Shown here: in pieces, positions 1 to 41,035 of the stretch
Layout of the letters: each line of letters opens with the position of its first letter
Position numbering within the stretch: the stretch's first letter is position 1
Assembly: GCA_029060625.1 (NCBI GenBank)
Contig: JAIDTO010000217.1
Span: 1-41,035, forward strand
Direction: 5' to 3'
Length of the DNA stretch: 41,035 bases
Origin: Muribaculaceae bacterium
Lineage (GTDB): Bacteria > Bacteroidota > Bacteroidia > Bacteroidales > Muribaculaceae
Translations under genes and position numbers: made by a program
The notes under the pieces: generated by a model
Databases searched by the model: none
Told to the model about the DNA's origin: nothing
Seen by the model: the letters and a program-made list of their open reading frames with translations, nothing else

Positions 1-92
1 AGCTCCAGGAAGCCTACGCCCGCCTCTACGCCTTCGACTACCGCAAGGCCTGCTGCTCCCCGAACGACTTTGACTTTATTAAATTAGACTAA
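1..92 (+). CDS. C-terminal end of an unrecognised protein (5' part outside window)
   Basis: An open frame enters from the left edge (codons from base 3) and stops at TAA 90-92; about 29 residues are visible, ending in NDFDFIKLD. The piece has two adjacent Cys and is rich in aromatic residues. The next gene starts 5 bases later, so the two are probably co-transcribed. The first 70 bases are markedly more GC-rich than the gene that follows. Too little is visible for a family assignment. Confidence 0.55.
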   Translation, partial: LQEAYARLYAFDYRKACCSPNDFDFIKLD

Positions 93-97
93 TAACT

Positions 98-1252
98 ATG
101 GGCTGGGGTTCATTTTTTGCCGGTTTAGCAGCTGATGCCGCTAAGGAATACGTCAACAAGCGTGGTCTTGATGGAGTAATCGAGGATGCAGGAAACATAA
201 AGAATAAAGTTACCGGTATGTTCTCAGGTAATGATGACGATTATTCCGAGGATTACTCTCAAGACAACAGCGAAGACTTCTGGGGAACGCTTGATTCCTA
301 TATAGAGGAGAAGGATTTCCACGGAGCTGAAGTTTACGTCAATAACTACGTCGGTCAAGGAGCCAAAGATGACTTTTATTTTTATGCTATGGCCTATGTG
401 TATAATCTCAAAGCCGTATACTTTGACTCAATTGAGGATGAGCGTAAAGCAAAAAGCTATATCAGCAATGCTGTCAACATGTTGAATGGGGATGCGGACT
501 GGAGAAAATCAGTTTACGACCTCAGAAAACAGATTGACGATAACCTAAATATCTTCAGAAAAGAAAAGGAGGAGGCCAAACAAGCTGAAAAAGAATGGGA
601 ACGTATCATGGATTTGTTTGACCTTAATTCAGGATGCTCAGGAGATAAAGCCGTGACGGCTTTGGAAGAGTACTATAATAAAACGAATCAAGAACGAGAT
701 ATCTATTACCATATACTTGTCTTCAGAGGCTATGAAAAACTGATTTTAGAAGACAATGATCCTTTGGATATTTTTTATGATGAGATGAAAACAAAGGTTG
801 CTATTGTCATGGATTTAGCTAGATCAAACCCTGAAGAATACGGAGAATTAGCAAATAGTATGCGCGAACGACTCATCTTCCTTCAGGAAAATTATTCAGC
901 TCAACATACAACTCCATCCACAACTAATTCAGTCTCAGAAGAAGAAGCTGAGTATCTCGAAGAGCTAAAGGTTTGTTACGAAGATGGGATTATCACCGAC
1001 AAAGAGCGTCGTCTTCTTGATCGTCTCCGTAAATCACTTGGTATTAGCGAAGCCCGCGCCTCAGAACTGGAAGCTATGTGCCAGCCTCAATCACTCACTG
1101 CGGAAGAGCAAGAATACGCCGACGAAGTAAAGGCATGCCTTGAAGATGACGGTGAAATAACAGCGAAAGAACGCCGTCTCCTCGATCGGCTTGCCAAATC
1201 TCTTGGCATCACACCGAACCGCGCGACTGAAATTGAACAGATGATTAAATAA
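98..1252 (+). CDS. hypothetical acidic helical protein with a duplicated C-terminal module
   Basis: This 384-residue protein is not recognised. The N-terminus (about 1-40) is a glycine/alanine-rich helix without a clear signal peptide, followed by an Asp/Ser/Tyr-rich linker (about 45-60) and a long, mainly helical middle region (65-265) with a charged K/E stretch near 155-170. The C-terminus carries two tandem copies of a module of about 45 residues (283-327 and 336-382), each with a D-G-x-I-T turn followed by ERRLLDRL, KSLGI and an Arg-Ala/Glu helix. The layout suggests two small helical hairpin domains, perhaps TerB-like or an interaction module, but that is inference. The start is the first ATG after the preceding stop. 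The YkvA-type gene follows 16 bases later and may be in the same transcript. Confidence 0.75.
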   Translation: MGWGSFFAGLAADAAKEYVNKRGLDGVIEDAGNIKNKVTGMFSGNDDDYSEDYSQDNSEDFWGTLDSYIEEKDFHGAEVYVNNYVGQGAKDDFYFYAMAYVYNLKAVYFDSIEDERKAKSYISNAVNMLNGDADWRKSVYDLRKQIDDNLNIFRKEKEEAKQAEKEWERIMDLFDLNSGCSGDKAVTALEEYYNKTNQERDIYYHILVFRGYEKLILEDNDPLDIFYDEMKTKVAIVMDLARSNPEEYGELANSMRERLIFLQENYSAQHTTPSTTNSVSEEEAEYLEELKVCYEDGIITDKERRLLDRLRKSLGISEARASELEAMCQPQSLTAEEQEYADEVKACLEDDGEITAKERRLLDRLAKSLGITPNRATEIEQMIK

Positions 1253-1268
1253 TATATCAATAATTCTG

Positions 1269-1652
1269 ATGGATTTAAACATATTCAAAAACAACCTCGA
1301 AAAGTATGCTGCTTATTACAATCCAAGTTCCCTTTTCGACAAGATTAAAAAGTATGCTAAGAAAGCAGGTGTGAAGACTATCTATGTCATACTCATACTC
1401 TACTATGCAAGTTTCGACAAGAGCTTGCCAGTAAAAGACCGTTTAATGGTAGTTGCAGCCCTCGGCTACTTCATTCTACCCATTGATCTAATCCCTGATG
1501 CATTGCCAGGAGGATTTGCCGATGATGCAGCAGCAGCCCTCTATGTAGTACGCCACATTTGGAATAATATTTCCGACGATACCTTCAGAAAAGCTCGTCA
1601 AAAGCTTTACGAATGGTTTGGCTCTGTCAGCGAAAGAGATCTCTCAATATGA
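1269..1652 (+). CDS. YkvA / DUF1232 family membrane-associated protein
   Basis: This 127-residue protein has the DUF1232 (YkvA) signature near residues 57-85: a hydrophobic stretch leading into GYFILPIDLIPDALPG, then an Asp-Asp pair (FADDAAAALYV). In this family the PIDLIPD motif joins two short hydrophobic helices, giving a small membrane-associated protein; its biochemical role is not established. Length is normal for the family. It lies 16 bases downstream of the acidic helical protein and 55 bases upstream of a glycine-rich small membrane protein, suggesting a shared operon of membrane-linked accessory proteins. The family call is firm, the function unknown. Confidence 0.85.
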   Translation: MDLNIFKNNLEKYAAYYNPSSLFDKIKKYAKKAGVKTIYVILILYYASFDKSLPVKDRLMVVAALGYFILPIDLIPDALPGGFADDAAAALYVVRHIWNNISDDTFRKARQKLYEWFGSVSERDLSI

Positions 1653-1707
1653 TAAATAATCTAACCATCATAATCTTATCAACACTAAATACATAACACT
1701 TATAGTC

Positions 1708-2070
1708 ATGGTAACGGTAAATACTAAAGCTGCTTTAAAGAATGCTATTGAAAATAAGCAATTCCCAATTCAATGCACGGGAGCTGTTGCAGAAGAATTA
1801 AATAAGAAAAAGAAAAGAGCTAAACGTGCAAAAATAACAGGTGGCGCATTGGCACTTGCTGGTTTAGCTGCTATACCTTTTACTGGTGGTGCTTCTGCTG
1901 TTGCGACTGGTGCTGGATTAACAGCAATGGGACTAACCATTGGTGGAGGAGCTGTGGTAATAAGCACAGCTGAACTTGCTATTCTTGTTGGAGGTGGAGT
2001 TGCAATTACAGGAATCCTAAAAGGCCGAAAAGTCAAGCTTCAATCAGATGGAACAGTAATTGTGGAATAA
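1708..2070 (+). CDS. small Gly/Ala-rich membrane protein (layout shared with 2169-2477)
   Basis: This 120-residue protein is not recognised. It starts with a short soluble segment (VNTKAALKNAIENKQFPIQ), followed by a Lys/Arg cluster (about 34-42), then roughly 60 residues of Gly/Ala-rich hydrophobic sequence (44-102) that could form a helical hairpin with glycine-zipper spacing, and a short polar tail (GRKVKLQSDGTVIVE). The gene 98 bases downstream has the same plan: a similar N-terminal motif, a membrane segment, then a short beta-like tail after LK-x-R. Gly-rich hairpins of this kind occur in pore-forming or holin-like proteins, but nothing here proves a toxin role. Confidence 0.65.
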   Translation: MVTVNTKAALKNAIENKQFPIQCTGAVAEELNKKKKRAKRAKITGGALALAGLAAIPFTGGASAVATGAGLTAMGLTIGGGAVVISTAELAILVGGGVAITGILKGRKVKLQSDGTVIVE

Positions 2071-2168
2071 GAAGTGCTTCTATACAATAGGTTAATAATG
2101 GGGGAACTTTCTTTAGATCCTCCAGATTTTTTTATTTCACTACACATTAGTTAATTGCCATTAATAAT

Positions 2169-2477
2169 ATGAAATCAGTAAAAAACAGAAAAGAGCTAAT
2201 TAATGGGATAAAGGCTGGCGAACGACACTTTAATATCGAAAGTAAAACTCTTCTAATGCAATGCCAATTAGCAAGTAAATTTAATTATTTATCCGATTAT
2301 TCAAATAATATTGTGGCCAACATGGCTGCAAGTTTGTTTACTGGATGGCAAATAGTTGCCATAATTGGAATTGTCGTAGCTGGAGCTATCGCCATTATTG
2401 CAATATTAAAACAAAGAGGATTAACAATAGAAATAAGAGATTCTAATGGTAATAGCGGCAGAGTGGAAATAAAATAA
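2169..2477 (+). CDS. small single-pass membrane protein, companion of 1708-2070
   Basis: This 102-residue protein opens with VKNRKELINGIKAGERHFNI, resembling the first 20 residues of the preceding gene product (V-x-x-K-x-x-L-x-x-A/G-I, then F-x-I). One transmembrane helix (about 60-80: WQIVAIIGIVVAGAIAIIAIL) is followed by a short soluble tail after LKQR that ends in GRVEIK, again like its neighbour. The two are probably distant paralogues or products acting together. The 98-base gap holds no TAnnTTTG box, so it is likely co-transcribed with the upstream genes. Function is unknown. Confidence 0.6.
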   Translation: MKSVKNRKELINGIKAGERHFNIESKTLLMQCQLASKFNYLSDYSNNIVANMAASLFTGWQIVAIIGIVVAGAIAIIAILKQRGLTIEIRDSNGNSGRVEIK

Positions 2478-2700
2478 AAATCCTATTCAATTTACGTTTG
2501 TCTTAGTACATTGAGTAGTAATTTCTTAGTACAAGAACAACCTTTTTACCTGAAATCCTCGGCGATGCGAGGCAGGCAAATCTAAACAAGGTTGCCATTC
2601 CTCAGACGCGAAGCTCAGAAAGAATTAACACTCCGAACCTTTTTACCCTCTATATGTGATTTTGAGCATTCTAAAGTTAAGTTAATACATTCATTGCTTT

Positions 2701-2844
2701 ATGTTTATCAAGATCCAAAACCGTAAATGCCTTCGATGTGGGAATACTTTCACCCACACTCTCGGAGGGATAATCTTAGTAACAATCCCTAAATGCCCTA
2801 AATGCGGATCCCACTTTGCCATTAGGGCCGGCAAATTAATGTAA
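2701..2844 (+). CDS. small zinc-ribbon protein (copy 1)
   Basis: A 47-codon frame from ATG 2701 to TAA 2842-2844. The product has four Cys in two pairs: RKCLRCGNTFTHT near the N-terminus and PKCPKCGSHF near the C-terminus, about 20 residues apart, as in a treble-clef or zinc-ribbon fold. A clear paralogue with the same spacing lies at 4690-4830, and conservation of Cys and surrounding residues between the copies argues for real coding. Rubredoxin-like knuckles of this size often bind DNA, RNA or protein. No promoter box is obvious just upstream. Confidence 0.6.
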   Translation: MFIKIQNRKCLRCGNTFTHTLGGIILVTIPKCPKCGSHFAIRAGKLM

Positions 2845-2882
2845 TCCATGTTCTCTCAATAATCCCAACCATACAAGCTTCG

Positions 2883-2919
2883 TCCAGAAGTAGGAGATTG
2901 TGGTGTGAACGCAGTGAGC
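2883..2919. repeat. imperfect 37-nt direct repeat, left copy
   Basis: This stretch matches 3631-3667 at 31 of 37 positions by eye; the best-conserved part is the shared core GAACGCAGTGAGC (2907-2919). The two copies are 748 bases apart and flank the gene at 2938-3609 closely on both sides. Confidence 0.7.
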
Positions 2920-2937
2920 ACAAAACAAGACCTTGAT

Positions 2938-3609
2938 ATGACAACCCAAGAATCCAAACTATATACCAACATCCCGGTAGCCGAGAAATACGTCATCCTC
3001 GAGTCCATGCGCCTCGAACTCGATCGTCTATACCGTTACGATCGCCACTCATACGACCATTACCGCGCTGCCTTGAAACCAAACACCTGGGATGCCCTCG
3101 AAGAAAACTGGAAACTTTGGGATCCTGTTCCCAAAAGCCATGTAGTCTGGGAAGGACCAAACGACTGCACCTGCCGTCTGAAACCATCCCACCCCAATTA
3201 CAAAGACTGCGAAGCCGCAAACTTCATAGCATGCCAATACGACCTTCACGGCAGTCCAAACTTCGATGCCGTCACATTCCCCGGCTCGATCGTAGACATC
3301 TCCGACCTCTACGACAATCTCTCATCCGACAACATCCAAAAGCGAGGAGGCGGGCCCAATAGCCTTCAGGAGATAGCCCAGAACCGAATGATTCCGGCTC
3401 TAAAACCGGCAATAGAAACCTGGGCAAAAACCAACGGCAGTGAACCGGACTTTTGGCAATGGCGCGATAGCCTCAACCTCGTCCCCCACGAAGACACCGA
3501 CTGCCGCACGATGCGCCTCGTCTACCGCTCCGCCCACACAGCCTTCAAGCACCGAGGCGGAGTCGCCAACGCCCTCAACATTAAATCCCACTTCAATGAA
3601 CATCAGTAA
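2938..3609 (+). CDS. hypothetical protein with conserved-looking Cys and Trp
   Basis: I do not recognise this protein (about 223 residues from ATG 2938). A GTG at 2905 would extend it by 11 residues, but that codon lies inside the flanking repeat, so ATG 2938 (MTTQESKLY) is preferred. The product is soluble and has no signal peptide. A Trp/Pro-rich block (LWDPVPKSHVVWEGPNDC) is followed by four Cys within about 30 residues (CTC, then C and C), which could bind a metal. A second block near the C-terminus reads WQWRDSLNL, with another Cys shortly after (DTDCRTMRLVYRSAH). Codon use is more GC-rich than the small membrane genes upstream. The gene sits alone between two direct repeats, like a cassette. 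Confidence 0.65.
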   Translation: MTTQESKLYTNIPVAEKYVILESMRLELDRLYRYDRHSYDHYRAALKPNTWDALEENWKLWDPVPKSHVVWEGPNDCTCRLKPSHPNYKDCEAANFIACQYDLHGSPNFDAVTFPGSIVDISDLYDNLSSDNIQKRGGGPNSLQEIAQNRMIPALKPAIETWAKTNGSEPDFWQWRDSLNLVPHEDTDCRTMRLVYRSAHTAFKHRGGVANALNIKSHFNEHQ

Positions 3610-3630
3610 CATTAATTAGCGAATCGAAAT

Positions 3631-3667
3631 TCCAGCAGACAGAGATTGTGATGCGAACGCAGTGAGC
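3631..3667. repeat. imperfect 37-nt direct repeat, right copy
   Basis: This is the partner of 2883-2919, with the shared core GAACGCAGTGAGC at 3655-3667. It starts 21 bases after the stop codon of the gene at 2938-3609 and lies 53 bases from the end of the PIN toxin gene. Confidence 0.7.
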
Positions 3668-3720
3668 GTATACCCCAACTTTTGCCGCTCATCCTAATAA
3701 ATTCTATTTGCACTCTCCGT

Positions 3721-4131
3721 TTAGAACAAAAGTTCCTTCAGATATGTAGCGGGCGACTTTACAGGTATTTCAGAGAAGACATAGTCTTTCTCATTTCTTG
3801 TTATTATACAGTCGCAACCGGCATCGAAAGCTGCCTGATATTGAAGAGAATCCTCAAAATCCTTTGCATCCAATTCCAATGCTCTCTGTATCTGAGCCTC
3901 GGTATTACTAATTACAATAAAACTTTTGCAAATTCTCTTAATCAGCAGTTTCAAATCTTCTGACGGCATCTTCCGCATAATATAAGCGAAATTGGCAACT
4001 GAGAGATAGGAAATGAAGAATTGAGTTCGCCCCAATTTCTCAATTGTCAATATTTTCTCAGCATCTCCCTGAAAATCTTCTCTGACAAAATAATCGATTA
4101 CGAAGTTCGTATCCAAAAACAATCGTTTCAT
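3721..4131 (-). CDS. PIN-domain ribonuclease toxin (VapC-like, PIN_3 type)
   Basis: This 136-residue protein has the PIN fold signature: FLDTNFVIDYF at the N-terminus (Asp7 as first acidic metal ligand), SYLSVANFAYIMRK in the middle, then KDFEDSLQYQAAFDAGCDCIITRNEKDY with the later acidic residues and the TRN motif, and a final PVKSPATYL. The SVANFAY form, with Asn where classical VapC has Glu, is usual for the PIN_3 subgroup as I recall it. Such toxins cleave RNA, often tRNA or rRNA. Its start overlaps the stop of the upstream small gene by 4 bases (ATGA, 4128-4131), the standard antitoxin-toxin arrangement. Length is complete. Confidence 0.88.
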   Translation of the reverse strand: MKRLFLDTNFVIDYFVREDFQGDAEKILTIEKLGRTQFFISYLSVANFAYIMRKMPSEDLKLLIKRICKSFIVISNTEAQIQRALELDAKDFEDSLQYQAAFDAGCDCIITRNEKDYVFSEIPVKSPATYLKELLF

Positions 4132-4370
4132 TTCGACATTATGTATCGGGTTCTTTCGTCTGTCATATCGATAAGATCAGCATTGATGCTACGTTTGATC
4201 TCATGGAGGTTGTTAAGCCATTCCTCTACCTCTTCAGACTCTGGTTTCTTAATAGTCTGAACAGATGTTGCGAGGACTCCTTTCATATTCTCAATCATTC
4301 GTCGCAACAATGACGTGTCTGCATTATTGTCTAAAGTTACTAATATCTGTGTCATACGAATAATATGCAT
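4128..4370 (-). CDS. antitoxin of the PIN toxin
   Basis: This protein of 80 residues (75 if started at the internal ATG at 4355, giving MTQILVTLDNNADTSLL) is encoded immediately before the PIN toxin with a 4-base overlap. The N-terminal part (ILVTLDN, then LLRRMIENMKGV) looks like a short beta strand plus helix, as in many small Bacteroidetes antitoxins. The C-terminal half (ESEEVEEWLNNLHEIKRSI) is acidic and helical and would wrap the toxin. Sequence family is not certain; the role follows from size and position. Autoregulation by the toxin-antitoxin complex is expected, but no operator is clear directly upstream. Confidence 0.75.
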   Translation of the reverse strand: MHIIRMTQILVTLDNNADTSLLRRMIENMKGVLATSVQTIKKPESEEVEEWLNNLHEIKRSINADLIDMTDERTRYIMSK

Positions 4371-4464
4371 TACTTTATATTAGGAACAATAATCATTATT
4401 AATTTGTTGAGAAAAGACTATACATAACCGATTTTTTATCGTGCTAGAAGATGAAAAATACACA

Positions 4465-4490
4465 TTGTGTGTACACTTTTTTGCACACAA
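4465..4490. promoter_or_regulatory. inverted-repeat operator with TGTACA core (YefM-type)
   Basis: TTGTGTG (4465-4471) and CACACAA (4484-4490) are perfect inverted repeats, and the left part also contains the 8-bp palindrome GTGTACAC (4469-4476). Palindromes with a TGTACA core are the known target of E. coli YefM. The site lies just upstream of a -33/-7 promoter and of the YefM-like start codons at 4545, so it is probably the leftover autoregulatory operator. Confidence 0.55.
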
Positions 4491-4491
4491 A

Positions 4492-4523
4492 TTTGTTATT
4501 CCATTATACAAGTATTATCTTTG
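4492..4523 (+). promoter_or_regulatory. Bacteroidetes-type promoter of the YefM-YoeB remnant
   Basis: TTTGTT (4492-4497) serves as a -33 box and TATCTTTG (4516-4523) matches the -7 consensus TAnnTTTG, with an 18-base spacer. A start codon follows 21 bases after the -7 box. The promoter still drives transcription towards the zinc-ribbon gene at 4690 if it is active. Confidence 0.6.
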
Positions 4524-4544
4524 CACTCATAAAATCGAATAATT

Positions 4545-4681
4545 ATGCAAGCACTATCTGTAAGAGACTACCGCAATAATATCCCCTAAGCTCTGCCCAT
4601 GACAGAATCATATATGACATCTATGATATGGAGATACATGTGCTTGTCTTGGAGATAGGGGGCCATTACAACGACAAATAA
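4545..4681 (+). pseudogene. deletion scar joining YefM antitoxin start to YoeB toxin end
   Basis: Bases 4545-4589 encode MQALSVRDYRNNIP and then TAA; this is the typical start of Bacteroidetes Phd/YefM antitoxins. Directly after, in another frame, 4592-4681 encode SAHDRIIYDIYDMEIHV, then about 11 residues ending in GGHYNDK and a stop, the typical end of Txe/YoeB toxins (the DRIIY strand and the terminal G-H-Y). The rest of the antitoxin and the first two thirds of the toxin are missing, so one internal deletion fused the two ends. The upstream promoter and operator are intact. The gene pair is dead; a 14-residue peptide could still be made. Confidence 0.75.
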
Positions 4682-4689
4682 GATTCATT

Positions 4690-4830
4690 ATGTATTTCAA
4701 ACCTCAGACGCGCCGCTGCATGAGTTGCGGCCACACATTTACTTATATGCAGGGTGACCTCATCTTCGAAATGTTCCCCAAATGTCCGAAGTGCGGATCA
4801 ATACTTACCCGCAAGGTCCGCTTCTTCTGA
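4690..4830 (+). CDS. small zinc-ribbon protein (copy 2)
   Basis: A 46-codon frame (ATG 4690, TGA 4828-4830) whose product has the same four-Cys layout as 2701-2844: RRCMSCGHTFTYM, then PKCPKCGSIL about 20 residues on. Shared residues outside the Cys (R-x-C-x-x-C-G-x-T-F-T and P-K-C-P-K-C-G-S) show paralogy. It begins 8 bases after the YoeB remnant and may now use that promoter. The strong hairpin at 4849-4900 follows 18 bases after its stop and probably ends its transcript. Confidence 0.65.
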   Translation: MYFKPQTRRCMSCGHTFTYMQGDLIFEMFPKCPKCGSILTRKVRFF

Positions 4831-4848
4831 AAGATACTACCCCTATCC

Positions 4849-4900
4849 CATATACAAGGAATCGGATGCATGCCTCCATGCATCCGATTCCTTGTATATG
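4849..4900. terminator. perfect 24-bp inverted repeat with 4-base loop
   Basis: Bases 4849-4872 and 4877-4900 are exact reverse complements, separated by CCTC. The hairpin follows the zinc-ribbon gene by 18 bases. No T-run follows on either side, so it is not a textbook intrinsic terminator, though long perfect hairpins at gene ends act as terminators or 3'-end stabilisers. It marks the boundary between the accessory region and the fimbrillin operon. Confidence 0.65.
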
Positions 4901-4996
4901 CTTACTGATTCAATAATCACAAGACTACGTTAAGGGTTTTATCAGCTTTCTTGTTTCAAAAAACTTTTGCCCTGAACTAAGTTGAACTTCTGTGTA

Positions 4997-5028
4997 TTTT
5001 TGAATATAGCTTTTTTTGACTATTTTTG
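4997..5028 (+). promoter_or_regulatory. promoter of the fimbrillin operon
   Basis: TTTTTG (4997-5002) followed after 18 bases by TATTTTTG (5021-5028) matches the Bacteroidetes -33/-7 pattern. The start codon at 5065 is 36 bases further on, leaving a short leader of about 30 bases. A second TATTTTTG at 4995-5002 overlaps the -33 box and could serve as an alternative -7. Confidence 0.6.
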
Positions 5029-5064
5029 CACAAGAATCAATCAAAATCCAACACCTAACACAAT

Positions 5065-5976
5065 ATGAATAATATTCTAAAATCAACATGGACTCTCCTC
5101 CCTGCAATTATTGCCGGAGGATGCTCCGGAGGGCAGGATTCCCCGGAACCGACTCCACCGCCAAATCCTCCGGCCCAGGAGAAATTGGAGATTAAAATCA
5201 GTCCATCTGTAAACGGTAGCCGTGCTACTGACTATGGGTTTGAAACCGGCGACTGCATCGGTCTTTATGTGGTGAACTATTCCGGAGGTAATCCGGGAAC
5301 GCTAAGCACCTCCGGTAACCATGTCAGCAACATGCGCTTCAGATATAATGGTACATGGACCCCTGACTCACAAGTGACATGGATAGACAACGGCACTCAT
5401 GCCGATTTCTATGTATATTACCCATATTCAAGCGTAAAGTCAGTAAATGCATACGAATTTGCTATCAATAAAGACCAATCTACAGAATCCGCTTACAAAG
5501 CCTCAGACCTTATGACCGGTAAGACCATCAATGTAGCTCCGACTGAATCGGCTATAGAAATTCCAGTCAGCCATACAATGAGTCGGGCTTCCATCTACCT
5601 TGTGCCGGGTAACGGTTTTACTGCCGGGTCTCTCTCAAAATCTGATGTCTCGGTAAGGATTAATGGCGTAAAATGCAATGCTACAGTAAATCTCGCTACC
5701 GGAGATGTGACCCCTGTAGGAGAGTCCGCAACCCTTACACCGCTATTTACAGATAACTGCTACAAGGCTCTGATTGTGCCGCAGACCGTGGAGGAATGCG
5801 ATCTTATCACCGTGATTGTTGATGGCAGGGAATACAAGCTGCAAAAAGGGTTCACTTTCGAAAGAGGTAAGAACCATAAATTCACCATAACTCTGAGCAA
5901 AACGTCAGCCGGAGTAAATGTCAACATCACCCCTTGGGATGAGGATGATGCCGACAATGGAGGCACAGCCGAATAA
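5065..5976 (+). CDS. fimbrillin (Mfa-like) family lipoprotein
   Basis: This 303-residue protein starts with a lipoprotein signal peptide ending at Cys20 (IIAGGC), then a Pro-rich linker and a fimbrillin-type beta-sandwich. Family markers: GSRATDYGFETGDCIGLYVV near residue 50, YVYYPY around 115, an A-S-D-L segment with SHTMSR near 170, and a late IVPQTVEEC strand. Mfa-like lipoproteins are exported, lipid-anchored and form or cap short fimbriae. It is the first gene of the operon and closely resembles the N-terminal part of the next gene product (shared NPGTL and GDxxGxYxV motifs), so the two arose by duplication. The C-terminus ends in ITPWDEDDADNGG, the usual closing strand. Confidence 0.88.
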   Translation: MNNILKSTWTLLPAIIAGGCSGGQDSPEPTPPPNPPAQEKLEIKISPSVNGSRATDYGFETGDCIGLYVVNYSGGNPGTLSTSGNHVSNMRFRYNGTWTPDSQVTWIDNGTHADFYVYYPYSSVKSVNAYEFAINKDQSTESAYKASDLMTGKTINVAPTESAIEIPVSHTMSRASIYLVPGNGFTAGSLSKSDVSVRINGVKCNATVNLATGDVTPVGESATLTPLFTDNCYKALIVPQTVEECDLITVIVDGREYKLQKGFTFERGKNHKFTITLSKTSAGVNVNITPWDEDDADNGGTAE

Positions 5977-5984
5977 AACACAGC

Positions 5985-8900
5985 ATGGATATGAACAAAC
6001 TACTGACTACATACAGTCTCCTGACAGTTTTGATGATGACGGCATGTTCTGAAGACTTGCTTAAATCTCCGGAACAGGAGATGCAAGAGAATGGAACCAT
6101 AAATCTTTACGGAGAAATCAATCAGGTGGCAACTACCAGAGTAAACGATGAAGGGTTTGCCGACGGTGACGTGATGGGCGTCTACATAGTTGACTATAAT
6201 GGCAATAATCCCGGCACACTTCTTACCAAAGGAAACCGAGGAGACAACGTACGCCATACATTTGACGAAGCTGCTTACCGTTGGAGCTCCGCCTACGACC
6301 TCTATTGGAAAGACAAACACACACGTATTGACGTCTATGGATATTATCCGTTTGGCGCTCCTGATGATGTGAACAACTATAAATTCACAGTAAAGACGAA
6401 TCAAGCTTCAATTCCCAACGACGGCACTATGGGCGACTACGAGGCGTCTGATTTCTTATGGGGAAAAGTGGAAGGTGTCGAACCTACATCCAGCGTCATC
6501 CGTCTTCCTATGACCCACAGAATGGCAAATGCGCGCGTCACCCTTACGGAGGGCACCGGATTTGCCGAAGGAGAATGGGCTGAGACAAAAAAGCAGGTGC
6601 TTGTCTGCAATACTGTTCTCGATGCTGTGATCGATCTCTCCACCGGATCAGTGAAAGCTGATGGGAATGTCGGCAACTCATCGATTACCCCAAGTAAGCG
6701 TGGCGATGAATGGAGGGCAATCGTAGTGCCTCAGACTATCCCCTCAGGTACGAACCTCTTCAACATCACCATAGGCGGTATCCCTTACCGCTTCTCAAAA
6801 AGCGAAGATTTTAGCTACGCACCGGGCAGGATGAGCAACTTCACTATAAAAGTGGATAAGAAAGAGCTTACCGGCGACTATGCACTCACTCTCGTCAGTG
6901 AAAGCATTACCGCATGGGAGACCGACCTTGTGAGCCATGATGCCACTTCAAAGGAATACGTGATCGTGGAGTCTACGCCGGGCGGACTGAAGCAGGCTAT
7001 CATCGATGCTGGTAAGGACTATACTAAGCTAAAAAACCTGAAGATTACCGGTGAGATAGACTCCCGCGATTTCTACTTTATGCGCGACGAGATGGACGCT
7101 CTTCAGGCGCTCAACCTCAAGGAAGTGAAGATCAAGGCATTCGGAAAAGAACCCATATACAATATTGCCTGCAAGGAAGATCAGATTCCGGCAAGCTCAT
7201 TCTACTCGAATGCTACTGTGTCCGGCAAGGCCAGCCTTACAAGAATAATTCTGCCCGACAGATTAAAATCCATTGGATCGAGAGCATTCTATGGTTGCAA
7301 AAACCTTACCGGGTCCCTCATTATCCCAGAAGGAGTAATTGATATCCAACAAGGAGCCTTCCATGCCTGCAGGTCGCTGACAGGATCACTTTCACTTCCC
7401 TCGACATTAAAGTACATAGGAAACTCACAACACGATGATGGTGAGTTCAGCGAAGAAAAAGATGAAGGTATTGACTACTATAACGGCGTATTTTACGGAT
7501 GCGGATTCACGTGCGAACTCGTCATTCCCGACAATGTAGAACTTATCCGAGGTTACGCATTCAGTGAATGCAAGGGCTTCTACGGCAGTCTCAGGCTGCC
7601 TGATAAACTTAAAAGAATTGGTCTTTGTGCATTCAGCGGATGTCTAAACCTGAGTGGTTCACTCGAAATACCACAAGGCGTCACAGAGATTCCTTCAGAA
7701 GCTTTCCATAACTGTGGATTCGACGGCACGCTGACGCTCCATGACGGCATTTCGAGTATAGGCAACGATGCTTTCGGCAATTGTCATTTCCGTGGAGAAC
7801 TCGCTTTACCCAAAAACCTTATGGTAGTAGATAATGGCGTCTTCTACGGCTGCGATTTCTCCGGCGAACTCATTCTCCCCAAAAATCTTGTGACAATCGG
7901 AGACAAAGCTTTCGCGTATAATTGGCGACTGATGGGCACTCTCGAATTCGCTGAAGGTCTGATCACGATTGGTGCCGGCGCTTTCGCACACTGCCGTAGC
8001 CTGGAAGGTCTCGTATTCCCGGAGAGCCTTGAAAATATACGCTATGAAGCAAGCTACTATGAGGATGGTGGCGCATTCCAGGGTTGCTACGGAATCGGCA
8101 AGATCGTCACAAAGAGCAATATTCCTCCCTACATACAGCAAGGGGCATTCGATGGAGTATCAAAAGACAACTTTACTGTCGAAGTGCCGGAAACTTCCTT
8201 GGCGCAGTATCAGGCAGCAGTCGGCTGGCGTGATTTCAAGCGTATTGCCGCCCACCATGAACTTGTCTGCCGCCCGGCGGTAGCATGTGCTCTCAGCAGC
8301 GAACACAAGCAGACCCTCGTCATTGACTCTGAGGGGGAATGGATGCTTGAGTCAAAGCCCGACTGGTGTGAGCTTTCTCAGACTTCCGGCAATAAGAAAA
8401 GCGAGATAACCCTCACTATCAAGTCTTCGGCGGCAGGAGACATCCGCGAGGGCGACATAGTCTTCAGCCTTAAAGACAAGGAATATACCCACACCTGTCA
8501 TGTGACCCAGTACGGATATGAATACGGCGAAGATGAGTTCCTCGTTCTCCAGAAAGCCTCCAAAGGCAATAACGGCGGCATCAATATCGTAATTCTTGGC
8601 GACGGCTATGACGCAAAGGATATAGCCGGGGGTGAATACCTAAAAGACATGAAGCAGCAGGCAGAATATTTCTTCGGAATAGAACCTTATACAACTTACC
8701 GAGACTACTTCAACGTCTACACAGTATTTCCACTCTCCACTGAAAGCGGAGTAGGAACGGTCAACTCGATCCGTTACAACCGATTTGGCACCACTTACAC
8801 CGGTGGTGTGGGACTCAAGTGTGACTATGATGAACTGACCGATTATGTGCTGAAAGCTCCGACAGTCAATGAAAGTAATATTGACCAGACCCTTGTCATT

Positions 8901-9521
8901 GTTGTGCCCAACAGCACCGACTACGGCGGCATATGCCAGATGTGGACTTCCGGCTACGCAGTAGCGTTCTGTCCGAAGAGCGACTATGGATATCCTCTCG
9001 ACTCCCGCGGAGTCATCCAGCATGAGGCAGGGGGGCATGGATTCGGAAAACTCGCCGATGAGTATATCTACCATAACGCATTCATTGACGCATGTGAATG
9101 TACTTGCTGCGGACATGTAGATGCAATCAACTGGGCAAAATCATTGGGGTGGTATGACAATATCGAGCTTACCGGCAAGATACACGAAGTTGGATGGAGT
9201 CATCTCATCTTCCACCCACGCTATAGCGATATTGTAGACATCTTCGAAGGTGGCTTTATGCACAACCGAGGCGTATTCCGCTCTGAGCAGAACAGTTGTA
9301 TGAACAACAATATCCCATACTATAGCACCATCAGCCGAGAAAGTATCGTAAGGCGAATCAAGAGCTACGCCGGCGAGCCATTCGACTTCGAGGAATTCGT
9401 AGCTCTCGACAAGCGTACGGCAGGTGCCACAACAAGGAGTGTGGATATAGGGTCTGTAAATGCAGGCAACCGCTCACTGCCTCCTGTCTTCCACAAAGGA
9501 AGTCCTTTGAAGAAACGGTAA
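5985..9521 (+). CDS. fimbrillin / BspA-LRR / BACON-like / M64 peptidase fusion lipoprotein
   Basis: This 1178-residue protein has a lipoprotein signal with Cys21 (LMMTAC). Parts in order: an Mfa-like fimbrillin domain (about 30-320), closely related to the preceding gene; a BspA-type LRR_5 region (about 330-750) with a dozen or more repeats of the AFxxCxxLxGSLxIPxGV type; a BACON-like beta domain (about 765-855); and an M64 (IgA-peptidase-like) metallopeptidase domain (about 860-1140) with INIVILGDGYDA and the zinc motif HEAGGHGFGKLADEY (His1013, Glu1014). A Cys cluster (ACECTCCGH) follows the active site. A surface-tethered adhesin-protease is the likely role. It starts 8 bases after the previous stop; ATG 5991 is an equally good start. 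Host-protein cleavage is plausible but unproven. Confidence 0.88.
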   Translation: MDMNKLLTTYSLLTVLMMTACSEDLLKSPEQEMQENGTINLYGEINQVATTRVNDEGFADGDVMGVYIVDYNGNNPGTLLTKGNRGDNVRHTFDEAAYRWSSAYDLYWKDKHTRIDVYGYYPFGAPDDVNNYKFTVKTNQASIPNDGTMGDYEASDFLWGKVEGVEPTSSVIRLPMTHRMANARVTLTEGTGFAEGEWAETKKQVLVCNTVLDAVIDLSTGSVKADGNVGNSSITPSKRGDEWRAIVVPQTIPSGTNLFNITIGGIPYRFSKSEDFSYAPGRMSNFTIKVDKKELTGDYALTLVSESITAWETDLVSHDATSKEYVIVESTPGGLKQAIIDAGKDYTKLKNLKITGEIDSRDFYFMRDEMDALQALNLKEVKIKAFGKEPIYNIACKEDQIPASSFYSNATVSGKASLTRIILPDRLKSIGSRAFYGCKNLTGSLIIPEGVIDIQQGAFHACRSLTGSLSLPSTLKYIGNSQHDDGEFSEEKDEGIDYYNGVFYGCGFTCELVIPDNVELIRGYAFSECKGFYGSLRLPDKLKRIGLCAFSGCLNLSGSLEIPQGVTEIPSEAFHNCGFDGTLTLHDGISSIGNDAFGNCHFRGELALPKNLMVVDNGVFYGCDFSGELILPKNLVTIGDKAFAYNWRLMGTLEFAEGLITIGAGAFAHCRSLEGLVFPESLENIRYEASYYEDGGAFQGCYGIGKIVTKSNIPPYIQQGAFDGVSKDNFTVEVPETSLAQYQAAVGWRDFKRIAAHHELVCRPAVACALSSEHKQTLVIDSEGEWMLESKPDWCELSQTSGNKKSEITLTIKSSAAGDIREGDIVFSLKDKEYTHTCHVTQYGYEYGEDEFLVLQKASKGNNGGINIVILGDGYDAKDIAGGEYLKDMKQQAEYFFGIEPYTTYRDYFNVYTVFPLSTESGVGTVNSIRYNRFGTTYTGGVGLKCDYDELTDYVLKAPTVNESNIDQTLVIVVPNSTDYGGICQMWTSGYAVAFCPKSDYGYPLDSRGVIQHEAGGHGFGKLADEYIYHNAFIDACECTCCGHVDAINWAKSLGWYDNIELTGKIHEVGWSHLIFHPRYSDIVDIFEGGFMHNRGVFRSEQNSCMNNNIPYYSTISRESIVRRIKSYAGEPFDFEEFVALDKRTAGATTRSVDIGSVNAGNRSLPPVFHKGSPLKKR

Positions 9522-9547
9522 TGATAAACTATGAAAGATAATAATAT

Positions 9548-10438
9548 ATGAGACGCAATATTAATTCAATCGCAAGCGTTTTATTGTTGACTTTTGGTGT
9601 AGCCTCCTGCGCCAATGAGTCAATTGAGCCGGAGGCAGCGGATACCGATGGAAAGGTTGCAATGTCATTCACATTCAGCCACCCCTCGGAGACGCGGGCT
9701 ACGGAAACATCCTTCGAGGAGGGTGATGCTGTAGGTCTTTTTGTGGTAGAGTCTGATACCCCTCTTGAGATATCGGGCAACGTGCTCAACAATGAACATC
9801 TTACGTTCTCTGTGTCCGGTTGGAACTCCGGAAGAAAGCTATACTGGGACAAGGGCACATACAACGCATATGCCTATTATCCGGCGCTTGATGAGATATT
9901 TTCTGTGAGCGACCTGCCGTTCTCTGTAGCGACCGACCAACGAGAAAGCGTTGGCAACAGCATTGACGGGTATGAAGGCTCGGATTTCTTATATGCTTCA
10001 TCCTTAGGGATTGAGGCTTCTCCAAATCCGGTAAATCTTCAGTTCCGACACATTCTGAGCAAACTCACGGTCAGGCTGATCAAAGGAGAGGATTTCGAGG
10101 GTGAGATTCCGGACAATGCTACGGTTTACATCCACAACACAGTGACCGATGCCACCATTGACCTTGCTGCCGGAGTTGCAACAAAGAATCTTCGTGGCGC
10201 TGGCAAGACTGTCATCGCCCGAAAAGTGGGACCAACATCCTACACAGCGATAATTGTACCGCAGCGACTGGAAAACCGTGTGCCCATTGTCGAGGTGGTC
10301 ATGAATGGAGTGTCGTTCCTCTATGAGAGCAAGTTTCTCTTCAAACCGGGGATTCACCACATAGTCAACCTGGTAGTCGACAAGAATCCTGAACAGGTCA
10401 AGATTGAAGTAGGAGGAGAGATAACAGACTGGAACTGA
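9548..10438 (+). CDS. fimbrillin (Mfa-like) family lipoprotein
   Basis: This 296-residue protein has a lipoprotein signal with Cys21 (FGVASC) and the fimbrillin pattern: SETRATETSFEEGDAVGLFV near 50-65, AYAYYP near 110, GSDFLYAS, a FRHILSKLTVRL strand, a TAIIVPQRLE strand and a closing VGGEITDWN at the end. It is more diverged from the two upstream fimbrillin domains than they are from each other. The gap to the peptidase fusion gene is 26 bases, so it belongs to the same transcript. It probably contributes another surface subunit. No Arg-gingipain type maturation can be judged from sequence alone. Confidence 0.88.
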   Translation: MRRNINSIASVLLLTFGVASCANESIEPEAADTDGKVAMSFTFSHPSETRATETSFEEGDAVGLFVVESDTPLEISGNVLNNEHLTFSVSGWNSGRKLYWDKGTYNAYAYYPALDEIFSVSDLPFSVATDQRESVGNSIDGYEGSDFLYASSLGIEASPNPVNLQFRHILSKLTVRLIKGEDFEGEIPDNATVYIHNTVTDATIDLAAGVATKNLRGAGKTVIARKVGPTSYTAIIVPQRLENRVPIVEVVMNGVSFLYESKFLFKPGIHHIVNLVVDKNPEQVKIEVGGEITDWN

Positions 10439-10454
10439 CAACATTTAAGACAGC

Positions 10455-11303
10455 ATGTCGTCAAAAAGGATAAAGATAAACTTATCGCTCATAATAATGA
10501 GCCTTATATTAGGAATTTGGACTTTGGTAATAATTCTGAAGCCCATCCCGGAATCTATATCCCAAAAAACAAAAGTGGTGTCAAGTGACACTATTTCCGA
10601 CATTGCCACACCCAAACAGAATCTGAATCCGGAAATCGACACTTCAGCAAATGCGCAAGAGCGTATGGTCAACACTGCCCAACCCACTACTTACATATAT
10701 GATAGCACCCCGCCTGCTGACACCCGATTCAGAGATGCTGACTTATCTGCCTTTGGGATTCGCAATCCATTCCGGGCAGAAGCGCAAAAAGTGATGAGCG
10801 GACAGCTCGAGGAGACCGATTCTGCAAGCAGGCACAGAATACTCAGCTACTGCGAGCATCTCCGCACATCCTACACTACACGCGACATTGATTTCATACG
10901 CCAGGTATTCAGTGACAATGCCCTCATCATCATCGGACATACGATTAAGACCGGAAGTAAGGAGGCTGCCGGAGAGGGAAACAGGAAAGTCAGTTATGCA
11001 ATACGGTCAAAAAAAGAATATCTTGAGCGACTTGAGCGTATTTTCAACTCCAACAGCAAAATTGATGTTGGTTTTTCTGATTTCAAAATACTGCGGCATC
11101 CTACTATGGATGGGATATATGGCGTAACTCTAAGACAGAAATACAGTTGCGACCGATACAGTGATGACGGCTTTCTTTTCCTGCTATGGGACTTTAGAGA
11201 CCGGTCGATGCCATTGATACATGTGAGGACCTGGCAACCAGCTCCATATGTTCTTGAGGGAGGAGAAGATGTAATTGAGATAGGAGACTTCAATCTGGAA
11301 TGA
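10455..11303 (+). CDS. membrane-anchored NTF2-like domain protein
   Basis: This 282-residue protein has an uncleaved N-terminal helix (about 9-29, LIIMSLILGIWTLVIIL), a disordered Ser/Thr/Pro-rich linker (30-110) and a C-terminal NTF2-like fold (about 125-270): RILSYCEHLRTSYTTRDIDF, a FSDNALIIIG strand, a helical EYLERLERIF segment, and strands around YGVTLRQKYSCD and FLFLLWDFRD, ending in HVRTWQP. NTF2-like folds often bind small ligands or act as non-enzymatic scaffolds; no catalytic residues are clear. The C-terminal domain would lie in the periplasm. Its stop overlaps the start of the next gene by 4 bases, so the two products may work together. Confidence 0.72.
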   Translation: MSSKRIKINLSLIIMSLILGIWTLVIILKPIPESISQKTKVVSSDTISDIATPKQNLNPEIDTSANAQERMVNTAQPTTYIYDSTPPADTRFRDADLSAFGIRNPFRAEAQKVMSGQLEETDSASRHRILSYCEHLRTSYTTRDIDFIRQVFSDNALIIIGHTIKTGSKEAAGEGNRKVSYAIRSKKEYLERLERIFNSNSKIDVGFSDFKILRHPTMDGIYGVTLRQKYSCDRYSDDGFLFLLWDFRDRSMPLIHVRTWQPAPYVLEGGEDVIEIGDFNLE

Positions 11304-12310
11304 TGGGAAACAAGATGAGGCAAAGGCTACTTATGCTCGTGATGGCTATCGCAGCCAATCTGCTGCTTGCCATATTCCCTGCGCCACTCTTGGCGCAGGA
11401 GTTCAGTGTATGTAGGTTCCAAGACCTTCCCAATGATATCTCTGCCTTTATCAATCCTGTGAAAGACCTGAATGATGAAGGATGCGCATTAATCAAAGTG
11501 ATTGCCACCTCTCCTGACTTCGCGTTCTCTACGCCTCTCGGAATAGTAAAACGTATCGACAAAACAGGGGAAATATGGTTATACTTGCCCCGAGGATCTA
11601 AGAAGATTACTATCAAGCACACTTCTTGGGGCGTATTGCGCGATTATCTTTTCCCCTCAAAACTTGAAAGCCACAAGACGTATGAACTGGTCATAAATGA
11701 ACCAAGGCAAAACATGATGGCTGCAGATACGGGGCAGCCTATCGTGACCACTATACGCGACACATTGGTAGTGACAAAGATCGACACCCTTGTTGTAAGG
11801 CCCGTGAAGCCTCCGGTGCCTCTCGAATCTGATATATTGGCAACTGCCGGATATGGTGGAAAAGCTTCATATCCGAATTGGGGGGTGTTGGCGACACTAA
11901 TGAAACGTCACGGTGCATTCATTCATGTCTCTACAGACTTTGGCAGTACAGGTCATATGGTTGCAACTTGCAGTAAAACGGGATTAATCGACGGAGTAGA
12001 ACGATATTACTCCGGCATTACACGGCGAAAATCCATTATGGCTACCGTCGGGGCAATCCATCGTGCAGGGTCTCGCATAGCTGTTTTCGAAGGACTGGGA
12101 TATTCATCGAATGCCCTTGCCTGGCAACTGGCAAAATCCGAAGGGGGAGGCTTTGTAAAGAATTCATTCTTTAGTCATAAGGGACTGACTGCGGAAGCAG
12201 GCCTCATAATAAGGTTTAACCGTATGGCTGTGTCTGCATCAGTCCTTACCATAAAAGGCAGTGAATGGTTTGCCTCAATAGGTGTGGGTATAAGATTAAG
12301 TAAAAAGTAG
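11300..12310 (+). CDS. secreted PEGA-like / outer-membrane associated protein
   Basis: This 336-residue protein has a cleavable signal peptide (about 1-32, ending LLAQ). Then comes a beta domain of about 110 residues (FQDLPNDISAFINPVKDLND, then ALIKVIATSPDF and LYLPRGSKKITIKHTSWG) resembling PEGA-type surface domains, a linker with DTLVVTKIDTLVV, and a C-terminal region of about 140 residues with alternating hydrophobic and Gly residues ending in GVGIRLSKK, like a small outer-membrane beta-barrel. The same plan occurs in Bacteroidales envelope proteins of unknown role. The start overlaps the NTF2-like gene (ATGATG at 11300-11305). Confidence 0.7.
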   Translation: MMGNKMRQRLLMLVMAIAANLLLAIFPAPLLAQEFSVCRFQDLPNDISAFINPVKDLNDEGCALIKVIATSPDFAFSTPLGIVKRIDKTGEIWLYLPRGSKKITIKHTSWGVLRDYLFPSKLESHKTYELVINEPRQNMMAADTGQPIVTTIRDTLVVTKIDTLVVRPVKPPVPLESDILATAGYGGKASYPNWGVLATLMKRHGAFIHVSTDFGSTGHMVATCSKTGLIDGVERYYSGITRRKSIMATVGAIHRAGSRIAVFEGLGYSSNALAWQLAKSEGGGFVKNSFFSHKGLTAEAGLIIRFNRMAVSASVLTIKGSEWFASIGVGIRLSKK

Positions 12311-12324
12311 GATTAACAGAAAAA

Positions 12325-13971
12325 ATGACATATAGTTCTAAATATCTCTTTAAGCTTCTCCCAATGTGTTGTGTATTGGCAAGCTGCTCTGAACATACTT
12401 CTCCGAGTATCCTTGAGCCAATAATCACTCTTTCTGAAGCAACCGACATATTTCGTACTGAAGCCACCCTTATCGCCGCAGTAGACAGGCAAGGGGAGGC
12501 AAAGCTGTCGTTTATTACCCTTTTTTGTGCTGCCGAAGAAGACGCAGAGCAAATGAAGATGAGCGGTGATCCTCAATCTGACAAAGTTCCCTTTCATTTG
12601 ACCGGACTTCAGCCGGGTCAGACCTATAGTGCATATATAGAAGGGGGCTCCCAAACTGCAACCTTGAGATCTAACACAGTCACTTTTAAGACCCAACCTA
12701 ACGAACTTCCCAAGCTATCTTCCCCAATTCCTCTTTCCACCGGACCTTTGGGCATTATCGTAGAGTTCAACATCATTGAAGACGGAGGGGAAGCTCTTTC
12801 AATGGCAGGTTGCGAAATAAAGACTTCAGGATCGTCTGAAAGCCGTCGGTTTTATCTTCCGGAAATGGATTTGACCTCAGGTGCCCATCAACTTAACATC
12901 ACCGGCCTTATTCCTGAGACTTCGTACGTCATAACCCCATTTGCGTCAAATTCCATAGGAGAGGTGCATGGTGAGCCTCTGGAATACACTACAAGAAACA
13001 GTATCGTTCTTAAACAGCCTGGATGCCTGTCAATGCTATTTGAAAATGGTGGCTTTTACGATCTCGAATCCCTTACTATTTCCGGATATTTGAATGGCGA
13101 TGATTTCCGTACACTTAGAATCATGCTCGGAGCCCCGAGCGCAACGGAAGAGAATTTCTCAGGAGTCAAAATAGGTGATGTCGACCTCACTGACGCTGTT
13201 ATCACCGAAGGGGGAGGCTCTTATGACGGAAGCCGCTTTACAGAGACTGACAAACTGACATCCGGCATATTTGCAGATTGCCCCCTTTTGCGTAATATAG
13301 TTCTCCCGGTGACAGCCATCAGCCTTGACCGCAATGCTTTTGCACGTTGTCCGGCACTTAATGTCATCACAATATCAGCAGGTATAGAGCATTTGCTCCC
13401 TTCTTCGGAATGCCCTTCTCTGACTGAGATTAAGGTATCGAAGGCTAACAGCAATTTTGCATCTATTGACGGCGTGCTCTTCAATCATGATGCATCCGAA
13501 ATACTATGGTTTCCTTGTGGTAAGAAAGGCGACTATCAGCTTCCTGCGTCAATAACGTCTATCAGGGAAAATGCCTTCGCTGAAACCTCCATAACGAAGC
13601 TCATAGTTCCTGCTACAGTGACTTCCATAAGTCGTGGGGCATTTGCCGGGTCTGCTCTTGCTGAAATAATTCTTCCCGACAACATTACCAATATTTCCGA
13701 GGGAATGTTTCAAAATTGCTCAGATCTGAATTCGGTTTGTTTAGGTTCAGGCACAGAATTCATTGGAAATTATGCGTTTGACGGGACTGCTGTCAGTTCT
13801 ATTTATCTGAAAGCCGATATCCCGCCCTACGCCACAAAAGATGCATTCATCAATGGGAGTTCAGCAATCTTTGAGGAGTGTACTCTTTTTATTCCGGTGG
13901 GAAAAAAGAAAATATACAGCAACCACAATGTCTGGGGCAATTTCACCCACATTGAAGAATTCCAACCATAA
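12325..13971 (+). CDS. FN3-like / BspA-type LRR surface lipoprotein
   Basis: This 548-residue protein has a lipoprotein signal with Cys21 (CVLASC), two fibronectin-III-like beta domains (about 30-125 and 130-225, each ending in the pattern LTGLQPGQTYSAYI or ITGLIPETSYVITPF), and a BspA-type LRR_5 region (about 240-545) opening with LESLTISGYLNGDDFRTL and continuing as IFADCPLLRNIVLP, AFARCPAL, AFAETSITKLIVP and similar units. BspA-like proteins are surface adhesins that bind host or bacterial partners. It sits between the PEGA-like gene and the kinase gene, with gaps of 14 and 16 bases, so it may be the ligand-facing partner of the kinase. That is inference. Confidence 0.85.
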   Translation: MTYSSKYLFKLLPMCCVLASCSEHTSPSILEPIITLSEATDIFRTEATLIAAVDRQGEAKLSFITLFCAAEEDAEQMKMSGDPQSDKVPFHLTGLQPGQTYSAYIEGGSQTATLRSNTVTFKTQPNELPKLSSPIPLSTGPLGIIVEFNIIEDGGEALSMAGCEIKTSGSSESRRFYLPEMDLTSGAHQLNITGLIPETSYVITPFASNSIGEVHGEPLEYTTRNSIVLKQPGCLSMLFENGGFYDLESLTISGYLNGDDFRTLRIMLGAPSATEENFSGVKIGDVDLTDAVITEGGGSYDGSRFTETDKLTSGIFADCPLLRNIVLPVTAISLDRNAFARCPALNVITISAGIEHLLPSSECPSLTEIKVSKANSNFASIDGVLFNHDASEILWFPCGKKGDYQLPASITSIRENAFAETSITKLIVPATVTSISRGAFAGSALAEIILPDNITNISEGMFQNCSDLNSVCLGSGTEFIGNYAFDGTAVSSIYLKADIPPYATKDAFINGSSAIFEECTLFIPVGKKKIYSNHNVWGNFTHIEEFQP

Positions 13972-13987
13972 ATTAGTTGAAAGTCTT

Positions 13988-14920
13988 ATGGAAAGTAGAG
14001 ATAAATACAATGACAGTGTTCCTTTGTCGATGGAGGAGAACGATTCCGATTCATGCATCCACGCTGATGAAGAAAGTGCACGCCTTGACTTCGCAGAGAT
14101 CTTTTCCAATAAATTCTCCAATATATCCCTGCTCTACAGCTCCTCAAATGGAGCTACGGAGATCCATACAGCTACTCGATATGGAAAACGTTTTGCTCTG
14201 AAGGGTCTGAAAAAAGACTATCTTGAAGACCCGATCAGCAACATGTGTTTGGCAAAGGAATTCGAAATAGGCATATCCCTTGACCATCCAAATATCAGGC
14301 GCACTTTAGGACTTGAAAATGTCGATGCTCTTGGAAAGAGGGTAATATTGGAATATATCGACGGCATTCGTCTGTCAGAAATGATCTCAGAAAAAAATAT
14401 TTCTCCGGAGAAAGCGAATGCAATGGCATTGCAAATGGCAGACGCGGTAAGATACCTGCATGGCAAGCAGATATTCCATCGTGATCTCAAACCCGATAAT
14501 ATATTGGTGTCCCATCAAGGAGGAAATGTGAAGATCATCGACTTCAATCTTTCGGATCGTGATGATTACGTCATTCTTAAGCATCCCGCCGGATCAAAAA
14601 GATATATGGCGCCGGAGCAGTCAGAGCCCGACGCCACGCCGACTGCTGAAGCCGACATATATTCGCTTGGAGTGATTTTAAGTGATCTTGCAGACGCAAG
14701 CTGCAACCATGGTTTGTCTCATGCTGCCGTCCGGTGCATGCATCCTGATCCTGCCAAGCGTACAGAAGGACTTGACATGATCGGCACCACGTATGAAGAA
14801 AAGTCTGAGAAATCTTCATGGGGATATCGGATTCTCTCGTCGAAGGCGCTCACATATATTCTGTCGGGAATCTGCATTTTACTCTCCGCATTCATTACTA
14901 TACACTATTTAAAATTCTAA
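13988..14920 (+). CDS. tail-anchored Ser/Thr protein kinase-like protein
   Basis: Started at ATG 13988 (16 bases after the previous stop; an earlier ATG at 13841 would lie inside the LRR gene), the product has 310 residues. Kinase motifs: ALKGLKK with Lys72, HRDLKPDNIL (His164), IIDFNLSD (Asp185) and MAPEQ. The usual glycine-rich loop is not visible, and the DFG motif reads DFN. Catalytic Lys, Asp and Asn are present, so activity is possible. The C-terminus ends in a hydrophobic helix (about 285-308), placing the kinase domain in the cytoplasm and anchoring it with almost no periplasmic part. It is encoded after the surface LRR lipoprotein and before a putative DNA-binding protein, which suggests a sensing or control role for the operon. 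Confidence 0.83.
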   Translation: MESRDKYNDSVPLSMEENDSDSCIHADEESARLDFAEIFSNKFSNISLLYSSSNGATEIHTATRYGKRFALKGLKKDYLEDPISNMCLAKEFEIGISLDHPNIRRTLGLENVDALGKRVILEYIDGIRLSEMISEKNISPEKANAMALQMADAVRYLHGKQIFHRDLKPDNILVSHQGGNVKIIDFNLSDRDDYVILKHPAGSKRYMAPEQSEPDATPTAEADIYSLGVILSDLADASCNHGLSHAAVRCMHPDPAKRTEGLDMIGTTYEEKSEKSSWGYRILSSKALTYILSGICILLSAFITIHYLKF

Positions 14921-14932
14921 ATCGAAATTGCC

Positions 14933-15523
14933 ATGGAAAAAAATAATGCATTAGAAGCTCTGGTCAGGATTACCAATGAAAAGCTTGGTTATGAACCCAC
15001 GACTCCGTCGGAATTCAATGATCTGTTGCGGAGAATACAAAAGACTACCGGCGACTCTTTAAGCCTTTCATCTATTAAAAGACTGTGGGGCTATGTAAAA
15101 TACAATGGAGATTTTTCACAGACCACCCTAAATATACTTGCAAGGTTTAATGGGATGAAAGACTGGGAATCTTTTAAGAAAAATATCGAAAAAGAAGTGG
15201 CTGTCACCAACGATGAAGATTCAGGATTTCATCCGGACACGATGGTCGACACCGGTAAATATAAGCCAGGCGACCGATTTGAATTAGGGTGGAATGATGG
15301 AAAAGGTTGTGAAATGGAATGCGTGGACCATATGCGTTTCCGGGTGGTAAAATCGCATAACATAAAGCTCAAAGAAGGAGATATCGTCACACTCCACACC
15401 CTGTGCATAGGTCATCCCATCTACATCAGCGACATTGACCGCGGAGACTTTCATTTCGCCTCCTACATAGGAGCAAAGAAATCAGGCCTCCAATCCATAC
15501 GGCTCGACGAACGGAAGGATTAA
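14933..15523 (+). CDS. putative DNA-binding regulator, last gene of the fimbrillin operon
   Basis: This 196-residue soluble protein has an N-terminal helical domain (about 1-85) with the pattern LSLSSIKRLWGYV, then SQTTLNILARFNGMKDWESF. This arrangement is common at the N-terminus of Bacteroidetes regulatory proteins and resembles a helix-turn-helix unit. The C-terminal half (about 105-190) is a small beta domain (KYKPGDRFELGWND, then FRVVKSHNIKLKEGDIVTLHT) that is not recognised. It lies 12 bases after the kinase gene, so it is a candidate kinase substrate or partner regulating this locus, by inference. The gene ends 25 bases from a convergent gene, with no hairpin seen between them. Confidence 0.65.
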   Translation: MEKNNALEALVRITNEKLGYEPTTPSEFNDLLRRIQKTTGDSLSLSSIKRLWGYVKYNGDFSQTTLNILARFNGMKDWESFKKNIEKEVAVTNDEDSGFHPDTMVDTGKYKPGDRFELGWNDGKGCEMECVDHMRFRVVKSHNIKLKEGDIVTLHTLCIGHPIYISDIDRGDFHFASYIGAKKSGLQSIRLDERKD

Positions 15524-15548
15524 GAAAGTATGGCAGGAGAGGATAGAG

Positions 15549-16649
15549 CTAATTTCTGACTTTAGTCCATTCGGGGAATGTGTCATAACCATAGCTGTTG
15601 CCTTGCGTATACTCCGTATTGCCGGGCAGCCTGACTTTCTTTAGGCTTTTGCAGCCTTGAAAAGCGGAATTTCCAATCCACTTCAGTCCGAAATTGAACT
15701 CCACCTCCTTGAGAGCGGCGCATTCAGCAAAACCTAAGTGCTGTATGGTCTCAAGAGAATTTGGAAGCATCACTTTCTCAAGATAATCATTCCAGTAGAA
15801 AGCCGAATTATCGATCTCGATAGTTCCGAATGCCACCTGATACTCCTTGTCCTTCTTACCAGCCGGATACTGGACAAGCTGACGGCCAGAAATCGTGTAA
15901 AGCACACCGTTCTCAACCTTATACTCCGGATTTCCTCCCTTGATAGATAGGGATTGCAATGATTTGCAGTTACGCCACGGCGCCATACGTATTGTCCTAA
16001 CACTCGCAGGAATCTCAAACTCCTTAAGGGCAGTACAGTTCATGAACGCGAAATCCTCAATCATAAGCAGCTTAGAATCTTCTGCAATTACCACCTTCTC
16101 AAGTTTCTCGCAATCAGACATAGCAGAATAGCCGATACTCGACAGCGAAGCAGGTAAATTAATGCGCTCCACATCTGGAGCACCCTCAAAGCATCCGAGT
16201 CCGAAATTCTCAATCCCTTCCCCTACTGATATTTCCTTCACTCCTTCCATCCATTTGATAGAATCGTTGAAGAACGTCGCGAAAGCATGCCGGGCTATGC
16301 GATACACCCGATATTTCTTTCCTGAAAATTCCACCTCTCCCGGAATCACCAACTTCTCGACGCCATTCGGATTCCCACCGAATACATTGACGGTCTCGTC
16401 ATCTTCATTCACTCCAAAGATCAATATTGATCCATCGGGATATTCCACATTAAACCGCTTATCCTCAGCAATCTTATAATAATCATAATCCTTCACCTCA
16501 TCCCATGGTCTGTAGACCGTATCCGGCACCTCCCAAACCACTGCATCCTCCACCGTGCCCTTTGATTTGTTTCCACAGCCAAATCCAGCGACTGCCATAA
16601 AAGCCACCATAACAATCCCCGCTATCCGATTCTTAGTCATCTTTTCCAT
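15549..16649 (-). CDS. BspA-type LRR lipoprotein
   Basis: This 366-residue protein has a lipoprotein signal with Cys25 (VAGFGC); a start at the ATG of residue 4 is equally possible. After a region of about 70 residues it continues with LRR_5 repeats (about 95-360): a VEKLVIPGEVEFSGKKYRV unit, GLGCFEGAPDVERINLPASL, then FAFMNCTALKEFEIPASV, AFYWNDYLEKVMLPNSL and FQGCKSLKKVRLPG. It is convergent with the fimbrillin operon and related in type to the LRR parts encoded there, but its repeats are less Gly/Ser-rich. It is probably a surface binding protein. It appears to be transcribed alone; no clear -7 box was found upstream. Confidence 0.85.
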   Translation of the reverse strand: MEKMTKNRIAGIVMVAFMAVAGFGCGNKSKGTVEDAVVWEVPDTVYRPWDEVKDYDYYKIAEDKRFNVEYPDGSILIFGVNEDDETVNVFGGNPNGVEKLVIPGEVEFSGKKYRVYRIARHAFATFFNDSIKWMEGVKEISVGEGIENFGLGCFEGAPDVERINLPASLSSIGYSAMSDCEKLEKVVIAEDSKLLMIEDFAFMNCTALKEFEIPASVRTIRMAPWRNCKSLQSLSIKGGNPEYKVENGVLYTISGRQLVQYPAGKKDKEYQVAFGTIEIDNSAFYWNDYLEKVMLPNSLETIQHLGFAECAALKEVEFNFGLKWIGNSAFQGCKSLKKVRLPGNTEYTQGNSYGYDTFPEWTKVRN

Positions 16650-16846
16650 TCCGCCGTTTTTAATAATTCTCCGTTTTCATTTGTTTCCATTCTTACTGAT
16701 TTTATCTTTATAATGCAAGCCTGCACGCAGTAGATTTTAGACCGCACATACCATTCATTTATTAGACCCCAATTTGCCTTAAACTAAATGGTTGCAAATC
16801 AACAACAAAAGAATTATAACGAATTTTCTATTAGGTCAAAACAGCA

Positions 16847-16891
16847 AAAATGTCCTAAAGAATGGACTCTATTAGACCTAAAATGTCCTAA
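16847..16891. repeat. short direct repeats in the gap before the pseudogene
   Basis: AAAATGTCCTAA occurs at 16847-16858 and 16880-16891, and variants of CTATTAGGTC / CTATTAGACC surround both copies. The second copy touches the stop codon of the pseudogene at 16888-17838. This may reflect past slippage or recombination. The remaining part of 16650-16846 shows no gene. Confidence 0.5.
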
Positions 16892-17838
16892 TTGCGATTG
16901 TATTTCATACCATGAGTTGCACCTGACGAAGATACGAGCCCTGATTCTATTAGATTTTTGAGCATTCTCTGGATTGTTTTGTGAGGTATTTCCTCTCCAA
17001 TTCTGACATTTATGTCCTTTACTGATGTAGGACAATATAGCTTCAGATCTTCTAAGATAAGTTTACGCAGTCTATGAGGTTCAATTCGTTTGAGCGTGGT
17101 CTTACCTTTGAAGTCGCTATCGCGCAGAAGCTGTGGATTGACGCGATATTCCACACCTCTTGTCTTTGCATCATTTGTTTCCACAATCCCTATCTCGACA
17201 AGGGGACGTAGCCATGGACGCAATGCAACGTTATCTTTCAATTCAAGCTAACGTATAAGTTCAAATCCAGAGATACTTCCAGCTTGTGCTATCATGCCAA
17301 GGCAGATTATATGTTTCTGTCTCAGTGGGAAATTTTCGGAAGCCCGTTTAATAACCTTGATAGCCTCTTCACTGACAATACGTCGTTCAACAATCGTAGT
17401 CACAGAATCATCACCCTCTTCTGCTCGCGGCACCTATTTACCGTTTCTAAGTTGAACCTCATACATTTTGTCGTAACCCGAACCCTCCCGCTCCATCAGG
17501 TAAAGCGAAAAAAAGAGGTTTGCCATACGCTCGTTACGCTTTACTGACTTATGGAGTATATTGTTCTCAGTCACACCCAAAGGCAGCTGGCCGGGATTTA
17601 CGAATTCAACTCTGTCGGGATGAACATTAATGAATATGTCGTCTGCAACTGTGTATGAACGGTGGACGAGTGCATTAGCATATAACTCACGGATTATTCT
17701 TTCATCGTATGCCGGAATGTTACGCCTATAAAGTCCGTCAGCAATCTCAGTGGATTCTTTCCAATCCGGCACTCGCTCCCATACACTTTCAATAATCTCA
17801 ATGGGATTCAGGGATTGTAAATGCAAAAATAGAAAGGC
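16888..17838 (-). pseudogene. broken AlbA/RecG-like ATP-binding protein gene (5' truncated, two TAG stops)
   Basis: Three pieces lie in one reading frame. The first (to 17434) carries an ATPase-like region: ADGLYRRNIPAYDERIIREL, ANALVHRSY, then VEFVNPGQLPLGVTENN and MEREGSGYDKMYE, as in the HATPase_c_4 part of AlbA_2/RecG-related putative transcriptional regulators. TAG at 17434-17436 separates it from a linker piece, and TAG at 17248-17250 separates that from a winged-helix-like tail (LRPLVEIGIVE, then KTIQRMLKNLIESGLV). Both TAGs fit a CAG (Gln) to TAG change. The N-terminal AlbA domain is missing; the frame is already closed at 17839-17841. Neighbouring genes use TAG as a normal stop, so this is decay rather than recoding. 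Confidence 0.82.
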
Positions 17839-17920
17839 CTAACAGAGCCAAAATTATGAGAAATGAAATCCCAGATACGATAAGAATAATTTCTCTATTT
17901 GATAAATCTTTTAATTTCAT
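17798..17920 (-). CDS. possible 40-residue membrane peptide
   Basis: ATG at 17920 opens a frame of 40 codons with one clear transmembrane helix (IILIVSGISFLIILALLGL) after a charged start MKLKDLSNRE, ending in IPESH and TGA at 17798. It overlaps the truncated 5' end of the ATPase pseudogene in another frame. It may be a real small membrane protein, or the cut-off start of another gene joined to the pseudogene by a deletion. No promoter box was identified. Confidence 0.35.
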   Translation of the reverse strand: MKLKDLSNREIILIVSGISFLIILALLGLSIFAFTIPESH

Positions 17921-18264
17921 TATAATTACGAAGGTTCTCTTGTGGAATTTTGTTTTTCTACAACGATAAATAAAATAAGGACTGTGGCATTACCCCCTTA
18001 ATCCAACATAGACATAAAGAAGATAATTAGTCTTTTCATCAAGGAACATTCTATCAAATTTCCCTTGATCATTTGTCCTATTAAATACCAATAGAACTCA
18101 AGAACATCTTGATAAAAAACCATAATGGCTGTTCATGGGGAGCATTACCATGAATAATCATTGTCGGAGTAAATGGTCAATCAAATATTATATGAACCCA
18201 TATATACTATTCCTTGTATGAAATAGAGTAATAAACAGACGACTTCTTCATTATTTCAAACACT
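17921..18264. other. AT-rich intergenic region downstream of the FHA/kinase operon
   Basis: No gene was found in these 344 bases. TTCATGG (18132-18138) and CCATGAA (18148-18154) form a short stem; read on the - strand a T6 run follows after about 12 bases (A-run 18114-18119), so this might be a weak terminator for the operon ending at 18265. The match to a standard intrinsic terminator is poor. Confidence 0.4.
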
Positions 18265-19059
18265 TTAGAAGTAAACGCCAGCTCTAAATCCACAAGAAAC
18301 TTTTGAATTCCCTGAAAACGCAACAGTAAATTGCGGGCCTATAAAGATACCAGCCTTACTACCAATATACACAGCAGGTGCTAAAGCCATACCCCAAGCC
18401 GTTTTAGTTTCATCATTTTCGCCAAAATAAACATCACACAAAATATCAAGAGGCATTGACAATAATATCTTAGGGGTAAAATAATATCCTATCGCCGGAC
18501 CTAATCTTATCTCGTCATAGTTGAAATCGCTTAGTCCATAATTAAAGTTAAGTGGGGAGAAATGAATTCCAGCGTACAGTTTCGGTGCAATTTCCCATGG
18601 AAGCATTGTCCATGAAAAGCCATAAGTTCCCGAAAGTTTAACATCTTCAAAAGAACCAGCCGCATATGTAATCTCATATACGCCTGTTTTTCTTTCTGAT
18701 TCAAAATCTGATAGTTCAAACATCTCAGAATTTTTACTTTTTGTAGATTGCGTTTCCGAGAACACAATATTTGTCTGTCCTACAATATCCGAGTTGTTTT
18801 GAGGTACAAATTGCTCAATATATTGTGCCTGAACAAAACCGAATCCTCCATTATATTTAACTTTTGCCCACCCCTTTTTGATTGATAGAACTTCTATTTG
18901 GCTACCGCTATTAAATGTCCCTAATATGTTGGCACTGGAAGATGCTGCCTCTCTAATGTTAAGAGGAGATGACGATGTTACCTTATAGTTGTTTTCGGCA
19001 AATGCTGCAACAACTATAAATACCATCATTAGCGTAGAAATAACTCTATTGAATCTCAT
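18265..19059 (-). CDS. SH3b domain / outer-membrane beta-barrel-like protein
   Basis: This 264-residue protein has a signal peptide (about 1-21, ending VAAFA), a bacterial SH3 domain (about 25-85: SSSPLNIREAASSSANILG, then IEVLSIKKGWAKVKYNGGFG and FVQAQYIE), a polar linker (86-125) and a C-terminal stretch of alternating strands (130-264: GVYEITYAAGSFEDV, IRLGPAIGYYF, GIFIGPQFTVAF) ending in an aromatic residue (GFRAGVYF), typical of outer-membrane barrels. SH3b domains often bind peptidoglycan, so this protein could link cell wall and outer membrane. It is the last gene of the FHA/kinase operon, 18 bases after the preceding gene. Confidence 0.78.
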   Translation of the reverse strand: MRFNRVISTLMMVFIVVAAFAENNYKVTSSSPLNIREAASSSANILGTFNSGSQIEVLSIKKGWAKVKYNGGFGFVQAQYIEQFVPQNNSDIVGQTNIVFSETQSTKSKNSEMFELSDFESERKTGVYEITYAAGSFEDVKLSGTYGFSWTMLPWEIAPKLYAGIHFSPLNFNYGLSDFNYDEIRLGPAIGYYFTPKILLSMPLDILCDVYFGENDETKTAWGMALAPAVYIGSKAGIFIGPQFTVAFSGNSKVSCGFRAGVYF

Positions 19060-19077
19060 TATTTCGGATTTTGAAGA

Positions 19078-20352
19078 TTATCCAACTGCTTCTTGACCGG
19101 AAATCTTGAAGATAATTATCTTATTAGTAAGGGGGTCATAAACACCATATATTCCTGTTGCACCAGTTGGAATGGTATATTCTATTTTTGAGATACCATT
19201 TACACTGGTTTCAATAGATTTGGGAAGAATGGCGTTCTTAACCATATCCTCAAATGTGAAGCCATAGTAATTTGATTTGGCTTTCTTGTCTTGATATTTG
19301 CGGATACGGATAAGTTTCAGTTGCTGTGCTTTTGCATTATCCATATGGAATTCTGCCGTAATAACCTGAGGATTTGATTGTGAAAGATTGATTTTCAGAG
19401 AATCTGTATCAACAGTAACAATTCCGGATATTTCTTTAGTTGGATTCAATGATGCCACATTGCGATTGATTGCACCTTGTCCATCTTCAAGAACAATGTC
19501 GGTCAGAGGCTTATAGTGTGGATTTTTCTCCTTGCGATATTCAACTATGTCGGCAAGATTAAGGCTCATTGATGAACCATTATCAAGCTGAATGAGCAGA
19601 TAATCGTTAGTGATTTCATCGCTATCAGAGTAGTTACGCTCAAATATAACACCGCGATGTGTTCCACCATTCTTCATCTGAACAATGTCGATCAAGTCAG
19701 ACTGTTCGAGAAGTGTTTGATTTGGGTTAATCTTGAAGCGGTTGTCTTTCATTACTTCTTCGGTGTTAAACACCTCTATTACTCCGTTATCACGGAGGAG
19801 ACTCATTGTTTCTCCGGGTACTTCTTCGATGTATTGACCTTCGTATTCCAAGCCCGAAGCCAATTTATAGCGACGGTTAATACCGGAAAGGAGTAACTTG
19901 GGTCGTTTGTCTGCCCTTACAACCTGAATTGTATCCCAATTAAGCGAATATGTATTGGGGGTAAGTTCAAGATAACGGACTTTTGCGCCCTTTTCAAGAA
20001 TGCGTACACGATTGATTGAGCCGTTTGTTGTAATGATGTCACTAAGCAGGAGGGTACGACCATTACCAACACCGTTAAAAGCATCGTTATCTTCAGCCCA
20101 CTGCTTCCATTCGGACGAAAGAGACGAGACTTTTACTTCGTTGTCAACAATAGACTTTACTTCCTTATTCGGAAGCAAAACTGTCGCTTTAGATGTTGTA
20201 AACGTGAAGTTTTCACCGGGACGCTGACGTGAGATATAACCGGTCAGTTCCGTGCCATCTTTCAGGACAACCGTAAGGTTATCCTGAGCTGAGGCGGATG
20301 CCAGCCCTGCAATCAGTGCAAAGCCGAACAGAAGTGCTTTAGTTACTTTCAT
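19078..20352 (-). CDS. secreted beta-rich protein of unknown function
   Basis: This 424-residue protein has a clear signal peptide (1-22, ending ASASAQ). The mature part shows repeated short units of the type LKDGTELTGYISR, TTNGSINRVRIL, MKNGGTHRGVIFER and EDGQGAI, each followed by a strand and a V-x-x-I or D-I segment, suggesting several Sm-like or RHS-like small beta modules that recur about every 70-80 residues. No catalytic motif is evident and I do not recognise the family. It overlaps the S41 protease gene by 14 bases, so coupled translation is likely. A periplasmic partner or substrate of that protease is a reasonable guess, not more. Confidence 0.7.
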   Translation of the reverse strand: MKVTKALLFGFALIAGLASASAQDNLTVVLKDGTELTGYISRQRPGENFTFTTSKATVLLPNKEVKSIVDNEVKVSSLSSEWKQWAEDNDAFNGVGNGRTLLLSDIITTNGSINRVRILEKGAKVRYLELTPNTYSLNWDTIQVVRADKRPKLLLSGINRRYKLASGLEYEGQYIEEVPGETMSLLRDNGVIEVFNTEEVMKDNRFKINPNQTLLEQSDLIDIVQMKNGGTHRGVIFERNYSDSDEITNDYLLIQLDNGSSMSLNLADIVEYRKEKNPHYKPLTDIVLEDGQGAINRNVASLNPTKEISGIVTVDTDSLKINLSQSNPQVITAEFHMDNAKAQQLKLIRIRKYQDKKAKSNYYGFTFEDMVKNAILPKSIETSVNGISKIEYTIPTGATGIYGVYDPLTNKIIIFKISGQEAVG

Positions 20353-21694
20353 TATAGTGCTTGTTTTTATATTCAGTTACGTATGATGGATCACCTATAG
20401 GGGTGAGAGAGTTTTCAAAATTAGAGCGCAAGTTTATATGTTGAATATTCGTATTAAATGGATTTGAATTGATGATAGAGAACGCAATATTTAATAATGG
20501 TTCATCCAAATCTCCCAAATCCTTTTTGGCGACATTATAGCCTTCGGCGATATAAAAATCAGGAAAAAGTCCGCTATCTGAAACAGTTTCGCCGCCTTTA
20601 TTATAATATTGCATAGTGATTGGCTGGATAGCATATTTGAAGCGGTGATCGCTTATAGTATATGATCCAACACCTTTTCCAACCGTAGCCTCTCCAATTT
20701 GTATGACTTCCATATAAGGTTTTAAGCATAATATGGTTGCCTCACTTGCTGAGGCAGTATGATTCGAAGTCAATACATATAACCGAGAAAGATTTAATGG
20801 AATTATTGGATACCCTCCTTTTGAATGATCATCATCAATTGATGGAAATCCAAAATTATCAAACAACTCAGCATAACCAGTCGCAATAATGTTTTCTTTT
20901 GATATACGGTCGTTGTATTTTGTAATTTGAAAAATGTCACCATATGCTAATTCCGGAGCTATACAGTTTGTCAAATATTTGCAAGTTTTTACGTATCCAC
21001 CCGGATTATATCGCAAATCAAGGACAAGATTGTCAATCCCTTTTTCTTGAAACTTTTTCAACGAAGGAATCAAATCCTCAATACTGTCAAATTCTTTATA
21101 GCATAGATAACCCGTGCCATTGGAGTATATAGAATCCAGTAGTACCGTAGATTGTTTAGATGTATTTGATATAGATAAGGTTATGGTATTTTTATCGTAT
21201 GAGAAGCGCTCATCCTTAACTATAACCTTAGTATACTGTATTGTGGTGTTATCTTGGAAGATTATGTCAATCCAATCTCCTCGCTTCAATGACGTTTTGG
21301 TTACAATAGAATTATCCACATACAGTACCAGAGAAGCTGTATTATTATGACAATCTTTATATGTTTGATACAATATGGGATTTGCCCTTTCCGATGTTGG
21401 CGTATATGAACTATTTGTTAGCATATACGAAAACCGGTCTTTTTCACTAAGAAGTTCAGAGAAGAATTCCTTGGGTGTTTGGTCGTAATTGCAACTTGTT
21501 GAGTCAGGAAGATCTTCTCGCCACAGATAGTGTTGGTTCATTTGAGCATAAATCCATTTATTCTGCTCAAAATAAACATTGTTGGTAGGATTATCAACAG
21601 AAGGTTCTACCGGAGAGGGCATATCCTCTTCGGTAGAACAACTGTTGATTGCTGTTGTCAATAGGCTAAGAATAAGTATTCTTATTACCTTCAT
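20339..21694 (-). CDS. S41 family C-terminal processing peptidase, lipoprotein
   Basis: This 451-residue protein has a lipoprotein signal with Cys19 (TAINSC) and an S41 fold. An N-terminal helical region (about 40-90, QNKWIYAQMNQHYLWRE) is followed by a degenerate PDZ-like part (110-170) and the protease core: NLVLDLRYNPGGYV (about 222-235), TSNHTASASEA with Ser315 as probable nucleophile, and IGEATVGKGVG with Lys340 as general base. The Ser-Lys spacing of 25 matches the family. The enzyme would act in the periplasm or at the cell surface, trimming C-termini of envelope proteins. It is encoded 3 bases after a lipoprotein gene in the FHA/kinase operon and may carry out a proteolytic output of that pathway. 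Confidence 0.87.
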   Translation of the reverse strand: MKVIRILILSLLTTAINSCSTEEDMPSPVEPSVDNPTNNVYFEQNKWIYAQMNQHYLWREDLPDSTSCNYDQTPKEFFSELLSEKDRFSYMLTNSSYTPTSERANPILYQTYKDCHNNTASLVLYVDNSIVTKTSLKRGDWIDIIFQDNTTIQYTKVIVKDERFSYDKNTITLSISNTSKQSTVLLDSIYSNGTGYLCYKEFDSIEDLIPSLKKFQEKGIDNLVLDLRYNPGGYVKTCKYLTNCIAPELAYGDIFQITKYNDRISKENIIATGYAELFDNFGFPSIDDDHSKGGYPIIPLNLSRLYVLTSNHTASASEATILCLKPYMEVIQIGEATVGKGVGSYTISDHRFKYAIQPITMQYYNKGGETVSDSGLFPDFYIAEGYNVAKKDLGDLDEPLLNIAFSIINSNPFNTNIQHINLRSNFENSLTPIGDPSYVTEYKNKHYNESN

Positions 21695-21697
21695 CGA

Positions 21698-22735
21698 TTA
21701 TTTCTGTTTGAGATAATTAATAGCTTTCACTGAAACCGGTGTGTTCTCAAGTTCAATGTTGAAATCTACATTTTGCTCAAATTTAGTATTTGCCTTTTGG
21801 ATTTTGGCAGGAGCATTTGCAGAAATCTCCAAGTCGTACCAGCCAGCTTCATCATTAGCAACGTCGAGTTCAAAATAGTATTCTTTACCTGCTTCAATGT
21901 CAACAACGGCAGGATCGCCCCAGCTATAACGTCTTGAAGCTGTCTCAGCAACCCATTTTAATTTTACATTTTTCATAGGGAACTTGAAACAGTAACCATA
22001 ACCTCCTACATATTGGCTATTTCTTTTATGAGAGTACCAAATGTAATCATAATCAGAGCTTGATTTGATTGAGAATGTAGGTTCGCCATATGAGTTCAGT
22101 GTCAAGTCACTTGATGCTTGATTACCTAATAATTTGAATGTCTCAACGTTGATTGCCACGCCATTGTCATTGTAATCAAGACATGCGTTCCAATCATCTA
22201 TGTGGCATACTATAAGTGCTCCAGCAGGTTTGACTTTTATGTTGATGTCACGTGAGTTTGAAGTAATAATTTGATTCTCGGTAGTAAGTCCTAAGATTGC
22301 ACGAGCGCCACCAATATAATTAGTGTAAGTAAGAGTAGTAGTATTAAGTCTCTCTTGGCCACTTAATGTGTAAAACTCGTCTACTGCTGATGATGTTTTA
22401 CCAACTACATCTGTTAATGCAACGGTTGTATAATCACCTTCCGCCAAATTGAAATTAAATGTCTGAATATGTGTGTAATCCGGCGAAAATGATTCACCTG
22501 ATTCAACCAATACACCCTTGTTGTTGAAAACGAGTAAGCGTACACGAAGCTGATAGTTAGAACCGAGGGATGTTAAATCACCAACATCCCATTCCTCATA
22601 TGAGGAAATAACTGTAGACGGATCTACTTTGAAAGCTGTGGTATGAGTAACGGGGATGTCATCATTGGAACAAGACGACAGAATCACAGTGAAAAGCACT
22701 GCGAAGATTGCGAGGTATTTTTTCATCTGTTTCAT
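21698..22735 (-). CDS. lipoprotein of unknown function (DUF4493-like pattern)
   Basis: This 345-residue protein has a lipoprotein signal with Cys22 (VILSSC); the ATG at residue 4 is an alternative start. The rest is beta-rich and reads like two Ig-type sandwiches: SYQLRVRLLVFNNKGVLVE with GDYTTVALTDVVG (about 60-130), then an NIKVKPAGALIVCHIDDW region (165-190) and a second set of strands to about 310 (KEYYFELDVANDEAGWYDL). This fits Bacteroidetes surface lipoproteins of the DUF4493/fimbrillin-like type, but the family match is from memory only. It lies 3 bases downstream of the barrel gene; a role as an exported partner of the protease encoded next is plausible. Confidence 0.68.
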   Translation of the reverse strand: MKQMKKYLAIFAVLFTVILSSCSNDDIPVTHTTAFKVDPSTVISSYEEWDVGDLTSLGSNYQLRVRLLVFNNKGVLVESGESFSPDYTHIQTFNFNLAEGDYTTVALTDVVGKTSSAVDEFYTLSGQERLNTTTLTYTNYIGGARAILGLTTENQIITSNSRDINIKVKPAGALIVCHIDDWNACLDYNDNGVAINVETFKLLGNQASSDLTLNSYGEPTFSIKSSSDYDYIWYSHKRNSQYVGGYGYCFKFPMKNVKLKWVAETASRRYSWGDPAVVDIEAGKEYYFELDVANDEAGWYDLEISANAPAKIQKANTKFEQNVDFNIELENTPVSVKAINYLKQK

Positions 22736-22738
22736 CTT

Positions 22739-23419
22739 TTATTTGATTACGTTAAATAGCCAGCCTATTCCGAGAGAGATAGTGCTCACCTTAGTTTGAA
22801 AGTTGCCGGCAATGTCGCTATTACCCAAGTTGTAACGAAGGTCTGCGGTAAAGCCATTTTTGAGTTTGCAATTAACTCCAATGGAAAGCATTACATCGTA
22901 TGCTTTCATCTTGTCCATCTGATAAACCGCGTTATTGTACTTGAACTCTTTAGGAGATGCTGAAAACGCACCAGTGAATGTCGGGCCAACTTCCGCAGCG
23001 AATGTAGGAAGAAAGTACCATTGGAACAGAACCGGGATTTCAAAGCAGCTCATGTTGATATTCTCCACATCTGTCTTCAGTGAATGCATGGAGTATAGAG
23101 CTTCAAGCTGAACACCGAAACGCTCAGTTCCGAAAGGTTTGCCTGCAGGTCTACCAAATCGGAGATTTACGGCAGCTCCAGCGGAGAAGCCAATGTTTCC
23201 TGTCATGCCAAGATCCATTCCATCCGGGTCACCGGCTATAGAATAGTTGACACCAACTTTTGGCCCTATTGAAAGGGCATAGGGCTTGTAGACAATCGTC
23301 CCCGAGTTGATATTGTAATTGACAAAATCATCGTCATCAACAGGGACTATGCCTTGAGCCGACGCAGAAACTGCCAATCCGACAGCCAAAGCGAAAGTTA
23401 GAAGAACTCGTCTAAACAT
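22739..23419 (-). CDS. outer-membrane beta-barrel protein (PorT-like)
   Basis: This 226-residue protein has a signal peptide (about 1-21, ending SASAQ) and a barrel of roughly eight strands: LSIGPKVGVNYSIAG, GFSAGAAVNLRFG, RFGVQLEALYSMHSL, FEIPVLFQWYFLPTFAAEVGPTF in two parts, VMLSIGVNCKLKNGF, FTADLRYNLGNSD, and the closing ISLGIGWLFNVIK. This matches the OMP_b-brl_2 / PorT-like barrel family common in Bacteroidetes. Such small barrels have structural or assembly roles rather than transport. It is positioned mid-operon between the WG-repeat gene (15-base gap) and a lipoprotein gene (3-base gap), so an outer-membrane part of the same system is likely. Confidence 0.82.
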   Translation of the reverse strand: MFRRVLLTFALAVGLAVSASAQGIVPVDDDDFVNYNINSGTIVYKPYALSIGPKVGVNYSIAGDPDGMDLGMTGNIGFSAGAAVNLRFGRPAGKPFGTERFGVQLEALYSMHSLKTDVENINMSCFEIPVLFQWYFLPTFAAEVGPTFTGAFSASPKEFKYNNAVYQMDKMKAYDVMLSIGVNCKLKNGFTADLRYNLGNSDIAGNFQTKVSTISLGIGWLFNVIK

Positions 23420-23434
23420 AGATATTGTTATTGA

Positions 23435-24931
23435 TTAAAAAAATGTATTAAAAGTAATTTTCGACTGAGCTCTTTCTCCGGAGCTTAGTTTAATGCTAAC
23501 GTCCTTGGTTGTATAGGATGTAACTGTAAATGTTGTGCTTACTGTCCTTGAACCATGAGCCGGAATACTAACGGATGAACTTTTCCCATTAGACCACGAG
23601 GCTGTTACGGTCACTGATTTATTCGAGTCGTTAAAAATTGTAGAAGAAACAGTAGCCAGATCATTTTCATTGGCTCTTACAGTTGTTGGACCGGGAGCAC
23701 TTACTCTTAGTTTTATTGGATAAACTATTGAAAATTGTTGAGTATTGTCTGCCAAAACAATCCCTCCTTGCTCTATAACGACGCGAGTTTCACACTCGTC
23801 TGCATTTTTTGACACTGATGGTATCGCAGTAAATGTAAATAAATTATCATTTCTTACAAATTCGGAAGTTTTATCTATCAGTGTTCCATTTCCATCATTA
23901 AGAAGGATTCGATAATTTGCAAGTTTTGCAGGGATATTACATTCTATTGTTATTGGCTGAATGTTGCCTTTTCTATCAACTTCAAGTTCAGATGAATGAA
24001 TTCCGTTAACTTTTACATTAATAGAAACTTCTCCGTCATTAACACATAGGACACCATGTTTCCCACCCAATATAGCGATAATATTTCCGTCCGAATACTT
24101 ATCCCCAAAAGAGTCAAACTGAGGAGTAACAATGATATTGTCACCTTGCCTTAATCCATACTTGCCATTTTCAGAATATTCTGAGTAAATCGAAGATTTT
24201 GTTTGAGTTGAAGGATTATTTACGGGAGCTGCGTTGTTGGTTTTAAATGTCTGTTTAAAATCAGCTTCCTTAATTTTACGAACCTTTTGTCCTTTTGTAT
24301 TGACCAGTGCATAGTCAGTATTGTAAGCAACAGGAGCCAAACCATTTGAAAAGCAACCGGCAGCAGTCATTTCTCCATAGTGAAAGTCCACAGCAAGTGT
24401 ATTTCGAGAGGCATTACGGTCATAATTTTCACTAATGAACTTCATGTAATTGCCTTGTTTGACTGGTGCATATCCCTCCTTAAATGGCAGTGCATTGTCA
24501 AATTGACATTTTACCACAATATCTCCTACTGGGTCAATGTAACCAAATTTCCCGTTTTTATTGGATATGACAAGTTTATCTTCTGAAAAGTATTGGTTGC
24601 TTCCCGGAAGATAAAATTTCTCGTTTATTGAAGATATGTTACCATCCTCACCGATTATACTTTGTAGGAGATATTTTGTACCTTCCTTTGAACCGGCAAG
24701 TGCATACCCATTTACAAAAGGGGTGATGAAATCATAATCAGCCTGTAGTATGATTTGATCCCCAGCTTTTATGATTCCCCATTTTCCATTATTTTGAAAT
24801 AAATATAATTCGCCGGAATATCTTTGCAAATTCTGATAACTGGGCGATATAGACCATGTAGCGATTTTAGCATTTGAAGAAACAAATGCTAAAATCGCTA
24901 CAAAAGTTAGTATTTGACGCTTAAGATTCAT
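23435..24931 (-). CDS. secreted WG-repeat protein
   Basis: This 498-residue protein has a signal peptide (about 1-21, ending VSSNA), then WG-type repeats (about 35-275): LYLFQNNGKWGIIKAGDQII, KLVISNKNGKFGYIDPVGDI, EGYAPVKQGNYMKFI and SENGKYGLRQGDNII. The second half (about 300-498) holds two beta domains; the last (KLRVSAPGPTTVRANENDLA, then VSIPAHGSRTVSTTFTV) looks like a CARDB- or DUF11-type Ig fold. WG repeats form propeller-like or solenoid binding surfaces. The start overlaps the end of the FHA-protease gene by 4 bases, indicating translational coupling and possibly a direct partnership with that protease. Confidence 0.8.
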   Translation of the reverse strand: MNLKRQILTFVAILAFVSSNAKIATWSISPSYQNLQRYSGELYLFQNNGKWGIIKAGDQIILQADYDFITPFVNGYALAGSKEGTKYLLQSIIGEDGNISSINEKFYLPGSNQYFSEDKLVISNKNGKFGYIDPVGDIVVKCQFDNALPFKEGYAPVKQGNYMKFISENYDRNASRNTLAVDFHYGEMTAAGCFSNGLAPVAYNTDYALVNTKGQKVRKIKEADFKQTFKTNNAAPVNNPSTQTKSSIYSEYSENGKYGLRQGDNIIVTPQFDSFGDKYSDGNIIAILGGKHGVLCVNDGEVSINVKVNGIHSSELEVDRKGNIQPITIECNIPAKLANYRILLNDGNGTLIDKTSEFVRNDNLFTFTAIPSVSKNADECETRVVIEQGGIVLADNTQQFSIVYPIKLRVSAPGPTTVRANENDLATVSSTIFNDSNKSVTVTASWSNGKSSSVSIPAHGSRTVSTTFTVTSYTTKDVSIKLSSGERAQSKITFNTFF

Positions 24932-26496
24932 TCTCTTACGCGGTGTTTATTATATAGTTCAACCAAATGTTTTATATTGCAGCAATATGTTACCTCAGTT
25001 CCAGAAAAACCACTGCATAAAACGCCCACCAATCGATGAGACTTATCAATAACTGGAGACCCGCTTTGACCGCCAATGCCGACAGCCTGAATCTGAATTT
25101 GATTGTCATCCGGGGTTTTACTCAGAGAGGCCTTATGTATAGTAGGACGTAGTTCCTTTCCATCGAATGTCTGATTATTGACCGTTTCACCCATAGGATA
25201 ACCAGTTATAGTCAATTCTTCATCCTGTGGCTTTAATGTTCTTTCATCAACTCTCGCGTTTTCTATATCATAAATAGCACCCATCTTGACAATATAATCC
25301 GGGGTCTTACGAGAATTAAGACGTATTAAAGCCACATCCTTTTTAGGATCTTCTGATTCTGCAATGACTTGGGCTTGCTGTAAATCTATTTGATTATTTA
25401 CTTTAGAGCCTGTTAAACCAATCCCGAAGAACGCATGCTTACCACCAATTTCCAATGGAGAATTCTGATAACGCCTTAACCATGCGTTTGCATCATCAGC
25501 AGATAATGCTCCAGTCATTACATTATAGGCAAGAAGTTCGTAAAGATTCCCACTGGTAGCTTGACGAGCCTTTTCCATCTGTTGCCTGATATTTTCCTCA
25601 TCTTCTGCATCCCGGTACTCCCAAGGCACTGCAATATGTCTGTTTGTACCCATTTCTCCATCTTTAGAGATGAAGAAAGCAGTACCGGTATATCCAATCG
25701 GACTAAGACCATCTGTGGAAGTATTCACTTGCAATTTTCCGCTCGGTCCTACCCCCATATACCACTTATCAGGCCAGCCTTTAATCACATTTTTAAAAGG
25801 ATCATCTTTTACATTGATCTCATAATAATATCCTCCGTACACACAGCCTGAAGCATTTTCCATTGCTTGTGTGGTTACAGGATCTACAGTGTTATTCCAA
25901 GGAATATATGTCCATGCAGCCCATCCGCAGACAACAATAGCGACAATAGCGGCAGCAATGCCAAGAATTTTGCCCCAAGGATTTCCGGGTATATATTGAG
26001 AAAGATTTACAGGTACACCACCGCAAACGATAGAATCAGTCTTTTTGATTTGTCGCATCTGACCGGGATTAAGACGCTCCCCGTTGATGGTAGAACCATT
26101 TTTGCTGTGATCCTGTAAAAAAGCTTTGCCCTTTCGGTCAATTTTGAGAGTGGCATGATAGCGACTTGCCGTATTCCCGGCAATCTGAATGTCGTTCCTC
26201 ATGCTTGTGCCAATGCCGTATACTGCCTTATAATTAGACATATCTTCGGGCATTGGAACTTGATTCCATATTAGTTCCACATCACCGAAACGAATTGCAT
26301 CGCCTCGTTTGATTGACACTTGAGTTCCGGGCTTGATAGGACGATTCATCACGAAAGTCCCATTGCGACTATTCTTGTCTTCCAGCAAGATGTCGCCATT
26401 GTTAAGTATTGTGATTTCGGCATGGAGAGCACTTGCTTTATCGCTGTGGAGAACGATATCGCAACTTTGGTCTCTGCCTACTTTAAATAGTCTCAT
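24928..26496 (-). CDS. FHA-FHA-TM-trypsin-like serine protease
   Basis: This 522-residue protein has two cytoplasmic FHA domains (1-78 with FKVGRDQSCDIVL, ALHAEI and KNSRNGTFV; 90-165 with YGIGTSMRNDIQI, SRYHATL and HSKNGSTINGE), a transmembrane helix (about 176-198) and a trypsin-like protease domain (about 220-515). Catalytic triad by motif: His287 in TNRHIAV, Asp387 in DVALIRL and Ser478 in GIGGQSGSPV. FHA domains read phosphothreonine, so phosphorylation in the cytoplasm could control an HtrA-like or regulatory protease in the periplasm. The first FHA domain is followed by WNQVP, also found after the FHA of the gene at 26509-27141, showing paralogy. It overlaps the WG-repeat gene by 4 bases. 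Confidence 0.88.
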   Translation of the reverse strand: MRLFKVGRDQSCDIVLHSDKASALHAEITILNNGDILLEDKNSRNGTFVMNRPIKPGTQVSIKRGDAIRFGDVELIWNQVPMPEDMSNYKAVYGIGTSMRNDIQIAGNTASRYHATLKIDRKGKAFLQDHSKNGSTINGERLNPGQMRQIKKTDSIVCGGVPVNLSQYIPGNPWGKILGIAAAIVAIVVCGWAAWTYIPWNNTVDPVTTQAMENASGCVYGGYYYEINVKDDPFKNVIKGWPDKWYMGVGPSGKLQVNTSTDGLSPIGYTGTAFFISKDGEMGTNRHIAVPWEYRDAEDEENIRQQMEKARQATSGNLYELLAYNVMTGALSADDANAWLRRYQNSPLEIGGKHAFFGIGLTGSKVNNQIDLQQAQVIAESEDPKKDVALIRLNSRKTPDYIVKMGAIYDIENARVDERTLKPQDEELTITGYPMGETVNNQTFDGKELRPTIHKASLSKTPDDNQIQIQAVGIGGQSGSPVIDKSHRLVGVLCSGFSGTEVTYCCNIKHLVELYNKHRVRE

Positions 26497-26508
26497 ATAG
26501 TTTCGTTA

Positions 26509-27141
26509 TTAGCCGATTGTACGTTTTGTTTTTTGTGACTTGTCTTTGTCCTTCTTATCCTTTTGGTCTTTTGACTTATCGTCACCCTTTGATTTTGGCG
26601 TGGCAGGTTTCTTTGGAGTAGAAGGTTTCTTGGCGTTTATCGAATCTTGCATAGCCTTTTCAGCAGCTTTCTTGATAGAATCTTGACGCTCAACATTCTT
26701 GATTGAATCCAGTCTTACCGCTTCCTTCTGCTTCAACAGTGTTGAATCTTGAATAGCTGTTGTCGTAGGCTGTTCAGGATTATCTGTTGAGCCGCCGTTG
26801 ATTGCTTTCATTCCAAAAATGACAGCAAGAATAACAATCACAGCGATTATTCCACCAATTAGATATTTAACCCACTGATTGGATTTAGGCACTTGATTCC
26901 AATCAAGTTTCGCCACATGGGCAAGGGATATAATATCCTTGCGAGTTACCGGCACCGGCACATTGGGAGATATGCGTATGCCGTTTACATAGGTTCCATT
27001 GCTGCTTTGGTCAATCAGGGTCATTTTTCCTGATGGAGTGACGTTTAACAGTGCATGACGGCGGCTAATAACGTCGGTTGAGTCATTTATGACTATGTCG
27101 CAGTTTAAATCGCGACCGATTGAATATGTTTTCATCGCCAT
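26509..27141 (-). CDS. FHA-TM protein with Lys-rich periplasmic tail
   Basis: This 210-residue protein has an N-terminal FHA domain (about 4-80: YSIGRDLNCDIVIND, ISRRHALL, DQSSNGTYVNG), a transmembrane helix (about 92-112) and a hydrophilic tail of about 95 residues rich in Lys, Asp and Ser with four D-S-I/T units (QDSTLL, LDSIKN, QDSIKK, QDSINA). The tail is probably extended or coiled-coil and could interact with the cell wall. The FHA core residues (GR, S/RRH, NG) that bind phosphothreonine are present. The WNQVP sequence after the FHA domain is shared with the FHA-protease. Genes on both sides are 1 and 12 bases away. Confidence 0.85.
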   Translation of the reverse strand: MAMKTYSIGRDLNCDIVINDSTDVISRRHALLNVTPSGKMTLIDQSSNGTYVNGIRISPNVPVPVTRKDIISLAHVAKLDWNQVPKSNQWVKYLIGGIIAVIVILAVIFGMKAINGGSTDNPEQPTTTAIQDSTLLKQKEAVRLDSIKNVERQDSIKKAAEKAMQDSINAKKPSTPKKPATPKSKGDDKSKDQKDKKDKDKSQKTKRTIG

Positions 27142-27142
27142 A

Positions 27143-28369
27143 TTAATTTCTTCGTTTACCAGTCGTTGAACTCTTTGATCCTCCTTGCTTATCTGCTTTC
27201 AAACGATCTATTTCTTCCTTTAACAGTTTATTTTCGTCTACTTTGGATTTAACTTTACCCGAAAGGGCTGCATTCTCTTGTTCAAGTTTTTTTACCTTTG
27301 CAGAAAGCTCCGAATTAGCATTAACAGCATTTGATTGAACATTGCCAATCTCGTTTTGCATACTGCCAATAATGGAGTCTTTTTGATGAATTACTGATTT
27401 AAGAGAATCCATCTCCGTCACTTGTGCTGCTTTCGTTTCCTCCGATGCTGATGAATTGTTTCGTCCGAGCAATATGCCATTGAAGACCAAACTCAACAGA
27501 CAGATTAACGAAACGGCTCCTAAAAGGAGTTTTGTTTTTGTGTTCATCTTCGATCTGAGTTTTGAATTTATTTTGGGTTCTACGATTGCAATAGTAAGAT
27601 TATCGTGGCCACCACCTTCAGACCGGCCCTTGCCGTCAATAGTAGTGGCAATTTCATCAGTAACAGTACCAAGTGCATGTTTCCTGTCAGAAACCATGTC
27701 AATAAGTACCGTTTCGGCAACAGAACCATGAATACCGTCTGTGGTCAGTACAAATCTATCACCACTATCATAAGGCAACACAGCGACATCAACCTCAATG
27801 TCGGGTTTTATGCCCAACGCACGGGTAATGACATTTGACTGAGCCGAAAGACGAGCCTGTTCTTCGGTAATAACTTTTTGACGTACTAAATCAAAGACCA
27901 TTGAGTGGTCAAAAGTGCGAAACACCTTACTTTTGCCACGCAACTGATAAACGCGACTATCTCCAACATGAGCGACAGTAGCACATTCTTCATTGATAAG
28001 AAGGACAGTGCAAGTTGACCCCATGCCTTTTAGAGTTGGCATTTCTTGTCCTTGGGCAATAATAGCAAGATTCGCCCTCCGTATCGCCTTGATAATAATA
28101 TTTGAGGCTGTATCATCGGGATTCCCTTCTTTAATGCCATTTATGATTTCATTTACAGCAATAGAAGAAGCAGTTTTTCCTCCGGGACCACCTCCCATAC
28201 CGTCACACACGGTTACGACAAAGCCATAGAGAGTTTCTGCACTTCCATAAGAGTCTTGATTCTCGGAACGGCCACCTATCCGAGATTCAGCGTATCCGAC
28301 TATAAAATTCGGCGTTTTTAGTTGTTGAATCAAATCCATAGTTACTATTGGTTTTATAGTCCGAGCCAT
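27143..28369 (-). CDS. PP2C-family protein phosphatase with TM helix and periplasmic coiled coil
   Basis: This protein (408 residues from 28369; ATG at 28339 is an alternative start that avoids overlap with the kinase gene) has a PP2C phosphatase domain (about 22-265) with all main motifs: GGRSENQDS, VCDGMGGGPGG, GMGSTCTVLL, VGDSRVYQLRG, TTDGIHGS and GGHDNLTIAI. The metal-binding Asp residues (Asp39, Asp56, Asp211, Asp256) are present, so it should be active and Mn/Mg dependent. A transmembrane helix (about 280-302) leads to a coiled coil (about 318-395) in the periplasm. It would reverse phosphorylation by the two kinases encoded just upstream; the coiled coil may sense envelope state. Confidence 0.92.
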   Translation of the reverse strand: MARTIKPIVTMDLIQQLKTPNFIVGYAESRIGGRSENQDSYGSAETLYGFVVTVCDGMGGGPGGKTASSIAVNEIINGIKEGNPDDTASNIIIKAIRRANLAIIAQGQEMPTLKGMGSTCTVLLINEECATVAHVGDSRVYQLRGKSKVFRTFDHSMVFDLVRQKVITEEQARLSAQSNVITRALGIKPDIEVDVAVLPYDSGDRFVLTTDGIHGSVAETVLIDMVSDRKHALGTVTDEIATTIDGKGRSEGGGHDNLTIAIVEPKINSKLRSKMNTKTKLLLGAVSLICLLSLVFNGILLGRNNSSASEETKAAQVTEMDSLKSVIHQKDSIIGSMQNEIGNVQSNAVNANSELSAKVKKLEQENAALSGKVKSKVDENKLLKEEIDRLKADKQGGSKSSTTGKRRN

Positions 28370-29280
28370 TCTTTAAATCGTTGGAATAATGATTTCGGAG
28401 GAATTAGAGCATCCTTAAGGGCTTCACGAAATTCGTTAGCAGTCTGGTATCTCTTTGATTGCTCCTTTTCGGTTGCTTTTAAAATTACAGCCATAATGCG
28501 TTTGGGAACAGCATCACATGCAGGTAATGATTCTCTCATCTGACGAGTTAGAGTATCAACCTCTGTATCTGTATCAAAGGGGTTAGTCCCTGAAAGCAGT
28601 TCATACATTGTGATTCCAAGGGCATATATGTCAGTTGCCGCATTGATTTGGACTGTCCGTGTTTTATCTCGAAGTATCTGTTCTGGGGCCGAATACTGGG
28701 GCGTGCCAATAAATCCGTATTGCGAAAACTTATTACCGTCATTCATTCGGGCTATTCCCAAATCCATAAGCCGTATATTGGAATCTCCCTCCACCATAAT
28801 ATTTGATGGCTTTATATCACGGTGAATAACCCCACGTGAATGCACATATTCTAAGGCATCGAGGACTTGGAACATTGCGTTACATATTTTCTCCACACGG
28901 TCGCTTCCATTGAGAAATTCTTTTACGTACTCGTCAATATTTTTGCCCGAAACATACTTGCTTACAAGAAATATTGGACCACCGGTCGGAGCATATTCAC
29001 AATACCCAATCATTTCTACAAGGTTCTGATGCCGAAAAGCAAGAGATGCCTCCTGCTTGGCACGTTCCCTAATCATTGGATTGTTTGCGTATGCATCCTT
29101 AACACGCTTTATGGCCATACGAGTTCCGTCCTTAACACGATAACCCATATATACTGTGCCCATAGCACCGCTACCTAATGGAGCGGAGGTCGGGTCATAG
29201 CAATACCATTCACCCATTACGAGAAGATAGATGTACGGATCATCCGGACGCTGATATACAGTTTTGCTACTCATAGTCAT
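28354..29280 (-). CDS. soluble Ser/Thr protein kinase
   Basis: This 308-residue protein is one kinase domain without a transmembrane helix. Motifs: LGSGAMGTVYMG (Gly loop, 35-46), MAIKRV with Lys58, VIHRDIKPSNIMVE with Asp155, LMDLGIARM with DLG at 173-175, and YSAPEQ with APE at 198-200. DLG in place of DFG is seen in many active bacterial kinases. The N-terminus carries SSKTVYQRP, a TVY segment that resembles the TV motifs of the FHA protein at 30874-31674 and could be an autophosphorylation site (inference). The start overlaps the upstream kinase by 4 bases, and the phosphatase gene overlaps or abuts its 3' end, so the three are translated together. Confidence 0.92.
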   Translation of the reverse strand: MTMSSKTVYQRPDDPYIYLLVMGEWYCYDPTSAPLGSGAMGTVYMGYRVKDGTRMAIKRVKDAYANNPMIRERAKQEASLAFRHQNLVEMIGYCEYAPTGGPIFLVSKYVSGKNIDEYVKEFLNGSDRVEKICNAMFQVLDALEYVHSRGVIHRDIKPSNIMVEGDSNIRLMDLGIARMNDGNKFSQYGFIGTPQYSAPEQILRDKTRTVQINAATDIYALGITMYELLSGTNPFDTDTEVDTLTRQMRESLPACDAVPKRIMAVILKATEKEQSKRYQTANEFREALKDALIPPKSLFQRFKEWLGL

Positions 29281-30857
29281 TTAGAGGGTTTAAGGTTCAC
29301 CATGCGGTTGGAAATTGCTTGAATATACTCATCGTCTCCGGCTTGTGTCGCCAATTGTTTCGCTTTGTTGAGATATATGTATGCGGAATCTGTGTTAAAT
29401 GATGCTCCTCTCTTTTTGGATTTATAGTCACATCCTAATTCAAAAAGGGAATGATAGTCATTTGGATTGATTGCAACAGCATTCTTTAATAACCTATGAG
29501 CCTCTCTATTTTGGGCAGAAATGCCAAGATTCTTCCTAAAATTCGCAACCGAATCTGAAAAATCTCCAATCTTTACACTTTCATTACTGTCAAAGTATAG
29601 TCTGCTCAACAAAAAAGCTGCATCATAATCCTTTTCATTTGCTAAGGATTTCAGCATACTCAGACCTTCATTAGCCGTTTGTTTATCTGTTAATAAAGAT
29701 AGTGCAAGGTCATATGAAATTTGAGGCTGTATATTGTCTTTGTTTACTGATTTATTGGTTTCTGCATAAGCAGTTATCTCATTGTCAGGATGTAGTGGAT
29801 CTTTATCAGATGAATGATTATAAATATCAATACCACCTATTATCAAACCAACGAAAACAGCTGCACTTCCTATAATAACGCCTATTTTCTTCCATTCAAC
29901 TGACCGACCGGGATAATCTAATGGAACAAGTTTGTCCACAGCAACTCTAAATTCTGCTGCACTTTGGAAACGCTGAGAACGTTTTTTTTGAGTAGCAGTA
30001 TTTATTACCTCCTGAATTTGTTTTTGCTTAACATTCTGGAGTGGCATCTTCTTATTAAGTTGCATCTCCAATACTTCAGCCATTTCACCGTCAAAAGGCA
30101 CTTTGCCAACCAGTAGTTGATAAAGTAGAATTCCGACAGCATAAATATCTGTGGTGGCGTTTTGTGAATCCACAAGACCTCGCACCAACTCTGGAGCAGC
30201 ATACTTAGGTTTACCTATAAATTGACCGTCTATGGTATAGGAACTTTCTTTTGTATTGTTCCCATTTATCTTTTTTGCAATACCAAAGTCAATCAGCTTT
30301 ATCTTACCATTGGAAGTAATCATGATATTCGAGGGATCTATATCCCTGTGAATATATCCGGCATCATGGAGTGCCATAAGCCCGGAAAGCAAACTCCGTA
30401 CAATTGAAATGGCAAAACCATAAGAATTATTGATATACTTCCCATGTAGTTCCTGAGCAAAAGGTATAACACTTCCTTTGTTGTCAGTTACAACCCCATT
30501 TAACAGTTTATCAAGGGTAACACCATGTAAATATTCACTTATAACATGATAACGGACAATTGGTTGCCCCAATTCATCTTTCCCGTTAATTTCAACGAAA
30601 CCTAACATTTCTATTAGGTTATCATTTCTTAATTGAACGGCTGCTTCACGACGTGCTCTGGCAATTACATGTGGAGGCAAATCACTATACAAAAATTTTA
30701 TAGCAACTTCCCTTCTTTGATTAGTTGTTTCACTACAGCACCAACCTTTATACACTTTTCCCATTCCTCCTTCACCCAGAGGAGTGTCAGAGGGATCGTA
30801 CTCATAGTATATACCTTTCTGTCTTTCGTTATCGCCTTGAATACGTACAGTGGCCAT
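29277..30857 (-). CDS. membrane Ser/Thr protein kinase with periplasmic repeat domain
   Basis: This 526-residue protein has a cytoplasmic kinase domain (about 17-312): LGEGGMGKVYKG, VAIKFLY with Lys54, YIHRDIDPSNIMI with Asp172, LIDFGIAKK with DFG at 190-192, and YAAPEL (APE 221-223). The catalytic loop reads HRDIDPSN, with Asp where Ser/Thr kinases normally have Lys; DFG and the other residues are intact. A transmembrane helix (about 325-345) is followed by a periplasmic part of about 180 residues with TPR/Sel1-like helical pairs (SYDLALSLLTD, DYDAAFLLSRLYF, DYHSLFELGCDYK). PknB-type sensing of envelope signals is likely. It is followed by the soluble kinase with a 4-base overlap. Confidence 0.92.
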   Translation of the reverse strand: MATVRIQGDNERQKGIYYEYDPSDTPLGEGGMGKVYKGWCCSETTNQRREVAIKFLYSDLPPHVIARARREAAVQLRNDNLIEMLGFVEINGKDELGQPIVRYHVISEYLHGVTLDKLLNGVVTDNKGSVIPFAQELHGKYINNSYGFAISIVRSLLSGLMALHDAGYIHRDIDPSNIMITSNGKIKLIDFGIAKKINGNNTKESSYTIDGQFIGKPKYAAPELVRGLVDSQNATTDIYAVGILLYQLLVGKVPFDGEMAEVLEMQLNKKMPLQNVKQKQIQEVINTATQKKRSQRFQSAAEFRVAVDKLVPLDYPGRSVEWKKIGVIIGSAAVFVGLIIGGIDIYNHSSDKDPLHPDNEITAYAETNKSVNKDNIQPQISYDLALSLLTDKQTANEGLSMLKSLANEKDYDAAFLLSRLYFDSNESVKIGDFSDSVANFRKNLGISAQNREAHRLLKNAVAINPNDYHSLFELGCDYKSKKRGASFNTDSAYIYLNKAKQLATQAGDDEYIQAISNRMVNLKPSK

Positions 30858-30873
30858 AGCACAATAATATTAT

Positions 30874-31674
30874 TCAATCCATACCTACCGTACCACCGCT
30901 ACGAAATCCACCTCCATTCATATCCATCCCGACTGTTGAATCGGTAGGTCTGTTACCTCCGTCATATGCCGAAGGATGAACTGTTGATGCAGGGTTAAAA
31001 CGAGGTGGAAAATCTTGCTCATTCCGTGTGGTATTGTCTCTTCCACCATTAAATCCGCTTGGAGTATATACCTCGTCATCCTCTCTAACATCAATAAAGT
31101 TTTCTGACAAATGTAGCCCAAGTGCCTTTGTATCAATTAGCAATAGTAAGAGGTCATAGTTTTCTCCAATTGTAATTATATCTCCATTAACACACTCAAC
31201 CGGACGAGCAACTGATACACTGCTTTCATTAACAAGTGTTCCATTAGTTGATCCAAGATCTGAGATTGTAGCTTCAGTCTTCTCCGGCTTTTTCATTTTG
31301 TTGATATGAAGATTGGCATGTTTAGAAGATACAGTACCTTCTCCTAACACTATATCACATTCCGATGAATTGCCAATTATGTTCTGTCCTATATGCAGAG
31401 GCCAAAACTCACCAATTCCAGTTCTGGAGATGGAATATAAAAAGCCCACAATTGGCTTACCCGAAGGTCTTGGATGGGCGTTTGCAGTGTTTTGAACTGG
31501 TCGGGGAACACCATTTGCAGGCATATCCATCCCGGGATATACCGTCCCATTTCCTCTCTGAGGATTAGACGGGCGAGAATATGCCTGATTGCCTCCGGCG
31601 TATCCTTGACCTTGGTTGGGATTATAATCTCCTTCGGGCCCAACACCCGGAAAGACAGTCTTGTTCTGTGACAT
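30874..31674 (-). CDS. FHA protein with repeated TV motifs, first gene of the kinase operon
   Basis: This 266-residue soluble protein has one FHA domain (about 90-182: HIGQNIIGNSSECDIVL, TVSSKHANLHI, DLGSTNGTLVNE) between long disordered flanks. The flanks carry five similar Thr-Val motifs: KTVFPG (Thr6), GTVYPG (Thr44), STVHPS (Thr231), STVGMD (Thr247) and GTVGMD (Thr262). Gly/Pro after TV and their clustering suggest kinase acceptor sites that could bind FHA domains in this or other proteins, as in GarA-type switches. It is the first gene, 16 bases before the membrane kinase gene, and is a probable scaffold or adapter. No transmembrane segment is present. Confidence 0.88.
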   Translation of the reverse strand: MSQNKTVFPGVGPEGDYNPNQGQGYAGGNQAYSRPSNPQRGNGTVYPGMDMPANGVPRPVQNTANAHPRPSGKPIVGFLYSISRTGIGEFWPLHIGQNIIGNSSECDIVLGEGTVSSKHANLHINKMKKPEKTEATISDLGSTNGTLVNESSVSVARPVECVNGDIITIGENYDLLLLLIDTKALGLHLSENFIDVREDDEVYTPSGFNGGRDNTTRNEQDFPPRFNPASTVHPSAYDGGNRPTDSTVGMDMNGGGFRSGGTVGMD

Positions 31675-31701
31675 TTTTAATATGTTTATCGAGTCGGTTT
31701 T

Positions 31702-31728
31702 TAGGTATCTCTTGCCAAGAGATACCTA
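31702..31728. repeat. palindrome, copy 1 (complete)
   Basis: TAGGTATCTCTTG (31702-31714) and CAAGAGATACCTA (31716-31728) are exact reverse complements around one base. The same left arm plus CAAGAGAT recurs at 31876-31897. Copy 1 ends 27 bases upstream of the FHA operon start codon. It could be an operator, or a hairpin in the leader RNA with a 10-bp stem and 7-base loop. Confidence 0.75.
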
Positions 31729-31859
31729 TGGTGATATAATCCAATGATTAATAAAACCATAGCTAAGACAAATCCTTAAATTACTAAACATTTTTCAGTT
31801 TTTAATCAAAAATTTTGGTTAATTTGGCATAAAAATTTTCATATTTGGGATATTTTCTT

Positions 31860-31877
31860 TATCTTTGTGCAAAAATA
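31860..31877. promoter_or_regulatory. overlapping divergent -7-like boxes
   Basis: TATCTTTG on the + strand (31860-31867) and TATTTTTG on the - strand (31877-31870) lie back to back, both matching TAnnTTTG. The - strand box would start an mRNA with a leader of nearly 190 bases for the FHA/kinase operon; the + strand box would drive the region up to the terminator at 33074. Convincing -33 boxes were not found for either. Confidence 0.45.
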
Positions 31878-31897
31878 GGTATCTCTTGGCAAGAGAT
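31876..31897. repeat. palindrome, copy 2 (partial)
   Basis: TAGGTATCTCTTG (31876-31888), one base, then CAAGAGAT (31890-31897); the outer right arm is lost. It lies directly downstream of the + strand -7-like box and upstream of the - strand box, placing it well for regulation of both. Confidence 0.7.
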
Positions 31898-32599
31898 TCG
31901 GACTTTTGCTAAACATTTTGGCCTCGTATCCCCCCAATAGGGATTCCGAGGCTTATATCTATGTCGGTGTTTTAGGTCCAGTGGCAAGACCAAGGGTCTT
32001 GCAAAAGTTGAGTAAGACCGCTAAAAACGATGACAACATCGACAACAAAAAGCGATCCCTCCCGCCACCATTAGCGACATCCACGGCGAAACCAAAACCG
32101 CATTCTTTAGAATCCCTTCAATTCCAATGGATTATTTTTGATTTTGCATCAACGTGGATAGCGTTGGGCTTCGCCATCGCCGAAGGCACCGATGACGAAG
32201 CCGGATCTGCATTGTCTACCAATTATTTAAAATCCAATAATTTAAACTATGCTCCCTTCTATATGAAATTCGGAAAACGGAGAACGCGCAACTGAAAACG
32301 CAAAAACGAAGCTCAAGCTTCATTTTTGATGGGGATAAGGGATTCCACCCCAAATTCATCACTAACTTTGCACCCGGAAACCCAATCAATGAATTTCCTG
32401 GTCAACCTCACCTCAGAGGAGGGAGGCATGGAGACTTCAGAGGAAGCTCCCGATCAGGATTCGATTTGTCTTCGGGTGTCATCAGACACGACCGTCCGAT
32501 CTATGGAAGGAAGGCTTCCTAGCCTCCCCAAAAGCGGCCCGTCCGCATTCTGAAAACTGACAACTCAATTCATTGAATTGCCTTTCCTCACGGAGGCCC

Positions 32600-32615
32600 G
32601 AGGCCTGACGGTCCA
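32600..32615. repeat. 16-nt direct repeat, copy 1
   Basis: GAGGCCTGACGGTCCA occurs here and again, exactly, at 32774-32789. The copies lie 174 bases apart in the region with no protein gene. Confidence 0.7.
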
Positions 32616-32773
32616 CTCCGTGCTATCGCCAGCACTGCCGTAACAATCGCTGAAAACGACGAAAACGTTGACAACGATGAAAACGACTCTCCGAGCCATA
32701 GAAAGAGCACAATGACATATTGCCACCCCCTCAATGCATCGACGGATGCATCCGGATTCTCATACTGTTGGCT

Positions 32774-32789
32774 GAGGCCTGACGGTCCA
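32774..32789. repeat. 16-nt direct repeat, copy 2
   Basis: Exact second copy of the 16-mer at 32600-32615. Confidence 0.7.
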
Positions 32790-32883
32790 TCACAGCAATG
32801 CGAATCCCCTTGCATCCGTAATATGGGAGGGCGGTTTGGCTTCGCCCAAGCTAAAGCAAGTCCCAACCGCCGCCTACGTATTT

Positions 32884-32913
32884 CGGAAAACGGAAAACGG
32901 AAGACGGAAAACG
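32884..32913. repeat. CGGAAAA tandem heptamer repeat
   Basis: Four tandem units of CGGAAAA (the third reads CGGAAGA). Related GAAAACG pieces occur at 32269-32290 and 32652-32687, which looks like simple-sequence spread within the noncoding region. Confidence 0.65.
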
Positions 32914-33022
32914 TACATCTCCCTGATACATTGACAAGAGTATCGACCCAGACGGCCGCGACATGACCGAATTCGCCGCCCTATACTCTCCCCGCCATAG
33001 GTGGCGGGATATGGAAAGAATC

Positions 33023-33074
33023 ATAGGCATACGCCCCAGGTGTCACCATGACACCCGGCGTATGCCTATTTTTT
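33023..33074 (+). terminator. intrinsic terminator at the end of the noncoding region
   Basis: ATAGGCATACGCC (from 33023) pairs with GGCGTATGCCTAT (to 33069), with a further inner stem GGTGTC/GACACC offset by a small bulge, followed by a T-run (33069-33074). It would end + strand transcripts coming from the region upstream, where no protein gene was found. Confidence 0.8.
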
Positions 33075-33170
33075 GTGTCTACTCAGTACAAGTGTCAAAG
33101 ATAGTTAAAGTTTAGGCAGAATAGGGTAGAGGTGCGTTATATAGTCAGAAACCTTTAAATTATTAAAGCT

Positions 33171-33407
33171 ATGAATGACAGATTAAGTTATGAAGAAAAG
33201 AAGGAACTGCCTGACAGTGTGTTCGGGCTTCCTGAACGACGTGAATATCCAATGCCTGATGCAGCCCATGTGAGGGCTGCGGAGTCTTATTTCCGCTATT
33301 GTCCGGAAGACCTGAAACCGAAGCTGGCACGCGCTATACTCGCTAAGGCTAAGGAATTCGGTGTTGACGTAGAGTCCCCGACAGTCCTTAGTTATGCAAA
33401 TGAATAG
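33171..33407 (+). CDS. small hypothetical protein (DUF6582-like pattern)
   Basis: This 78-residue soluble protein reads ELPDSVFGLPERREYPMPDAAHVRAAESYF in overlapping parts: L-P-x-S-x-F-x-L-P-E-R-R-x-Y-P near the N-terminus, a D-A-A-H-V-R-A-A helix, then KLARAILAKAKEFGVDV. The pattern F-x-L-P-x-R-x-Y-P, then H-V-x-x-A and a final A-x-x-x-G-I/V-x-V is one I associate with small conserved proteins found in phages and bacterial chromosomes; function unknown. It is a single-gene unit: terminators lie on both sides (33023-33074 and 33431-33476). Confidence 0.75.
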   Translation: MNDRLSYEEKKELPDSVFGLPERREYPMPDAAHVRAAESYFRYCPEDLKPKLARAILAKAKEFGVDVESPTVLSYANE

Positions 33408-33430
33408 AATAGCAGCCAATTCCATTCCAT

Positions 33431-33476
33431 ATCCATTCCTCCTTTCGCGAAAATATGAGGAATGGATTATTTTTTT
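33431..33476 (+). terminator. intrinsic terminator after the small gene
   Basis: ATCCATTCCTC (33431-33441) and GAGGAATGGAT (33457-33467) are exact reverse complements with a 15-base loop, followed by a T-run (33470-33476). It begins 24 bases after the stop of 33171-33407. Confidence 0.85.
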
Positions 33477-33510
33477 CTCAAAACGTATGAATACTGTCAA
33501 GAATTTTGGC

Positions 33511-33518
33511 TAATTTTG
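33511..33518 (+). promoter_or_regulatory. -7 box close to the aroB-fusion start codon
   Basis: TAATTTTG matches TAnnTTTG and ends only 4 bases before the ATG at 33523. Transcription would begin at or very near the start codon, giving an almost leaderless mRNA. No good -33 box was seen. Confidence 0.45.
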
Positions 33519-33522
33519 CAGT

Positions 33523-35202
33523 ATGATTAAAGCTGCTCTAATCGATATGGATGGGGTCCTCTACGACTCCATGAAATACCATACCCTCGCCTGGAAACAG
33601 ATGATGGAGGAAAATGGCATCGAGTGCAGCCGCGACGAGTTTTATCTCTATGAAGGGATGACGGGCGCGGCTACTATCGACCTTATATGGCAACGTGAGT
33701 TCGGTAAGCCTTGCGAACCGGAAAAGCGAACTGCCCTCTATGACTATAAGACAAAGATTTTCAAAGCTATTGGAGGCAACGAACCTATGCCGGGTGCCGA
33801 CCGCATGCTACGCACGCTTTGTGAACGCGGAATAAAGTGTGTACTTGTGACGGGAAGCGGACAGGCATCCCTTATCGACAATATCCGGAAAGACTATCCG
33901 GGGGTGTTCGGCGAGGGGATGATGGTGACTGCCCACGATGTGACCAAGGGAAAGCCCAACCCGGAGCCATACCTGAGAGGTCTGGAAAAGGCCGGGGTGA
34001 AACCGGAAGAGGCAATCGTGATTGAGAATGCACCTCTCGGAGTCCGGGCAGGGGTGGCTGCCGGAATACGCACAATGGCGGTATGCACAGGCCCGATACC
34101 TAAGAAGAATTTTGAGGATGAGAAGGCTTGGGGAATTTTCCCGTCGATGAACGAATTTGCCGACGTGCTCCCACTTGTGATCGACCTCATCAATTCACAA
34201 TCACCATTTGTATTGGCTGATTCAAACACTTCCACTATGGTTGTGGACAGCCTCGCGAAGCAGATTCCTCTCTTAGGTGAGCTGCCCCGCTGTGTGATTC
34301 CTGCAGGCGACGACCACAAGGACATTGAGTCGCTGACGAAGGTATGGCGCATGCTTTCAGAAACGGGTGCCACACGCCGTTCGACACTCTTTTGCATCGG
34401 CGGTGGTATGGTGACCGACTTGGGTGGCTTTGCAGCTGCCACATTCAAGCGGGGCATCGATTGCATAAATGTCTCCACTACCTTATTAGGGATGGTGGAT
34501 GCGGCTACCGGAGGCAAGACAGCCATCAACCTTGATGGGCTTAAGAATGAGATAGGGGTATTCGCCATGCCTAAGGATGTGGTGATTATCCCCGAGACAC
34601 TTGACACTCTGCCTGAGGAAGAACTCCTTTCTGGATATGCCGAGATGCTGAAGACGGCTTTGATAGCCGACCCTGAGATGTATGCGGCACTCCTCGACAT
34701 AGACAAGTATCTTGACGACCGGCGTCTGCTCCTACCCTGGATATTGCGTTGCATCGAGATCAAGACCGGGGTCACCACCCGCGACCCGAAGGAGAAAGGG
34801 GAACGAAAGATCCTCAACTTCGGACACACTGCAGGACACGCAATCGAATCGTTTGCCCTGATGAATGGGAAACCGTTGGCCCATGGGATAGCCGTTGCAC
34901 ATGGACTGCTGTGGGAAATGGTGCTTTCCGCCATTTCAGAGGGGGAAGCGAGGAATGGGAAGCTTGAATCAGCGAAGCTATATCCCTTTGCTACGATGCT
35001 GAAAGAGCATTACCCTGCAGCAGGAGTAAAGTGCATCGACATTGACACACTCATTTCCTTGATGCGACACGACAAGAAGAACGCTTCGCCAGACAGGATC
35101 AACTTCACGCTGCTGAATGAGATAGGTGCGCCACAATGGGATATGTTCCCGAATGAAGAGGAGATCAGGAGTGCATTCGAGATTTACATGGATCTTGTGT
35201 AG
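33523..35202 (+). CDS. aroB: HAD-family phosphatase / 3-dehydroquinate synthase fusion
   Basis: This 559-residue protein joins two enzymes. Residues 1-225 form a HAD-IA hydrolase of the beta-phosphoglucomutase type: ALIDMDGVLYDSM (Asp8, Asp10), VLVTGSGQ, KGKPNPEPYL and VIENAPLGVRAG, the last with Asn where Asp is usual. Residues 226-559 form 3-dehydroquinate synthase, which makes 3-dehydroquinate from DAHP in the shikimate pathway: CIGGGMVTDLGGFAAATFKRG for NAD binding (split here as GGGMVTDLGG and ATFKRG), GYAEMLKTALI with the zinc-ligand Glu, NFGHTAGHAIE (near 431) and LAHGIAVAHG with zinc-ligand His residues. The gene has its own -7 box and is followed by a membrane protein gene 40 bases on. 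The HAD substrate is unknown; it may clear a sugar phosphate or a side product. Confidence 0.92.
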   Translation: MIKAALIDMDGVLYDSMKYHTLAWKQMMEENGIECSRDEFYLYEGMTGAATIDLIWQREFGKPCEPEKRTALYDYKTKIFKAIGGNEPMPGADRMLRTLCERGIKCVLVTGSGQASLIDNIRKDYPGVFGEGMMVTAHDVTKGKPNPEPYLRGLEKAGVKPEEAIVIENAPLGVRAGVAAGIRTMAVCTGPIPKKNFEDEKAWGIFPSMNEFADVLPLVIDLINSQSPFVLADSNTSTMVVDSLAKQIPLLGELPRCVIPAGDDHKDIESLTKVWRMLSETGATRRSTLFCIGGGMVTDLGGFAAATFKRGIDCINVSTTLLGMVDAATGGKTAINLDGLKNEIGVFAMPKDVVIIPETLDTLPEEELLSGYAEMLKTALIADPEMYAALLDIDKYLDDRRLLLPWILRCIEIKTGVTTRDPKEKGERKILNFGHTAGHAIESFALMNGKPLAHGIAVAHGLLWEMVLSAISEGEARNGKLESAKLYPFATMLKEHYPAAGVKCIDIDTLISLMRHDKKNASPDRINFTLLNEIGAPQWDMFPNEEEIRSAFEIYMDLV

Positions 35203-35242
35203 CACGCAGCGCGATATGCGAACAGAATAAATTATTTGACGA

Positions 35243-36280
35243 ATGAAGAAGGCATTGCAATATATACTCCCGGTGATTCTGTCGGTGCTTCTGATATGGT
35301 ATCTCTTCAGGAAAGTAGATTTCAGGCAGACGATGGAGATCATAAGCCATGGCGTAGACTATTGGTGGATCCTTGCAGCTATGGGAATAAGCATATTCTC
35401 GCATATCTTCAGGGCTATGCGCTGGCGCATACAACTGAATGCACTGCATGTGAAGACCACGCTCATGGAACTGACATGCGGAGTATTCGGATGCTATGCA
35501 CTCAACCTGCTTCTGCCACGTGTCGGTGAACTATGGCGATGCACTTTCGTGGCAAGACGCTCACGTGCCCAATTCACAACGGTTATGGGATCGATGGTGG
35601 CTGACAGGATGGCTGACTCAGTGATGGTGCTTTTGCTGATACTCCTTACATTTGTCATTGCAGCCCCTGCACTCGCCTCTTTCATGGCCAAATATCCTGT
35701 AGGGGAAAATATTCTTAACATACTCTACTCCCCAACCTTGTGGATAGCCGGTATCATTGCCATTGGCATCGTATGTTGGATACTCCGTCGATTTCGTGAC
35801 TCAACTCCGGTTGCCAAACTAAGGAAATGGATCGGCGAGATATGGAATGGATTTGCCATCACTGTCACAATGCCCGGTAAATGGAAGTTCTTGATGCTGA
35901 CTTTGGCCATATGGGGATGCTATTTTGTGCAGCTGTATGTGGCTTTCTATGCTTTCTCCTTCACGAGAGCCTTATGCCACGAACATGGATTAGGATTCGG
36001 ACTACTGCCGTGCCTTGTGGCGTTTGTGTTCTCATCGATCGGCATGGCAGTGCCAAGCAACGGAGGCCTTGGGCCTTGGAATATAGCCATAATGTTCGGG
36101 CTTGCCATATATGGAGTGGCCGATGTAGAGGGTGCGGCATTCTCAATACTTCAATGGAGCGGACAGACTGTGATGCTCATAATTCTTGGAATATTCACTG
36201 CTATATGGATTGGAGCCACATCTTCTTCCAATAGCATACAGCATAAAACGGGATTATCGAATGAGATACGACGAAGATGA
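35243..36280 (+). CDS. YbhN / LPG-synthase-TM-like integral membrane protein
   Basis: This 345-residue protein has about eight transmembrane helices and the family pattern LLPRVGELWRCTFVARRS (after GCYALNLLLPR), SMVADRMADS, and a late FSSIGMAVPSNGGLGPWNIA. These match the lysylphosphatidylglycerol synthase transmembrane / YbhN family, which includes flippases and lipid-linked transport proteins; the specific lipid is unknown. It would act in the inner membrane. The first residues (LQYILPVILSVLLIWYLF) are the first helix, so ATG 35243 is a fitting start. Its end overlaps the start of the next gene by 20 bases. Confidence 0.88.
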   Translation: MKKALQYILPVILSVLLIWYLFRKVDFRQTMEIISHGVDYWWILAAMGISIFSHIFRAMRWRIQLNALHVKTTLMELTCGVFGCYALNLLLPRVGELWRCTFVARRSRAQFTTVMGSMVADRMADSVMVLLLILLTFVIAAPALASFMAKYPVGENILNILYSPTLWIAGIIAIGIVCWILRRFRDSTPVAKLRKWIGEIWNGFAITVTMPGKWKFLMLTLAIWGCYFVQLYVAFYAFSFTRALCHEHGLGFGLLPCLVAFVFSSIGMAVPSNGGLGPWNIAIMFGLAIYGVADVEGAAFSILQWSGQTVMLIILGIFTAIWIGATSSSNSIQHKTGLSNEIRRR

Positions 36281-37139
36281 CACATACCTCAGCAATGAGG
36301 AAGACGATGATCTCTGGGATGATGAACTTGAGATCTCATCCGACCCTATATCTCCGGCATATGACTATGTGCCGGACCAAAGCTTTACGCCCGGAGGTTA
36401 CGAAGACATATATGCTCCTGAAGACCATGATCCTAAGTCTGACTATAATCAAGACGAAGACTCGCATGAGAATTCAAGACCACGGAAGACAACTGAAGAA
36501 GATGATGACTATTATTCCGAGCCGGAACAGGAAGTCCCCGTAAAACAACGGCGTGAAGGATTCTTCAGGAAAAAGGTAGATGAGGATGAAGACAATGACT
36601 TCTTTGACTCAGATGATGAGCCGGCACCGGTAAAGAAGCCGAAACCTCCAAAGTTGGATCCGGAGGATCCTGACTATTGGATTGAAGAAGAGGAGTCGCC
36701 ACTGAGCACGATAATTCATAAGCCTCGAAATGCTTGGAAATGGTGGCTCGCTGGAGCAGTCACTCTTTTGGCGTTGCTGATATTCGCATGGGTCTGGTTT
36801 TTGCGTCCTCATACTGACAGTGCAGTAAAATACGGCTATCTCCGGAATATGGAGAGGCGCGGATCGATCATCAAGACTTTTGAAGGAACTATGATACCAT
36901 ATAAGGAATTAGGCGACCCTGACCCGCTATACTTCAACGAAGTGAGATTCAGCGTGGCGAGCGATTCCCTAGCTGCAGTAATGAAGCGGATGATGCTCGG
37001 GTGCGTTCCTGTGAGAGTGGAATATGAGATGTATCATACAGCCTTGCCATGGAAGGGTGAGGAGAAGATGATCATCATAAAGGCTGATACTGCGGACCCT
37101 AAGAAGATTTTGCCGCCGGAATATAGGGTTAAGGATTAA
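36261..37139 (+). CDS. acidic single-pass membrane protein
   Basis: From ATG 36261 (an upstream ATG at 36186 would add residues encoded inside the membrane protein gene) the product has 292 residues. The first 150 are strongly acidic and disordered (YLSNEEDDDLWDDELE, and later DEDEDNDFFDSDDE), followed by a transmembrane helix (about 163-185) and a C-terminal globular part of about 105 residues (GSIIKTFEGTMIPYKEL, then FSVASDSLAAVMKRMM and RVEYEMYHTALPW). The C-terminal part resembles a conserved Bacteroidales domain of unknown role. The acidic part would lie in the cytoplasm. It is translated with the YbhN-type gene and may be its partner. Confidence 0.75.
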   Translation: MRYDEDDTYLSNEEDDDLWDDELEISSDPISPAYDYVPDQSFTPGGYEDIYAPEDHDPKSDYNQDEDSHENSRPRKTTEEDDDYYSEPEQEVPVKQRREGFFRKKVDEDEDNDFFDSDDEPAPVKKPKPPKLDPEDPDYWIEEEESPLSTIIHKPRNAWKWWLAGAVTLLALLIFAWVWFLRPHTDSAVKYGYLRNMERRGSIIKTFEGTMIPYKELGDPDPLYFNEVRFSVASDSLAAVMKRMMLGCVPVRVEYEMYHTALPWKGEEKMIIIKADTADPKKILPPEYRVKD

Positions 37140-37190
37140 GTGTTAAGAGTTGAGGGTTATAGGATTAAGGGATAAGTGCTAATTATTGTT

Positions 37191-39668
37191 ATGATGAACA
37201 GGTCGTTAAAGAAGCATGTGGGAGTGTTGGCAGCCTCGATTGCCAGCGTCTTGCTGATGTGGGGATGCGCATCGATCGGCAACCCTTCAGGGGGTGCACG
37301 CGATGAAGATCCACCTCGATTTGTACGTGCAAATCCCTCGCCGGGATCGGTCAATGTAGACCCGAGCAATATATATATTGACTTCAATGAGTTGGTAAAT
37401 GTGAAGGATGCATTCCAAAAGGTGGTGTTGTCACCTCCAGGGGCATCCACCCCGCGTGTATCGACACGTGGACGGCGCGTGGTGGTGAACATCACAGATA
37501 CACTGCTCCCCAATACTACCTACACCATCGACTTCGGCGATGCCATCGAAGACAACAATGAAGCAAACAAGCTCTCGGGATTCGCATATACTTTCTCGAC
37601 AGGACCCGTATTGGACTCGCTGAGAATCTCAGGCATGGTGATAGGAGCGGAAGACATGGAACCTCAGCAGGGAGTGTTCGTGGGAGCGTATATCTCAAAA
37701 GAAGACTCTGCATTCACGAGAATGCCGTTCGAGCGTCTGGCACGCACGGATGAATACGGACGATTCATAATCAGGGGATTGCAGGACACTACCTACCGAC
37801 TATTTGCGCTCAAGGACCTTGACAACGACAAGCACTACGCGAACCCTGAGGAAGACATAGCATGGTTTGAGGACATAATCCGCCCTACATCGGAGCGAAT
37901 CATGACCAGCGACACTATACGCAACCTTTATGATGGGGCGATCGACACCATTGTGCAGAGAGAAAGGACTCGCTTCCTTCCTAACAATGTGCTTCTGCGC
38001 ATGTATAATACGGGGCTGAAACCACAATATCTCGTTAGCTATACGCGTCCGGATTCTACAAAGCTTGAATTCATCTTCAACTCCCCTTCGAGGAAACAAC
38101 CGACAATAATGATAGCCGATGATGAGACATTTTCCACACCATTAAAGGGAGAGACCACAGTAGGCAACGACACGCTTACTTTCTGGCTCCCCAAAGAACT
38201 CGCTTCACGCGACACTCTGAAACTTGCCTTGCGCTATCCAAGTGTGGAGCTTCTGACAGGCATTGAGAGCATCGTCAACGACACGGTGAAACTCATGAAG
38301 CCGAAGCAGCAGGCTCCAAAGAAGAAAAACCAAAAGAAAAAGAAGTCTGAAAAAAAGGATGATAAGAAAGATAAACTACCTGCGGCTTCAGAAAATATAG
38401 GGGATTCGATACCGGCGATTGCCAATGACTCAATAGTAAATGAGCTGCCGGAGGATACGGAAGTGGAAAAGCCTAAGATACCGACATTCGCGTTCAATGC
38501 TAAAGGTCCTGACACGGACATAAGTAAACCTCTTGCAATAGAGGTGCCGGTGCCATTGGCGCGCCTCGATTCCTTTGCATTTCATCTTGAGACGAAACCG
38601 GACACGACATGGATACCGGTCAAGGGAGAGTACCGATTGGAAAAGGCTGACACGTTGTCTGACCGACGGTTTAAGATTGAATTCCCATGGCAAAGAGGCT
38701 CGACATATAGGCTCACGGTAGACTCTCTTGCAGGAACTGATATCTATGGAGTAAACAGCGACCGACTCGAGTATGAGTTCAAGACCAAGGCTCCGGAGGA
38801 CTTATCAAACCTCAAGATCACGCTCAACGACCTTGAACCGGGCATCCCGGCATTCGTGCAACTTATGGCTTCAGGAGATAAGCCAAAATACACAGCACCT
38901 GTAGTGAACGGGACCGCAACTTTCGAGGGGATTGACGCCGGCAAATACTATGCCCGACTTTATGAGGACTTCAATGGAGACGGCAAGTACACCACAGGAA
39001 GCTACAGGCTGCAAAAGGTGTTTGGAGAGCCCACAGACACCATAGGTATACAAGATTCGATTGCAATAGAGTTGCCTACAGATACGATTACAGCCATAGA
39101 AACTGACTCAATCATCGACCCTGATGACCAGGTAGCAATCCCGGAGGATTCTATTGAGATTGCCCCTATGGATTCGATAGAAATGTCACAAATGCCAGTT
39201 GATTCTATAACTGACTCGATAGCAAACAAGCTGCCATTGGTGACAGAAGCAGCTTCCAAAAGATTCATTCGCCCGATGAGCGATGAGGAGATAGTAGACA
39301 GTCTCAGAAGGATAGGATATAGTCTTGTGCCGATAGAAACAGATTCTGTGGGAAAGGACATACTGATTGCCATCCAGCCTGACTTTGTGTACTATTATCC
39401 GAAGACTATAAATGTGAAGAAAAACTGGGATATGGAGCAGACTTGGAATGTATTTGAGACTGCACTTGATCTCCAAAAACCTGAAAAGATAAAGAAGAAC
39501 AAGCCTAAACGGAACAACAACAGCAGGCAAAGCCAGGAAGAAGACGAGGATGAAGAAGACGATGAATTCGGCTCGAATCCTTTCGATACCAACAGGCGCA
39601 ACAACTCAAACAACCGTGGGAATAACCGAGGCAACAACCGAAACAGTGGTATGCGGACGGCGTTTTAG
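37191..39668 (+). CDS. large Ig-like domain (Big_5-type) lipoprotein
   Basis: From ATG 37191 (37194 also fits; an upstream frame start at 37176 adds a poor leader) the product has 825 residues. A lipoprotein signal ends at Cys26 (LLMWGC). Then DEDPPRFVRANPSPGSVNV opens a Big_5-type Ig domain (about 42-135), followed by a beta domain with YGRFIIRGLQDTTYRLFAL (about 150-250), more beta regions to 350, a Lys-rich low-complexity stretch (KKKNQKKKKSEKK, about 370-390), further Ig-like parts (430-600), a D-S-I-rich stretch (IPEDSIEIAPMDSIEM, 630-680) and a final acidic then Asn/Arg-rich tail. This layout is a conserved Bacteroidetes surface lipoprotein of unknown function. Its stop overlaps that of the convergent protease gene. 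Confidence 0.85.
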   Translation: MMNRSLKKHVGVLAASIASVLLMWGCASIGNPSGGARDEDPPRFVRANPSPGSVNVDPSNIYIDFNELVNVKDAFQKVVLSPPGASTPRVSTRGRRVVVNITDTLLPNTTYTIDFGDAIEDNNEANKLSGFAYTFSTGPVLDSLRISGMVIGAEDMEPQQGVFVGAYISKEDSAFTRMPFERLARTDEYGRFIIRGLQDTTYRLFALKDLDNDKHYANPEEDIAWFEDIIRPTSERIMTSDTIRNLYDGAIDTIVQRERTRFLPNNVLLRMYNTGLKPQYLVSYTRPDSTKLEFIFNSPSRKQPTIMIADDETFSTPLKGETTVGNDTLTFWLPKELASRDTLKLALRYPSVELLTGIESIVNDTVKLMKPKQQAPKKKNQKKKKSEKKDDKKDKLPAASENIGDSIPAIANDSIVNELPEDTEVEKPKIPTFAFNAKGPDTDISKPLAIEVPVPLARLDSFAFHLETKPDTTWIPVKGEYRLEKADTLSDRRFKIEFPWQRGSTYRLTVDSLAGTDIYGVNSDRLEYEFKTKAPEDLSNLKITLNDLEPGIPAFVQLMASGDKPKYTAPVVNGTATFEGIDAGKYYARLYEDFNGDGKYTTGSYRLQKVFGEPTDTIGIQDSIAIELPTDTITAIETDSIIDPDDQVAIPEDSIEIAPMDSIEMSQMPVDSITDSIANKLPLVTEAASKRFIRPMSDEEIVDSLRRIGYSLVPIETDSVGKDILIAIQPDFVYYYPKTINVKKNWDMEQTWNVFETALDLQKPEKIKKNKPKRNNNSRQSQEEDEDEEDDEFGSNPFDTNRRNNSNNRGNNRGNNRNSGMRTAF

Positions 39669-41035
39669 CCGACTTTCAACGCAAGTGCAGACTTCATGAC
39701 ACCATAAGGAGTCTTGACTACATAAAGACCTTTTTCAATGCCGGACAACCCTGAGGCTGCTCCGGCATATCTTTTTACACCGGTCAGATCAAACACCTCA
39801 ACGAAATCATCGGGAAGCAGCAACGAACCGGGTGTGGGGACAGACTCAACGCCACCTGATGCAAGAGCAAGACGAAGTCCCTGCACAGGGTCAAAATATC
39901 CATTTGCATTATGGGGATCCTCCGGATCAGGGATGTCAAGACGGTTAGACTCAGCAATTATCCGCTGAATATCATGCACTGACAAGTCTGGGACAGCCTC
40001 AAGCCAAGTGGCTATATATCCGGCAACGTAGGGAGACGACATCGACGTGCCACCCTGGTCTATCCATGAAGTGCCAGCCTGCCTAAGATGCGGAGTATAG
40101 GGATAAAGCTCGAGATAGGGACGACTCACAGCCGACATAAGAGTGGCTCCGGGAGCTACCGTAGTTGGCAACACGCGGGAGTCTCGCAAAGTGCCATAAC
40201 TGCTGTAACGTACAGTTGCGCCCGACTCATAGTCAGTAGACTGCCAACTAATATCATTGTCATCAAACCCTACAGGAGCCGAGACCGGAACTGAATCTCG
40301 GTTTCCGTACATTCCTACACTAATTACGTTGAAGCCACATGCAAGGTCGCTTACAGAGCGGAGAGTCGAAGGCGCTGGGTTTCCTGACATAGCAGTCAGT
40401 CGGGTATATGTGCCATCAGAATAGATCTCAACATCGTTGCCAGGCTCACCTGTGGCTTTCAAGACAAGCACATATCTTGCCCACGGGCCATCAGAGGCTT
40501 GTTCTTCAGATAAAAAGTCGTAGCTCAAGACAGAATGATGGCGACCGTTTTCTGCATCTACCTCACCTTCCACCACCAACTCTCCCTTGAATGGAAAAGA
40601 ATCAGCTTCTGATCCGGAGCCATCCCAAACGTATGAAACCGGCATATCACCATTGATGGTGACAGGCTCAAGCCAATTCGTGACACTTCTTTGATTGGTA
40701 TCATACAGGCCGAGGGATATGGATAGGGGAGCGGAGGAACCACTCCAAATATCAGTGGCACCATACATGTGGTACTGATCCCAGCTCTTGTTGCCTAAAC
40801 GTACAGATACCGAACTACGATCAGGGCTAAGCTCAGATTGAAGAAAATTCAAGTGCGCACCCTCGTTTCCGGACGATAACACAATCACAGCCTCCTCAGC
40901 ACACATGTCAAGATACTGAGAGAATAGTGAACTGCCGTCATGCGGCCCCGTGTAGCTTCCAACTGAGATATTGATTACAGCAGGTTTGCCGACCTCCTTT
41001 GCATAATCTATAATATCTTCTACGCCTGCCAAAAG
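39665..41035 (-). CDS. subtilisin-like (S8) serine protease with T9SS-like C-terminal tail, partial
   Basis: About 457 residues are visible and the 5' part lies beyond the right edge. The piece contains the S8 strand PAVINISVGSYTGPHDG, the oxyanion Asn in VLSSGNEGAH and the catalytic Ser in QGGTSMSSPYVAGYIATWL; the Asp and His of the triad must lie outside the window. Between them is an inserted beta-rich region (about 90-260) with a lectin- or P-domain-like look. The C-terminus (VEVFDLTGVKRYAGAAS, then IEKGLYVVKTPYG) matches a type A sorting domain of the type IX secretion system, so the enzyme is likely exported through T9SS and attached to or released from the surface. The stop codon overlaps the end of the convergent Ig-like lipoprotein gene by 4 bases. 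Confidence 0.88.
   Translation of the reverse strand, partial: LLAGVEDIIDYAKEVGKPAVINISVGSYTGPHDGSSLFSQYLDMCAEEAVIVLSSGNEGAHLNFLQSELSPDRSSVSVRLGNKSWDQYHMYGATDIWSGSSAPLSISLGLYDTNQRSVTNWLEPVTINGDMPVSYVWDGSGSEADSFPFKGELVVEGEVDAENGRHHSVLSYDFLSEEQASDGPWARYVLVLKATGEPGNDVEIYSDGTYTRLTAMSGNPAPSTLRSVSDLACGFNVISVGMYGNRDSVPVSAPVGFDDNDISWQSTDYESGATVRYSSYGTLRDSRVLPTTVAPGATLMSAVSRPYLELYPYTPHLRQAGTSWIDQGGTSMSSPYVAGYIATWLEAVPDLSVHDIQRIIAESNRLDIPDPEDPHNANGYFDPVQGLRLALASGGVESVPTPGSLLLPDDFVEVFDLTGVKRYAGAASGLSGIEKGLYVVKTPYGVMKSALALKVG

Follow-up and report, generated by a model that had tools for sequence, protein, structure and literature searches.

The window, a 41,035-nucleotide stretch of a Muribaculaceae genome, raises the question of why Ser/Thr kinases, a phosphatase and FHA proteins should be encoded in one operon with a trypsin-like protease and a series of apparently exported proteins. 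The protein architectures, catalytic residues and gene order support the prediction of a phosphothreonine module with writers, eraser and readers that spans the membrane and is linked to envelope proteins. Beyond this, we see roughly even chances that the module works as a phosphothreonine relay across the envelope, horizontally spread and, in the genome of the window, probably phase-variable.

A conserved and probably mobile cassette

All 12 ORFs (g1–g12) were confirmed on the minus strand between positions 18265 and 31674, with neighbors separated by gaps of 1–18 bases or overlapping by 4–16 bases, which bears out the close packing on one strand described in the original prediction. The first six code for a soluble FHA protein (g1), a pair of kinases (g2 and g3), a PP2C phosphatase (g4), a membrane protein with an FHA domain (g5) and a membrane-bound trypsin-type protease with two such domains (g6); the products of the other six are apparently exported. 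Pfam agrees with the domains that had been named: FHA in g1, g5 and g6, Pkinase in g2 and g3, PP2C in g4, Trypsin_2 in g6, WG repeats in g7, a barrel in g8, S41 in g10 and SH3_3 in g12. Loss of the gene order beyond this genome had been set beforehand as an outcome that would speak against the operon; that objection fails, since the order kinase-PP2C-FHA/TM-FHA/protease is kept across Bacteroidales in 48 of the 51 non-redundant loci with all four genes (taking the best-scoring copy of each). Further, 242 of the 279 scored neighbor pairs from g1 to g7 lie on the same strand and at most 500 bases apart (median gap 14). Together with the conserved order, these pairs indicate clustering in excess of chance, and as judged from these sequences the gene set is a conserved Bacteroidales cassette. 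Cultured commensals carry it too, among them Bacteroides rodentium JCM 16496 (L102) and Phocaeicola massiliensis DSM 17679 (L112).

Matches to g6 are present in 26 of 297 genomes of the family (two with the protease part alone, L066 and L067; one partial, L065; and six of a form termed variant C) and in 2 of 111 genomes of the genus. This patchy occurrence and the low GC of the cassette suggest that it was probably acquired by horizontal transfer. As genes were assigned to loci by their best blastp hit to the window proteins, diverged versions are undercounted. Thus blastp overlooked g1 in two variant B loci, where it was recovered by its threonine motif (see below); at a third (G041), the same motif search of the surrounding 30 kb found no g1.

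Patchiness, low GC and linkage to recombinases in four loci would also suit a phage-defense or inter-bacterial conflict system, in which a trigger frees the periplasmic protease against the cell's own envelope. In PADLOC, the kinases indeed hit defense kinase models (PD-T4-6 among them), and the protease hits RT-Protease models. However, these hits reflect general similarity among kinases, phosphatases and proteases; of the nine proteins searched (g1–g7, g9 and g11), g1, g5, g7, g9 and g11 match no PADLOC model at all, and g6 is found in no phage record at an E-value of 1e-5. Moreover, the compact defense systems are, to our knowledge, unlike an operon of this length with so many exported products. 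We hence consider a defense role improbable.

The predicted membrane-spanning module

The kinase g2 (29277..30857, minus strand, as are all the genes below) is followed by a transmembrane (TM) segment at residues 325–343 and a C-terminal region that matches TPR below threshold. Among the aligned homologues covering the respective positions, its catalytic Lys is conserved in 40/40 and the Asp, Asn and DFG Asp in 41/41. The second kinase, g3 (28354..29280), is without a TM segment in the window by hydropathy scan, though 6 of 17 homologues show one at the C-terminus. Its catalytic Asp and Asn are conserved in all 57 aligned homologues covering them, a count used in place of the HRDxKxxN regular expression, which matched 27 of 58 and was too strict or spoilt. 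Both g2 and g3 score below the cut-off of 450 bits for the PASTA kinase family NF033483 (162.5 and 204.4 bits, respectively). The g4 protein (27143..28369) combines a PP2C_2 domain, retaining all three metal-site aspartates in 58/58 homologues, with a TM segment (283–301) and a coiled-coil-like tail. In g5 (26509..27141) an FHA domain precedes a TM segment (93–111) and a Lys-rich tail that would fit the cytoplasm equally well. Finally, g6 (24928..26496) displays two FHA stretches, a TM segment (177–195) and a Trypsin_2 domain, whose His-Asp-Ser triad (H287, D387, S478) is intact in 24/24 and then in 59/59 homologues covering it, the cut-off sequence of L132 being outside the 59.

The TM segment follows the first domain in every homologue scanned for hydropathy: 11/11 for g2, 18/18 for g4, 18/18 for g5 and 24/24 for g6. 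By their domains, TM segments and catalytic residues, a membrane-spanning Ser/Thr kinase and a membrane-spanning PP2C are thus both present. Earlier, three of the proteins had been described as membrane-spanning; their membrane-spanning nature holds, but hydropathy raises their number to four (g2, g4, g5 and g6). Hydropathy likewise predicts the periplasmic placement of parts of the cassette. With protease and FHA readers on one chain, the earlier reading that the locus regulates envelope proteolysis appears plausible; outer-membrane assembly, the alternative offered with it, would be a putative target.

Threonine motifs of g1 and a proposed relay

The first gene, g1 (30874..31674), codes for an FHA protein without a TM segment, in which both tails hold short Thr motifs, four in all: TVFPG, TVYPGM, TVGMD and a C-terminal GGTVGMD. 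Using patterns that accept either Ser or Thr at sites 1–3, we observed Thr in 38, Ser in none and no match in three proteins at site 1; the corresponding numbers are 39, none and two at site 2, and 36, none and five at site 3. Hence, wherever these three motifs are matched, the residue is Thr and never Ser, as against 375 Ser and 334 Thr in the tails overall; the last seven residues contain Thr in 40/41 and Ser in 7/41 proteins. These counts come from related sequences and are therefore non-independent events, scored with patterns composed after inspecting the sequences, with the six g1-like proteins of variant C left out and the N-termini of the L100 and L110 frames set to an inner Met. The pattern T-x-[VIFY]-P-[GND]-[MI] is all but confined to g1, which accounts for 37 of the 39 proteins bearing it among 981. 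Outside this set, two unrelated proteins (L083 and L084) have it as well.

The conservation of Thr rather than Ser is the one observation bearing on a kinase-dependent phosphorylation of these sites that would be read by FHA domains. We posit that, upon turning of a promoter toward the operon, the cassette would be expressed, and the soluble g3 and membrane-bound g2 kinases would phosphorylate the Thr motifs in the tails of g1 acting as a scaffold, with g4 stripping the phosphate from it. The FHA domains of g5 and g6 might then dock on the g1 phosphothreonines, thereby gathering or positioning g6, whose protease is predicted to lie across the inner membrane. Cytoplasmic phosphorylation would in this manner set periplasmic proteolysis, although the sequences are compatible with signaling either inside-out or outside-in. 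The downstream exported proteins, namely g7 and g11 in most cassettes and additionally g8–g10 and g12 in the window, would likely serve as sensor, substrate or envelope anchor. The steps of phosphorylation, docking and protease control, along with the substrates and the promoter flipping, are what we infer from sequence. If true, the relay would physically link phosphorylation in the cytoplasm directly to proteolysis in the envelope, and the four g1 motifs offer a testable docking code. These motifs and the candidate invertible promoter discussed below are additions beyond the original prediction.

The apparently exported partners

The g7 protein (23435..24931) has an N-terminal export-like segment, WG repeats (Pfam WG_beta_rep) and a beta-rich C-terminus, with a pLDDT of 90.8 for its AF2 model, and is followed by an outer-membrane beta-barrel protein, g8 (22739..23419; Pfam OMP_b-brl_2). 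Next is the lipoprotein g9 (21698..22735), with a DUF6562 match below the Pfam cut-off and a lipobox pattern found in 15/16 proteins, window included. The S41 protease g10 (20339..21694; Pfam Peptidase_S41) shows a lipobox-like Cys by eye; 5/9 homologues pass the lipobox pattern, while SASE is present in 8/9, window included. A Pfam search recovers no family for g11 (19078..20352); it is modeled as an all-beta protein (AF2 pLDDT 89.0) with an N-terminal export-like segment, and has a homologue in 40 of 59 loci. The last gene, g12 (18265..19059), combines an SH3b domain (Pfam SH3_3) with a beta-rich C-terminus; at its place in L043 is a gene with LysM and a sub-threshold outer-membrane barrel match.

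That g8–g10 are outer-membrane or lipoprotein genes, and that most of the N-termini inspected (14 for g7, 14 for g11) are export-signal-like by eye, might also point to an ordinary regulator of envelope stress or surface structures. The protease would then mature exported proteins constitutively, and the kinases would have their targets elsewhere. However, the fixed order of kinase, phosphatase and FHA genes with the protease in 48/51 loci would make unconnected kinases odd, and we give this explanation only a small chance.

A candidate invertible promoter

Upstream of g1 lies a perfect 23-nt inverted repeat, with a proximal arm at 31707..31729 and a distal arm at 31875..31897, separated by a segment of 145 nt (31730..31874, plus strand). 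It is the sole perfect inverted repeat of at least 14 nt with 40–500 nt between its arms in the whole window, and 500 first-order Markov simulations never yielded one above 15 nt. The arm core ATCTCTTGSCAAGAGAT, allowing at most one mismatch, occurs at three sites in the genome: the two arms and C52:14458. Inside the segment is a box, TATCTTTGT, resembling the Bacteroidales −7 consensus TANNTTTGY given in the promoter description of PMC8748976; it is on the plus strand and reads away from g1. A second −7-like match, TATTTTTGC, begins in the distal arm and is oriented toward g1, rendering the call of an OFF orientation tentative; G056 likewise has −7-like matches in both directions. The −7-like box is placed 37–42 nt from the outer edge in all eight segments inspected, seven of which have the strict TANNTTTGY. 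In the window, the −33 box is imperfect, with no exact TTTG 17–22 nt before the −7 box. Together, repeat and box constitute a candidate invertible promoter, and from them we predict that the segment flips and that the cassette is probably phase-variable in the genome of the window.

In four relatives an inverted repeat of this kind is beside a recombinase gene, and a UpxY-like gene comes first in L052. A search of the window with three recombinases found no match, and homologues 63, 60 and 57% identical to them are encoded elsewhere in its genome, the last on the same contig (C52) as the third core site. Such repeats are the exception: 41 of 46 g1 upstream regions lack one in the 900 nt scanned, L052, whose repeat lies further upstream, being counted among the repeat-bearing regions. 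The repeats in L045, L107 and G401, the last of low complexity, do not look like promoter switches. As far as the promoter description in PMC8748976 extends, the candidate shares with the known Bacteroidales invertible promoters the inverted repeats and the TANNTTTGY box, as well as the recombinase just upstream in the four relatives and the UpxY-like gene of L052. In contrast to the promoters described there, it precedes a phosphosignaling cassette (in other loci, T6SS genes), and the copy in the window has no adjacent recombinase.

Relationship to type VI secretion

A TM Ser/Thr kinase, a PP2C phosphatase and FHA readers are also the components of the T6SS Thr phosphorylation pathway (PpkA, PppA, Fha and TagQRST), and variant B extends the likeness with an ABC ATPase/FtsX permease pair, reminiscent of TagS/TagT, and a TssR-like VWA protein. 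The cassette differs from this pathway in the union of trypsin-like protease and FHA on one chain, in g1 with its four Thr motifs, and in its two kinases and WG and beta-rich partners. Further, g5 and g6 score below the cut-off of the Fha/TagH model TIGR03354 (35.1 and 53.4 versus 120.25 bits), and g1 is not among its matches at an E-value of 0.001. A term search of two papers on the Bacteroidota T6SS returned no mention of kinases.

The T6SSiii of Bacteroidota comprises TssB-C-D-H-I-K plus TssN-R. The genome of the window (79% complete) has no match to VipB (PF05943), TssC (PF17541), TssN (PF17555) or TssR (PF20782), and 55 of 60 genomes with a g6 match are without a detectable gene for the sheath protein TssC (25/26 and 30/34; the second search entered 34 of 42 named loci, the other eight being omitted since their contigs matched genomes already searched). 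Within the family, cassette and TssC coincide in a single genome, which is at the chance level (26 x 8 / 297 = 0.7). The earlier statement that no secretion gene is seen thus extends to most relatives but breaks down in G098, where T6SS genes are intermingled with those of the cassette on a single strand. The former include Bacteroidota-type TssC and Hcp/TssD (the latter, like VgrG and DUF4280, above the Pfam cut-offs), along with an ATPase of the ClpB/ClpV type and a TssK match that stays below the cut-off; there is no TssN match.

This interleaving implies that the output of the cassette may be a machine rather than proteolysis. Under such an explanation, the cassette would be an orphaned or transferable T6SS Thr-phosphorylation module that governs how a T6SS-like machine is assembled or fired. 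It would do so in cis in G098; in the other genomes it would act in trans or have lost this role. In G062 the cassette is directly followed by an E1/E2 block of a kind that otherwise lies in T6SS clusters; its order, small gene-E2-x-L079_1-L079_2-L079_3-E1, matches the T6SS cluster of G219, and inverted-repeat segments with the same layout as in the window occur at the T6SS loci of G276, G219 and G056. Along with the variant B genes, these favor the explanation. However, no such segment was found at the T6SS loci of G138, G390, G396 and G167, and the T6SSiii of G383 has no cassette gene in the surrounding 35 kb. Neighboring T6SS genes, named beforehand as evidence against the predicted envelope switch, are adjacent in G098 only, the G062 block apart. 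Given the general lack of TssC, the chance-level co-occurrence and the low TagH scores, we regard this explanation as unlikely and favor the relay to envelope proteolysis.

TssN was found in one of seven genomes, G383, and not in G098, G390, G396, G401, G078 or G000. Tentatively, the cassette might represent a new class of switch, in which the phosphorylation state of a multi-site g1 scaffold is passed to an FHA-linked periplasmic protease and expression is left to the chance of DNA inversion. In the same reading, it would also control or anchor an unusual T6SS subtype that lacks TssN and has E1/E2 ubiquitin-like conjugation genes of its own. The control of such machines in Bacteroidota could be approached through the recombinase-flanked repeats linked to the cassette and through the T6SS or T6SS-cluster genes that accompany it in two genomes.

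Other related systems

Kinase, FHA and trypsin domains are also among the parts of the NTP-dependent conflict systems of Kaur et al. 2020 (PMC7159879). Unlike those systems as presented there, g1–g12 have no AAA/MoxR, STAND or vWA match in Pfam, and the portion of that account concerned with these parts does not describe the g1–g12 cassette. As a membrane-tethered trypsin-fold protease, g6 is comparable to the DegS/HtrA-type periplasmic proteases, but it has no PDZ match in Pfam and instead bears two FHA domains on its chain; its profile matches DegP/DegQ and V8-type chains.

Architecture of the cassette and conservation of its active sites

The twelve ORFs predicted on the minus strand at 18265–31674 (g1–g12, with g1 the most upstream) are borne out. 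Pfam searches recover FHA domains in g1 and g5, kinase domains in g2 and g3, a PP2C domain in g4, an FHA–FHA–trypsin architecture in g6, WG repeats in g7, an outer-membrane barrel in g8, a sub-threshold match to DUF6562 in g9, S41 in g10 and SH3_3 in g12; g11 matches no Pfam family. By hydropathy, g2, g4, g5 and g6 are each predicted to have a single transmembrane helix following their first domain, as is every homolog scanned (11 of g2, 18 of g4, 18 of g5 and 24 of g6, including those of the window). This prediction agrees with the original view that signaling proteins span the membrane, with their number being four rather than three. The C-terminal parts of the kinase g2, the phosphatase g4, the FHA protein g5 and the FHA-protease g6 should therefore each lie in the periplasm. 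By the same method, g3 of the window is devoid of such a helix, and 6 of 17 of its homologs have a terminal one.

The active sites are strongly conserved. The g6 protease triad is invariant in 24/24 aligned proteins and, in a wider set, present in all 59 proteins covering it, the sixtieth (L132) ending at a contig edge. Among the g2 sequences covering each position, the catalytic Lys is kept in 40/40 and the Asp, Asn and DFG Asp in 41/41; g2 carries the motif HRDID, with D174 replacing the Lys of HRDxK kinases in 41/41. In g3, the Lys is kept in 55/56 sequences (the exception being one unknown residue) and the HRD-loop Asp, Lys and Asn in 57/57, while the three metal-site Asp residues of g4 are present in 58/58.

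A predicted phosphothreonine relay

The g1 tails are of low complexity, yet retain four Thr sites. The site patterns, which admit Ser and Thr equally, were defined post hoc from viewed sequences; hence, the Ser/Thr ratio constitutes a test, whereas the presence of the sites does not. Site 1 is Thr in 38 proteins, Ser in 0 and absent in 3; site 2 is Thr in 39, Ser in 0 and absent in 2; and site 3 is Thr in 36, Ser in 0 and absent in 5. The last seven residues contain Thr in 40/41 and Ser in 7/41, with the tails combined holding 375 Ser and 334 Thr. Of the 981 proteins of the loci, 39 contain the pattern T-x-[VIFY]-P-[GND]-[MI], and 37 of these are g1. As FHA domains bind phosphothreonine and not phosphoserine, this preference for Thr over Ser points to g1 likely being a multi-site scaffold.

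We propose that the kinases would write threonine marks on g1, which the PP2C phosphatase would remove and the FHA domains would read at the inner membrane, on chains whose predicted periplasmic end is a protease (g6) or a tail (g5). Most simply, such a relay would control how the exported partners are cleaved in the periplasm; the docking, activation and substrates in this g1–FHA–protease relay are what we infer. The TagQRST system of P. aeruginosa is a T6SS (type VI secretion system) case of such a relay, further to that of Agrobacterium. In the latter, as described in the abstract of PMC3953482, PpkA phosphorylates Thr14 of TssL, which is then bound by Fha, such that a relay of this kind is able to control an envelope machine. 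Term searches gave no hit for kinase, phosphorylation or FHA in PMC10781749, and none in PMC4714493 for kinase, FHA, phosphatase, ubiquitin, ThiF or integrase; a description of the cassette is absent from the open-access text searched, including passages of PMC7159879.

Gene-order conservation and probable horizontal spread

Matches to g6 are found in 26/297 sampled genomes of the family and 2/111 of the genus, the second of the latter being a distant variant B locus in G330. Scanning the genome collection by pattern yielded 56 loci, namely 42 with cassette genes (L094–L135) and 14 with the FHA part only (L136–L149). The former are from Bacteroidales by title, save L104 (JAMPAQ010000001.1), which is labeled Pseudoflavonifractor and probably misnamed. 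The de-duplicated set comprises 59 loci, including two matching the protease part only. The expectation that gene order is conserved holds across these Bacteroidales loci: g3-g4-g5-g6 is kept in 48/51, g1 to g7 in 29/32, g1, g3, g4, g5, g6, g11 in 30/30 holding all six, and the window order in 5/6 with complete g1–g11. Optional genes among the 59 loci are g8 (present in 16), g9 (15), g10 (8) and g12 (1). In one close relative (L042:554–2493 and L104), a radical SAM/SPASM protein and an unknown protein lie downstream of the g12 gene.

Two divergent arrangements were recovered. Variant B displays a TssR-like VWA protein, an ABC ATPase and an FtsX permease followed by kinase-PP2C-FHA-FHA/protease-g11, with g1 and an additional kinase upstream in two loci. 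Variant C (L059–L064) has the different order FHA/protease-FHA-PP2C-kinase-FHA-kinase. A near full-length g6 relative with 35% identity is also seen at 49585–51162 of OY726067.1, a 140-kb Phocaeicola massiliensis plasmid record.

Sequence comparisons suggest that the cassette was probably transmitted horizontally. Its GC content is 39.6%, and two stretches flanking it have 46.6% and 49.0%. Its g6 shares 71% identity with L042 and, in the best segment, with the Paraprevotella locus L103, and 70% with L094; to the single other matching genome of its own genus, identity is just 40% and 30% across two pieces. Downstream of g12, the stretch 16650–18264 (37.8% GC) holds fragments resembling, by eye, a broken DNA-binding/helicase-related gene. 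A HAD hydrolase–3-dehydroquinate synthase fusion is encoded at 33523–35202, with blastp relatives lying roughly 10 kb or less from the cassette in L110, L131, L134 and G330. A divergent run at 5065–15523 codes for fimbrillin-like, BspA-LRR, BACON and M64-peptidase domains and another kinase (13841–14920).

A candidate invertible promoter upstream of g1

Upstream of g1 is a perfect inverted repeat with 23-nt arms (31707–31729 and 31875–31897) separated by 145 nt, the sole one of at least 14 nt with 40–500 nt spacing in the 41-kb window; when the 900 nt upstream were simulated 500 times with a first-order Markov model, the longest repeat arising by chance was 15 nt. Within the segment, TATCTTTGT fits the Bacteroidales -7 consensus TANNTTTGY (given in PMC8748976) and reads away from g1. 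A second match, TATTTTTGC, begins in the distal arm and reads toward g1; hence, we only tentatively label the assembled orientation as OFF.

Similar arrangements within 900 nt of g1 occur in 4/46 upstream regions (the window, L042, L043 and L045; shuffle mean 0.2), and L052 has a comparable segment before an UpxY-like gene, pointing toward the operon. A recombinase gene lies directly upstream in L042, L043, L045 and L052 (4/59 loci), with tyrosine-recombinase Pfam domains confirmed in the first two; none was found in that position in the window. The repeat-arm core occurs at three sites in the window's genome (G000): both arms and one on another contig, C52. This third site sits ahead of a run containing NusG-like, FHA and kinase genes, with a recombinase (57% identity to the L042 one) some 1.3 kb away. 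This second recombinase-headed run (C52:11974–19042; L068, L185), with one repeat-core copy, ends at the contig edge; its genes include NusG-like, FHA/TM and kinase, and Rpn-like, LytTR-like and Sel1-like ones named by eye.

Among T6SS loci, those of G276, G219 and G056 carry repeat-bounded segments with this layout, and those of G138, G390, G396 and G167 carry none of this kind. The -7-like box lies 37–42 nt from the outer edge in 8/8 inspected segments (strict in seven, with one mismatch in L042), pointing toward the operon in two (L052 and G276) and away in six; G056 has matches in the opposite direction as well. The variant C locus L064 has a similar-looking 22-nt inverted repeat with 140 nt between its arms, 1.7 kb upstream of the first scored cassette gene.

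Relationship to type VI secretion

No match to PF05943 was found in the 26 genomes with a g6 match. PF17541 (the sheath protein TssC) is matched in 1/26 and 4/34 such genomes, a total of 5/60 if the sets are taken as non-overlapping. The original observation that no secretion gene is seen in the operon agrees with this low count, but the neighboring T6SS genes named there as a refutation do occur in G098, where T6SS genes are intermingled with those of the cassette on a single strand. The order there is recombinase, UpxY-like, g1–g9, g11, kinase, WG, ClpB/ClpV-type ATPase, a TssB-sized gene, TssC, Hcp, VgrG, DUF4280, M23 peptidase, a TssK match, others, two kinases and WG. Since TssC, Hcp, VgrG and DUF4280 exceed the Pfam cut-offs, the presence of a T6SS is well supported, this support pertaining to presence rather than a complete gene set. 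The TssK match is below the cut-off in both Pfam and NCBIfam, the ATPase better fits the ClpB than the ClpV models, and the TssB-sized gene, which matched no family, is named from its position. TssN was detected in G383, and not in G098, G390, G396, G401, G078 or G000. Across the family, the cassette and TssC co-occur in 1/297 genomes versus 0.7 expected.

E1/E2/Ubl-like genes at T6SS loci

By blastp, a relative of the L043 E2 is encoded in 7/7 TssC loci with enough flank, namely the T6SS clusters L174/L175 (G138), L178/L179 (G219), L176 (G276), L181/L182 (G167), L157/L158 (G390), L159/L160 (G396) and L161/L162 (G401), six of which also encode an E1 and three a small Ubl-like gene. Of the seven, G276 is truncated by its contig; the tally leaves out G012 as well as G056 and G259, which stop short of the relevant part. 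The same searches found no E2, E1 or Ubl-like gene at the TssC loci of G098 and G383. The E1 is a ThiF protein. Against the UQ_con cut-off of 27, the L043 E2 passes with 27.5 and that of G219 is just below at 26.6, with the G401 E2 having no Pfam match; the small gene matched no family, and Ubl-like is our own reading of it. If true, the tie of ubiquitin-like conjugation to T6SS would be a separate finding.

In G062, where no TssC was detected, the block Ubl-like-E2-x-L079_1-L079_2-L079_3-E1 directly follows the cassette, and G219 has the same order with one extra gene between. The G062 Ubl-like, E2 and E1 proteins are respectively 76%, 80% and 74% identical to those of G138, and 79%, 83% and 66% to those of G219. 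One protein of the G062 block shows a weak RING-like match and another a weak JAB match, both below the cut-off.
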